Positions 1 to 64,000 of a stretch of 64,000 nt of DNA are shown here, one piece after another. Under the pieces are notes generated by a model that saw only the letters and a program-made list of their open reading frames with translations, was not told the origin of the DNA and made no database searches. A program made the position numbers and the translations under genes. Origin of the DNA: Galerina marginata (Eukaryota > Basidiomycota > Agaricomycetes > Agaricales > Galerinaceae); assembly GCA_023014335.1 (NCBI GenBank), contig JAECYW010000002.1, positions 4,340,001-4,404,000 on the forward strand. Direction: 5' to 3'. Numbering within the stretch: the stretch's first letter is position 1; each line of letters starts with the position of its first letter.

Positions 1-606
1 ATAGATATCGACGAAAACGTGAACCATTAAATCATGCCTGACTATCCTATCAGTAGCTCGACAAATAAGTCAAGCCACGAACTCGGTCCTCTGGTCGCAG
101 TCGCAAAAGCGCTTGCGACGTTCCATGCTTCAGAAATCTTCCGTGTTGCAGACTTCGGCAGCTCTGTCACCGCCGGATTTTCTCCACCTTTATGTTTTCA
201 TCTGACCTGCTCAGAACCTTCAGGCTTGGAGGGAGTCAAGTATTTGTCGTTATCAAATAGCATGGGCCGATCGATATCGCTGTCACCATAATTCCTCCCT
301 CCGTTCCAAAACTATGACGGAGTTTTTGGAACGTAAGCACTGTTCACTTAGCGGCCGAGTTGAGACTGGAGTAGCGCGTGTAGGAGGGAGAAGAAGGCAA
401 CCCAAACAGTAGGCAGGAGGCCAGATGCCCTTGATGATAAGCAAGTAAGGCGATTCGAACATAGCCGTTGGCCGGTTGCGCATGACGAGCCTGAGAGCCT
501 GCACGAATCTAAATTGGTCACTTGATCTGAAGCCCGACGACAAGGCTGCAGCACATTGTCAACAGTAGTAGACGTGGTGCACTCCCTTGGACGGCCAATC
601 AAGTGC
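1..606. other. No gene recognised
   Basis: Short open frames overlap on both strands without a family motif, convincing splice sites or sustained coding character. I see no RNA gene and no terminal repeat. The first clear structure is the 22-bp motif at 607. Confidence 0.5.
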
Positions 607-1404
607 TGCAGAGGGCAGTCCCGGTGCAAACACTTTGGTGGGCCGCTATTAAAAGCGAAGCCGAGACATGACGATAGGAAGGAAGAGTGTGCTCTGAGAG
701 CTGGAAACGGGACTTTGATGCTATCAAATTTAAGAAGACGTTAGGCATAGAGTGAGTACGAAAAAGTAACGACCTACGTATACAGCGACGCACAGAAAAA
801 ATATGTAAATGCCATCTACTGGTCCAAGACCGAATAAGATTCTTTCGGTTGCTTAATTTATAAACCAACGACTCACTCCTTCTATTCTTCAGTGTTCCTG
901 AGTTTAACAGCGTCTCTGAATAAATTTGAAGGAGTTCGGCGTGCCTGAACTTTCATCGACGCGAAGGGCGGAAGCAGAGACGATGGATCATTGCAGAGGG
1001 TTATCCCGGTGCAAATACCACATTGAAGACCGACGCTAGTCTCCTGAATCCATTTGAGAGACTGGGACAGAAAGCTTTGGACTGTCTTGGTGGAAAAAAG
1101 GGCAGAACGACGCAGGAGCGAAAGGCCAAGTCGACGCCGTGGGCAGATATCAGAATGCTGCAGAGGGCTATCCCGGTGCAGCAATGCCAATAAAGTGCCG
1201 TGATACCGAAGCCGGAATGGCTGACAAGGAACGAGAGAAAAAAGAAAAGCTGGAGACGACGTTCAGCGACGGAGAAACATGCAACACGCTGACTGCCAGT
1301 GGGAACATGTACCCAGTTGGAAGCAGAGATCTATACAGGTGTAGAAGGCAGCGTAGAGAATAGAGAAATAATACAGAGAACCTGCAAAGGGCTATCCCGA
1401 CGCA
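607..1404 (+). repeat. Four copies of a 22-bp imperfect palindrome
   Basis: The pattern TGCA-N2-GGG-N4-CCC-N2-TGCA occurs at 607-628, 992-1013, 1159-1180 and 1383-1404. The last copy is degenerate, with GACGCA at the right end. The first three share the outer TGCA arms and the GGG/CCC inner arms and differ only in the central four bases. Copies are 385, 167 and 224 bp apart, and the sequence between them is not obviously repeated. No function is known to me. The dyad symmetry fits a protein-binding site or a remnant of a small repeat family. Confidence 0.7.
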
Positions 1405-2575
1405 GGTCCAGCAAAGACGATGTCGGATGGAAGTGTGGTACATATTGGTGCAATGGTGTGTGATTGGTGTGCGAGTCGACAACAAGAGCCAGCGTGTTTG
1501 GCAGAGGAGGTTGAACCAAATAATGTACCTCGCTCTTTCCAGCGTCATCGTCTTAGACTGATCTTGCGTTCTCGCTTCGATGCGAATGTCTACTTTCTCT
1601 GGCCACCCTTCAAAGCACAGCGTTCAGCGGCGATGTTCAACAAGACATTTCTCGGGAAGCCCTTGAAAGTCGCGTTTTATTCGCAACTCACATTTTGCAA
1701 ACCAACTTGACGTACATTTTTTCCGAGACTTGAGCGCTTGCAGTTAGCTACTCATGTCAGCGAGGTTGGCTATGGTTTTTTGGCTTTTGTCTCAATGCTT
1801 ATACACCCTCATTTCAAGTACCCTCAGCTGTAGGCCCTCTCATCCGGCAACCTCCACCTCATCCTCCTGGTTCTTGCTAAACACTCCCTGTTGGATACAC
1901 AGCGCGCCGGTCGAATGTTACCCTGGGATCGGCAGGGTAGATATGTCGCTCCACGGAAATTGCTCTGTAAGTATTTCTTCACAACAAAGTGCCATCATAT
2001 CGCCTGTCTCTAATCTCGTATGTATACTACTAGTCCGACAGCACCTCTTTGCGATGTCGCGAGTCCCCCTCACTTTGAGGGTTCATACGCCGACGTCCCA
2101 AGGCTTTCGGATAAGGAACCATCGTGAAGGTGGATGGCCACACGGTGCGTCGCTTTTCTCCTTCCACACCCGCCCTTCGACAGTCCCGTTCAATTCACCT
2201 CATCGCTGTTGCTCTCAAGCGCCACCGCCGACATCTTTCCACACTGCCTCTGCCTCCACATCTATGCAATGGTGTAGATGCAGCAGCGTCTGAGCTCGGA
2301 TACCTCAGCAATGCAGAGGAATTCATGCTGCTTCTGCTACGACTGCCTCTTTTGCCAAGGCAGCCGCCTGCCTGGTTTGCCAGTTGGCATGGTCCTTCAG
2401 ACATCGCCATGGGACGCATCCAAGACGAATCATCTGTCAGCTCGCTCGTTTCCCAAGCCGCAGCGGTAAGCTACGAGGGCCAACCACCACGACCAGCAGC
2501 AGCGCTTGTCACCTGCGCGGCGCTGCTATGGCGCCTTTTTTTCTAGGGATTCCCTTGAAAGCTTGGCGAGCTTAT
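1405..2575. other. No gene recognised
   Basis: A plus-strand frame from about 1754 stays open for roughly 180 codons but is rich in Ser, Pro and Cys and resembles no family I know. Alternative frames in the same stretch are as plausible. I see no support for a gene. Confidence 0.4.
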
Positions 2576-2577
2576 TC

Positions 2578-2745
2578 AAACTGCGTGTATGTTCCTCGCT
2601 GCGCGCATGTCCGTCGCTGCGTGTAAGTTCCTCGCTGCATGTAAGTTCCTCGCTGCGTAGATGTTCGTCGCTGTGCACATGTCCGTCGCTGCGTGTATGT
2701 TCCTCGCTGCGTACATGTGCGTGTATGTCCGTCGCTGCGTGTGTC
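2578..2745. repeat. Minisatellite of about 18 bp
   Basis: About eight imperfect tandem units of the form GTTCCTCGCTGCGTGTAT or GTCCGTCGCTGCGCGCAT follow one another. Units vary at a few positions and one spacer is longer, near 2712-2722. No gene is evident across it. Confidence 0.75.
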
Positions 2746-2804
2746 GATGAGTGCGCGCTCTTCGCGCGATCATCGTGACGAAGAGCGAGTCGATGTCTGT
2801 ATAT

Positions 2805-3203
2805 TTGCCTGTTTCTTTTGTGAACAGAATATATATATATATAATGTCTGTTTCTTTTGTAAACAAAAATTCTTTTTCCTTACCTGTTTTTGATTTATAT
2901 ATTAGATATATAGACACGAGATACAGAAAAGTGAGGAGTGATTGTCTTTCTCTCGTAAATAGACAAAGAAATATGACTTCTATTTCCTTTATTAACATAA
3001 AGACAACAGAACCTATGTTGTCTGACCGTTTTCAATGGAAACAACGTGTGAAATATGTCACATATTCGCTCCAAAAACAGTGCAGCAAAATCCTTTGTGT
3101 TTCTCAGATCTTCATTAAAGAAACATATTTTCTCTTGGCTAAAGAAACAGATAGGTATGTCATGAAACCTGTTTTTTAATCCCTGTTTCTAAAAGAAACA
3201 GGG
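2805..3203. repeat. AT-rich tract with TGTTTCTTTT repeats and a hairpin
   Basis: TGTTTCTTTTGT recurs near 2812 and 2848, and its complement (AAAGAAACA) recurs near 3118 and 3143. An (AT)n run lies at about 2830-2842. The tract ends in an exact inverted repeat: CCCTGTTTCT at 3181-3190, a 3-bp AAA loop, and AGAAACAGGG at 3194-3203. The repeated half-sites suggest a decayed transposon end or a structured untranscribed repeat. No gene is visible. Confidence 0.6.
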
Positions 3204-3510
3204 GTCGGCGCCAGCAGTGCGAGGTTTTTCCATCGTACGAAATAGTCGTATCGTCATCCGATTTTGCGAGAATCTATAATAGTTCGAATGTTTTCGGTAG
3301 GATTAAACTTGTAAGGAATCGAATCCCAAATAGATTGCAAATTGAGGAAAGAGGATGTAATTCAGAGAAGAGATCGTACACTGTTGATCCTACGACTAGA
3401 TACAAATAAACGAGCGAGCTTATATAGAGGCGAGGAGTGAGGAGCTGAGGTTGACGGACGTGTTGAGAATGGAACTAGAGGCTGACGAGTATTTACAGCG
3501 CTTCCATAAT

Positions 3511-4941
3511 CTAATGAGAATCGATTAAGAATTTCTCAATTTGGGAATTTGGAGCACGTGCACTTCGCCTATCATCGATCCGACGCTTCTCGTTCTCAAA
3601 CTCGGTACGTTGTGCAAGCAACTCTTGTCTATGCGCCAGCGCCGTCTCCTGAAGTTCGGTTTGTGCTTCTAGCAACCGGCCTTCGTGTTCGTCTTTGAAG
3701 TTCGCCCAGGCAGCCTGACGATCTCGCTCCGCCGCGGCAGCCTTGCTGCGTTCCTCCGTCAATTTCTTTTCAGTCTCCGCCCATTGATTTTGCATCCGCA
3801 TTTCAGCGTTCGCGAGCTCCTGTGCACGCTGCTCGAATTCTTTGCGGGCCTTCTCCTTCTCCTTCATTGCCTATTCCAGGGGAGTTTTTGCAGTCAATAC
3901 CGAAAAGATCAGAGTTGGGATTACATACGTCCTCTAGGCGCCTTCCAAGCTCCCTGCCGTCCTTTTCTTTCTCTCGCTGTAGCTGATGGAAAGCCTCTTC
4001 GTCAGGCTACCACGAAGGCCGGTCTTGCAGCAATAACATACCTCCTCAAGCTGCTTCCCGACAGCTTCAAGTGCCGTTTTGAGCGATGCCTTCTCCTTCA
4101 TAATATCGTCAGCTCGGCCTTTGCAAAAAGACGAAACTTGCTGAAATGACATACCGTTACAAGCTCCTCGCTTACTGTGTCGAACTGTCGCTGGAGCGCG
4201 TCCTTCTCTTCTTTAACAGCTGCGGCTAATTGCTCCCATTTTTTCCCCTTCATTCAAAACCCCAAGAAAATCTTGACAAAAAAGTTAAGAGAACGTACTT
4301 CAATCAGTTGAGTCGCCAGATCATCTCTTTGTTTGGATATGCCAAAAAGTTCTCTCTCTTGTCTTGCTACCTATAGTAACGAGCAAAGGGCCGTATAAGA
4401 CGACGACAGACATTACAAAAAAAATGCCTCACTTGACACTCGAGATGATCAAGGCCGCTTCGTAGAATCCGGACCTTTGATTTGGCCTGCCCTCCAAATA
4501 AGCAATGGTACTACGAAAGGACGAGCGGACACCCACGCCGAACTCATCGCGTTCTTCAACTACTCTGTACAACTCTTCTGTCCCAGTTTCACTGATCCCG
4601 CGCTTACGAAGAGGCCGGCCGCTGGCAATAATGTATTGCATGTCAGATTCTTCTACCTGGTTGACGGTAGAAGCCGAGGGCTGGTTTATCGATGCATTGC
4701 CAGATGCATGATCAGTCTGAAAGTCGATGAGCCAAAGAAAACTATAGCAGCCGGGTTGAAAAACGAAAGCAAGTAAAACCTGTCGTGAAATACTCACTAA
4801 AACTTCTATCCAACCGTTCCGAGTGGTATTTTTGTGGCCACTCCCAATTCCTTCCCCTACATCCGGGCCAGACGAAGACTTGGCCTCTGCGGCTCTGCCC
4901 CAACGTCCGGCGCAGAAGCAGGGACAGGGCGCAGCTCCCAC
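3511..4941 (-). CDS. Coiled-coil protein, many small exons (model approximate)
   Basis: Read on the minus strand, a chain of short open exons separated by introns of about 40-60 bp encodes charged, heptad-rich protein. Recognisable pieces include ...TEELYRVVEERDEF (about 4540), ARQERELFGISKQRDD (about 4350), KEKASLKTALEAVGKQLEE (about 4080) and a long last exon at 3867-3511. That exon is almost wholly helical, with KEKEKARKEFEQRAQELANA and later EFENEKRRIDDRR. A TAG stop lies at 3513-3511. The N-terminal part near 4900 is less certain, since frames change there. The exon style resembles the coiled-coil genes near 26, 28 and 40 kb, but the C-terminal GMSSDESD domain of that family is absent. 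It may be a truncated member or a separate coiled-coil gene. No enzyme motif is present. Confidence 0.55.
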
Positions 4942-5382
4942 AGCGTAACATCTTCCACCGGGCCTGTGCTCGTGAACTACGCTTTGAGCGGGGTCATGGG
5001 GAGCCCGCTCGTACTCGCATCGCTGTCCGTGCCGGAGTAAGTATTTGTTGTCGTATTACTGAGAATGAAGACTTACCTTACCTTGAAAGTAGTCGAGACC
5101 GCCGTTCATCAGCAGATCATCGTGATATTGCAGGACAAGTGACAACGGAAAATGCAAATACCCTGGGGGACGAGTACCTCCACGCACACCGTCGGCCTGC
5201 AAGTCAAGTGGGTTTCTATACTTTTCTGAGATGTAGCGGCAGAAGTTAACGACTCAAACAGCTTTTCTAATTATTTCCACTCCGACTTCATGACATATCA
5301 TATCACCTTCGCATCAAGATGCCTAACTCCAAAGTGAAACTATGAACCACGGTTTCAACCACCACACTTTCAAACCTGCTCC

Positions 5383-5620
5383 CAAACCGGTACCGAGCCC
5401 GTACGGTCACAAACGCCGACGAACGGGAATAGGAACACCGACAAATGGAAATGCCGCCAAACAAGAACATCATTAGGCGCCGGCGAATGGGAATGAACAG
5501 AATCTAACCGCCAAGCAAATAGGAATGCCGACAAACGAGAACACCAGCCAATGCGAGAACGTCATTGAACTTGAAGAAGAATGCTAATGGGAATGGGAAC
5601 GGGAACACAGTCAATCATTG
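5383..5620. repeat. Degenerate short repeats (GCCGACAAACGGGAACACC-like)
   Basis: Units of about 18-21 bp with the theme CCGACAAA-GGGAATG/ACACC recur about eight times with many substitutions. No open frame of note runs through it. It is most likely an old minisatellite. Confidence 0.5.
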
Positions 5621-5869
5621 ACCTCACGGCCATCAAGGTGAGCACTGTTTCAGTAAACTAGACCGCCCACCCGTACTTACCCAAGCTCCTCACAGCATCC
5701 CTCCTTTCCTTTTATGCTGACTCCCGCCTTGATGGCCAGACGGGTTCGGGCTTGAAGTGGCTGAACGGGAAATGCCTCGGGTGTAGTCACGTCAGTACTG
5801 CTAAGTAGACGTTGAACAAGTAGCATAGCATGTGTTTTGTATAGATATGATCAATATATTATCCCTCTT

Positions 5870-6115
5870 TGTCCGACTTTTGCTTGACTTTAGCACACTG
5901 AAATCAGACTGTTGTTTGACTTCTGTTTGACTTCTGTGGACTGCAAGAAATTCTCGTTTTTTCTGTGCCCTGCCGAGGCTGGGTAAAAGTCATACCATAG
6001 TCATACAGTAGTCAAAAAATTTAGTCGAGCTCTAGTCAGACTTCTTGCAAGTACGACTTTTGATTGACTTTGCCTGACTTTGCCTGACTTTTACCTGACT
6101 AATGCAAAATTTCCA
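5870..6115. repeat. TGACTTTTG/TGACTTTGCC low-complexity repeats
   Basis: Short units such as TTTGACTTCTG and CTGACTTTGC repeat on the plus strand. Inverted forms (AAGTCATAC, TAGTCAAA) occur between them near 5990-6030. The rest of 5040-6360 holds no gene that I can support. Confidence 0.55.
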
Positions 6116-6362
6116 TTTTTACTGAGCATCACTCATGTATGTAGTCCAGGTTTATGATTTATCATGTCTCGAGAAACGGTCATGTGATGTACCCGAGACG
6201 CGTCGCGCGATAAATAAACTCTGTTGACTTTGAACAGAGATAATAGAGCCATCCCACCTCGTATTCGGTCAATCCACATCTACTATAGCCTCAATGTCAA
6301 GATCCCGCCGTAACTTTGACTTCTAACATTCCGGACAATGCTAATGATATTTCTTTTGCTAG

Positions 6363-7469
6363 GACAAAAACGGCCCCGTGGTGTAATCCCCCCGCAAAAA
6401 ATCAGTTACAAACGTCAACTTAAACGGGCGTGGAAGCTGGAGAATAACAATTTGCTATTCTATAAGGTTGAGGTTAGTATGCATTGCGATTCCATCCGTT
6501 CCAACTTCATATTGTCCTCTAGATGTTCCTGCAAACCCTTGCCCACCAACACTTGTCATTGGCACGGACGGCATCAGTTCAAGGACAAGCTATCAATGAG
6601 ATTAAAACTGAGGTATGGTTCATGGTTTTCATTCTATCCTACAACCCTCATTTCTCTGGCACCAGCTTGTTCGAAAGTACCCAGACTCATTCATAGGACC
6701 AGACGGAGATGGGCACATGTATTTGGCTATGAGGTTAATCTTTTTGTACCACACAGCGGCGCGCGCCACCTCTAGGGCCAAGGTATGTTACCATCTGTTA
6801 TTTTGTGGTTGTATTCTGAGAGTTTGCACCAAGGAGGCCATCAACAAAAAGGTCAAGCAGGTTAGGACTTTGAGGGTTCGCACCAAGGAGACAGCTCCCA
6901 TGCCTCACAAAGTCAGCAAAAAAGTCAAGCAGGCTAGAGCAGAAACCAGTCAGCACATTCAAGCTGGTGCCAAGTCTCCTACGCGACTTGACACACAACC
7001 AGCACTTCCATGCACCAAAGCACTGGCCTCACATTCTCGAAAGGCACAAGCACTACCTCCACTAGTTACTCAAAGCCAACCAGAAAACCGATATCCCCGT
7101 TGGATAACAGCTGTCATTCCTCAGGCTGCTGCACAAAAACCACAAGTGACTTTACCAGCAATGCAGAATATTGGTGACGAGGTGGCTCTCCCGATAGGGT
7201 CCCCACTCAACAATGGCCCTTGTGACGTAGAGAAATTTCTATCCTCTGCCATTCCTGACATGTCTAGCCTTGTTGCTGACTTTGCCTACTTTGGTATTAC
7301 GGATGATTCTGACCTCCACACCATGTCGATCTGGCCAGATGATCGTATTCTTGCCGTGCTGGAAGATCTATCTTGTCAGAGACAAATCCATCTCAGTCGA
7401 ATGCAGATGTGGATTATCTTGCAACATTTAAAAACATATTTTGTGGAAGCAGGAGTTGTGGACAAGTGA
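6363..7469 (+). CDS. Hypothetical protein, multi-exon
   Basis: A 3' gene portion follows an acceptor (CTAG) at about 6359-6362. Exon 1 encodes ISYKRQLKRAWKLENNNLLF and ends at a GTTAGT donor after GTTGAG. Exon 2 starts ATGTTCCTGCAA and encodes MFLQTLAHQHLSLARTASVQ, ending at GTATGG. Exon 3 begins LVRKYPDSFIGPDGDGHMYL. After more small introns a long last exon encodes a Lys/Thr/Pro/Gln-rich linker. It closes with a compact acidic domain (FLSSAIPDMSSLVADFAYFG ... WPDDRILAVLEDL) and a TGA at 7467-7469. The layout resembles Agaricomycete hypothetical proteins that I recall, but no function is known. The 5' end is not resolved. Upstream lies only repeat DNA, so the gene may be truncated. Confidence 0.5.
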
Positions 7470-7840
7470 GGTCTACCTTCATGCCCCCCCATTGATGATA
7501 GGTGGTGGTACTCATAGGACATTGGGATCACTACTTGGTTCGCTCTCATTGTACTTTAAACTTTGTAGAACTGGATGTACTGTACTATAGCTTGAAAGCT
7601 TCTTGATAGTGTGAATTGGAGGTTCATTTATATGTTTAAGCAGTACAGACAAGGGAGATAAATGTAACTTGGCTTGCAAGTCAAGGAAAAGGAAATGAGG
7701 GTGACAAGGATATCTAATAAGGGTGTGGTATCAACATGGAAGCAAAACTGGGCCCAGGGTTGAAAAGGGCGGCCAGCAGCGCTCGTCGGGTTTGTGAAAG
7801 ACGGCCCCACTTTAACGGGGTATCACTGTTAACGTTGTCG

Positions 7841-8400
7841 TCATTGCTGATCACAACAGTGGGCATTGTGGTCGACCTGAGCTAGTGGTTTGGGAGTCGG
7901 ATTTAGATCCTTGGACCATTCTAGGGGCGTAGAAGGTGATAGTGGTGGCCGTGGTGTGCGGTTGAATGCAGAGGTGGAGGTAGAGATTGACGATGGTATG
8001 GGTCGGTCAGGGGAGTTCATGTTTTGGTTGCCATTAACAGATTGAAATGTCGGGACTGGTGTTATCATTTGAAGCGGAAGTTCCATCGCAAGTCGATGAC
8101 CAGTTCAGGTCCGCCACGCAGCAGCACCGGGTTGGGCATCGCAACACAGTGTGTCAGGACAAGCCGCAAAAGGCGGAGGCATCTGTGACGGATTGGGTTG
8201 GGACAACAACGGCTATAACAACGTCAAACGACGAGGTGCAGGCACCGTTGGAGGAGACGGATACGTGGGCAATCCTCCATCGATGTGGGTGGAGGAAGCC
8301 ACGGTGATAGGGCCATGTCATGCACGTTGACGTTGAAGGTAGAGGCGATGCAGCGGCATCATATGATGTAAAAAGTCGAAAGGGCAATTGGAGGACTATA
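7841..8400 (-). pseudogene. Pro/Ser-rich coding remnant
   Basis: On the minus strand, 8086-7841 is open from an ATG and encodes a Pro/Ser/Thr-rich segment (RTPRPPLSPSTPLEWSKDLN). The same frame upstream to about 8400 keeps a Pro-rich character (GGLPTYPSPPTVPAPRR) but contains several stops. The composition suggests a decayed low-complexity region of a longer protein. No domain is recognised. The stretch 7470-7840 holds nothing I can identify. Confidence 0.25.
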
Positions 8401-8520
8401 GAGAAAGCTGTGGCGGCATGATCTCACTTGCTTCAGTGTCGTAGGCAGTGGTGGAGGGTGGAAGCGGAGGCGGCAGTAGTTGGCGTCACGTCATCCGCAT
8501 TGACGCCCCATGCGGTGATG

Positions 8521-8951
8521 GATATGATGTGGCAGCCATCCGTCGCCCTCGTCCGAGCTCATGCCCTCATCTTCAAACAACTCGTAAAAGCTCTTCATAT
8601 GTTTCAACATCTAGATCTCCTCGGCCTTTCCTCGTTTACGTCATGAAAATGCCATGGCGGCGCAACAACATTGAGGGGGCGCAGGGCGCAGGAGATAAAT
8701 CGACCGAAAGCGGCGCAAGGACATGGACTTGTTCTCCAACAAGGGGGCGAAGCCAAGAAGAAGGATCCGGGATGGAATGAAGTACACGCGGAGCGGTCTC
8801 TAAGCTCCCGAAATCTCTCAACGAGAAAACCTGGCTTGCAACTCTGTCGAAGGAAAAGAAGGTCAAACTTCAGCCGCGAAAGGATGCTTCCATGTCAAAA
8901 CACTGCGACAAAGAATTGGAGCGACTGCTTAGAAAAGAGGCAACCAGGTGA
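8521..8951 (+). pseudogene. C-terminal fragment of the coiled-coil/GMSSDESD family
   Basis: Fragments in shifting frames match the C-terminus of the family copy at 39.85-42.7 kb. In order they read ALVRAHAL on the reverse strand, then VMKMPWRRNNIEG, then DRKRRKDMDLFSNKGAKP, then KLPKSLNEKTWLATLSKE, and finally CDKELERLLRKEA. At least two frameshifts separate them, so this is a dead 3' fragment. The 3' flank at 9037-9063 carries a partial TTATCAC...GTGATAA-type hairpin, as do the flanks of the copies ending near 17.0 and 42.7 kb. That suggests the flank was duplicated with the gene. Confidence 0.75.
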
Positions 8952-8989
8952 TTAGTATTTTTAGATAACGTAGTATGTATGAATAGAGC

Positions 8990-9540
8990 GACCGTACCTG
9001 GCAGACAAAACTTGAGAATGGGGAGGCGTAGGTCTGGTTATCACAGGAGCCATACGGGGTGGTCGGTGCTGCCCAAATGCGCCATCGAAGTTCTTCTGGA
9101 GACGGCATTGTGCCAAGTTGAGCATAAAGAGGAAGCGAATCCGGCAAAGCTTCTCAATTGGGGGAGATAGAGACATGGTCATCCTTCATTATCTGGTAGT
9201 TTGGTTTACGATCGCGAAAAAAGTATGACGCCGGTTTTTGGTTTTGGGCATCTAATAGGGGCTAGAGAGAGAGAGAGAATGAGAAGGTTAGAACGTATTG
9301 GATAGTCGGATCGCTGCAAGTACTTACACACATATAATATTATGTGGTGTGGGATGGGACTACATTCTTTATGACACAAGGGGAGTCCTCGCCTATGAGC
9401 GCGAGATGGACGGATGCGAGTCGGAGACCTTTCGTAAGTAGCATGTGCTGTATCGGTGAGTTGACGCCTTTGAACATGAATGTACCACCGACCAACCGTA
9501 AACGGTCACCGAGATCTAAGTAGAACCGTTAGAATAGTAT
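8990..9540 (-). pseudogene. 5' fragment related to the gene starting at 43,632
   Basis: The minus strand here is clearly similar to 43,440-43,800 on the plus strand. It includes the intron ending in a CT-rich tract and TAG, and the shared piece LGTMPSPEELRWRIWAAPTT. Here it breaks off after TTPYGSC. An upstream exon on the minus strand, about 9540-9330, reads as a sensible protein (GGTFMFKGVNSPIQHMLL, then ASVHLALIGEDSPCVIKN). The fragment abuts the dead 3' end at 8951. I recognise the family only as an Agaricomycete hypothetical. Confidence 0.6.
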
Positions 9541-10226
9541 TGTGGATAAAAGCGAGCTCGACACACCGCCTAACCCTCTCAAACCGTAAAGGATCCTGTT
9601 CTCCAACTCGTCTTCGCTGTTTTGCGATACAAAGCTTCCTGAAGAAAACGAGCAGCCTATATGGGCAGTTCAAGCGTCGAAACCGCTATTTTCTGTTGGT
9701 GGTGGTAGTGTGGGGCCACGCAAAGCAGAAGATGCCTAGAAGATCCCGCCAAGGCAGGACGGCTAGATCTCGAAGGTGATTTAACGTCGGCGTCGAAGGA
9801 AGTGGTTTGGCTTCATCTCCATCGGCAGAGCTGGGAGCGTTTACGGTCCGCCGCAGGCCAACTTGGAGGGAACACAATACTTGGGGTTGAAATCCCTGAA
9901 GAAACCGCGGAGGAACGTCGAGATGGGCGTCGTGCAAGTTGAGGTTGTTAGGAATGGCCGGTATTTGTCGCAGCTTACAGCAGATTGCAAAAAGGTTGAC
10001 ACTAAAGCGTCGTGAGAAGTTTGAAAGTAAATAGATGCAATTCAAACCCAATTCAAACCCTAAAATAAGACTTCGAGCCTCCATGCTAGCAACAGTGCTT
10101 CCAAGTATATTTCTGAAGTTACCAGATGATACATTTCATCCTTCTAGGACAGTTAGGGTCCTTTTTGTGTCTCAAGGGGTGAGGAAGTGTATGGGGAACC
10201 CATCTTTGACTGTGAGGTAACCCGAA

Positions 10227-10234
10227 GACCGAAT
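10227..10234. repeat. Target-site duplication GACCGAAT, left
   Basis: This octamer directly precedes the left terminus of the 6.05-kb transposon and is repeated exactly after its right terminus. Confidence 0.88.
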
Positions 10235-10257
10235 CAAGGGGGTGACAGTAAAAAAAT

Positions 10258-10312
10258 ATCTGACCTGGGGTCAGATTTTTTTTTAACGACCAAATGGCTG
10301 GACTAACTAACC
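10258..10312. repeat. Left subterminal hairpin and TGGACTAACTAACC box
   Basis: ATCTGACC at 10,258-10,265 pairs exactly with GGTCAGAT at 10,269-10,276 around a 3-bp loop. A T-run and AACGACC follow, then TGGACTAACTAACC at 10,299-10,312. The same box, also preceded by a T-run, lies at the other end in direct orientation. These are candidate transposase binding sites. Confidence 0.6.
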
Positions 10313-10384
10313 AGTGTGGGAATATACTTCTGTATATAGTAATATTACATAATTTGATCGGTTCAGTATCTACTCATGGCTGTT

Positions 10385-13300
10385 TCACTGACCCCTTCGT
10401 CGTTTCCGCGGCCTCTCATCTGCTGCTTGACACGATGAACACCTCCAATTACCGACTGCATACTCGAGCGCTACACACTCCAAGTGGAACTGCACTATAA
10501 GGTAAGTAAAGACACCTTTCAGCGCAAGTAACCATCACTTACCCATCGTGTCTCGCAACCCAGCGTCTTGCACTCGATAACGTCTTTCTCTGCTTCTATG
10601 GCCTGTTGGGAGACTGATTCCCCACAGATACATTCATAAACTACCGCTCTTCCTCTTCGCTTACGCATTGCACGGCCTTCGGTCTCCTTTGGCTTGTTGA
10701 CTCCACTTGGCTCGCCAGCGTTGATGCAACTTTCAACTACCGAACCCGGGTTCTGGACACCGCTGCTGGAATTTGGATTCCCACTAGATTTGTTGTGCGA
10801 CGCTGATGAGGATACAGACAGCTGAGAAATATAAATAGGTGAGCAAACATTTGATATAACAATGCCAGACCTGGAGACTTACCGTTTCTTTTAATCCACC
10901 AGTGTCCACAACCTCCGCAACTCCTGATGCAGCCTCTTCGCGAGTTGGGCCGCCATGCTCTTCACCGTCCAGCATGATAATATTGGCATCAGCGGGAGCG
11001 CAATCGATATTAGGCGGGTCCAGTCCCCCCACCTCATCCCAGGTTTCAACCCATGCGTTGACCTGTGCTTCGTCATCGTTGTCGCCGGCACCTTCATTGC
11101 CCTCAGGCTCGCCTTCACCTTCCTCATCCTCAGGCTTGCCTTCGACTTCCTCATCATCCTCAGGCTCGTCCTCGATTTCCTCTTCATCATCAGCTGCTTC
11201 GCTAACAAACAAAAACAGCACATTAGCGTGGAAATTAGAGTAGTTACACGTTTGGTGACTCACGTTAACGTCAAGCGAGAACTATGAGCTGCCGAAATTA
11301 CCAGAGGTGCGACCTTCTTTTTTTTCGATACTCGAGTTTTCTTTGTCTTCAATCTTTCGTTCCAGACGTTTTCCAGCCCTGCTTTCTCGGAGTTTCCGAT
11401 CTTCCATAAAGGTTCAATCTCGGGAAGAGATACATAGGGATGTCGGGAGATGATGTGTTTCCGCATGTTGTATCGCCATATGGCTGGTGAGGACGCTGGA
11501 CAATAAGGGCACTTGAGAGGAACATTAGAACACGGGCTCGACGCCGTAGATGTGGTCGCAGTGGCATAGTTGAAATATACTAGGTTGGCACACTGCGTAG
11601 CCTTTTCATCAATTTTTGGAGACCCACTAGTTCCCTTCCCTTTGCTGAGATAGAAAGTACATTGCCCATTTCTCAAGCAGAGACCACACGGCGCTTCCAA
11701 CCCCTTGACACGAGAGTCGTGCTGAATATGAGCGCCCATGTGCTGAAGAATTCGTTGACCAGCTTTTGGAAGATCAATTTGGCAGTAAGGACACTGCTTC
11801 TTTGAGAATAACTCCTTCTCTTTCAACTCGTTTTCACAGACAAAACATGCCTTGTCTAAACGAATAAAATTAGCAAAAATATTTTGAACAGGAGTTGAAA
11901 GAACTTGCCGCTCTCCTCACGGTAAGGGAAACAAGGAGACTGCTCCACCTCGGGAACACTTTTCCCATCTTCTCGAGTAAGGCGCTCCAGTAGTAGTGAA
12001 CCGATTGCCCGTAATGTTTGGCTATCGAAGAGATAAACCGGAGCGCCGGCTGTTCTTGTTGAAATATCAGGATTTACGGGCTCTACGAGTCGACCAGGGA
12101 CTCGATGACTTGATCCACGTTTGCTGGACCAGCGCCAGTCGTTTTTCAGTTCTGGGTCATCTTCGATAGTGGCAGGGATGAGATAGAGCATCTGAAATTG
12201 AACAGATGACGAAGGCTCGGACAAAAGGTTCACTGACAGCTGCTCATATGACTTGGAATCGAATGTTAAGTCAATTACCTCTCCAATACAAACAAAAAGA
12301 CGGCCTTCACACTTAAGGAGAGTGGCAAGTGGGTAATTCATTTTAACGGCAGGTAAATCGGAGGCAGCTTCGTCTGATTCAACGATGTCAAGTCGATGTT
12401 TGCTCTTGATAGCGTATCGAGGAATTTGAGCATATCGTTTGAGCCTGTCCCGAGATCCAGGCTCCTTGAGACGATTGAAGACTTCCCTCATGTAGCGAGC
12501 TTTCCAAACTTGTTCGCCATCGTGCTTGAAGAAAGGATCGTATTTCGCAACGGGCTCCTCTTCTGCTGCTGCATCCTCAAGGTCAGTCGCCAAAGGGCGA
12601 ACTGCGGCCGCGGGATCATAAGGTTGACCATCGTCAAAATCTTCTGCTGTGTCGTCGTAATCGTCCAGATCACGTTGCGCAAGAACAATATGCTTGCCAA
12701 AAGGTTGAAGCATATTAATATCTGGATTGTCTTGATCTTCAATTGCCTGAAGAACGCGATCAAGTCGCGGTACAGAAGTTTTGATGTCTTGTCGTCCCAT
12801 AAGCCAGCACGTTTTCAAATTGACCGTCGCGACTTCGACATTCCCCTTCCATGACGCAGGTTTAATGTGATCAACGTCTTTGTGGATCTCAAGACCCTCC
12901 TTTGACAAGCTGGGAAGCTTTAAGCGGCGCGGGGCACGATCCCATTCAGGATGCTGAGCAAGTATACTAGATACCTCTGTTGTACCAACCAGACGAAGAA
13001 CCAATTGCTGGATGTCGACGCTAGAATCGTTCCCAACCATAGTCCGAAGAATACCAAAAAGTTCTTCCAAACGATCTGTTCCAAGAAGAATTAAGAAAAA
13101 ACGGCCTGATGGATCGTCAACCTGAGCTTTTGCGACGCAGAAGTAAACATTTTTGATCATGATCATGAGATCAACGTAAAGTTGAGTTGGCATTAGGAGT
13201 GTACCGGCCCTGTCTTCGTGTGTCATGGCAAGAAGCATGTGAGCTGCACTGCTAAGCAAGATAAGCTGCTCCGTGAGCGAAAGTTCTATGCAAATATAGG

Positions 13301-15879
13301 GCAGTAGAATGTTGCGAAACAGAATTCCGAGTGTTCGAAAGGCTTCACGAGTATCTTGGAATCCTGGACCACGTGTGGTAGAGCCTGTCAGTAGGGATGG
13401 AAGACGCCAAATTTCGTGTAGGAGATCATAAGCCAGCTTGACATCTTGTTTATCATCCGGTTTCAGGATGCTGTTGACGTGGGATAAGGAAACATCATTG
13501 TCCAGAAGGTGGGACCGTATCACAGAAGGTAAAATATGAATTCCATGAACCTTAAGTCCTCGAAGGCGAAGGAGAAGATTTCGAAGACGTTTGAAAACAT
13601 GTTTATAGTCCTTATCAGCCGTGAGATCATCATCGCCGACTTCCAGATTCATGAGCGGGAGGCCAGCGAGCAAAGAATAAATGGGCGATGAGGCATCGAG
13701 TTGGTGTTTGAATGTCAGGATAGCAAATGCTTCTCCTCGTCGAGATTCTCCATCGGAAGCGAGACATATGGTCCTCAATTTCGAAACTCGGACGCCATCA
13801 ATTGCAGCGCGAACCACCAGAGAATGTTCCTTTCCAGATTCTTTTCCACATTGGCCAGAGATCAACACAGGGAAGGCGCTATAAAGTCGGTGGTCTTCAC
13901 TCAATATACCGATTGCACCAATTGTTGCCTAGGTAGTGGATTTAAATTTAGCCAGGTTGGTGTGAGACGATAAGATCTGACTTGCTTACATTACTGGCAA
14001 GATGAACGTCGCCATCAATAACTTTGTCAAACAACAGGTCTACTTCTTGCTTCGACGTGTAGTGCAAGCTCGCACTGCCTCCGTGCTCCCGGCAGACACC
14101 TAGGATATTATTTGACTTGTCGTCCCATCTCGGCCTTTCCTCCACCTTAATCTCGTCAAACATCAAGACCTGGTGAACTACACTCGCTGTTTGAAGCATC
14201 TCCGAAACCATCGAAGTTGAAGCCACTGTATTTGCTTCAACCTCTGAAACTGTTGGACGGTGTGGAGATGCGACGAGGGGTGGAATCATGGACATACGGT
14301 TCAATGTGCGGCGCGATGGTAAGGCTAGTGATTTGTGTGCAATATCTGCAACACGCCCACCACCTAATCGATACATCAATAGTGCACGACGGCGGTCTTC
14401 GACGGAGTAGATGCGTGTGCGATAAACAGCTTGGGCTGCATCGTCATACATCTTTATTAATCCTCGGATCCCTCTCTTTTGAGCTATTGCACTCCTCACA
14501 AGGCGTTCAACCCTTTCCACCTTCCCGCTTCCAATAGCCATAATCCAGTCCTTGTGAGCGTCAAGGGCCCCTGCTTTTGCAACAATTTTACGTGCATCAT
14601 TGAGTTTGCGTAGCCGAAGTGAGTTGATCTGACTTGACTTCTCCCGTACAATGTTGATAAGTCCCGCAGTCCCGTGGTATGCAAAAGGGGCGTTTCGATG
14701 AATGCCGTCTCGCATTCGGTCAACGATCCGAAGGAGGCTGGTGTTTTGGGTGAGTAATTCACATTGGTTGCAGATTTTCCGTCCTGAAATGTGTTTCTCG
14801 CAACCTCGAGCATGGACCGTGAGCTGGCCATCGACAATCATGCAATCCCAAGGATCTCCCATGTCCTTATGCAGCTCAAATGGATACGCCGAATATGGAC
14901 TCACGCCAGCAGGCGTTTCGACTTGCACACCACTGCAGTCAAACATCTCCATCGGCACAAGTTTCTTTTCGACTCGTACGGTGACAGCTTCAACATCAGG
15001 AAGGGCATCAACGTCGATAGGGATTTGAGTGGGTGACTCGGTTACATTGCTATTGCTGACGTGTGGGATATCTGTAGGATCAGATAGTGGTTGAACTATG
15101 GCATTCAATGGTTGTAAGGCCATCCTAGCAGAGAAGCGTCAGGTTCCATAAAAACTAGTGAGGAACTTCAAAAAGGAAATCATAACTTACACTTCGTCTA
15201 TTGCAGAAATCATGCGCTCAACCTTGCCCTCAATTAATGCGCCTTGGATTCCATGGTGCGAGACAAGGTAATTCAAAAATCCATGGAACCCAATGAGCCC
15301 TCTCTGTCCCCGTACGACCAGTTTTCGAAGCTCCGCAGGTTCTTTTTGAAGAAGCGTGTTCAACGGTCCGTCCCACTTTTCCCATGCATCTTCCCCTTCT
15401 GAAACACAGTTTCTCGGATCACCAGAAAATGCAGCCAAAGGGTGATCTAATCCTGCTTCCTTGATGTTCTCATCAAGCGCGTCAATTCGGCCACGCAGAT
15501 TCTTTAGACATGCTATTGCAACAGGACAAGCCGATGGAATTAAGCTTGGTGGTATCGGCCCATCGTGAATGCGAGTAGACGACGATGAAATAATGGGTTG
15601 TATACGCGGTGGAGCTGTGACTGTTGGGGGAACCCTTTGGGCTCGTGGGGCAAAGAACGAGTTCGCCTTTTTCTGTGTTTTCTTGACCACTTCGGCTTCC
15701 TTCCACTTCTTCAGATTTTTATTGCACTGTTCGCTTGGCATATGTCGAGTTACGAGATTCGGGATGCCAACTTTGCCGACTTTGATATACGTATGACATT
15801 TAGGACAAAGTACGCAGCCGTCTGGTCGAATATCCGATTCAGTAGGTATCTCGTATTCTGGCGGGTCTTCGAGCGGCAT
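10385..15879 (-). CDS. P-element/THAP9-like transposase candidate with C-terminal PHD finger
   Basis: Seven exons can be joined without stops: 15,879-15,191, 15,124-13,990, 13,928-11,921, 11,855-11,264, 11,201-10,883, 10,821-10,543 and 10,489-10,385. Introns are 53-66 bp with GT..AG borders. A GC donor at 11,908 is an alternative for the third intron. The protein is about 1,708 residues. An N-terminal zinc motif is C22-x2-C25-x2-C28...H45...C52. The likely RNase H-fold triad is D553 (MFDEIKVEE), D667 (LASDGESRRG) and E896/E897 (GTDRLEELFGILR). The last motif has the DxLExxFgxiR form seen in P and THAP9 transposases. Further C-x2-C pairs lie near 1281-1302, including a C2H2-like CPYC...HIISRH unit. 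An acidic stretch and a basic KRRGR segment follow. The C-terminus is a PHD-type pattern: C1645-x-C1647-x17-C1665-x4-C1670-x5-H1676-x2-C1679-x11-C1691-x2-C1694. The role is inferred from motifs and from its position between TIRs. Confidence 0.8.
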
Positions 15880-16204
15880 CTTAGACAAAAATTTGCAGTC
15901 GGTATATGTAAATTGTGAGTGTTATGCTGTCGAGAATGAGTAGGCAGGAAGGGTAAACAGAGGAAAAGGTTAAAGTTCATGTTCTATTCATCCAACGAGG
16001 TGAGCCACTGGCCACTGGGCCATCGCGAGCGACATCTATGACCAAATTCGGCAAGATATGAGCAGTACAACGATCTAATTATAGAAATCTGTGCCGTGGA
16101 TTGCTTGATCCTCTGCGTTTGGAGCACATTGTCCTTGTGGAGGTTAAATTAGACGAACAATGGTGTATCCAGGCCCTTCTGCCTCAGAATTTTGACTCAT
16201 AATT

Positions 16205-16243
16205 TTTTTTTTTTAAGGGCCTGTTGGCCTGGACTAACTAACC
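16205..16243. repeat. Right subterminal TGGACTAACTAACC box
   Basis: A T-run, AAGGGCCTGTTGGCC and TGGACTAACTAACC (16,230-16,243) repeat the left subterminal sequence in the same orientation. The outer TIRs, by contrast, are inverted. Confidence 0.6.
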
Positions 16244-16281
16244 GACCTAATGTCACGTGTTTTTTTACTGACACCCCCTTG

Positions 16282-16289
16282 GACCGAAT
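16282..16289. repeat. Target-site duplication GACCGAAT, right
   Basis: This is the exact second copy of the left octamer, immediately after ...CACCCCCTTG. Confidence 0.88.
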
Positions 16290-16923
16290 CTAGGGTTTGC
16301 TAGTCAACCCCTTGTCAACTCTTGTTCATTGCTGGGCGGATTCAAGCTCATACCTCCCCAGTCCATGGCTTAGGGCATCTAATCTACATCTGAAGATATT
16401 CACAGAGCTCGACGGTCTATTTATTGAGCAAACGAGGTGGAATGCAGTAAACCCTAAGGTTGGGTTTCTCTTCTGTCTCTTCACTTCCGAAAGCGGTAGT
16501 GTCAACCTTTTTGCAATCGGCTGTAAATACATTCACTCACATTCGGCTGTCATAATTTCGGTCACTTGATATTCACTGTCATCGATTATCCTAGTTATGC
16601 ACTTTTGCTGATGCTAAGGCATAGTCCCCCCTCCTTGTGGAATGCCCGTCTTGATCATGAAGTTCCTCTTGAACCGACATTACTGATTGCTAAATCCTCA
16701 TGCACGGTTTATAAGTCGAATTCAGGGGGAAGCATAACGCATGGCTGCGTACTTCTTCTAGTTATCCTCACGCATGGTACTGCGGGCTGGACTTGGCCAA
16801 AGTTTCCTGTCGTTTGCTGACTTCTTCCTCCTCTCTTAGGCTCTCTGTCTTGGGGTTTACGTTGTTAAATATCACTTGGACAGCTCTGGTGATACTTGTT
16901 TTGCACCACTGGCCATTCACAGC

Positions 16924-16955
16924 GGTTATCACCTGGCCCTCTCCGGTGATGATTC
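16924..16955. repeat. TTATCAC...GTGAT(A)A hairpin (K type) downstream of coiled-coil copy B
   Basis: GGTTATCACCTGG-CCCTCT-CCGGTGATGATTC is the reverse complement of the hairpin at 42,774-42,803. It lies at the same distance past the 3' end of the homologous gene, so it belongs to the conserved 3' flank. A second, weaker unit lies at about 16,870-16,900. The rest of 16,526-17,080 shows no gene. Confidence 0.65.
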
Positions 16956-17082
16956 GGACTCTAAATCCACTCCATAGTCAAGCTTTACAGCAGGTATGTT
17001 TAATCTCTTCACCGTTTATCGCCCAAATACCGATTATTATACCACCTCCTTCCTAAGAGCTGCTCCGCCTCTGTGTCGGAGT

Positions 17083-19935
17083 TTCCTGACGTGGAAGTCA
17101 TCCCTTGGGCTCTGAAGTTGGGCCTTTCGTTCATTCGACAGAGCAGCCAGCCAGGTTATCTCGTAGAGGGACTTAGGGAGCTCTGGAGTCGGTCCCCATC
17201 GAGAATTCTTTCTTCCCTGCTCCCTGGCTTTGCTCCCTTGTTGGAGAACAGCTCATTGTCCTTGCGCCGCTATCGGTCGACGAACCTCAGTTCCGCCTCA
17301 ATGTCGCGCCCCACGGCATTGACATGTCGTAGTAAACTTCGTTTCCGGCCTCATCCACGTCGCTCTCGTCCGAGCTCATACCCTCATCTCTAAGCAGCTT
17401 GAAATATTTCTCCATATACTCCCAGAGTTCGACATCTGAGTCTCCTCAATCTTTTTTTCTCGCAATGGTCTTCCCAATAATTTCGATGCGACGTGCGTAT
17501 CTCTGAAAAAATGCGTCAGCTTCGCCAAAGAAGAGGTGTTGAAGCACATATACTAATCCGCCTCGATGTCGCGCGCCCAAGCATTCCCACTTCCTTCTTC
17601 CTCGCAGCCATCCTCTGTTCGACCTCGTTCAAGGTTTCGATCTGTCCATCCTCCTTGACTTTTGGTAGGGCGTCCTTCCAAACTGTCCTTGCACGTTGCA
17701 CTTGGTCGCGAAGATAGGCCTCTGAACGTTGGGGAAGTGATTCCTAAGCCTCAGTTTGCAACTTGGTGCGCATAAGGTCAATTATTAGGTCAAGCACTTG
17801 GACATTCCATTTAGACGAGATGTTTCCTCTCATGTCGATGCGAAGATCCGTTGCATCTGGCACTGAACCTTTTCCGTTGTTGTAGAGACAAACAGCATCT
17901 TTCTCGGGTGGGTCATGCAGAGCAAAGTCTTCGAATGCGTTGACGCTGAAGCAGTCATCCCTGACTTGTCGGGCGAGATTCTATATTCGTTGTAAGTAAT
18001 TCGCTGACTAGATAAATCGAGAAATTACTGACAAGATAATTTTTCCTTTCAGAGGCTCATCGTTATCCTTCTCCTCTTCCATTCGTTATTTCGCAGACTT
18101 TTTGCGAGAGGCGCTGGTGGGCTTTTTAGAGTTCTGGGGACCTTTGGTGAATTTGGCCTTCCAGATCGATTTCCCGGTCAACCTTTTTGCAAGGTCGTTC
18201 ATAAAGCCGCCAATCATCGCCTGGAATTCTTCCTTTGTCATGCGTGACGATTGTTTGTTGCTGTCGCCGTCGTCGTCGCCATTATCTTCCTCGTCTCCTT
18301 CTCCACCGTCGTTTCTGCCCGTCTGCTTGCGTTTGCCATGCCATTTGCGGCGTCTCTCATCTACGTCGTCCTTTTCGACATCCTCATCGACGTTGTCATT
18401 GTCTTCGTCCCGTTTTCTGTCAGCAACACAGGATAAGATAATAGGTTAATGAAACCCACAGAGACTTCAACCAACACAGTCGATGTTCTGACCCCCCTCC
18501 TTGCGTTTAATTTCCTTCCAGTTTGCTCCAGTCGATTTGTGGGCCAATTTGGATGGATTCTGTGCCTCGGATGATGTGGCCAAAGATTGTCTTCGTCCTG
18601 CACCCGCTTCAATGATTTCGTCTCCCATATGCGTAGCGCTTGCCATTTCCTGATCGGTATGGACAGCAGGTTCTCTGCCAGGATTTGCATCGGTCGGTTT
18701 CTGGCCTTCGGGACGTGCGTTCTGCGCAGATTGACCTGTTTGAGTTTTAATCTCAGGCCCCTTCTGAGAAATAATTAATTCAAGTTAAAGGAAAGGCTCG
18801 AGTCACCCACTCGTTGCCCATGGAGTCACTCTACTTTTTGTACTTTTGAACCAATGCTGCCATTTGGAGCTCGCTATCTGCCTGCATCAACTATCAACCA
18901 TCATGTTCAAGATCGGTTCAAGCCGGAATAGTCACCCGAAGACGCTCAAATCTGTCCTTCCACTCTTTCTTCAGCTTCTCAGCCTCCGCTCTCCGTTCCT
19001 CCTAACCAGGTTGTCACTCTCCATCCTAGTATGGAACTATGATTAAATTTACCTCCATGCGCACGATTGCTGTTTTTGCGGCCTGTTCATGTCGTTCAGC
19101 GATGGCGACCACATCCACAACCTGATCCTTCCCTCGCTATGAAGGCGTTAGTAAAGGCTGAGCAAATAACTTTAATTTGACTCACTTCAATTTGCTGGAT
19201 TCTCGCCTCTGCTTCCGCCTCCCTTTTCTGGGCAAGCACCGCCTGTCCTCCCTTTTCCTTAGCTAGCTTGGTTGCTTCAAGAGCCTCAGCCTCGCTTTTC
19301 CGAGCAAGGGCCGCCCCTCATTCCTTCTCCTTCCAGGCCAGGTCAGCGGCCTCAAACGCTCGTTGTTTATCATACAGGCTGGAGATAAATTGACATTGTC
19401 TGATCAAACCCGACGAAACGCACCTCTATCTGGTCTAATTTTAACTAAAAGTCCTTTTCCCTCTCACTACTCTCCATCAAGCTTGCGGATCGCGCCTCCC
19501 ACTTCTTCAGCACTCCTCGATACTTCTTGAGCATTGTTTGTCATCTCGTCAAGCGCTGCTTTCTCAGCGTCCAATTCTAGCGTCCTCGCGTCTTCCCATT
19601 GACACGCTCGCGTTTCTAGCTCTTCCTGGAATTGTTTGATCTTCTTCGTCTGCTCCTTTGGAGGTCTTCTTGGAATACCCGCATCCGTCATGCAATTTGT
19701 TGTTTGGTGGTCCATCCCTTCTTACGCGCATTTTTTTAATTCTTGGATGGGTCAGAGTTGAAGGTTCAGTGGAAGCCTGTCCACCGGCTTGCCTCTTCAT
19801 TGGAGCTGCCCCGCCTTTGAACCAATGGGCCAGGGTCTGGAATAGTGTCGTGATCAAGTCGGAATTTAAAAACAGTCCTACTGGGTACGGTATTGGCGTC
19901 GTGGCGCTCGTCGTATGCCTGTGACGCGTTTAATG
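17083..19935 (-). pseudogene. Coiled-coil/GMSSDESD family, copy B (decayed)
   Basis: The minus strand aligns exon by exon with copies C and E. Its order is a proximal exon ending ...WFKGGAAPMKR, a coiled-coil exon (FQEELETRACQWEDARTLEL), the KSEAEALEATKLAKE exon, the AIAERHEQAAK exon, an acidic DDD/EED stretch, the LAKRLTGKSIWKAKFTKG segment, then LRDQVQRARTVWKDALPKVK and the C-terminal domain. In-frame stops are visible, for example TAG where copy C has GAG near 19,449 and TGA near 19,317. Intron positions are retained, so the copy arose at DNA level. Homology with copy E continues about 200 bp past the 3' end to about 16,860. Confidence 0.75.
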
Positions 19936-22005
19936 CACCGGACGTCTCTTCTTCTGCCAGTACTCCTACGCCGTCTGATATTTCAAACTTGCCGCCAAGT
20001 ACACATATCTCTCAATTGAGGGATACCATTCCGCAAGTCTCGTACTTTACTACACAATCGCTAAGCAATGTTAACCACTCTTCGACATAACTAGAGCAGT
20101 CTCTCCATATCCAATTGGCAAAGACACCGGTGGGGTCGCTGAATGCCGTCCTGAGGATGTTTCTCGCAACAGGAGTAGGCACCAGAAGAGGCCCAAAGCG
20201 TGGCAGAAGAAACACCTGGGTTGTTCGAAGTCTAGAGCAGCGGCGGCTAGATTGGCGAAGAACCTGAGTAATGGGGGATGGGTGTCAAGCGGTCCCATTG
20301 CAGGCGGCAACGTTATTGAGAGTGTGAATGATTGGGGCAGTATGACTGCATTACTGCCCAAACACTCAGGTGTGTTTTTCTTCCTGTTTTGAAGTGGGAT
20401 TCCTTTTTTTGACAGAAGTTTGTTGTCCTAGCACTGTCGACTATCAACTCGAGTTGGCGAATCTGTGGGCTGTTCGCTCGCCGCATCTACCCCTTGTGTC
20501 GTCGCAGAATCCGAATCTTCGTCGTCTTTCTCGGTGGTTGCTGGCTTTTGGCCTCTTCCTCAAATTACCGGATGCTGATCAGGAAGACGTAGCCTGGAAC
20601 GCACCAGAGCTGTTCTCCGCCGAGGCAGCCTGGGGAAAACCAAAGGTGTCTTGAACTGAGCGTCAGCTCAAACAAGTTTTGATGTTTACTCGTAGTCATA
20701 CTATTTATTTATAGGTGTTGAGAGAGAAGCAAATGACTACACTTTCGACGAAGCCTCCTGAGGACAACCGTCGATGCAAGAACTGAGGCTAATGCAGAAG
20801 CCGAGGCTGGTAATTCATGAGGTGTCGACGTCTCATCCTCATTTCCTCTCGTAGCCTCGCATACGATCATTGTCAATTCCTCGAAGAATCAACCGAATCT
20901 CGATCAGGAAGACGTTGTCTAGAACGTACCAGAGCTGTTCTCCGCCGAGGCAGCCCCACTACCATTCTGCTAACCTCTTTCAGGTCGACATTCGGCAACC
21001 AGTGCTAATTAATTAAGGCGAAGACTGAGTAGAGTTGGGTATGAAACGCTCAGAGGGCCCAAGACTGACATAACTTGTGTGTTTTCCGTTCATTTTCCCT
21101 CGCCCTTGGTCTTGTCCGACATTTTCGCGCTCAGGCAACATATGTTTTGACTGCTGCCCTACCAGCGGACGACAACGGAGGGTGATTCAGATTGGCCCAC
21201 CTTCTGGGTGTACGCTGTCTTGAGTTTGGGCACTCATCAACGGTTAGATCAGCGGGGAGAAACGATGCGGGTTTGATGTACCCTCACCACACCCGCACCA
21301 CCGACGGAGCCTGAACCCAGGACTCAAGATGGCGTGAAATGGACAACTGAGGCGAAGTACGATAGGCGGGAGCGGGCGATTGGATAGTCAAGACGCCATC
21401 CGTGTCATCGGACGGCGGGCAGCTGGGTAAGTCTTCCCTTCCACCTTCTCCTCACGGACGGGGTAGTTAATTCCCGCCAGTCTCGCAGCCTTCCTCTCCG
21501 AGCCTCGCTCACATCCCGCACTCCGCACCTCAGTCATCTGCGCTTCCAGGTCCAGCTTCAACCTCCGAAGGCACAAATTAGGGGGCGATCGGTCCTGAGG
21601 ATGAGGTGGAGCTTTGAGAATGATCGGAAGCGAGGTGAGTGAGTAGTCGACAACGACGATATCATGAACCGTTACTTACTTTGTTATCTTACTCTAGAGT
21701 CGACATGGCGACTGCGCTCGCGGAACATCGCATACCGAGCTCTTGAATGCCCGATATTGATGTGAGGTAAGTAAGTTTTCGAACACATATGAACTGATCA
21801 AGAACTGATACTTACAAACTTTTAGCTCTGATAGGCCCCTCCCATGTACTGTCTGATGAGGTTCTTCCACCCTCCAGCTTGCTATCCTGCTGACATCATC
21901 TTGAGGACAACAGCATAGACAAGATAACCCTTTCCCACAAGCCCCAACTGCCCCCAGCACTGGTCCAATTTCTAACCTCACTGTGTGAGTGTTGGCCCAA
22001 CGTTC
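19936..22005. repeat. Intergenic stretch with a duplicated segment of about 55 bp
   Basis: A segment reading ATCAGGAAGACGT...ACC AGAGCTGTTCTCCGCCGAGG...AGCC occurs at about 20,578-20,632 and again at about 20,904-20,957. A short plus-strand frame near 19,893-20,090 is Ser/Pro/Thr-rich. Between 21,000 and 22,000 I see only small inconclusive frames. No gene can be supported. Confidence 0.45.
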
Positions 22006-22220
22006 ACAACTAACTTGAAGAGGCTGCTTTACCTTCCATCATTTTACTTTGGCCAAAGTTTGATACCTGCTGCCATTTGATATTCTCATTCACAATGCAT
22101 ACACATAGCAAAAAATTGGACTCATGTATGTGATACAAAGCAATGGCCCACAAGTGAAGGTAATTGTCAAAAATTGAATGAATCTGAAAATGGTTGATAC
22201 AAAATCCAAGAAGAATAGTG

Positions 22221-23180
22221 CTACTTGTCTTCCTCTGGGTTTTCCTCATCTTCTCCCTCAATTCCTCCTTCTGCATCTGTGTCATACAAGTCAACATCTT
22301 CTTCAGGCATAAGCATCCAAGGTGATGGCTTTCCAAATGGTATTCTATCACCAAAACCCTCTGGTCTGATATCTATTGAGTTCCAACTGCTTGTAGTGGC
22401 AGACAATGAGGCTCCAGTTGTTTTGTGTGATATGCGTTCATACAGCTTGTTTGAACCAGTCCAATAATAATCGCCTATTCCTGTTTCTTCATCATAGCCA
22501 TGGAACAGGTATACTCTTGAGACATGGTTGTTTTCCTTGAACCAATGATCCACCAAGGGGCTGAAGACCCTGTTTGCAATTGCAAGTGGTGTCTTTAGCA
22601 AAAACACATTGAGGGAAGTGCAGGATGAGATTAAAGGAATCCATAAAGGACCATCCCAAGGATATGCAGCAGTCTCATTCTACATGTGGAGCAGTGTGAA
22701 TTGAAGATCAAAGACAAGTGACATAAATAGACATACATCTTCCACAGAACAAATATATTTCACTCGGAGTATCTGCAAACGCTGAAGGGCAATTTTCCAG
22801 CCAGGTGTCTGCAACTCTTCTAAGAAGTTTGGGCAATGTCCACAGTGGAGGTTTAGCTCTGTTATTCCTGATGCTGACAGGGTATCACCCAGTAAGCAGG
22901 ATAACTCAGAGCTATCTGGAATGGAGACTTCTAAAAGGTAGAGACTGCCAAAGTTGACTATGCCACAGAACCTTTCATCAAAACCTTTGGATAGGCCAAT
23001 GAACTTCTCCACAGCTTCATCATCTTCTAGTTCGGCATGCTCCTGGTTACCAACCAGCTTCCTACAAATTCGGTGTTGAGAAATGAATGCTCGATAAGTT
23101 TTAGGGAGGTCCTGTTTGATGTTTGAACAAAGGTAAAAAGCGAGAATCTCATCACGAAGTTCCTGTGGGACTTTGGTCAT
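22221..23180 (-). CDS. F-box/LRR-like hypothetical protein
   Basis: Two exons, 23,180-22,737 and 22,679-22,221, join in phase 0 across a 57-bp intron (GTATGT...TGTAG) and give a protein of about 300 residues. The N-terminus starts MTKVPQELRDEILAFYLCSN, which has the look of an F-box-like helix pair (P-x-E-L...I...L). The middle has an LRR-like rhythm (LSASGITELNLHCGHCPNFL). The C-terminus is acidic (DLYDTDAEGGIEGEDEENPE). Such proteins commonly act as substrate receptors of SCF ubiquitin ligases, but the F-box match here is weak. The frame is intact. The flanks at 23,190-25,060 hold no other gene I can support. Confidence 0.6.
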
Positions 23181-23189
23181 GGGTCAGTA

Positions 23190-25060
23190 AATGAATAAAA
23201 TTCAAGTTGAAAGTATGGATCATGCATTGGGCAGGAAGGGCTCTTATGTGTTCTGGTTTGCTAGGTGTCGGTGCCATGAGATGAGTGTAGTTACTAGTGC
23301 TGCTGCCATCGCGTGGTTGGAATCCTCGTTCCCGATTCGGGTATTTACCTGTGTTATCATTATTAGATCTTGGGTTCTTGCTGTGGTTACTATTGTTACT
23401 ATCATGTGCAACGGGATTCAAATGGACCGGGAGATTCAAAATCGACTTTGTAGCTTCCACAACACACATTTTGGCCAAATTTTTTGCACATTCTGAATGC
23501 CTTACATCTCAGCTCCACAAATATGTAAAAATATTGAGGAAGAACTGAGATGGTGTTGTTGTGGACACTGCGCTTTGGTGAGAGCTTACGAAAATTTTGA
23601 CTAAAATGTTTCTCAACCTTCAACGACTTCGAGTTTAGACACCAGATTTTGAGAATACTTTCTAATTGCAGTTAAGAATGTGCGTACCAAAAATCAGGAT
23701 ATATGAGTAAGTTTTGCCAAGAGATGTGGATGGAAAGGTAGAAAGGCGTGACAAAATCGTGACAAATCGAATATTCTCCCCTTTCGGTTTGGTGGGAATC
23801 TCCGTGACTTTGCGTTACTTTCGATTTGCATCTCCTTGATTTTGGGACCTTCAGACGCGGAACTGTCCCGGTGCTCTTTATGTTCATCCTTTCCTGAAAA
23901 TTTTTAGAGATAGCGGTATAAGATATGTTTGTTTATGGATGTACCAAATTTTGAGGCCAAAGAGCATGAACTCATGGCAAACCGCTTCAAATACAAAATT
24001 TTTTGAATCTCCTTGCACTTGATAGTACTATTTGATATCTATCTACAAGTGTTTGGGGCTGCGCCGCGCTCTGTTAGACGAACGTCTCGTAAATGCAAAC
24101 TTAAAGTTGTGTTTATCAGTGAGGACTCTTTATCCAGGACTGATGACTCTAAAACTCTAAATTAAAAAGGTAGGAATACATTCGTACTATGTCGATTGTT
24201 TGAGTCGTTTGGAGTCAAGATCGGAAGAAGACGAATATACTGTGATGGACGTAGAACGCAGAAGAAAGCAAGAAAGGATGGAGGCATGGAGAGCAGTGAA
24301 GACGGCAATGGTTAAGAGGATGTAAGGCTCGAAGGAGAAAAATTCGTGAATGTGCTGGAAGGCTGTGGTCGAAGCGGGGCGCGGCATATCGGAAAGAGAC
24401 GGCAAGTGGGGCTCAAGCAGGGGCTCGGCACTTGCAAAACCACGGCCTGTGATCCGTGCTTATGTGAAACGTTCTCATCCGCAGAATTTGGCGGATGGGA
24501 AAAGGAATGTTCGGTGACGTTCTTCTCGCCATAAGATTATATTCTTCTTATGTCTTCAAGAGACTCGGGCTATTCTAAAAAGGTAACCTCGATAGACCAG
24601 TTGAAAAAAAGTGGGGGTTCGTTCTCTGATCTCTTAACACCACGGTTATGCGATATATACGTGAGTGAGTCGGGACGGGATGTTTGGGTGGATGGCTGGC
24701 AGGTCCAGGACTGGTGTGAGTAGTCTCCTCCACGGAAGCTTCAACCGATGCAGGAGGTGCTGTCCCAGACTACAGCGAAAAAAGTCAGGGGTTGAAGTCA
24801 GAAAAGCAACTGCATACATACTTGAACAAGGGATATAATATCCTCGGTTGGTCGCTCATCTTGAAAGTTTTCGGAATCTGCCTCCCCTCAGTCATCACGA
24901 GAGCTAGGTTCAAAGTCTTGGCCGGATAACTTGGTTCAGATGCTCCAGGCCACGCTGTTCCTCGGCGACGATGACCGCGGGCTCTGCCACCGGATACTCT
25001 GGTGCATGACGTGAAAAATCATCTATTGAGAATGAAGAGGGACGAGAGTGAGGTTTGACT
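23190..25060. other. No gene recognised
   Basis: Only short frames without motifs are present on either strand. AT-rich segments near 23,900-24,050 alternate with GC-rich ones. No long repeat or RNA gene was noticed. Confidence 0.4.
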
Positions 25061-25062
25061 GA

Positions 25063-25688
25063 TCACGGCTTGTGAATGATAACCAGATCAAGGAGGGCCG
25101 CAACCGGCACATTGATGCTGGGGTGCTTCCCCAACCTGAAAGACATACTCGTAAATGCAAGTTTCCTTTGATAAGACGAGTACAATTACCTAGGCACAAG
25201 CCAGTCCGCGAGTAGAATGTCTTTGTTGCCAAAGTTAATATAGTTCCCCATAGAACCTTTCCTCATAACGATGATATCGGATCTCAACTGGGTGGCATTG
25301 GCCGAGCCGAAGAGGAGAACTTTCAGGCATTCTGAACGTGGAAGGTAGTGGTCTTTCTTGTAGAAGATCGTGAATTTAGTCATTTTCTGAGACGACATGT
25401 CGACCACGAGCACGTCGGTTGACTGCACCGCGGAATGTGGGTCGCGCATCACAATTTCCACAAGAGGATACCTTTGCAGGTAGCCAGTGGGACCGCCGGC
25501 TTGCCGAGTGGGAACGATGACTTGTCGAGGGGGGGCTCCCCGAGTGTCCTGGATAACAGAAGGGTAGATCCGGGACCGAAGTTCAACGGTGGTGGTCTGC
25601 ATAGTAGTCGGCAAGCGTATAGAGTTGATGAAAGAAGATTCAAACTTACAGTGGGAGAGGGTGCGATAAAGACGCGAGTATTGGGCAT
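25063..25688 (-). CDS. Hypothetical protein of about 172 residues (module partner X)
   Basis: Three exons, 25,688-25,650, 25,596-25,190 and 25,135-25,063, join without stops across introns of 53 and 54 bp. The protein starts MPNTRVFIAPSPT. It contains a mixed beta-rich stretch (LVEIVMRDPHSAVQSTDVLV ... MTKFTIFYKKDHYLP) and ends VPVAALLDLVIIHKP. I do not recognise the family. Its first exon recurs at 27,666-27,628 (MGNARLYIAQSPS), also divergent from a coiled-coil gene. The start lies 219 bp from the start of copy C on the other strand, so the two may share a promoter. Confidence 0.65.
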
Positions 25689-25906
25689 ATTAGAAGTTGG
25701 TTGACTAATGGTTGGCGGGCGAGAGAAGCGGGCGAAGATGGTGGGTGTAAAAAGACAAAGGTTTTGCTCAGCGACGCTCGCCATTGGACGGCAATGATGA
25801 CTAATATTGAAAACGTGCCGATAGTAGCGGCTGGGCTTTCATTACTTTCGATTCCTGGGGTATATTCATCTTCATCCACTGGTTACCGACGCCACTCAGA
25901 ACGATA

Positions 25907-27560
25907 ATGACGCCCGCCGACGCTGGTGATTCCTCTGGTGGCGAAACACAATACTTGGAGTTCGACAGCGACAGCGACAGTGCCATGGATGTCGCTACCC
26001 CTCGTCCGAGTTTTGCACAAAGTCCTGAACTTGCTGCTTCGTTGCAGCAATATGTCGGGGAACCTTCCTCCTCTGAAGAACCAGGTCAGAAATACGACGA
26101 GCGAGCGACACGCCGACAAATATCGTACCCAGCAGGACTGCGTTTAAATTCCGGCTTGATCACGATATTATTCCTGACCCTGGCCCAATGGTCCAAAAGC
26201 GGGGCAGCTCCAATGAAGAGGTAAGCCAGTGGAGAGGCTTCTACTGAACCTTCAAATCTGACCCATCCAAGGAAACTAGAAAGCGCCCAAGAAGGGATGG
26301 ACCGCCAAACAACAAATTGCATTCGGCTAATAGGCTCCTCAACCAGCTGACGGTGACTCAAAAGGAGCAACTCCTCCAACAGGAGGCGCGGATGCGGGCA
26401 TTTCAGGAAGACCTCCAAAAGAAACAGACGAGGAAGATCGAACAATTACAGTATGACCTCGAAGCAGAAGCGCGTCGATGGGAGGATACGAGGACAAAGG
26501 AAATAAACGCTAAGAAAGCAGCGCTTGATGAGATGACAAACAATGCTCAAAAAATCTTGAGGAGTGCTGAAGAAATGGGAAAGAAATGGGAGGCGCGAAC
26601 GGCAAGTTTGATGGAGAGTAATGAGAGGGAAAAGGACTTGGAGTTAAAACTAAACCAGATAGAGGTGCGTTTCGTTGGGTTTGATCGGACAATGTCAATT
26701 TATCACCAGCCAGTGTGATAAACAACGAGCGTTTGAGGTCGCTGAGCTTGCCTTGAAGGAAAGGGAAAAAGAGGCGGCCCTTGCTCGGAAAAGCGAGGCT
26801 GAGGCTCTGGAAGCGACTAAGCTAGCCAAGGAAAAAGAAGAACTGCTCAAAAAAAGGGAGGCGGAAGCAGAGGCGAGAATCCAGCAAATTGAAGTGAGTC
26901 AAGTCAAAGTTATCTGTATCTTCTCAGCCCTTACTAACGCCTGCATAGCGAGAGAAGAAACAGGCTGTGAATGCAGTCGCCATCGCTGAACGACATGAGC
27001 AGGCCGCAAAAGCAGCAATCGTGCGTATGGAGGTAATTTGAATCATAATTCCATACTCGGAAGGAGATTGACAACCTGGTTAGGAGGAACGGAAAGCAGA
27101 GGCTGAGAAGCTGAAGAAAGAGTGGGAGGAGAGATTTGAGCGTCTTCGGGTGACTACTCTGGCTTGAACCAATCTCAAACAGGTCAATCCGCGCAGAACG
27201 CACGTCCCGAAGGCCAGCCTGCTGTCCATACCAATCAAGAAGTAGCAAGCGATACGCAAGTTATTGAAGAAGATGCAGGACGAGGACAATCTTCGGCCAC
27301 ATCATCCAAGGCACAGAATCCGTCCAAATCGGCCCATAAATCGACTGGAGCCAACTGGAAGGAAATTAGAAGCAGGGAGGGGGCCAAAACATCGACTGTG
27401 TTGGTTGAAGCCTCCGTGGGTGTCATCGTTCTATTGTCTTAGCGTGCGTTGCTGAAACAGGACGAAGATAATGACAACGTTGATGAAGATTTCGAAATGG
27501 ACGACGTAGATGAGAGACGCCGCAGGCGCAACCGAGCAGGGTATAAGCGTCCTCGAAGAT
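25907..27560 (+). CDS. Coiled-coil/GMSSDESD family, copy C (3' truncated)
   Basis: From an ATG at 25,907 the first exon is acidic and Ser-rich (LEFDSDSDSAMDVATPRPSF). Exons follow with the same borders as copies B and E. The coiled coil reads LNQLTVTQKEQLLQQEARMR to REKDLELKLNQIE, then ALARKSEAEALEATKLAKEK, then NAVAIAERHEQAAKAAIV, then an EERKAEAEKLKKEWEERFER exon. A Ser/Lys linker and an acidic DDVDERRRR stretch follow. There the match to the family stops near 27,560, and sequence related to the start of gene X follows in the opposite strand. The C-terminal domain is therefore missing. No nonsense change was seen in the coiled-coil exons, so this is the best-preserved N-terminal half. Confidence 0.65.
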
Positions 27561-27627
27561 TGATGTTCTTTGTCTGGATGGCGGAATCAGTGGGACTTGA
27601 AGAGAAACTGATGAGTGTAAGACTTAC

Positions 27628-27666
27628 ACTTGGACTTTGAGCAATATAAAGACGAGCGTTGCCCAT
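27628..27666 (-). pseudogene. First exon of a second gene X copy
   Basis: The 13-codon exon MGNARLYIAQSPS followed by GTAAGT matches exon 1 of the gene at 25,688 (MPNTRVFIAPSPT, GTAAGT). Upstream sequence to about 27,720 is also similar, with GTGGGCGATG motifs. No later exons are present, since the sequence runs directly into the end of copy C. This marks the junction of two duplicated modules. Confidence 0.65.
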
Positions 27667-27951
27667 ATTGACTTGACGAATGAGTGGCAGAGCGTCGGGG
27701 GAGTGGGCGATGGAGGTGGGCGATCAAGTGGGCACAAGCTCCCTAATAAACGATTTGGCATCGGAAAAAATGAGTGGCGAAGACATGAAGGTCTTTGTCG
27801 GATGTAAGGCTAGTTTGGGCGACGAAGTGGGCGCGAGGCATTCCAATATCGTGACGGAAAGAAAAGTCACGTCACAGAACCGCCTGAGGACTTTGATTTG
27901 GTTTCGAGAAGGGGCGCGAGGCATTCCAAATTCCTCTTGCGACAGACCACT

Positions 27952-30900
27952 ATGTACGAACGCCAGGAAGCTGACCGTCAGGAAGACCCAATGGACGACC
28001 AAGACGACGACCATAACTTGAACGTTTCTCGGGCAGGAAGCGTGTATCTTGACGCTGAAGACCATAACTCGAACGCATCTCGGGCAGGAAGCGTGTATCT
28101 TGACGCTGACGACCACAACTCGAACGCCTCTCGGGCAGAAAGCGTGTGTCTTGACCCTGATGATAAGTCTGAAAACGGCCCCATGAGTGCCCAAACGACA
28201 CCTCGACCCCTTCATAGTAAACTCCCCACCAACCCAGCTGCCTTTGCCCTTTCCTCTGGCAGGAATGGCCCCAGGCACCCAATCCATTCCCAAGTGCCAA
28301 CAACTTCTCATTTTGGCGTATCCTCCTTCTTGGGCCCACCAGACTCGATCCGCGCGCTCGCCCTGGGCCGAGTACGTTCTCAGATGCCTTCAGCAGCGGG
28401 CTTCCCCGCCTGGGACCCATAACGCAACACCACCCTGATATCAACATGGACATGAACATGGTACTCGGCTCCAATCCTTGGGAAGAGTCGTCCGTTCTCG
28501 GTAAGCGCGTCGAGCACGATAGGCCTTTGTTGTTTTTACCAGATCCGGATTCTCCACTGAATCAAACCAATGCCTTGGTTACGCCGGTAAGCCGCTGTAA
28601 AGGACCTAACAACCTGTCTGGCTGACGTCGAACACCTATAGACTCCAAAGCGTCCAAAGGTATTCAAAGAGCTAGAACCTGTGCCGATTTATCCCACACA
28701 CAGAGTTCGCCAGACCAATGCGACTCTGGTGAAGATGAATTCGAAATATAAGACGGAGCTGAATAACCACTTCGATCCGACAGGAACCTTTCAGAAAGGT
28801 TTACTGGCAACATTCAGGGCGGAAGCCGAGTCAATGCTCAACACCGTTCAGCGAGAGCATGAACAGCGCATGCAGAAGTTGGAACATGACTACGGGGTGA
28901 GGGAGAAGGATTTGGAGGCAAAGGCAAAGAGCTTGCATGCGGAAGCAGAGAGGTTGAAACGCGAATCGGAGGCAAAGATGGAAGTGGAGCAGCAGGAGCA
29001 GCAGGTATCGACGAGGGAACAGCAGGTGGGCCAATGTTGATCGTTCTGGATGGGTCTTGTTGATAAATCCGTTTGCAAGGAGAGACTTGCGTGGTGCACA
29101 AGAGGTCGAAAGGTTGAAGGCCCTCATTGTTCGACAGGTCGAAGAGGCGAAAGAGCGCATTGCTCAAGAGCTCGAAGAAGCGAACGCGAAGGTACGCGTG
29201 ATTTCCAACTGTGATCGTTACCGAGCCCATTCAAACTTCTTGCAGAACGCAGACCAAGAAAGGAGACGCGTAGAATTGGAGCAAGAAATTGAAGAGACCC
29301 GGCGCACGAAGCGTCAGACAGAAAATTTATTGACTGATAGATTGAAAGAGCTCCAGGTCAGTCATAGTGGCTGTGAGGACTGGCAAAAACTGACAACTCA
29401 CTTAGGCCAAAAAGGATGAGGAGATAGCTGCCGCCATCCAAAGGCAAAACCGAATGAATTCCGAAAAGGTTCGCCCATGCTCAAATTTCCGCTACCGTCG
29501 TCTTCTTATCTTTTTGTAGGAAAAAAATAAGGCATCATCATCCATGGGGACCAATGGACAGGCCAACAAAGGGAAAGAGCGCGAAGTGGTATGTGTTCAT
29601 GTTTTGTCTTCTGCATTGCCTCATGTCGTGCACAGAGTGATGAGGGGCCGCCCTCCAACAAATCAGCGTCGACTAAACCTCCGCCTCGAGATCAGAACTG
29701 ACAACCACCCGATTCAGGAGAAAGCCGTCCTGAAGGCGTGGACGATTGCGAACCATCTGAAGACGAGGTATAAGACAAACGCCCAAAACTTCAGCGCCGC
29801 CGAACGCAGGGCCTAAGCTGGGCTTCTATCAAGAGCAAAAAATCAAAGCAGTACGCTCAGGAGCGACCGGTCCTTGAGGCATCGGTACGTCGTATTGAAA
29901 TTTCAATGGCGCCTGCTAGATAAAATATTGCAGGAAGCAGTCGACGAAGACGTTGACATGAGTGAACCAGAAGGAAAATCCAACGAGACCGACGACGGCG
30001 AATCCAACGACGGCGAATCCGACAATGACGACGAGGCACCGCTAACGTTGGGAGCACTGAAAAAATTATTGCGAGAAGTCCTTAAAGGACAAACCAAACG
30101 CGGTGGCCGCAAATCCGATACCATTAGAGGCCGACGATCCAAGGTAAACCCCGTAGAAGAGGAAAAGAAAATGGATGAAAAGTGGGAAAGAGCCAGCTAC
30201 TGCGTTCGTGTTCCCCTCGGCCATTGAAACCTCCATTGACCCTGACCGATATATAGCGCTTGGTTGGAACAGTCATGAAAGGGATGTTTGGAATTGAATC
30301 CGTGGAGGAGTACGCCGTCCACGAACCACCTGAATCCACACATGTCCGGCACTTTGATCGAGAAGAACAAAATGGGCCTGATAAAGATGACCTCCGAATC
30401 GATGAGAGACAAGATCTCATCGGCCTGGAATACGAGAGTGATGGAAATCCTCCTTGATGCCGTGTTAGAAGGAAAGAGGAAAGCAACAGCCTGGGACGAT
30501 CTCCCAGACCGTTCCGATGATTATTTGATGGAGATAATCCAGGATCAAATAGAACGCGCCCGGACAACCTGGAGGAATGCTCAACCAAAACTCCTGGAAT
30601 CTGGCGAGGTTGAGAGCTTGAATGAGGTTGAAAAGAGGATGATAGAATCGAAGGAGGTCACGGAAAAGATGAAACGAGCGAACATGAGGCGCATCCACGT
30701 AAGGTTTTCGATTCTTCATGTCCTATGGAGTGTCTGAAGGCCGTTGTAGCGACGTGACCGTAGGGTTGAAACAATCAAGCGCACGATCGAGAGAAAAAGG
30801 GATGAAGGGGCAACCGACATAGCGATATGGGAATGGTTGGAAACACTGGTTACGCAACTCGGCCCCGAAGGTATGAGCTCTGACGAAAGCGACATAGCGG

Positions 30901-31210
30901 CATGGAGGTCCTCTATGTCAGATCCCTCAATTGGCGAAGGAGTGCCGAAAAGGAAATGGATTTCATCGACAAGCAAAGGAGAACCGACAGGAAATTGTTC
31001 TCCAATAAAGGTAGCAAACCCACTCTTCGGCTGCGGAAGTCCGGACATGGGAATACCGGGCGAAACCCGCCGAAAGGAAAATCCAAGAGCCTCTTCGACA
31101 AGCACTATTTGGCCAATCACAAGAACGTGAAAAACCTGAAGCTGAAGAAGGGCGACGGCGAGAATCTGCAATGGCTCAACATCGGAGTCCATTCTATGTT
31201 AAGGAAATGA
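27952..31210 (+). CDS. Coiled-coil/GMSSDESD family, copy D (full-length layout, probably decayed)
   Basis: An ATG at 27,952 starts an acidic N-terminus with three 17-residue repeats, followed by a Pro-rich linker. After 28,645 come coiled-coil exons (LNTVQREHEQRMQKLEHDYG, EKDLEAKAKSLHAEAERLKR, NADQERRRVELEQEIEETRR). Then an acidic exon (NETDDGESNDGESDNDDEAP) is followed by LMEIIQDQIERARTTWRNAQ. The C-terminal domain has GPEGMSSDESDIA, WRRSAEKEMDFIDKQRR and KLFSNKGSKP, ending with TGA at 31,210. Frames do not join cleanly near 28,400 and at 30,900 (between GMSSDESDIA and VLYVRSLNWRRS). In-frame stops occur at about 29,698 and 29,770 unless unseen introns remove them. No catalytic motif is present. 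The family is abundant in Agaricomycetes and has no known role. Confidence 0.55.
28009..28161 (+). repeat. Three 51-bp tandem repeats inside copy D
   Basis: Units at 28,009-28,059, 28,060-28,110 and 28,111-28,161 encode D-H-N-x-N-x-SRAxSVYLD-x-E/D in frame. The third is more diverged (SRAESVCLDPD). Confidence 0.8.
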
Positions 31211-31433
31211 GTTCGAGCTTTGTATTTGCCTAAGTCGATACTTACCCTGAAAACTTACAGTAGTAGTAGCAATACTCGACGAGGACAAGATGAGATTTAC
31301 CGCTGGTCAAACGACGGTAATTGGATCAAGAACATTATAGATACATATGTATACCTGAATATAGAGAACCGTAAGACATAGATTTGAACGCAAAAAAAAG
31401 AGGCAAACCTACAGTAAGACTTCAAACCAACTC

Positions 31434-31984
31434 CTACAACACCGTAATCGAAAAAAAGCTCATGTTGAATTTACGTTTGCTCCACTTTTTCGCCTTCCTT
31501 CGCGAATGCGGCTTGAAACTCGGGGAGGTGGACGACTGAGCGGGGTACATATGGATACCGCCGAGGTATCCGTGCCCGTCCGACCCTTCAAATACGCGAA
31601 TAGTGAAATGTGGTTCCGAGCATGTGTCGGAGGGCGACGCGACAGCCCTAAAAATGGGAGCAAATGAGATAGGCCGAGGGAGAAAAGTAAGTCATATAGT
31701 CAGGCGTACCTTGTTGCCACCAGATGTACTCCTTCCATTCCTCCAAGTGCACTTCGAAGTGCAGTCTGCACGGCCTCTGTATTCATCGCGACAATGAGTG
31801 CATCCGCAAGGCTTTGACGGTTGTAGCCTTCGAGTCGAGTTGCGTCGTTCAGGACCCAAGCGAAAAATTCGATTTGTCGTGGTCGGCTCATCTGAGTGCT
31901 CGGTTGGGGTGCGTCAAGCGTGGAGCCGCGTGAAGGGAGAAGGTAGGAAGTAGCCAGAGGCCGGACGACAATACGGCTGTCCAT
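31434..31984 (-). CDS. Hypothetical protein of about 162 residues
   Basis: Two exons, 31,984-31,710 and 31,647-31,434, join across a 62-bp intron (GTACGC...TTTAG). The protein begins MDSRIVVRPLATSYLLPSRG. It has a helical middle (LEGYNRQSLADALIVAMNTE ... LRSALGGMEGVHLVATR) and continues into FTIRVFEGSDGHGYLGGIHM. It ends in a basic tail (HSRRKGKKWSKRKFNMSF). I do not recognise it. The frame is intact and the splice sites are good, so a small gene is plausible. It lies tail to tail with copy D. Confidence 0.45.
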
Positions 31985-32277
31985 GTAGGAAGATGGTGAG
32001 CAATGAAGTGCGAGTCTGCGACGGTGTTTGGGAGAAATGAGAATCAGAACGCGAGAAAGCGTATGAGGTAATCGTCGAACGTTCAATTAAGCGTCGCAAA
32101 ATACCAGCTTCGCCCAGAAAGAGGATTATACCATCGTTCTACGCATAGTCAAATAGTCGATGGAGGGAATAGATATAAATTTGAATCGCATTAACAAAGC
32201 GTTGCTGTGGGAGGACCAGACGATCGGCCATTTGGTTTCTCAGTGACACATCGAGGGGTGGGACCTATGAAAGTAGA

Positions 32278-33260
32278 ATTTCTACGTATCAAATACAAGA
32301 GAAATCCTTCGCGAATTCGACATGAAATTGGGCTTAATAAGCCTGGAGATAAAATCGGTGGATGAGTTGGGGTACTGCGAGGTTGATGGAAAGGCCTTGC
32401 CAGCATTCGATGTAGTAGATACAATCGAAATACATACGCTGCCGACGAGGACAGTTCGACAGACGTTCAACGGCGGAAGCTGGGTTCAGCTTGTATTGAT
32501 GAACAACGTGCAAGTTCGCCGCATTCAGTTACCTTCCAAAATAGCCAGCAGGAAAGGAGAATCATGTATTATATACAATGGTTCTCACCAAGTAGGAGGC
32601 TTAGTGGTTGGTTTCAATTACCAAGACACCGCATGAAATGAAATCAGTGGGCGACCAGAGCGGGTTAAGGGAATAAACAAAAAGAATGGAAAAGGTCGCT
32701 GGCACGGCAAGCGAGCGACATATGCCTGAGGCGATGGGCAGATCCAGATCCAACAGTAATACGTGCGAATTTCTATGTATCATATACAACAGAAATCCAG
32801 AGTATATTCAATTTACAGGATAAGATCGAATTTTGTGAGCATATGAGAACTGGGAGCAAGAGATTATTATAAGTAACAAAGTGTTCGAATGAAGACAAAA
32901 TGTACGTCGAAATATTGCGTAATTCCTGGCCAGTCTGCCCATGCGACCGCATTCTAGCCGTCAATAATGCCCTTGACGATAGCCAATAAGAGTAAGGTGG
33001 TTTGAACAGCTAAATTAGTGCAGAGTGCGATGGGTGAAGCCGGGCGGTAATGGTCGAATAGCTGGAACAACGAGTGGGGCAAGGTTTGCTGTGCATTGAT
33101 ACAACGAACATCCTGGTCGACGGGACGCGCTTTCGATGTATCAGATACAAACGAACTCGACAAATAGGTAGGCCAGGTAGAAGCAAACCGAGTATCAATG
33201 CATGGGTTCTCCGGCTGGTCTTTGGGTGTAATTTCGCTGTATCAGAGACAAGCGAAAGAC
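32278..33260. repeat. Cluster of GTATC/GATAC palindromes
   Basis: Copies lie at 32,278-32,308, 32,405-32,430 (weaker), 32,768-32,798, 33,128-33,157 and 33,229-33,260. Each follows ATTTCnnTGTATCnnATACAAnnGAAAT with few mismatches. The arms can pair over 10-13 bp. They are spaced by about 70-360 bp, with unrelated sequence or GTGGGCGACGA motifs between. An open plus-strand frame at 32,322-32,636 overlaps the cluster but has no recognisable motif. Confidence 0.75.
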
Positions 33261-33352
33261 GTGGGCGACGACAGTGGGCGACGATAGCGGCGAAAAAGGA
33301 GGTAGACGGGCGCAGCTAAAAAAAAGAGCGAATAATGTCAAAAAGATAGGAA

Positions 33353-33690
33353 ATAAATGGGAATAAGACAAAAACCATCGACGCCGACGGCGCGATGGAG
33401 ACATACCTACTCTGGTGGAGGGACATGGCGGTGGTACTTATTGATTGGGGAAAGAATCAAGCCAAGTTCATGTTTGTTTGGCCGCAGTGTTGTCGCTAAA
33501 CAAAGTGACGCCAACGCCCCCAATTGCAAGTCCCTCGGGCCCTTGAATCCCGTTTAGTGGGCTACAAGCCACGTTCATCTGGACCTCTCCGATGAACTGG
33601 CTTCCTCTCTGACCTCTCCGATGAACTGGCTTCCTCTCTGACCGATCCTATCAGACAGCTTTCATCTGGACTGCTCCGATGAATGGCTCC
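33353..33690 (-). repeat. Composite hairpin repeat, reverse orientation
   Basis: In order the stretch holds an ATCGACGCCGACGGCGCGATGGAGAC box (33,377-33,402), a TTTGTTTGG...CTAAACAAA dyad near 33,474-33,507, and TTCATCTGGA...TCCGATGAA hairpins at 33,569-33,600 and 33,661-33,684 with a partial unit between. The same modules appear in the opposite order at 42,913-43,190 and 50,107-50,370. They therefore form one repeat of about 280 bp. Confidence 0.65.
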
Positions 33691-33773
33691 TTTGCTTCCC
33701 ATTATGATCACCGACCCTCGCACCCCGCACCCAGTTGTACCGAGCGAGCAACAAAAAAGAGTACGACAACGAT

Positions 33774-34294
33774 GAGGAGGCAGCAGTCCATACAGCGCCG
33801 ATCTGCCATCCCAACCCACTCACTCTGCTGCCGTCAATCCCGTCTTCCCTCACACGGACATCAACACTCTCGCAACTAGTTTCAAAGCCGACAATTTTAT
33901 TCTAACTCTCTCAACATATATCCGTCGCCTCATCCCACCCCCTGCTCTTCCTGTATCTCCCAACATTGTGGACCGCTTTGATGTCTACAAGCGTATCACA
34001 ATTTCTCAACCTTCAAATCCAGCACCTGGATTTACGAAATCCGTCGAACGACTTCGAGCGACGCCTTTAGTTCCAGCCAAAGGTCGATCTAAATCACTAC
34101 CCGCATATTTTGATACTGTGTTCGTACGCATGGCGGACGCCAGGGAGAATCAACATACCCAAGGGGCCTGCTTGGAAGGTCAGTTAGTCATCCTGGAATC
34201 TCTCGTTCAAATATCCAATGCAATCCGTAGGACTTCGATTTTTGAGCAAGTCTTCCAGAGCACCTCCGTCACACTCGTTTACCCAATCGTCTAG
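33774..34294 (+). pseudogene. C-terminal remnant of a Plavaka-like transposase
   Basis: The frame is open from a stop at about 33,771 to TAG at 34,294. It reads ...LSTYIRRLIPPPALPVSPNI, then VDRFDVYKRITISQPS, then VERLRATPLVPAKGR and LPAYFDTVFVRMADARENQ. The series FDVYKR / RATP / FDTVxVR is what I recall from the C-terminal region of fungal Plavaka-type transposases. No catalytic part is present upstream, where hairpin repeats begin. The label is from memory of family motifs only. Confidence 0.5.
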
Positions 34295-34623
34295 CCTACG
34301 TCGAATGGTTTACACCCTTTTCCGCCCCGCATCCCGATTCTGTCCTCTATCCTTTTACTCGCGCTTCATGATCACGGAACAATGTACAACAACAACCACC
34401 ACCACCTTACCCGCTGGTGCTGTTCCGGCCACCTGTCGAGCTCCGGGCCCTCGACAGTCGTCGTCAGCATCATCGTAAGCTCAGTACCATTAGGCCGTCC
34501 TAGTGAGGTTCCGTACACACACTAAAATCCCATTTTCAACCACTCCAACATCGAAAAACCCCAGATCACTCTCTGCCACGTATACAATTCTCAGCTACTT
34601 TCAACATTCTATTAACACTGATC

Positions 34624-35439
34624 ATGTTCTTTTGCCCACCATTTCAACCTCGTCTTCCACTTCCTGAACGCCGTTCGCCTTCGAGAACATGGAAATCTAT
34701 ACGTCGTATCAGTATCTTTCCTCACTATCGCCCAAACCTTCCAACATCCAACGCCTCATGTGCTCGCTTTCGCTTATGGAGGAAGGACTTTACAGCAAGG
34801 GAAAAGCAGCTAACTCAGTTCAAGGCCCTCGAGGAGAAAATGTATAGACTAACCGACGATGCTCACAAGATCAGAGAGCAACGATGTGCTTTGTTTGTTC
34901 TGCGCGCTGAGGTCCACAAGATCTCTGTTGCACTTGAACAACTTAACAAGGATCCCCAACCAGTGTTGCTCACCCTAATGGTTCGAGAACCAGCTGTGAA
35001 ATCCTCATTCAAACTTCGTGTTCATGTACACAACATTACCTCCGATTTCAATCCTACATATCTCGAGCTCGAGTCTCGCCCGTCTACACCTATTTCACCC
35101 CCTCCGACACCGAGTCTGACACCTAGTACTGCACCACCATCCCGTCCCACCACTCCACCACCACTAATGGTCGAAATTTGCACTCATTTCCCTATTGACG
35201 AAACAGCAACACTTTATCATGGCCAAATCGAAGATGTTACAGACTCCTGCTACCGTGGAGGTTGGTGCTACAGAGCTCTTCGCAATTCTCTCAAAAAACG
35301 CAGACCCGGTCAACCCCCCGAATCAGACGACAAAAACCCAAGCATTAGCTTTTCAACCCTTATTCACCCAGTATCACGGTCATATTATATGTACCCCAAT
35401 GGTTTTCGCCCTTGTACCCCCTCCAGCCTCTCTTTTTGA
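34624..35439 (+). CDS. Hypothetical single-exon ORF, 271 residues
   Basis: The frame is open from an ATG at 34,624 to TGA at 35,439. The N-terminal third has a helical, charged part (FTAREKQLTQFKALEEKMYR). The middle has a beta-like stretch and then a Pro/Ser/Thr-rich linker (PSTPISPPPTPSLTPSTAPP). The C-terminal part has two Cys and a basic patch (LRNSLKKRRPGQPPES). No family is recognised. Its placement between transposase remnants suggests that it belongs to a mobile element. From 35,440 to 35,819 nothing was recognised. Confidence 0.35.
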   Translation: MFFCPPFQPRLPLPERRSPSRTWKSIRRISIFPHYRPNLPTSNASCARFRLWRKDFTAREKQLTQFKALEEKMYRLTDDAHKIREQRCALFVLRAEVHKISVALEQLNKDPQPVLLTLMVREPAVKSSFKLRVHVHNITSDFNPTYLELESRPSTPISPPPTPSLTPSTAPPSRPTTPPPLMVEICTHFPIDETATLYHGQIEDVTDSCYRGGWCYRALRNSLKKRRPGQPPESDDKNPSISFSTLIHPVSRSYYMYPNGFRPCTPSSLSF

Positions 35440-35819
35440 GTGTTAGGTTGTAGAAGGATGAACGTTTACACTTCCGCACCATATTCACACATATTCACTC
35501 AACCACTTGGTCTATCGAGGTTATTCTTTTTAGTGTAACCTGAGTCTCCTGTAGACGTAGATAGATGTCAAATCGTAACAATCGCAACAACGGACCAGTC
35601 AAGTCTATGACAACCTGCCGAGCCCTATGATGGACCAGCAGAACCCGTAATAAAGGCCAATACCACTCAGTTGCAGCCAGTTGTATGGCTGCTCAATTGT
35701 AGACTACAAAACTTATAATGTACTGACTTGACATTTAGAACAGAGAATTCACTTAATAATCACACAAATAGAATGTCCTCGGTACTAGAAAAGAAATTGT
35801 ATACAGAGTAATAGTACAT

Positions 35820-38800
35820 TTAGATAGAACCACACAGCTGGGTACCAAAGCGAGAATGACACAGAACCACCAATGTCGTTAGTCCTAAGAAGAATGAGTT
35901 TATATCCCAAAAGCAAATGAGTGAAAAACATACACGGGAAAGAGTAAGAACAACAGTTCTTGTATCATCTAAGTTCCACCGAGCACAATGTGATACGACC
36001 CACTCAGGACGAATACGGAAGAGCTCAGGCGATAGGGCTGGGGAATAAACCATTGCCGGAAAGTGAGGATAATGGCGAAATGGGTCGACAGACCCCGGAG
36101 CAGCAGGTAGTTGTTGGCGAACGACATAGTCAAGTTGACCATTCCGCTGTGCGACAATGTACTCGATGGAAGCAGGAACAAGGGCGCCTGACATCTTGCC
36201 ATCTGGGCGATACATGATAAGACTGTTGCCGACATGTGTGCTTGAACGGGAAAAGAAGACGCCATTAGACTGGTGGCGGGCCCGTAGCGCTACTTTAGGA
36301 TCATGGAAGATGTTTTTCAAGGCAGGGGGAACGGGCAGGTAAGCAGAGTCGGCAATGTCGTCGTTGTCGGATGTGCGCATAGCATTACCGGCAAATTTGT
36401 CGAATAGAGTCTTGCATTCCTTGATAAACGGTGGGCAATTTGGACGGGCGAGCCAGTGCTTCAACTTCGCAGCCTTCGAATAATAGGTGAGCATGGTGGC
36501 TTCCAATTCACCTACAAAAGAGTCAGGTTGATTCTTAATTGCGATAAAATAGACTTACCAAATTTATGGTTATGAGGAAGACGCTGCAGCTGGCCAATCA
36601 GACGTTCAAATGGGAAGCACCACCAGGAACGTACAGGGCCAAACAGGCGTAAGAAGTCAAAGATATGGAGCACCATATGGCAGTTGACACGGGGTTTAGT
36701 GTCAGGATGAAGGACCGTAAGGTTGTGTAGCCAGAATTTCATGTGTGTCAGGTAGGCGTTCGATCGAGCTTCAGTCATCGTGCGCATACAAGCCAATGTG
36801 ATGGCAGAGACCAGTGCCATTGTGTGGTCAAGGGCTTGACGCAACGACAAAGCAACCGAATGAACACTACCTTCTCCCCATGTGCTAATAAGAGCAACAG
36901 GAAGGTAAACAGTGGCCAAGGTTCGCCATTCATCCGCCTTTAGCGTACCCGCAGCTGGCAAGCCAAAGTTACGTGGGACAGAGGGAAGCCAAGACGGAGT
37001 AGCCATATCACGAATGACTGCTCGGATATGGTCCATGACTTCTGGAGTCCCGAATTTGACAGGTGCATTGAGCATTGTATATGGATGCATCTTCCGCTGA
37101 GAGATAACAGGGTTAGCTTGAATCGAGACCACAACTTATGGGTACATACCCAATCCATCAGGAGCTTTACATAGGAAGCCTTACTCGCACGTATGGTTGT
37201 TGGCAGCTTTAGGCCAAGGCTGCTAGAAACAAATTCGAGTGCTTTGGAGTTTTTCGAAGAGAGACGGCGTTCCAAGGTCTTCAGATTGTCTTCTAAGGTT
37301 TTGGTATTCGGCTCATCTTGACCCTCTATCGGTTCCAATAGGCGTCTGTGGATGTGAGGGATGTGCTTCAAATCGTTCTCAGATACATCTTTCCGATCCT
37401 TGAAATCCTTGCCTGGTTCTGTGAATTTGTGTTCGAAAGCAGGGACAAATTCTGCCTTTTCTGTTACTTCCCTCAGGCAAAGGACATCCCGAAAATGAAA
37501 CTGGGCCAGGCCCAACAAAAGACAGTGCATTGAGTCGACGACCAACATACGGGGTGGATCCCAATACGGAAGGCGCCATACTTCAGACCATCGGATACCG
37601 TTCGCTTGAAAAAGTTTTTCTTGGTCTCTGACAGTAGGGGCATCTCTCCAAGCCTCGACTTGACGACGAAGCTGATCCCGGTCTTTGGGTTTCCAATCAG
37701 CGGCTTCAACATCGGTCCTCCCGAGAGTATCTTGATGATAGCAGCGGCAGCGGCTGCAGCAATGGTTACTGCTGTGATTTGCCGATTGGTTGAATTTGCG
37801 TGCAGCTGGAAGGTCATTGACGGACAAAGCTATTGCACAGCGAGTTAGTCTTCCATTGGGGTAGTTGGCCGTGCGTGAAAAGTGTACGCCGCGTTCCCAA
37901 GAAACCAAGAAATCGTCAATTACCGGACGAAGGTAGTGGTTAAGTTCTGTATTGTGTGGTTCATTTGGGCCAGGGATAACACACGCGACATATATATTCT
38001 CGGGCTTGTAGCGAACACTGAAAGGGAGGCTGAGGCACACCGCCGATATTATCCCACAAGATGCAGAGGCTCCTCTGGGTGTCGAACCTTCAGCGCTGAA
38101 AAAATCAACATTGATTGCAAAAAGGTAACGGCCTTCAGTACCGGGCCTATCGACGAAGAGGCGGTTCCCATCCGGACCTTTGAAGGTACGAATGAATTCC
38201 GCTTGAGATATATCGGTAACGTAGGCCGGAACCGGTTCACCCCTATTGATCGACGCCATCAAGTCGTCATTGGTACGATCCGCCATGTTTTCCAGATCTC
38301 CCTGTGATATGAGTCCCCCGAGATAGTCGTGGAAACTATGATAGATAACAGTTTTCAAAGGTTTGGCGCCTTCGTCAGGTTCAGAAAGGGCCGTCTTGCA
38401 AATATCCGAGTCAGGAGTGGGGCGATTACTGCATTCACGAGGATATGAGGGGACAGCTGACCCTAGAGCAAAGGTGGGGGGGTATGTGCAGTGACAACTC
38501 GGACAAACTGCGTTGGCAACAGTCATGGGCTCCAAGTTAAATCTAGCCAATGCGGGTTCGAGGGTAAGGGGTATTTGGTCGATAATGTACTGTTGATTGA
38601 TGGTAAAACTTCCTGATGGATCCCGAAAGGCGCAGCGAAGCATTACTGAGAGCAGACCCAGGATAAAATCTCCCATGCGGCGACTGGCGCCCATGATGAC
38701 TGCGCAGACGACTGAAATGAACATGGCTATCTGGGCGACCTGGTCATGACGATCAATTGGCATATTAAAGTGATGATCTGTGGAAGCACAAATAAGAAGA

Positions 38801-39608
38801 ATTTCCAACCATGTCTGCAGGAAAACCTTACCAGACTTGAACAGAAGTGGTACGCTTTCATCCACAGGTATTGCCTTCCGAACTTCGACGAAGCGGTCGT
38901 GAAGATCGGCGACAAATTTAGTAACGGTGGCTTTCGCCGTGATGACTGAATGGACACTGCGCGTAACGCTCTTAAGAGACACTTGCAGTTGAATCAGTTC
39001 GTGAATCAGTTCGGCTTCCACGTGGGTCAGAGTCTCAGATGAGGGCGACAAAAGTTTGGCAGAACATGTTTCAGCGCGCTCCTGGATGGCTTTGAGGGCC
39101 AGGTGTGCTTTCTCGGTCTTGCGATTTCCCTCGCGTTTTTCCAAACGACTCTTCATCTTGATCAGAGGAGGGGGCTGGTCATCATTCTCGGTGTTCTGGG
39201 ATATAATGTCGGGGGCAAGATGCAGGAGATCGCCAGCCTGGGGAGACGGGTCCGAAATCTGAAGATTCTGAATGCCGGCAAGAATGTCGTTGAGGGGAGG
39301 GGGTTCAGCAGCCGCAGGTACTACTGGGCACGATCGTTGATATTCATCTCGTGAAACCATAGTTTACTGGGTTGTCTCTCGGTACTGAGGCCGCCGTCCG
39401 CTAAAGTATCGGCGAAAAGAGACGACGCGGCTTCACGAACGGCCGCGAGGCGAGACTGCTCAGTTTCAAGCTTGACACGATTGAGGTGAGCGATACGCTC
39501 CGATGCTTTCAGCGTTTTGCCTAAAGATCTACCATCGGGTCCAACAGGGCCGGAACTTGTGCACTCTTGACAAAGGCACTGAAAAACTGCATTGCCTCGA
39601 GCAGGCAT
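35820..39608 (-). CDS. CACTA-type (Tnp2-like, Transposase_21) transposase
   Basis: The main exons are 39,360-37,150, 37,096-36,559 and 36,511 to about 35,930, with a probable short last exon ending at 35,820. An N-terminal C-x-C-x2-C cluster (FQCLCQECTSSGP) lies at 39,608-39,370 but in another frame. I found no credible intron there, so a frameshift or an unseen splice is likely. Family landmarks are QGDLENMADRTNDDLMASIN, the first acidic motif FAINVDFFSAEG, the RYKPENIYVACVIPGPNEP block, DLPAARKFNQSANHSSNHCC, the second acidic motif MLVVDSMHCLLLGLAQFHFR, LKADEWRTLATVYLPVALIS and FLRLFGPVRSWWCFPFERLI. Tnp2-type proteins bind and cut CACTA element ends. I could not locate CACTA termini. A deleted sister copy is at 57.9-59.3 kb and a fragment at 50.4 kb. 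Confidence 0.8.
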
Positions 39609-39696
39609 ATCGAGTTAAATAGTTAACCGCAGTACGAGTTTTGAGTTCTATGTACTGAAACAATAGAACTCGAGCCCAACTTCGACAGCGCAGCAG

Positions 39697-39826
39697 GATT
39701 TCTATGTATTTGATACAAAGGAAATGAAAGTCGTCCAAAGAAATTGCCTTAGCAAAGTAGAACCGTGTATGAATACAACAGTTCCAACTTGAGCGAATTT
39801 CGTTGTATGCGATACAGACGAAATGG
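39697..39826. repeat. Two GTATC/GATAC palindromes
   Basis: GATTTCTATGTATTTGATAC... lies at 39,697-39,726 and AATTTCGTTGTATGCGATAC... at 39,796-39,826. The second is followed by GGTGGGCGACGACGGCGGGCG, as at other copies. Family copy E starts directly after, at about 39,853. Confidence 0.75.
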
Positions 39827-39852
39827 GTGGGCGACGACGGCGGGCGCTGCAG

Positions 39853-42691
39853 CTACCCAGCAGGACTGCGTTTAAATTCCGACTTGATCATGACACTATT
39901 CCTGATCCTGACCCGTTGGTTCAAAAGCGGGGCAGCTCCAGTGAAGTGGTAAGCTAGTGGAGAGGCTTCCACTGAACCTTCTAGTCTGACCCATCCAAGG
40001 AAATCACAAAGCGCATGAGAAGGGATGGTCCACCAAACCACAAATTGCATTCGGCAAATAGGGTCCTCAACCAGCTGACAGTGACTCAAAAGGAGCAACT
40101 CCTCCAACAGGAGACGCGGATGCGGGTATTCCAAGAAAAGCTCCAAAAGGAGCAGTCGAAGAAGATCGAAAAATTCCAGGAAGAGCTAGAAATGCAAGCA
40201 CGTCAATGGGAAGACAAGAGGACACGGGAATTGGACGCTAAGAAAGCGGCGCTTGATGAGATGACAAACGATGCTCAAGCAGTATTGAGGAGTGCTCAAG
40301 AAATGGGAAAGCAATGGGAGGCGCGAACAGCAAGCTTGAAGGAGAGTAGTGAGAGGGAAAAGGATTTGGAGTTAAAACTGGACCAGATAAAGGTGTGTTT
40401 CATTGAGCTTGATCGGACAATCTCAATTTATCTCCAGCCAGCATGATAAACAACGAGCGGTTGAGGCCGCTGAGCTTGCACGGAAGGAAAAGGAAAAAGA
40501 GGCGGCCCTTGCTCGGAAAAGGGAGGCTGAGGCTCTTGAAGCAACTAAGCTAGCTAAGGAAAAGGAAGAACAGGCGGTGCTTGCCCAGAAAAGGGAGGCG
40601 GAAGCAGAGGCGAGAATCCAGCAAATTGAAGTGAGTCAAATTAAAATTCTCTGCTTAGCCTTTACTAACGCCTCGGTAGCGAGAGAAGGCACAGGCTGTG
40701 AATGCGGTCGCCATTGCTGAACGACATGAACAGGCCGCAAAGGCAGCAATCGTGCGTATGGAGGTAATTTTAATCATAGTTCCATACTCGGATGGAAATT
40801 GACAACCTGGTTAGGAGGAACGGAAAGCGGATGCTGAGAAGCTGAAGAAAGAGTGGAAGGACAGATTTGAGCGTCTTCGGGTGACTACTCTGGCTTGAAC
40901 CAATCTTGAACATGATGATTGATGCTTGATGCAGGCAAGTAGCGAGCGCCAAATGGCAACATTGATACAAAAAGTCGAGCGACTCCATGGGCAACGAGTA
41001 GGTGACTCGAGCATTTGCTGTCCATATCGATCAAGAAGTAGCAAGCGATAAGCATATGGGAGACGAAGTCATTGAAGAAGATGCAGGACGAGGACAATCT
41101 TCGGCCACATCATCCAAGGCACAGAATCCATCCATATCGGCCAATAAATTGGCTGGAGCCAACTGGAAGGAAATTAGACACAAGGAGGGGGCCAAAACAT
41201 CGACTGTGTTGGTTGAAGCCTCTGTGGGTGTCATCATTCTATTGTCTTGTCGTGCGTTGCTGACAGAAAACAGGATGACGATAACGACCCCGTCAATGAA
41301 GATGTCGAAATGGACGACGTAGATGAGAGACGCCGCAAACGGCACGGCAAACGCAGGCAAACGGGCAGAAACAACGGTGGAGAAGGAGATGAGGAGAATA
41401 ATGGCGACGACGACGACGACGACGATGACGATGATGACAGCAACACAAAATCGTCACGCATGACAAAGGAAGAATTCCAGGCGATGATTGGCGACGTTAT
41501 GAACGACCTTGCAAAAAGGTTGACCGGGATATCGATCCGGAAGGCCAAATTCACCAAAGGTCCCCAGAACTCTAAAAAGCCCACCAGCGCGTCTCGCAAA
41601 AGGTCTGCGAAAGGCCGACTGGAAGAGGAGAAGGATAACGATGAGACCTTTGAAAGGAAAAATTATCTCGTCAGTGATTTCCCGATTTATCTAGCCAGCG
41701 AATTACTTACAAGGAATATAGAACCTTGCCCGACAAGTCAGGGATGACTGCTTCAGCGTCGATGCTCTCGAAGATTTTGCTCTGCACGACCCACCCGAGA
41801 AAGATGCTGTTTGTCTCTACAACGACGGAAAAGGTCCAGGGCCAGATGCAGCGGATCTTCGCATCGACATGAGAGGAAAGATTTCGTCTAAATGGAATGT
41901 CCAAGTGCTTGACCTCATGGTTGACCTCATGCGCACCAAGTTGCAAACTGAGGCTTGGGAATCGCTTCCCTAACGCTCAGAGGCCTATCTTCGCGACCTT
42001 ATCTATGACCAAGTGCAACGTGCAAGGACAGTTTGGAAGGATGCCCAACCAAAAGTCAAGGAGGATGGGCAGATCGAAACCGTGAACGAGGTCGAATAGA
42101 GAATGGTCGCGAGGAAGAAGGAAGTGGGAATGCTTGGGCGCGCGACATCGAGGCGGATTAGTGTATGTGCTTCAATACCTCTTCTTCGGTGAAGCTGACG
42201 CATTTTTTCAGAGATACGCACGTCGCATCGAAATTATTGGGAAGACTATTGCGAGAAAAAAGGAGCGAGGAGACCCAGATGTCGAACTCTGGGAATATAT
42301 GGAGAAATATTTCGAGCTGCTTGGAGATGAGGGTATGAGCTCGGACGAGAGCGACGTGGATGAGGCCGGAAATGAAGTTTACTACGTCATGGCAATGCCG
42401 TGGCGGCGCAACATCGAGGCGGAGCTGGAGATCGTCGACCGACAGCGGCGCAAGGACAAGGAGTTGTTCTCCAACAAGGGAGCAAAACCAGGGAGGAGGA
42501 TACGGGACGGAAGGAAGAATTCCCGAAGGACACCGGCTCCAGAGCTCCCTAAGTCCCTCTACGAGAAAACCTGGTTTGCTGCTCTGTCGAATGAAGGAAA
42601 GGCCAAACTTCAGATCCGAAAGGATGAGTTCCATGTCAGGAAACTTCGACGCAGAGGCGGATCAGCTGCTTAGGAAGGAGGTGGTAGAATA
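39853..42691 (+). pseudogene. Coiled-coil/GMSSDESD family, copy E (decayed, nearly full length)
   Basis: Homology to copies B and C starts abruptly at CCCAGCAGGACTGCG. The exon chain is intact: RVLNQLTVTQKEQLLQQETR, ALARKREAEALEATKLAKEK, NAVAIAERHEQAAKAAIV, EERKADAEKLKKEWKDRFER. An acidic run, SRMTKEEFQAMIGDVMNDLA and the C-terminal domain follow. That domain contains DLIYDQVQRARTVWKDAQPK, DEGMSSDESDVDEAG, MAMPWRRNIEAELEIVD and LFSNKGAKPGRRIRDG. Two stops interrupt it, TAA at 41,971-41,973 and TAG at 42,097-42,099, where copy B has CAA and CAG. A one-base shift near 42,630 separates the last segment (FD AEADQLLRKEVVE) from the preceding frame. Introns are retained. No function is known for the family. 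Confidence 0.75.
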
Positions 42692-42773
42692 ATCGGTATT
42701 TAGGCGATACACAGTGAAGAAATTAAACATACCTGTTGTAAAGCTTGACTATGGAATGAATTAACAGTTCGAA

Positions 42774-43190
42774 TCATCACCGGAGAGGGCCAGGTGATAA
42801 CCGTTTGCCGATGGCACCAGTGGTGCGGAATAAGTATCACCAGAGCTATCCAAGTGATATTTATCAACGTAAAACCCAATCCAGAGCGACCATTGGTTTG
42901 GAGGAGGGAAATCCGTTCATCGGACCTGTCCAGATGAACGGTGCTTGGTGGTTTCGGTCAAAGATACAGCCAGTTCATCAGAGCGATCCAGATGAACTTG
43001 GCTTGTAGGAAGGGAAGACATCGAGGACTTGGCCAAATGCGTCGTTTTGTTTGGCGACACCCTCGTGGCCAAACAATCAACCCGAATCATTTCTATTCTC
43101 AGTTCAACTTCCTCCGTCAAATCCACCACCACCACCAAGTCCAACATCACATCACTGACACTGCTGGGTATGCTTCCATCGCGTCAATTT
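42774..43190 (+). repeat. Hairpin cluster: K-type, H-type and GTTTGGCGAC units
   Basis: K units (TTATCAC...GTGATAA type) lie at 42,774-42,803 and 42,832-42,862. H units (GTTCATC...GATGAAC) lie at 42,913-42,941 and 42,970-43,001. A TTTGTTTGGC...GGCCAAACAA dyad lies at about 43,054-43,075. A CTTCCATCGCGTC box lies near 43,168. The order H, H, GTTTGG dyad, CCATCG box is the same as at 50,107-50,370. Confidence 0.7.
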
Positions 43191-43279
43191 CTTTGTGTTT
43201 TACATCTTACTCACGTTGTTTTGCGTTTTCTTTCAGCCGTGCCCGCTTACCGCTGCAGCGCCCGCCGTCGTCGCCCGCT

Positions 43280-43377
43280 TAGTTCGTTTGTATCCCATAC
43301 AACGAAATTTGCTCAAGTTGGCTAACGCTTGCAGCACCCGCCGCCGTCATTTTGTTTGTATTGCATACAACGAAACG
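43280..43377. repeat. Two GTATC/GATAC-type palindromes
   Basis: TAGTTCGTTTGTATCCCATA... lies at 43,280-43,310 and ATTTTGTTTGTATTGCATAC... at 43,349-43,377. Both are flanked by CGCCCGCCGTCGTCGCC or CACCCGCCGCCGTC, the complement of the GGCGACGACGGCGGGC tract beside other copies. Confidence 0.75.
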
Positions 43378-43631
43378 TGCTCAAGTTGGAACCGTTGTAT
43401 CCATACACAGTTCTCCTTCGCTCAGGCAATTCGCGTCCTATTGGCCAGGACTTTTCTGGTGTAGATAATCTGAAATTGTAGCTCCATCTCACAGTACTCA
43501 ATTATGTGTAAGTACTCACATTGATCTGACTACTTTATCAATTCTAACCTCCTCGATCTCTCCGTCTAGCCCTATCAACTGTCCCAAAACCGGCGTCATA
43601 CTTTTTTCGCGATCGTTTACCAAACTACCAG

Positions 43632-44050
43632 ATGATGTGTGATGGCCATGTCTTTACCTCCCCAAACCAAGAATCTTTGCCACATCCGCTTCCCCTTGAT
43701 ACTGAACTTGGCCCAATGCCGTCTCCAGAAGAACTTCGATGTCGCGTTTGGGCAACACCGACCACCCCATATACCGCGTTCATCTTCAAAACGCCCTTAT
43801 TTGGTCCTATGATGGGTCGCTTTGACAAATACAAGATCGAGAACGATGCTCATAACTGGCATTTGCCCCGAAACACCTGCAAATCGTGGAAGCGGTTTGA
43901 GCACGGCATGCGTGATGCTGCGGCGAAGCTATCGTCCCTTTTCTTTTCTACACACCCTGACTTTCGACCCTTCTGGGATATATTGATGGCGTTAGGAGCG
44001 GAGCGTAAATATGTCTTTCTTATACGAGCGCGTCGTCGAAGCGAACTAAG
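43632..44050 (+). CDS. 5' part of an Agaricomycete hypothetical gene
   Basis: The frame opens at ATG 43,632. It reads LPHPLPLDTELGPMPSPEEL, then RVWATPTTPYTAFIFKTPLF, then GRFDKYKIENDAHNWHLPRN and TCKSWKRFEHGMRDAAAKLS. Its upstream region and first part are duplicated in inverted orientation at 8,990-9,300. After DILMALGAERKYVFLIRARR the sequence changes to an SSN6-like fragment in another frame. The downstream segment from 44,456 probably continues this gene. The family is known to me only as hypothetical. Confidence 0.5.
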
Positions 44051-44444
44051 GACATGCCAGGACATGCCAAAGTCCTTCAACAACTTGGCTGGCTCTATCA
44101 AGAAGGCGGCTCCTCCCAGAATCAGGAGCTAGTCATACAATATCTTACCAAGAGCCTCGAAGCTGGTATGTTTGGGTATGACACGTCAGCTTGTGGACAA
44201 CTTAACAGACCTACCGCTTAGATCCGTCCGATGCCCGAAGTTGGTATCTCCTTGGCCGAGGATACATAGCTGGTCAAAAATACAACAAAGCCTACGAAGC
44301 ATATCAACAAGCAGTCTACCGAGATGGACGCAACCCAACTTTCTGGTGCTCCATTGGCGTCCTCTATTTGCAGATCAATCGGTTCCGTGACGCTCTCGAT
44401 GCTTATTCTCGAGCTATCCCTCAAAATCCCAGTTCCTACGGCTA
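44051..44444 (+). pseudogene. Captured fragment of an SSN6/CYC8 TPR corepressor gene
   Basis: Two exon pieces joined across an intron at 44,166-44,221 (GTATGT...TTAG) read HAKVLQQLGWLYQE, LVIQYLTKSLEADPSDARSW, YLLGRGYIAGQKYNKAYEAY, QQAVYRDGRNPTFWCSIGVL and YLQINRFRDALDAYSRAI. This is the hallmark TPR region of the Ssn6/Cyc8 general corepressor, which works with Tup1. Only about two and a half repeats are present. There are no upstream TPRs and no downstream continuation (the usual SEVWFDLG segment is missing). The fragment is embedded in an unrelated gene, and its 3' end runs in frame into ...SSYGYFDTHDSEQ. The retained intron points to capture of genomic DNA. A functional ssn6 gene is presumably elsewhere. 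Confidence 0.85.
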
Positions 44445-44455
44445 TTTCGATACCC

Positions 44456-46768
44456 ATGATTCTGAACAAGCGGCGCTTGAAGCCGTCACTTCTTCAATTG
44501 ACGGTTTCATCGTCTTTTCGGGATATGTATCCTTCCTTATTGCTCTCTGCCGGTTTTGTCCCCCGTCCGGGAGCCCTTTACGAACCACAGCAGAGTTGTT
44601 TAAGTCCGCTAGCTTCGAAGTGCACCCCGAGTGGATACAGGGTCTTCATGATTCGGGTATCGGTAATTTCAGTGTGGAGCAACGGTCCCGCATAGGATTG
44701 ATCGTCAAGATTTCCGATTGCAATTGGATCAACCTAGTACCCATCGTAATCAAGGCCAATGTCTCGGTTTGGCTCCACTGGGGTAAACCGCCTTTCTCGT
44801 TACCTCGGCAATCCTGGGTGTCAGACTTGGAACCGGCACCTTTTTGGACACCGTCGTCGGCCAATCTTGCCCATATATACAAAGCGAAGAGCATCTCAAT
44901 TGAATCAAAAATCATCTTCCCCTGTTAAAGCTACATCTGATGTGACAGTCAACCCATCGTTGTAAGGCTGGTGCTCACTTCCATATATAGTGCCGGCAGG
45001 ACTGGTCAATGACCAGTCCTAAAAGACGCCTTTTGGCTGGAACGGTTGAGCGCCGGCACTCTCTCCCGTCTTCCAATCGTCTGTCGTTTCACCGGAGGTG
45101 TCACTATCGTCTTCTCAATTTAACCAGGTTGCTGCTCCGTCTGTCGAGTTTGGTTGTTCTGCAGACCTCCCGACCACCTCTTTCCCGATGCCACCTCCAG
45201 TTTCCTCTTCACCTCCCAGAATGGCACCTGATATGTCAGTTGATGCACCACCTGAGGTCTCGGTGGAGAATCCCGAGCACCTTCCGCACCGTGAGGTTCC
45301 TGGGCGAGTCTCGTCTTCCAGTGGCTCTTCATCGAGAGTTCTTGTCAGTAGTGGACCACACTCGCCAGGTGTGGCACAATGTCCTCCAGCGCCTCCTCCA
45401 GTGACATCAAATGCTTTTCTTCCACCTCCTCGTCGTACAACGCCTGATGTGGTACTTGAGCCGCTGGCTGAACGGGGGTACGAGTCGAATGGTGCTCGTG
45501 TTGCGTGGTCAACACACCACGACGACGACGACGGCCATGACCCACTCCGCACCTCAGTGGAGGACGTTATTGCGGTAAATTGCTCCACGCAAACTGAGCT
45601 CCCACTGCCGCCGTTTCAGTCTATCGAGGATATTGTTTACTATAGATATGGCTTCGCTTTCAACGAAACTACATATGATGGCCTCCCACCATATTTTGAT
45701 AAAGCCGAAAATCCCTTTAATCACTGGACAACAGCCTGCCATGCTGTTGGTGGATACGGTCTCTCCTCGTCGACTGCCAACCACCGACCTATAACGGATT
45801 TCCTAGTAACTCTGCTCAATTCCAAGCGTCCGTTCCATGATGTTCCTGGGATGTTCTGGGACTTGAGTCCTGCAAATGGCGAGCAGCTGAAGGATTTAGA
45901 GCCGAAGTGTCTTACTATTGAAGTCAAGGAGTTCCAAACCGGAGTCCTCTGCCTCCTCTATCCTCGTGCCTTAGACTCTGTAGAGAATCCGCCGTGGGTG
46001 GTTGCTGTTCCGCCTATAACTGCCTTGGAGTGTATTCGGCGCGACCTTGGACCTTCTTCGATTGACATCGCCGAGTATCTGATGGAGCAAGGGATGCCAT
46101 TTAATACGTTACTTCCTTTTGAGCGTTGCTCAGGCTCATCTCATCGTCCGCCTCAACCTCTGGAACGCCCACTCCTGGGGGACCGGTCAGCTGGGCACAA
46201 CTTTGACCGTGCTGATTCCGCGGCATATGCAACACTTCGGGACTCGTTTTTACTTGCTCAGCATAACAGTCGTCGGGCCCTTTCCTTTGGTGGTATCATT
46301 GCTCGCTTGGCCAGGAATGTCCTGCCAGACTCCGATATTCTTGCCGGTCCCTCCTCGAGTGCACGCAGAGGAGAGCAAATACTTTTTATAAGTGGAACGG
46401 AGACCAAGGTTGATGATCAACTCTCGGAGGAGGAACTGGATTTGATATGTGGGACCTACCATTTGACTAATCCCTGCTGTTTATTAGCCCAGACATCTAT
46501 GTGCTCTTGGTTTCCTCGGGCTAATGTATGGGCATCCACTGGGTATAACGTCGGTTATTGGAATCGAGAATGCGAGGACTGGTACATCGACCGAGTTCGT
46601 TCCATATTGGATGGAACAGCGAAGCCATTAACTACACATCAATGGCGGCAGCAAATTCGAAAGAATAGGCAGGCACCAAAGCTCGTCTTCCAGATGAACA
46701 AGGCGGCAGAGGAGTATCTCCTATCTTCACTAGCATCATCGTTTACCGTTACTCCCATGTCACATTAA
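44456..46768 (+). CDS. Large hypothetical protein of an expanded Agaricomycete family
   Basis: A first segment (44,456-44,960) contains GFIVFSGYVSFLIALCRF and WINLVPIVIKANVSVWLHWG. A main exon is open from about 45,050 to TAA at 46,768. Its first in-frame ATG is 45,188, and the junction intron is not resolved. The main exon has a Pro/Ser-rich start, then LPPFQSIEDIVYYRYGFAFN and YLMEQGMPFNTLLPFERCSG. The typical C-terminal blocks follow: FGGIIARLARNVLPDSDILA, EEELDLICGTYHLTN, WFPRANVWASTGYNVGYWNR and CEDWYIDRVRSILDG. These blocks recur in many large Agaricomycete hypotheticals, for which I know no function. The 3' end is duplicated in inverted orientation at 60,835-61,090. Confidence 0.6.
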
Positions 46769-47058
46769 ATCTTGTCGTTTAGCCGCCTTAATTTGTATCA
46801 TATATTGTATAATCTCTCGCAATGTTTTTGGGCTCATTAATGATACATGCTTCTCAAATTTAACCCTGCCTCCACCACTGAATGAATTTAGAATTTAATT
46901 CCTGTAAAAGGGCAGCAACCATGCGATCATCTTCGGTCTTTAAGATGAATTGCTCTCATCACGCCTTACATTAACTGTAAGGTTGTTAGCTACAACTTAG
47001 TTTCACATAGGTACAAAAAAAAAGTACATGCAATTGTAACCACTGGAGAAAATCAGAA
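46769..47058. other. Intergenic, AT-rich, no gene
   Basis: An AT-rich spacer separates the convergent stops at 46,768 (plus) and 47,059 (minus). The first roughly 110 bp are repeated in inverted form at 60,835-60,950. No terminator or RNA gene was recognised. Confidence 0.5.
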
Positions 47059-47903
47059 TCATACAGTACAATGACTACTTGTGAACTTTTTTCGAACGCT
47101 TTTCGACTTGCTGACCACAGCATCAGCCTTACGTGCCTGTCCGCGTGAATATTTAAGACGAATACGGATGAGGTCCATCACAGGCCAGACATCCTCGTAG
47201 TTGTTCAACGTTGGGAATTTATCGACCGCCTGAATTACCGATTACAGGTAAGCCTATTATAGATACCAAGGATGACGACCACATACCTGCTTCCGTACGG
47301 TGTTAATTGACGCTTTTGACTGCGATGAAGGCTTCTTCGAAGCGTCGAGATGGGTGTCGATGAGGTCGTTCATGAATTTCTACTCAAAAAAGTGAATTCG
47401 TATGTGTGGGGTGAACGATCAGACGCATACCTTGAGTTTTTGGAAGTCCTTTGTCCACGCCAAAGCTTCCTCGAAGTTGTACCACCCCCCCCCCCCGACC
47501 GGGCCGACCAGCTTCACCCTTCGGCTTAGGAATGAGGCCCTCATTGTCAGAGTCTTCGGAGATTTCAGACGTAGACGATGAGGAGTCTGAACCAGAAGGG
47601 GTTGCGTCGCGCGACTTTCCAGCTTTGTTCGGAGACGGAGTTACCGAGCGACGAGTATTGGACGAACGGCCGCCCCGAGTTGGGGGATCCTTGACATAGG
47701 GGGTATAGCGAACACGGCTGCGTCCATTACGACTGGGGCTGGTCCAATTTCTTCTTGCGCAAGCAACTTGTTCGGTGTTTGCGTTCGACCGACCTCGATC
47801 TGAGCAATAGGAACCGGTCGAGTGGCGGCGGAGCACCAGGCTCAAACATGGCTGGAACATCGACGAAAGAATGTCCGGTGGAAATGGTTGGGCGATGAGA
47901 CAT
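47059..47903 (-). pseudogene. GRPGRGG-type hypothetical gene, broken at a G12 tract
   Basis: The ATG at 47,903 starts MSHRPTISTGHSFVDVPAMF. Further on come a Ser-rich acidic part (SGSDSSSSTSEISEDSDNEG) and GLIPKPKGEAGRPGRGG. A run of twelve C on the plus strand (47,485-47,496) then follows. In another frame the expected continuation reads WYNFEEALAWTKDFQKLK. After introns come MNDLIDTHLDASKKPSSQSK and VDKFPTLNNYEDVWPVMDLI, with the stop at 47,059. One G fewer in the run would restore the reading frame there. A second frame change lies near 47,815. I recall the family as common in Agaricomycetes, often near KDZ-type elements, with no known function. Confidence 0.65.
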
Positions 47904-48150
47904 TGGAGTTGAAAGGCTGGTAAGCTGAAGGATGATGGGTAGGTATGGATGGTGGGCGATGGAAGGAGGCCGGTATAAATATAACAAGACAAAGGAAACG
48001 AATCTCCGCCACCACGCCCTGCGGCAACAACCGTGTATAACAAAGAGGCCGAGGTGGCGAGGCGAACGCTCTGGGTATAAGAGACCCTCAGCCCCCATCG
48101 CCCGTAGATTTAGAACTGAGCACCCACACCACCTAATCAAGTTATTCAAA

Positions 48151-48842
48151 ATGTTCTTGAACTGGCTTCAAGACCTGTTTTCACGAAGTTCGAAACTTGT
48201 GGCCACCTTCCGCGAGCATACTGGTCCCGTATTTGGCATGGCCATCTCTCCTGATGGCAAACTGCTGGCAAGTGGCGGTAAGTCGTTGTGAATAGCCTAT
48301 TAACACGAGCTCTGAGCGTCATGAAGGTATAGAGGGTGTTAAGATATGGGATATCAAGACCGGTGGCGAGATCGACACCCTATGCAATCCTTCTACGAAC
48401 GAGGCCAGGTTTCGTCTTTGTGCTGGGTCACACGAAAGAACGAAATGTACGACACATTGTGTTATGGAAATGTCCTTGGGTTCTTGGTATTCCTCCAGCA
48501 TCGCCCGGCAGAGGTACGTTGAATGCACTTTCGTAGAAAACTAAAACGGTTAAACAAGCATTGCAGGCCCAGTTTGAGGTCATCCATTCCTGCCGCATCG
48601 CCCGGGGCGGCGAAATAGTCAGCATCGCAGTCGATACCTCTGTCAATGGTCCAACCCGCATTGCAACCGGAACGCGCGACAAATGCGTCCAGGTCTGGAC
48701 ATTCGATTCGAGCAGCCGAAAACTTGTTCCGATGTATTCCAAGGCCTATGGAGAGGATAAAGAGATCCTACCCAAGACCCTGGCCTTCGACAATAATATC
48801 GATCGTGACCTCTACGTGTTCGGCCTTTATGACGGAGGATTG
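48151..48842 (+). pseudogene. WD40-repeat gene, N-terminal half
   Basis: The ATG at 48,151 starts MFLNWLQDLFSRSSKLVATF. REHTGPVFGMAISPDGKLLA and, after an intron (48,278-48,326), EGVKIWDIKTGGEIDTL follow, a clear WD40 unit. A later exon reads VIHSCRIARGGEIVSIAVDT and IATGTRDKCVQVWTFDSSSR, then DRDLYVFGLYDGGL. The protein logic breaks at 48,842. The matching C-terminal half lies right next to it on the opposite strand. WD40 proteins form beta-propeller scaffolds. This one is not functional as arranged. Confidence 0.65.
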
Positions 48843-48865
48843 TGAGTCGATCGCCATCGCCTGTA

Positions 48866-49530
48866 TCAAGTGTCGGTTTTCTTCATATACACCTTTGGCT
48901 CTGCATTTCCGGCATTCTCAACCACCGCGTCTTGTCGTATATGAGACTTCATGAAGTCCACCAAGTAGGCGGCGGTTGCGAGCACCATTATCACTTTGCC
49001 GATCAACTCGAGAACCTGGAACACAGTCCATTCATTTTCACCGTTATTCTGCTTCACTGGCCTTCTGTTTGTCGTCCACTTCCAGAGTCGAATCGGACTT
49101 GGTCCGGTGGCCGTCGAAGAGGCCGAGGCGATGCTTACGCTGCCGTCGTCGTCGTCGTGCACCTATCATTGTCAGTCATTAGTATTCAAGCTCAAAATGA
49201 CCAGGAGAAAAACCTCACGGCTATGGTTTCCGCCCCTCCCTTTTTGGCATGCATTAAGGTCTTCAAGAGTTTGCCAGTCTTTCGTTCGAAAACGTAAACC
49301 TGCCCATGATCACTTCCGCCCACGACCAAATATGAATTGTCACCGAAGACGACCCCCTTGGGCTGTGTCTTATCAGCCTCCCGAGTTGCGAATGTCCTGA
49401 TGAAATGACCGGAGTCCATTTTGTAGATGTCGAAACCATTCCCGACGTTGTCTACAACACCCAACCTGCGTTCTGTGTCGACTGCCGCATTCCCGCTACG
49501 TTTCCTTTTAGCCCATTTTTATTGAGGTTT
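48866..49530 (-). pseudogene. WD40-repeat gene, C-terminal half, inverted
   Basis: On the minus strand the exon 49,516-49,210 reads RRLGVVDNVGNGFDIYKMDS, then HFIRTFATREADKTQPKGVV, then SYLVVGGSDHGQVYVFERKT and GKLLKTLMHAKKGGAETIAV. After an intron come GPSPIRLWKWTT and a hydrophobic helix (VLELIGKVIMVLATAAYLVD) that may anchor the protein in a membrane. This is the expected continuation of the half at 48,151-48,842 but in reverse orientation, so an inversion is likely. Confidence 0.65.
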
Positions 49531-49812
49531 GGAAGAGACTTACATCTGAGACCCAAGCTGGTGCTTCGAAATGCTCTTGGCGTCTTTCCCGCCGTATTTG
49601 TATCTGAGAGATGCTCCAGGGTATCTTTCCGCCAGAGGCTTCCGGTTCACTACTTGGAACAAGAAGAGCGGCGACGGAAGTTGGGAGGCGCATTGGGACT
49701 CTACAGAATGACCACGGCCAAGGAATTAGGATTTTTGTTTGATATGATGTGAATGAAGCGAACATACCTGACTCGTAAGAGATAGAACATGAAAATGGGG
49801 AGGCATAGATCT

Positions 49813-50307
49813 GATTATCACCGGAGCCATCCATGTGATAACCGTTGTCGGCATTGCTAACGATCCAAGACAAATAGGCTAAGAAAAGGGAATAGATTTC
49901 AGCACGGACAACAATAAGATTGGCGGAGAGAGGTTCAGTACCTTTACTGGACTAGAGGGCGTAACGACGACGATTCATCAGAGCTGTCCAGATGAATGCT
50001 ACATCGTGAAATCGACGAGAGTCAGAGACCGGCGCCAGTGCATTGGAGTGGTCCAGTGCAGTGAGATTCAGCATCTTGACTGGATTAGAGATGTAACGAC
50101 GACGAAACCGTTCATCGGACTTGTCCAGATGAACGGTGCTTGGTGGTGTCGGCCAGAGACGAAGCCAGTTCATCAAAGCGGTCTAGATGAACGTGGCTTG
50201 TATAGTATTAGGGAGGGAAGAAATCGTGGACTTAGAAATGTTCGCGTGATTTTGTTTGGCGACGGGGATGTCGCCAAACAAAATCACGCGAACATTTCTA
50301 AGTCCAC
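49813..50307. repeat. Hairpin cluster with a perfect 38-bp inverted repeat
   Basis: A K unit lies at 49,813-49,843. H units lie at 49,973-49,997, 50,107-50,137 and 50,165-50,196. Then GTGGACTTAGAAATGTTCGC... at 50,226-50,263 is followed by a 6-bp loop and its exact complement at 50,270-50,307. The centre is TTTGTTTGGCGAC/GTCGCCAAACAAA, the same dyad that is imperfect at 33,474 and 43,054. A CATCGTGCCGTTGGCGTCGATG box follows at about 50,348. Confidence 0.85.
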
Positions 50308-50383
50308 CTTCCAAATCCATCAATACCAATCCTCCGGTACGTCTCCATCGTGCCGTTGGCGTCGATGTTTTTGGTCTTATCGC

Positions 50384-50490
50384 AGGGAGATCTGGAAAAC
50401 ATGGCGGATCGTACCAATGACGACTTGATGGCGTCGATCAATAGGGGTGAACCAGTCTCGGCTTACGTTACCGATATACCACTCGATTCG
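50384..50490 (+). pseudogene. Short CACTA transposase fragment
   Basis: About 35 codons read GDLENMADRTNDDLMASINR, then GEPVSAYVTDI. They match the transposase coded at about 38,310-38,200, with very few changes but on the other strand. It is joined at its left to the hairpin cluster. Confidence 0.8.
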
Positions 50491-50668
50491 CCGACTTGCT
50501 CCGACCCCCCGTTGCGTCTTCCAAATTCCACCTGGGATTAGCCTCAAAGTAAGTATCGTCACCTCCCCTTTTCTTTTCTGACGATTCTCTTCTTTTAGCC
50601 TCCCATGCTCTTCTCGCCTGCCGTCTATCCGCCGTTTTCGCCGTCTGGAGTGTCACCGTCAGCCCCAT

Positions 50669-50759
50669 CGCCCTCTCTTTTGTGTTGGTACACATTGAGA
50701 TCGCGCTTCGCCGACTGCCTGCCGCCCTCTCTTTTGTGTTTGTACACACAGAGATCGCG
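50669..50759. repeat. Direct repeat of 37 bp, two copies 54 bp apart
   Basis: CGCCCTCTCTTTTGTGTT... occurs at 50,669-50,705 and 50,723-50,759 with four differences, the units ending GAGATCGCG. No gene was identified across it. Confidence 0.7.
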
Positions 50760-50853
50760 TTTCAAGCATCGCCCGTTGGCCCGGTCCTCTTCGCTTGTAG
50801 TTTGGGCCGTTTTGTTCTTGATCTTTGCCCTGTTTTCTGCCCCCGCTCTCTTT

Positions 50854-51060
50854 TCAACTGAGTTGTGGCTCTCGAAGTTCTTGCACCTGATCTGCATTCG
50901 CAAACTGGGTAAGGATCTCCTTTGCATAAGTCATCAATTCTGTCCATGTTTTAACCTTCTGTGCATAGCTCGCCAGAGACTCTTTGTTCGAAACCGAGAG
51001 CAAGCAATGGAGAATTCGCATATACAGTGAGGCCGTTACGATGGCAAAGGAGGAAGGCAT
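50854..51060 (-). CDS. Small hypothetical ORF, 68 residues
   Basis: An ATG at 51,060 opens a helical protein (MPSSFAIVTASLYMRILHCL, NKESLASYAQKVKTWTELMT, YAKEILTQFANADQVQELRE). It reads more like a real alpha-helical domain than a random frame, but no family is recognised and no splice sites extend it. It may be an exon of a lost transposon gene. Confidence 0.3.
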   Translation of the reverse strand: MPSSFAIVTASLYMRILHCLLSVSNKESLASYAQKVKTWTELMTYAKEILTQFANADQVQELREPQLS

Positions 51061-51245
51061 TGTGGAGTGCTAGGTTAGCATGACTGCGTGTTGACGACAC
51101 TCCAAATTGTCAGAAACCTTCCGTGCGATTTCGACATGGAACAGACCTGTCACTCACACGAGGTGTTTCCACATCTACATCTCTAGTCCGACCTCGTGTC
51201 CCATAGCTCGCTGCCGTCCGATCGTTAGCTGGACGCGGTCACAAG

Positions 51246-51490
51246 CAATGATTTTGATAGATTTGGTATTCTGGATTTTCAGAATCTAGCTTCAGCTCTT
51301 CGTTGATCTCCTCGGTAAGGATGACGCCAGTGATCTTGTTTTCCTCTATAATCACTGACAGGATGGTATGGAAAAGAGCATCTTGCATAAGCTTGACTCG
51401 TTTTTGGTAAGTTGGAGATGTTCCAGCTTCGGTAACGGCGCATTCATGACTCCGGTGTCTTCGGGAACCCCTAGGGCTGCGAAGATGGTG
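51246..51490 (-). pseudogene. Possible LRR-like coding remnant
   Basis: The minus strand gives FTIFAALGVPEDTGVMNAPL and PKLEHLQLT, then in a neighbouring frame KRVKLMQDALFHTILSVIIE, ENKITGVILTEEINEELKL and a TGA at 51,248-51,246. The LPKLEHLQL piece is typical of mushroom F-box/LRR proteins. The frame change suggests decay. From 51,490 to 52,855 only short frames without motifs are seen. Confidence 0.3.
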
Positions 51491-52857
51491 AAATGTTGTC
51501 GCTGAGCTCCACTAGGAAGGAAGGGACAAGGAAATCACACCTTGGTCCTTTGAGCCCTCCATTTAGCTGGCTTCCAATACCAAGGCCACTCCACCCACAA
51601 CTTTGCATTGTTGCTCCCGTATCAAAACACAAGATGTCCGCTTTTGGGCCTTATCAGAAGCAACGCTTTCCCATACACCGCGTTCCACCTTCTGGATGCT
51701 CATCTTCACGTCAGGTATGTGCATCTACCTGCGTTTATCCTGTAATATTCCTCCACTTACCTGAACCCTGCCATTTCCCAGGTATACAGCAGCCGGTATG
51801 CTCAGACCAAAGGCATTACGTTTCTGGGAGAACTCCTTCTGGGTCTTGGCCAAAGGCCGAAGTACGTATCTATCAGCTTCAAAATGCCCATCTAACGGCT
51901 CCGCAGAAATACATCAACCTCAGCATTCACCAGCAAATATCTCTCCCTTCAAATGTCGATTAACTTCCAAAGCCGATCGTACAACCGTACTCCTTTCTTC
52001 CAATCCTGTCCTTGCGATAGACGCCTGATTTTACTATAGTAGTGTCAGATTGTCCATGATTGTCCATTTTCGGGAGAGAAGCGACTCCAAGTTGTACAAG
52101 TTTAGCAAGAACGAGATGGACTGCTCTTGACTGCCGGCAGATTCCAGTGGGTAATCAGTTCCTGTGAGAAGCTTTGCAATAAACAACTGGTTCTTTTACC
52201 AACCTTTCGACATTGATGGCGAACTTGAAGAAATTGTTTCGTTCGGTTGCATATGCTGCTCAAGGTGTTAGGAGGATCTACCATGGAACCATTTTGATCC
52301 GGAGTTCCGGTGAGGCCGACCTGAACTGTTTCTTTTCGACTGGTGAGGTCCCTTCCATTCGTCGACGAGAAGTCTTACCGAGACCTGGACATAGACGTTA
52401 TGAAGTTTCCGAGTCCTCAGAGAAAGTGCGGTCGTTGTTGACCACCCCGAGGCTGCTGAGAGTGTCATTGACAATCGTGCTTATCCTTAGGCCAATCTGG
52501 ACTGTGGGGCTAATAATCAACCTTATGATCTCTGCCGTTGACCTGATTGTCCAACCATCTGTTCTCTACAGGAACCGTATACAACTACCGAATAACTGCG
52601 AAAATGAAGGATGCACTCCAGTCACAATGATGCCACTCTGTCGGACAAAGGCCCGTGTATTGCTAGCGAAGGTTGTTACGAGAGGATAGGCTACCGCAAC
52701 TTACTCTAATCCACCTGCCTCAATAACTATCGACAAGATTGGAGCAAGGAGCACATTCGCTGAATTTTAAACTTCAGACCCAATTCAGACCCGAACACAG
52801 TTAGTTACGGTACCTCGTCCTCTTGGTGTCAGCTACCCTTTCGGTCTTGGTAGCCTA

Positions 52858-53513
52858 TATTATGGGTAATTGGCGCTGGTAGAACTCGCACACAACATCG
52901 ATGGCCGACAAACCCTCAGTATAATGCTCAAATGTCGTCTTTTCGCAATGCGTACACGTATGATAAATTGGCCGGCATCGACGAAACCAGGATCTCGTCT
53001 TGACACCATCGTCTGCTACTCTATCCGTTAATTGACACGAACCGTTCAATAAAATACGTCCTCGAAACGGCGGCCTAATTTTCCATCTGAAATACCGGGT
53101 CAGTAAAGTAAATGAGACCTCAACAACGAGAACATACATTTTGACTGTTCGATATCGTCCACCACTGACCACCCGTCCGTTGCAGCTTGATCCTTGTCGG
53201 CCGCAATCGATATATTGATACTTGTTCCTCATTTTGGCCCTTGCGGGACAGCACTAGTACTGATCTTCTCCATTCCCGCCGCGTCTATCTTGTAACTGTG
53301 CATTAGGATAGAACACCCTTGCCTCCGCCGCCTCCCCATTTCATGACATTGACGCTCGCAGAATGGCCACCTAGTGTATACTCTGACCTCCGCGTAAGCA
53401 TCGACCATACGCGTACCGTGCCATCCTTGACGAAGAAGCCCAATGAGGTGATGTCGCATTTCTGGATGAATACAAGTGGAGATTGGGCAAGAACTAAATT
53501 CAAGATTCTGCAA
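52858..53513 (-). pseudogene. WD40-repeat fragment
   Basis: The frame from about 53,503 reads SLGFFVKDGTVRVWSMLTRR and SEYTLGGHSASVNVMKW, a WD40 unit ending at a Gly-rich break. Farther on, GRVVSGGRYRTVK joins across an intron (GTATGT...TTTCAG) to IWKIRPPFRGRILL. CRPIYHTCTHCEKTTFEHYT follows, with a C-x2-C pair. The two parts are in different frames. It may be another piece of the scrambled WD40 gene from 48-49 kb. Confidence 0.45.
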
Positions 53514-53891
53514 CCCTTTCAGTCACTGAGAGTGCAGGCGTTTCTGGTTCTGGTTCTGGTATTCCACGGTAGACTTTCTGGAGGACCCGGGAAGCTCCCT
53601 ATATTTGGTGTCCGCAAAAATCCCAAAAATCGGCCTCAAAAACGCAAGCTCGACGCCCTCAAAAACGCACTTTCGGACAGAGGTTTTAACACGTGACATC
53701 CGAAAAAAGGAAATTTTTTGGTTTTTTGCGCTCGTATTGGTGATTTGTGATTGCCCAAAAAGCAGGTGAAGTTGGGGGTGGTCCAGTCATGATATATGCA
53801 TGATAACGCGAGCTTCCGTTGGGTTCTGTTGCCCCAACAATAGTACCGACCGGACCCAATCTGCCCTCAAAAACGCAAAAATCGGACACAG

Positions 53892-54072
53892 TGTAAACCT
53901 ATCGAGACCAAGGATAGGAAATCACTGAGAGCGGAAGTCACACGAAGGTAAACAGGACCGAGCTCTGTTGGGGTGAACGAGTACGTAGTACGAGGACAAG
54001 AAAGACTACTCTCTACGAAATGTGTCTGTGCTACATGAGGAAATGTGTATGTAAGCTGTGACCATCCTTACA
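53892..54072 (-). repeat. LTR, downstream copy in element orientation
   Basis: This copy is 181 bp and identical to 55,526-55,706. It has TG...CA ends and directly adjoins the CACAG target duplication. Confidence 0.92.
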
Positions 54073-54082
54073 CCCTCCCATA
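54073..54082 (-). other. Polypurine tract
   Basis: Read on the minus strand, TATGGGAGGG lies directly upstream of the downstream LTR, the usual place for plus-strand primer formation. Confidence 0.65.
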
Positions 54083-54262
54083 CTCTAAAACAAAAACCAG
54101 TCATAAAATAATCAAATGGTGAAAAAACAAACAGCAGACTGCGGTGCACGAACAAGGATTGAGGGATCACGGGTGCGCGAAAAGAGAGTGGAAGTAAGTT
54201 CAAACACAATTTTCAGTGGTCAGAAGGTATCGCGAAAGGAATAAAAATTAATTGTCAGACTA

Positions 54263-55171
54263 TCAATCCGAATCGGATTCATCAAGATCTTCATCGTATT
54301 CATCACCATAGAGGACAAACGAGGATGGTAAAACAGCAGCCACCTGGCTTGCATCGGTGGTTTCTGCTGACATTACAGCTCCAATTGTCGCACTGGTAAT
54401 AGCTCCAGGAGCAGGAGGAATCCCATGGACGGGGTCGCCTGGGCAGTTACGAGAGCCATGAGAGATCCAACCACGAGAACCCGGCGTTTTTCGGCACCGA
54501 AAGCAGCCACCAGCGAGTTTGAGAGCTTCACGTTCACTGTCGGAGAGGAAGGGACGAGAGGACGGTGGTGCTGATGGGACCATGGGGTTTATGGATGAAA
54601 GAACAGGCCGAACAAGTCGTTCAGCGACTAGAGCATCCCAGGCTGATGTCATGAGGCCAATTAAGGCATCGAGTTTGGTATCGCCGTATTTGAAGTTGGG
54701 AATTGAGCGGATGCGGAGACTGAGGATTGGATGACAGAAGAAAAGAAGGTGATTCTTTACAATCGAGTCGTTGACAGTGAAACCGGTGCCTCCGGAAGCC
54801 AATGCATTGCGAGCATCTTGCAGGTTGGAGACAAAATCTGCAAATGATGAGGAACCTTGTGAGACAGCGTAAAATTTTGCCAGCGCATCCATACGCCAGT
54901 TAGCTGGGACAAAACGATCCTTTACACGTTGAGCGAACAGGTCCCACGAGGTAAGAAGTTTGAGCGCTTCGCGGTTTTCATTCCACCACTGTTTCGCCGG
55001 TGCGCTCTCCATTTTCAGGCCAGCAAGAAGTATTTGTAGTGATGTCTTCATAACCTTATCAGAATTCATCGCAGACCAAGCCTCAAAAGTATCTTGGCAT
55101 AAGTTGAGCCAAGATGTGACGTTGGGAGCATCAAGATCACCAGTGAGTGCAGGGAGATCAATTTTTGTCAT
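54263..55171 (-). CDS. Gag-like protein with a zinc-knuckle-like motif
   Basis: The first ATG in frame is 55,171 (MTKIDLPALTGDLDAPNVTS). The frame is open without an ATG up to about 55,459, with a Pro/Thr-rich leader, so an upstream non-ATG or spliced start is possible. The core (SWDLFAQRVKDRFVPANWRM, LAKFYAVSQGSSSFADFVSN) resembles the capsid region of fungal retrotransposon Gag. GGCFRCRKTPGSRGW...HGSRNCPGD gives a C-x2-C...H-x4-C zinc-knuckle-like motif. The tail is acidic (YGDEYDEDLDESDSD). From the ATG it is 302 residues. Gag packages element RNA. No pol follows. Confidence 0.75.
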   Translation of the reverse strand: MTKIDLPALTGDLDAPNVTSWLNLCQDTFEAWSAMNSDKVMKTSLQILLAGLKMESAPAKQWWNENREALKLLTSWDLFAQRVKDRFVPANWRMDALAKFYAVSQGSSSFADFVSNLQDARNALASGGTGFTVNDSIVKNHLLFFCHPILSLRIRSIPNFKYGDTKLDALIGLMTSAWDALVAERLVRPVLSSINPMVPSAPPSSRPFLSDSEREALKLAGGCFRCRKTPGSRGWISHGSRNCPGDPVHGIPPAPGAITSATIGAVMSAETTDASQVAAVLPSSFVLYGDEYDEDLDESDSD

Positions 55172-55525
55172 CTTCGAGGGTTTTTGGAGAACGGACTGAG
55201 TACTAGGGCGAGGTATGGAAGACGGAGTATGCTGTTTGCGCAATGGCTCGGCGTTGAGATGGGGCGGGATGTCGTGTTGATTTGTGGTGGACGGTGGTTC
55301 GACAGTTGCAGATCTCGCACGACGAGTGGGTGGTTGGAGTGCGTCGAGGATGGGCAGGTCCAAGGCAGCAGCAGTAGTGCGTGTAAAGTGAGTTGGAGGA
55401 TCCAGCGCGGGCAAAATTTGTAAGGGCGTTGTTGGTAAGGCAGCGTAATGGCGCGATTTCGTGGAAGTGTGTCAGGGCGGCGCAATTGAAGGAGGTAAAG
55501 AACGCGGTTGAAGTTTAAAAAAAAG

Positions 55526-55706
55526 TGTAAACCTATCGAGACCAAGGATAGGAAATCACTGAGAGCGGAAGTCACACGAAGGTAAACAGGACCGAGCTCT
55601 GTTGGGGTGAACGAGTACGTAGTACGAGGACAAGAAAGACTACTCTCTACGAAATGTGTCTGTGCTACATGAGGAAATGTGTATGTAAGCTGTGACCATC
55701 CTTACA
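55526..55706 (-). repeat. LTR, upstream copy in element orientation
   Basis: This copy is 181 bp and identical to 53,892-54,072. It presumably carries the promoter for the gag gene. Confidence 0.92.
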
Positions 55707-55964
55707 CACAGATTTGACAAATTTGGGGCCTCAAAAACGCAAATTCGCGGACACCAACTATAGGGAGCTTCCCGGGTCCTCTTTCTGGCACTTAAGAGGA
55801 GGGAGGGTCGTCATTGTAGAATAGAAGCAAACCCGCACTGATCTCTGAATCGGAAAAGTGATCACCTCCAAACTTTTGTTCCCACGAAATGTGATGTGGT
55901 GCCATCAAATCTGATCCATCCTTGCCTTTCACCTCCAACCTTGTGAACATCTAAAGCCTGTACA

Positions 55965-57908
55965 ATGGCAACTAATCCTTATAAGCACACAGTCAAAGCT
56001 GCACCCTCCACACTCTGCAAAAGTGACAACTGGTACAAACACCAACTCAATCCCAAGACAGTAGTGTATAATGGTCGGCCTTATTCAACCAATCCTCCCA
56101 TATCAGTAATCCTACTGCATCGGGCTTTCAGGAACTTTTCATCCCAATCCTACTTTTCTTCTTCAAGGGATACATATGACTCTAGCAGCCCATCAATGAA
56201 TCAGTGCTCTGCAGCTGTCCAGAAGCTGATGTTTTCCCTTGCTGAGTTGCACAAGAAGCACAAGTTTCGGCTTGCTGCTTTTCTTGATGGTCTCAAACAA
56301 ATCCTTCCAGAGGATGACACCCACAAATGGAAAGAGAGTGAGAGTTTCAATGATGTCTCCAGAGAAAAGAATCCTCGGCCTCTTGATATTGTCTATGGTG
56401 AGGCAGACTCCACAGGCAAAATAATCAAGCCATGGGCAATGGTTGAAATAAAAACCGAGGAAGGAACTGGAGGTGATGCCAACATTCAGGTGGGAAGTTA
56501 CTGGCAGGAGTATCTTAGTTCGGATCTTGCAAAGACTGGTCCCTATACTGGCCATGCAGTCTTTCTGATCTCCCTCAGTGGTTTGTAAAATCCTCTCACC
56601 TTTTTACATGATCTTATACTTTCTTCAGGGACCAAAATGACAATAAGTGCTGGCTTTTCAAGCCCTGTGGGTCCCTTTATAGAACACTTAAAAACCACGA
56701 GCTTTTTGGAAACGACTTTTGAGCCAACGATCCAAATGATGGCTTGCTTGTTTTATAGTCTGAAACAGGCTGTACCATACCTGGAGTAAGCCCTATTGTT
56801 TCATTCATCTATTCTGCATCTTTACATATAATTTAGGAATGCCCCTCAGGTCCCGGAGTATTATATTGCAAATCCCACACTTCCACTCTTAATTCCCTTC
56901 ACAAGGGCATTGCGGGTTTTAAAGACAAACCGTGTTTTTCTTGGCAAATTTCAAGAAAATGTGGATCTGCAGAAGCTTGAGATATCCAACAGGAAAACTC
57001 TACAACAACACTCAACCTACATTGCAAAGATCCTGAGCCGTGCTGAAAAGCAGACATATGGGGAAGCTGTACACGATTATCTTTACAAAGAAGGGTTTGC
57101 ACCCCAGTTTCTGATGCATCACAGTCCACCAGATGACTATCTCACAACGGTCTTCATGGAGTATCTACAGCCACCATCAAAGGATCAGCCAGGATGGGCA
57201 ACACTCAATGACTTAGAACATGACAACTACGCACAGGCAAAGGCTGCAAAGGCTGCAGTTGAAAAAGCAGTGTTGAAGATTGTTGAAACACTTCAGCAGA
57301 AAAATTATGTTCATGGTGGTTTATACCCACACCACATCCTGGCCAAAATCAATTCTCAAGGGTTTCTCGAAGAAAAGGAAGGTGGCATCAGCCTGAAAGT
57401 TGTTGACTTTAGCCTCTCAGGAGAGTCTGGGAAAGGCAAATATTCTTTCCTGTCTAGGGGATTCTTGCCTTTGGGTTCATTACAAATTACGTTGGATTCA
57501 GAGCTGGAACAAGTTACAAGTTGGTTAGAAAAATGGCCACAGAAGATTGAACATGAAACACTCCGGGAGGATGGAACATATGAGGATGATGAGGATGAGG
57601 ATGAGAAGGATGGGAATGAGGAGAATAGAGATAGGGAGGATGGAAAGGATGGGGATGGGGAGAATAGAAATAGGGAGGATGGAAAGGATGGGGATGGGGA
57701 GAATAGAAATAGGGAGGATGGAGAGGATGGGGATGGGGAGGATGAGGATGAGGATGGGGATGGGGATGGAGATGAGGAGAAGGATGGGGATTGGGATGAG
57801 GAGGATAAGGATGAGGAGGATGAGGATGAGGATGAGGATGAGGATGAGGATGAGGATGAGGATGAGGATGAGGATGAGGATGGGGAGGATGAAGATGAGG
57901 ATATTTGA
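55965..57908 (+). CDS. Crinkler-type REase-like plus kinase-like protein, catalytic loop altered
   Basis: Three exons, 55,965-56,580, 56,629-56,785 and 56,837-57,908, join in frame to about 614 residues. The N-terminal domain has a PD-(D/E)xK-like core (PLDIVYGEADST...KPWAMVEIKTEEGTGGD, then IQVGSYWQ). The second part is a kinase-like fold (RVFLGKFQENVDLQKLEISN; RAEKQTYGEAVHDYL; TTVFMEYLQPPS). The catalytic loop reads YVHGGLYPHHIL where relatives have HGDL, so the catalytic Asp is replaced by Gly. The metal-binding motif reads KVVDFSLSG. REase-kinase combinations are known among Crinkler-like eukaryotic effectors. Here the kinase part is probably inactive. From about residue 490 the protein becomes a long Asp/Glu tail. 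Confidence 0.7.
57580..57904 (+). repeat. In-frame GATGAG-type repeat coding an acidic tail
   Basis: GAYGAG/GATGGG units run for over 300 bp. They include three units of about 36 bp that encode REDGKDGDGENRN-like blocks, and then an almost pure GATGAG run. The complement encodes a His/Pro dipeptide run that I do not regard as a gene. Confidence 0.85.
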
Positions 57909-57915
57909 AGCTAGG

Positions 57916-59341
57916 CATTGTGTATACCATACCAAGGGCCTTATCAAACACAGTCTTGCACACCTTGAGGGCCAGAGGGCAATCCAGGCAAGAAAAGCCA
58001 GTGCTTTAATTGAGCTGTGCATGAAAATGATGACAGCATGGAGCCCTCTAAGTCACCTAAGGATATTATCAACAAAAGACTGTGTCGATGTGTCGATGCA
58101 TCAAGAAACAACATACCAAATTTATGATTACTTGGAAGTCGTTGGAGCTGCCCAATCACATGTTCAAAAGGGAAACACCACCATGAGCGTACTGGGCCAA
58201 AAAATCGGAGGAATTCATATATGTGGATGGCCATATGTCCGTTGACGCTATGCTTTGCGTCAGGATGCAGAGCGGTTAGGTCTTCCATCCAAGACAGGAT
58301 GTACCTGTGCAGGTCATATCAGGGTCTGGATTGTTGGTGCACTCTTCGGGGTAGATGGGCCTATCAGATCCTGGAATAAATTTAGGGGGGGTATGTACAA
58401 TGGCAGGCTGGGCAAACTGCATGAATCTCTGTCTTGCCATCTAGATTGAACCTCTTCAACACCGTATTGAGAGTGACCGGAACTTGATCAACAACAAATT
58501 GCTGGTGTGCGTCCAGCTTCCCAGAACGACCGTAAACAGACCAAGCCAGCATGACTGTGAGGAGGCCGACAATGAGATCCCCAAGACGGCGGCTCGCACC
58601 GATCATCACGTTGCAAACAACAGCAATGAGCATGGCGATCTGAGCAAAAGGATCATTGGCATTGATTGGCAAGTCAAAAAGATGATCTGAAGAATAGATC
58701 AGGAGTAAGATAAAAGAAGCATAGATTCGAGGCGAAATCAAATTCACCTGTATTGTAGAGTTCCGGTTCTTCAGGTACAGGATGTGCGGTACAAAACTCG
58801 CTATAGCTGCTCTGAAGGTGGGCAAGACGTTCGCCAACAATGACTTTGCGGGCTGATTAACTGTGGGTACGTCGCGCTTCACAGCATCGAAAGACTTCTG
58901 AAGTTGGCTAATTTCCTGACGCAAGTTTGTGAGGTCGGCAAGTGAGAACGCAGGAGAACTAAGTGCTTGGCGGCATTCTTGCGACCTACGCTCGACGACA
59001 TCAAGGATCTTGTGGGCTTTCGCGGTGCGGCGGTCTCGCTCGCGCTTGTCAAGCTTAGCCTTGCTGCCCGCAGGAGGGGAGAGAGGCCCAGAGGGAAGAA
59101 CCTCTGGACGAGCACGGGGAGTCGAAGCCGATTGCGAGGGACCTCGGAGAATAGAAGAAGTGTCCAGTCGCTGCTGGCTAACCGTGGCTTTACGGACAGC
59201 CGCCTCAGCTTGCACACGCCTGAGATGGGGGATGCGCTGGGCTAGCGGCAGGGTTTTCCCCAGAGGTGAACCATCAGGGCCATGCCCACAATCCAGGATG
59301 CACTGTTCGCAAAGACAGTTGTATGTCGTTGCTGCGTTTCT
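57916..59341 (-). pseudogene. CACTA transposase, internally deleted copy
   Basis: The N-terminal half (59,341-58,382) is open and parallels the intact copy. It has YNCLCEQCILDCGHGPDGSP, LGKTLPLAQRIPHLRRV, RDRRTAKAHKILDVVERRSQ, FAQIAMLIAVVCNVMIGASR and VCPACHCTYPP. A run of seven C then shifts the frame. Soon after, near 58,290, the sequence jumps to the C-terminal part (EDLTALHPDAKHSVNGHMAI, FLRFFGPVRSWWCFPFEHVI). About 1.7 kb, including both acidic catalytic motifs, is missing. The last exon (GDLEGSMLSSFSCTAQLKHW) is also frameshifted and ends against the acidic tail of the neighbouring gene. This is the structure of a non-autonomous CACTA derivative. Confidence 0.8.
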
Positions 59342-59691
59342 AGAAGGAATAACATGGATAGACGAAGAGAGGTTGTTGAAGGATAGGAAATGCCTTGAGG
59401 TCGGCAGTCTCGGCTTCCGGGATAACTCAGTCTCAATGGATCATACACAAAAGAGAGGAGTATCCGGGATAAAGATCCTGGCGTCGAAGAGCGCGGTCAA
59501 CTGCGATGGTCTGTTGAAGAGCCCAACTCAGTGCGTATCAGCGCGAAGGAGTTACGGGGGCAACGGTGATCCAACGGGGAGGATGCCATTGTTCGCAATG
59601 CCAACTCAGTGTGTATAACTGAAATTCGTACACTGCCGAACTGACACGGTTGGCGAGCGATAAATTGTGCGATCCAATGGTAGTGTGTGTG

Positions 59692-60570
59692 CAAATTTTT
59701 GTGTATTATATACAAAAGAAATCCGCAGCATATTTGGTTTACTGAATAAGATCGAGGCTGATGAGCCCCTGATGTAGGAAACAGCGGGCGATGTCGACGG
59801 AGACACCGAGACTGATGGGCAGAGGTGGTACCAACATACGAGCCCGCCTTCTAAAAAGCATGTATCTGATACAATGCTTTGTTGGGCGAATGTTCGGAAG
59901 ATTTGGCATTGCCGCCCATGCTAGCGCACGTACCCATCATGAGAATAAGGTGTCTGAACCATTGGTCAGACGAAGGTAGGCGAAATGACAGCGGGCGCTG
60001 GAGGCACAGCTGAAAGTAAACGTGTATGATGTGAGTAGAATAAGACACAAAACAAATAATAAAGACACATACCATCGACGCCGACGGTGCGATGGAGACG
60101 GCGCCATTGAGAAGTACCTGGACTCCTGGAGCGGCGGTGGCCACGACGAAGCCGCTGTCAGTGTTGAATGTTATTTTCTCGCAGTACGATCGGGTCAGGA
60201 CTAGGAGCAAGAGATAATTATGAGTAACAAAGTGTTCAAATGAAGGAAAAAACGTACGTCGAAGGATCGGGCATTTCCTGTCCGATGAGCATAAGGTGTT
60301 TGAATAGTTGATCAGACGCTGAGAGGGTTCATCCATAAGACGAACGGCCACGCCAAGGTTGAATTCGTTTGCATGAGGTACATAGCACAAAAAGTGAAAT
60401 TGGTGCAGAGGTGAAGCCAGGGGGTAACGTCGGATAGGTAAAGCAGCGAACGGGGCTAAGATTTCTGCGTATCGATACAAAAGAAATCCTGGTCGATGAG
60501 TGGTGAGTTCGATGTATCAGATCCTGACATTCAAAAGTGATTTCGCTGTATCAGATACAAACGAAATAGG
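59692..60570. repeat. Cluster of GTATC/GATAC palindromes with composite repeat boxes
   Basis: Units lie at 59,692-59,723, 59,855-59,880, 60,460-60,489, 60,506-60,529 (partial) and 60,539-60,570. CATCGACGCCGACGG/TGCGATGGAGAC boxes lie near 60,071-60,098 and 60,663-60,690. GGGCGAAACGACAGCGGGCGCTG tracts lie near 59,978 and 60,575. No gene was recognised between 59,342 and 60,834. Confidence 0.75.
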
Positions 60571-60834
60571 TGGGCGAAACGACAGCGGGCGCTGAGGGCA
60601 CAGCAGAAAATAAACGCGTATAATGTGAGTAAGATACGAAACAAAATGATAAAGATACAAATCATCGATGCCGACGATGCGATGGAGACAGCGCAATTGA
60701 GAAGCACCTGGAGCGGTAGTGGGATTCGGCGAAGGAATTGATCAAACTTGACACTCGACGATTGCGCTGGTACTGGCAGCGTAAGCATTTCCACGTGACA
60801 CGGATATTGATTGCTTCAAAAGTCATCTATGATC

Positions 60835-61090
60835 TCAATGGCGGAGGTGGGGTTAGAATTGAATTATGTATCATTAAAGCGAACCCAAAAACAACGCGAG
60901 ATTATACAATATAAGATACAAATTAAGGCGGCCAAAGCGACAAGATTTAATGCGACATAGGGGTAATGGTAAACGATGATGCTAGCGAAGATTGGAGATA
61001 CGCCTCTGCCACCTTGTTCATCTGGAAGACGAGCTTTGGTGCCTGCCTATTCTTTCGAATTTGCTGCCGCCATTGATGTGTAGTTAATGG
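60835..61090 (-). pseudogene. Inverted 3'-end fragment of the 44.5-46.8 kb gene
   Basis: Read on the minus strand, the stretch matches 46,631 to about 46,880. It runs from CCATTAACTACACATCAATG, through the coding end (KLVFQMNKVAEAYLQSS-like) and the stop, into the AT-rich 3' flank. Similarity stops sharply at 61,090, where KDZ-associated repeats begin soon after. Confidence 0.8.
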
Positions 61091-61120
61091 TGTACTTTAC
61101 AGTCCCCCACCTTATCCGTA

Positions 61121-61520
61121 TGGACTGCATGGATTCCATGGATTCACAATAATTCCATGGACAGTGTTATGGATGTTATGTGGACTCTATGGATTCCATG
61201 GATTCAGAATAATTCCACGGACAATGTTATGGATGTTATGGAATCTCATTTTGATTCCATGGACTGTCCGTGGATTCAGTGAAACAGTGTTATGGATATT
61301 ATGAAATCTCATGGAAATCCATGGACAGTCCATGGATTTCACAAATGATTATAAATTCATAAGTTCCCACCCAAAAAAAATATGTGGATTCCATGGACAA
61401 TTCTGTGGAATCCATATGGACTTTATTACTTAATTTTACAACTCTATGTGTTTTTTCTCTGTCCATGTGTAGTCCACAGACAAAATCCATGGATTTTGAA
61501 TGGATTCCATATGGACTCTG
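61121..61520. repeat. 60-bp tandem repeats and TCCATGGA-rich region
   Basis: Units at 61,121-61,180 and 61,181-61,240 differ at five positions. A diverged third unit follows to about 61,303. Farther on TCCATGGA and GGATTCCA recur in both orientations up to 61,520. The region lies between the KDZ gene and a clear breakpoint at 61,090, so it is probably the subterminal part of that element. Confidence 0.75.
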
Positions 61521-61660
61521 GATGAAATTCTAGGAAAATTCAATATTAGTAGATGTTATAAATAATTTTAATATGAGATAAATCATTCAAATTGTTTTTC
61601 ATTCAGTACTACTTGTAAAAAAAATACACATCATAAGCAATAGGTATATCAATGAGTACT

Positions 61661-64000
61661 TTACTCTTCTTCATCCATATCATCAAATTCATCCTCATTT
61701 GTTCCTTTCCTTCCAGCTTTTTGTATTACTCGTTTTGTATGCAAGAACAGCATTGTGTGCAAAAACCAGTTGAAGTTACTGATTGTCATGCGCTTGAGGA
61801 TTGAATCATAGCCACCAAGCCAGGAGTTCAGTTGTTCACATACCTTAAATCAAAGTTAGTTTATTTAATTATTTTGAGTTATAATTGAAATAAAACTTAC
61901 TTGGGTATTAAAAGCACGTTTGCGCCGAGGGACTCCATTTTTATCCTCTTCAATTACAACTAGATTTGGTGCTGAGCCATTTAATGGTGCTGGATTACAC
62001 CAAGTGCGACATAAAAGATCCTTGACTCGATGATTGATGTAATGGTATGAGTCAACAATGAACCGGCTAGTATTTCTCCAGCGTAACCAAGAACCATTGG
62101 CAATACTTGTTCTCAGGACTCTGCAAGCTTTATCGATACAGATATACTGTGGTCGGGACTCCTCAGTGGGATATACTGTTTCCAAGAACTTTAAAATGTT
62201 TGTTTCTGACTCTGCTCTTGCAAATTTAGTCCATGCAACAACAACACCACATGGCTTGCACATTGTTTCAACACAGTAGAAGCGTGCAGGACTAAAAAAG
62301 TGTGATCGATCCCGTTTTGGAGGTGGATTTTCATCATGGGCTTGAACACCAGTGCCTCGAGTTGCAGTTTGCCAATCCTCAGTTTCATTTGGACGCTGTA
62401 ACATCCGCTTTACTCCAGAGAGATTTACACGGCTATGCTCATATAAATGTTTCCTCCATACAGCTTGATGATCTTGACATGCCTGAGTTGGGTTGATTTT
62501 ATCATTTTGACAGTCACGCATTCGACATTTTGCACCATACTCCAGTTCATGATATTCACAGAATACACCACCACGATGATTTTTAAGTTCTCCGATACAA
62601 TTATCAGCTGCACACATTTGGGGCCCCATAACAATGCCATCAAGGATGTCCATTGTAACATCTCTTTGAGATGGCTGATCTACATCCATAGAATCATTAA
62701 CTTGACTTGGTTCTGCTGGCATTGGAATTTGATTGTCTATTGTATTATCAACAATAGGAACTTGGATTTGGGGTTCATCCGAGTTCAATGGTTCAGCCCT
62801 ATTCCTGTCAGGCAATGGAGGTACAGTTCGGTTTTCATCGTGTCCAACAATTGCAGCATCATCAATATTTAAATTTAGATTTAAATCTGATGCATCTTTA
62901 AATGGTTGAGTGCATTCTGCACAAGCATGTCCTGTGGCAAGTGCAAAAATACCATTGTTTCCCAATTTATAAAATGCCTGCTTTGTTTTATCACTGATTG
63001 ATAGCCCATCTGGCATTTCTAGATTGACTTTAGATTCTGAAGCAACCATTCTGATTGATTCTTGAATAAAAGCCTGCCAAACTTGACGCCGAGTAATTTT
63101 GGCAACAGTTTCTCCATCAATGATGCCATAACTGTTATTCCAGAATTCTGTATAAGCCGAAGCTGATGCATGAAAGCTGTACATTCCATTTAAAATAGCA
63201 CCTGCGAATGTTCGATCTACCCATGTTGTCTGTCCAATTTTGAGATACTTGGCAGAATTGACGTAAACTCTGGTTGGACTGACTACGTTTTTGACCACTC
63301 GATCATGATCAGCTTGATAGGTTGCTTTACACTTTTTACAGTTTCCTCCTAAAACAATCACATTCTTGTGCACTTGTGTTCCTTTTATTAGAGTAACCCT
63401 GGGTATATCTCTTGCTTTTGTTGACAGTAATATCCCACGATCTTCACATTCCATATCTTCACATTCCATACTACTTGGACAAATAACAAGAACTGGTTGA
63501 ATTTCTTCACGTGAAACTGGTTTCAACTTTGCAATAAATTTGCCCTGGTCGTTATATGGAGTCAAATTTAACAGCTTGGCCATCCGATCAAGTTTGAATG
63601 CTACTGATTCTGCTTTGTTATTGGTGGATTCCTTTTTCTTGAATAGCCTTTTGCTTTTTGTCTTCCCAAGTCGTTCAATCACCGCAGATGATAAAGATTT
63701 GATCCATGCTGACAATTCTTTTTTGTTCTCCCCTTTACATTTGGGATGTTGTTGGCGAGCATGAAGACTCAGTAGATCTGGATTATCTGTCATTGTAAAT
63801 AACAGAAGTAGAACAGTTGCCAATGTAACTTTGGAACTGAAAGTGTCTTGGATAAAGGCAGAGAATGCCTTGAATGTGATATCTGGGAATTGTGCTTGCT
63901 CTGGTGAAGCTGCAACTCTTGGCAGGAATAGCATCATGAAGATCAACCAGATCAGGTATGGCATATGCAGGGTACAGCGCATTATCAAAGTTTGGAGAAA
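61661..64000 (-). CDS. KDZ transposase with CxC5/CxC6-type cysteine clusters (5' end off the window)
   Basis: Exon 1 runs from the right edge (open at 64,000) to 61,901. Exon 2 is 61,843-61,661 across a 57-bp intron (GTAAGT...TTTAAG). Cysteine clusters occur as GGNCKKCKATYQAD, CAECTQPF, CAADNCIGELKN...CEYH and CRMRDCQN...ACQDH, in the arrangement of CxC5 and CxC6 domains of KDZ elements. The catalytic part follows: FFSPARFYCVETMCKPCGVV, PQYICIDKACRVLR (first Asp), RFIVDSYHYINH (second Asp) and CEQLNSWLGGYDSILKRMT (Glu). The C-terminus ends HTKRVIQKAGRKGTNEDEFD. The acidic triad assignment is my inference from family motifs. The visible frame is intact, about 760 residues. Upstream sequence and the other terminus lie outside the window. 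Confidence 0.85.

Follow-up and report, generated by a model that had tools for sequence, protein, structure and literature searches.

The P element of Drosophila is described in a review as having 31-bp terminal inverted repeats (TIRs) with 10-bp transposase sites 9 and 21 bp from them, and GTP contacts at K385, K400, V401, S409, F443, D444, N447, and D528 of its transposase; according to the same review, no other transposase or integrase uses GTP (PMC7776569). Within the Dikarya, P elements have been reported from rust fungi as the Repbase entries P-1_PSt, P-1_MLP, and P-2_MLP (PMC3164196). Target-site duplications (TSDs) of 8 bp are described for Zisupton and for Zisupton-1_PGr of the Dileera lineage (PMC12730594), and a PHD finger is described for the transposases of Rehavkus elements (PMC6446971). 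P elements are known, then, in rust fungi; for a P-like clade of mushroom-class fungi, we recognised no earlier description in titles and abstracts, and such a clade may be catalogued in Repbase.

Here we describe an element of 6,047 bp at positions 10235-16281 of the window, by which we mean the whole stretch of 64,000 nucleotides that was analysed (C12:4340001-4404000 of the Galerina marginata genome, 69.3 Mb in 43 contigs). Its features are collected in Table 1.

Table 1. Features of the element, in window coordinates
Feature	Position	Strand	Remarks
Left target-site duplication GACCGAAT	10227..10234	.	present once in the uninterrupted segment on C14
Left terminal inverted repeat CAAGGGGGTG...	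10235..10272	+	paired with right TIR
Subterminal motif TGGACTAACTAAC, left	10299..10311	+	nt 65-77 from left end; candidate transposase-binding site
Transposase gene, seven exons	10385..15879	-	1,708 (or 1,712) aa
Exons	15879-15191, 15124-13990, 13928-11921 (or -11909), 11855-11264, 11201-10883, 10821-10543, 10489-10385	-
C-terminal PHD-like C4HC3 finger, residues 1645-1694	10430..10632	-	exons 6-7; pattern and isolated-piece match
D893-x-x-E896 (aligned to P D528/E531)	13065..13076	-	profile-profile alignment; predicted
Catalytic D667 codon (aligned to P D303)	13752..13754	-	profile-profile alignment; predicted
Catalytic D553 codon (aligned to P D230)	14155..14157	-	profile-profile alignment; predicted
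N-terminal C2HC zinc finger, residues 22-52	15724..15816	-	CxxC..H..C pattern
Subterminal motif TGGACTAACTAAC, right	16230..16242	+	nt 40-52 from right end; orientation as left one
Right terminal inverted repeat ...CACCCCCTTG	16244..16281	-	paired with left TIR
Right target-site duplication GACCGAAT	16282..16289	.

Ends, copies, and insertion site

The exact 8-bp flanking duplication proposed by the first-pass annotation was confirmed, as both flanking copies of the octamer are identical. The TIRs, which that annotation called near-identical over 30 bp, match at 10/10, 21/22, 26/30, and 31/38 nucleotides; the description holds for the outer 22 bp and is slightly generous at 30. The element lies within another repeat of about 500 bp (window 9973-10234 and 16290-16528), whose ends of about 30 nt are inverted to each other and which has copies of 90-93% identity at C43:2809541-2810030 and C43:404571-405068.

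Inward of each TIR lies a 13-mer, TGGACTAACTAAC, that occurs twice in the window, where no occurrence is expected. It was present at both ends of 14/14 aligned copies, at a fixed place, in direct orientation, and at unequal distances from the two ends. The motif is kept even in the two groups of short copies that lie furthest apart, which have only 47-50% of their letters in common. Genome-wide it occurs 58 times, compared to once for the reversed control, and these occurrences comprise 26 same-strand pairs, a split pair on C6, and four singles. No opposite-strand pair within 12 kb was found anywhere in the genome. With the orientation of the P sites left aside, this arrangement of the ends appears to resemble that of the transposase sites of P in its unequal spacing.

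A whole-genome DNA search revealed two other full-length copies (L025, 5,998 bp, and L026, 6,009 bp), as well as long copies on C6 and C40 that are broken, and numerous short copies. Counted as copies with the 13-mer at both ends, with one-ended copies falling outside the count, there are 26 two-ended copies, of which 25 have a TSD of exactly 8 bp and one a duplication matching at 7/8 letters. In a first set, exact 8-bp duplications were seen in 14/14; kept out of this set were the split C6 copy, a C40 copy with no recognisable left end (L029), and the copy at C40:3405257-3415954, whose duplication is a 7/8 match. When the ends of 11 further copies were predicted from the places of the 13-mer alone, 8 predictions were base-exact with an 8-bp TSD, and the remaining 3 were off by 1 nt, the true ends again bearing an exact 8-bp TSD.

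Several of these copies have their own histories. The segments C6:1013124-1016064, C6:1041020-1041327, and C6:1062431-1065200 (G000) are apparently one copy in three pieces. Its two flanks have the same 8 letters once one of them is reverse-complemented, as expected if an inversion took place after an 8-bp duplication had formed, and the copy was apparently split by a rearrangement or a misassembly through the element. Copies of 10.7 kb on C40, 4.3 kb on C24, and 2.1 kb on C34 gave no transposase match and have the appearance of short copies into which other DNA was inserted. A second group of short copies, 524-546 bp in length (L019-L024, L064-L069, L072, L075, and L076), has CCGG-type inner TIRs together with the CAAGG tips and the 13-mer seen in the element; among the copies examined, there was no transposase-coding partner with the CCGG-type inner TIR.

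The first-pass annotation had proposed looking for other copies and for an empty site with a single GACCGAAT. Such a site is present on C14: the joined flanks of the element (600 bp) match C14:751600-752199 at 600/600 positions (100%), with the octamer present once. C14 is colinear with window 335-10240 (99.94%) and 16282-26389 (99.99%), and the element is missing there. C14 would be either the second allele of this region or a recent duplicate of it; in both cases, the element was inserted after the C14 and window segments diverged, or it was cleanly removed from C14. For L025, two uninterrupted paralogues of the site were found, 96% and 89% identical, and by eye we take the sequence harbouring this copy to be Helitron-like. 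The flanks of L026 (C2:602425-608433) occur once in the genome, and a search of the genome for an empty site was negative for both L026 and L015. By eye, L026 breaks up the 3' end of a reading frame resembling that of a flavoprotein, and this frame continues through the joined flanks.

With an exact 8-bp TSD in all but one of the two-ended copies, and with an empty site, the TIRs are not a product of chance. We conclude that the element is a real, recently mobile transposon.

Elsewhere in the window, positions 62800-63600 are repeated almost identically on C16, on C7, and at the end of C12, and at 93% identity on C18; this segment is a recent multi-copy block, perhaps a subtelomeric one. An 807-aa open frame on the minus strand (36943-39363) matches Transposase_21 (PF02992) above the cut-off, as a CACTA/Plavaka-like transposase, and a 402-aa open frame (54266-55471, minus strand) has a weak Retrotrans_gag match below the cut-off.

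The gene and its protein family

The seven-exon gene model with GT-AG introns translates without interruption, reproducing the 1,708-aa product of the first-pass annotation. An alternative, GC-AG intron 3 would extend exon 3 to 11909 and give 1,712 aa, leaving residues up to 1277 unchanged; the residues shared by the family across this junction (consensus FPYRE..GKACF) favour it. The exon breaks are matched in copy L025.

To compare the gene with its relatives in the genome, we used four other copies, which make up five loci since the C6 copy is represented by its two halves. In the 16 exon-by-locus comparisons that could be aligned, covering exons 1 to 4 (Nei-Gojobori), differences were mostly silent and dN/dS was 0.043-0.126, ratios that are rough since dS was 1.0-1.8 and values above 1 are near saturation. 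We conclude from these ratios that the protein has been kept by selection. Over the aligned parts of exons 1-4, L026 is free of stops, L025 has one stop in exon 2, and L028 and L029 also have stops. No copy other than that in the window was found with the whole gene uninterrupted, the others having been compared over exons 1-4.

Among the matches listed, the closest protein relative, also from Galerina marginata, shares 81% identity with the query across 75% of the query's length. One search gave at least 15 relatives, and a profile search extended the family to at least 128 proteins. Among the matches listed, the named hosts (Galerina, Mycena, Pleurotus, Laccaria, Lactarius, Auricularia, and others) are all, as we take them to be, mushroom-class fungi, a placement that covers named hosts and leaves unnamed metagenome entries unplaced. 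No rust protein was named among the 120 matches listed of the at least 128 relatives. Where names were shown among the matches listed, they read "hypothetical" or "uncharacterized", and three were PHD-type. At one further locus in the genome, L057 (C39:322055-322216), an open frame of 1,085 aa contains a weak match to PF21787; this may be another subfamily that has a long open frame.

Outside the core, the protein has two candidate zinc fingers. The N-terminal C2HC pattern is present in 51/124 family proteins, many of them partial. As for the C-terminal finger, in support of the first-pass description "PHD-bearing", the C4HC3 pattern is common to 9/35 relatives of at least 1550 aa, and the isolated C-terminal piece matches PF00628 over model positions 1-47, the full length of the domain, with E 0.0039 and 17.6 bits, below the cut-off of 24. 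However, PF00628 is not listed for the full-length protein at E <= 10, nor in 16 members at E <= 1.

Relationship to the P transposase

Comparison of family profiles indicated that the transposase core is homologous to that of P/THAP9, in agreement with a comparison of folds. P residues D230, D303, D528, and E531 align with D553, D667, D893, and E896 in both alignment modes and are nearly invariant in the family; the same is true of D339-H342-K345-R348-N349, which align with D715-H718-K721-R724-N725. The landmarks from the helix-turn-helix (HTH) to DxxExxF follow the order seen in P, and, from the alignment and predicted secondary structure, the catalytic D, D, E pattern is present with its DxxE behind a helical insertion domain. 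G541, nearly invariant in P, is not kept and is V or I in the family.

For the fold comparison, the structure of the relative P0009 was modelled with moderate confidence (pLDDT 66, pTM 0.54), and the model was compared with the PDB. It matched RNase H transposases, as the first-pass annotation would have it, and the match to P was 8 Z units over that to any other family, with modest TM-scores to P of 0.56-0.58 (by target). Both the P/THAP9-like reading and the assignment of D553/D667/E896 as the catalytic triad are thus supported by alignment and by fold.

A lone P sequence was not significant against the family profile (Prob 4.9, score 32.7), so the homology is visible from profile to profile only. 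Matches to P-family Pfam models ranged from 13.4 to 17.3 bits in the 8 proteins with bits given, none reaching the cut-off of 24.6, and PF21787 was not listed for the window protein at E <= 10. A search of solved structures by sequence with exon 3 gave no match; with the family profile, the matches were limited to seven HTH entries of sigma factors, at E >= 0.12.

The element differs from P in its accessory regions. No THAP domain (PF05485) was matched in 16 family members at E <= 1; because many P homologues also list none, this domain does not define the P superfamily. Of the eight GTP contacts, only V401 and D528 are clearly kept, F443 is uncertain, and five (K385, K400, S409, D444, and N447) are not conserved. 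K400 is replaced by D in 55/58, K385 is K in only 6, and S409 is mostly K, R, or H. K400 and S409 lie within a gap-free block; F443, D444, and N447 fall where the two alignment modes disagree, so that D444 and N447 weigh less. Judged from these residues, the GTP site of P appears to be degraded in the family or never to have been present, and GTP dependence is probably absent or altered.

Taken together, we consider it very probable that the element is a DNA transposon that moves autonomously by cut-and-paste and represents a diverged branch of the P superfamily in mushroom-class fungi. Membership follows from the core homology, the fold, the catalytic residues, the 8-bp TSD, and the plan of the ends, where TIRs matching over 22-38 bp, accompanied by unequally spaced internal sites, correspond to the TIRs of about 31 bp and internal sites of P. 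A position outside the canonical P/THAP9 clade follows from the negative tests for THAP and for most GTP contacts.

The first-pass annotation had left a choice between a fungal P-like element and a new superfamily, and the evidence favours the first. We regard it as unlikely that the family is a separate superfamily that shares only an ancestor with P, having a P-like core without THAP or GTP site, its own end architecture, and RNase H-based cut-and-paste transposition without a nucleotide cofactor. Such a separation would be in line with the weak P-family Pfam matches, the five GTP contacts that are not conserved, the lack of a THAP match, a protein about twice the length of P (751 aa), and the restriction of named hosts, among the matches listed, to mushroom-class fungi. 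Nevertheless, the order of landmarks is kept, the fold match to P exceeds all others by the margin given above, and TSD length and unequal subterminal spacing resemble P. The distinction between a separate superfamily and a branch of P is mainly a matter of rank.

Because both hAT and KDZ (Kyakuja-Dileera-Zisupton) include elements with 8-bp duplications, we also considered membership of one of these groups, with the resemblance to P being superficial. This is very improbable. In 16 members, neither the KDZ domain PF18758 nor any hAT-type transposase domain was matched at E <= 1, and 0/135 KDZ matches (PF18758) in the genome fall inside the element. Comparison with KDZ by hhalign gave a score of 21 and Prob 0.3, a weak control with only three KDZ open frames, and Hermes, a hAT transposase, was far below P in the fold comparison. 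Membership of the CACTA group was rejected as well, with Transposase_21 (PF02992) unmatched in the 16 members at E <= 1.

Finally, a host gene or domesticated transposase surrounded by chance or dead repeats would agree with the low copy number of long forms, the stops or breaks in other long copies, and purifying selection between copies. This reading is nonetheless extremely improbable, as there are 26 two-ended copies with TSDs and an empty site, and as L026, another long copy, is free of stops wherever its exons 1-4 were aligned.

Proposed mechanism and comparison with known systems

For the element as a diverged branch of the P superfamily, we propose that the transposase would pair the two inverted ends, with the directly repeated, unequally placed 13-mer probably recognised by the N-terminal C2HC finger and/or the HTH. 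Cleavage and joining of DNA would be carried out by the RNase H-like centre of D553, D667, and E896, as the computed fold and residues suggest, this centre being split by a predicted all-helical insertion domain. Integration would yield the 8-bp target duplications seen in the copies. Short relatives may be mobilised in trans, given their shared ends, and the C-terminal PHD-like finger probably acts as a chromatin reader that serves target choice or the control of expression.

A more specific proposal, which we hold tentatively and at somewhat less than even odds, is that of a mushroom-class P branch working without GTP, in which the insertion domain has the P fold without the nucleotide site, a C2HC finger instead of THAP reads the direct 13-mer with its unequal end spacing, and the PHD finger ties integration to chromatin. 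If so, GTP use in P would be either a derived addition or a property lost in the mushroom branch. A large clade of relatives in which most GTP contacts are replaced offers a natural comparison for the origin or loss of the cofactor role. The range of transposons is also extended by a widespread clade, the proteins of which, where named, are hypothetical, uncharacterized, or PHD-type, and the clean ends, short relatives, apparently intact gene, and recent insertion of this member make it testable in mushrooms.

Among known systems, the KDZ elements (Zisupton, Dileera, and Kyakuja) are likewise fungal DNA transposons, with 8-bp TSDs in Zisupton and Zisupton-1_PGr, but no sequence similarity to them was found. 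The Transib and RAG1 transposases, which have a 5-bp TSD, gave a weaker fold match than P. Rehavkus shares a transposase with a PHD finger and differs in being described as a Mutator-type element with a 9-bp TSD (PMC6446971). The rust-fungus elements are, by description, similar in being basidiomycete members of the P superfamily, those of Melampsora with 8-bp TSDs (PMC3164196).

The closest system is the P element of Drosophila with THAP9 (transposase structures 6P5A and 6PE2). In contrast to these, the protein has no detected THAP and does not conserve K385, K400, S409, D444, and N447. It has 1.7k residues, with the N-terminal C2HC and C-terminal PHD-like fingers, and the element differs from P in TIR sequence and in having a 13-mer where P has a 10-bp site. 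Shared with P/THAP9 are the HTH, the split RNase H domain with D-D-[D..E], the helical insertion domain, the DxxH..K..RN block, the 8-bp TSD, TIRs of about 31 bp, internal sites set at different distances from the left and right ends, and the presence of short, internally deleted relatives.
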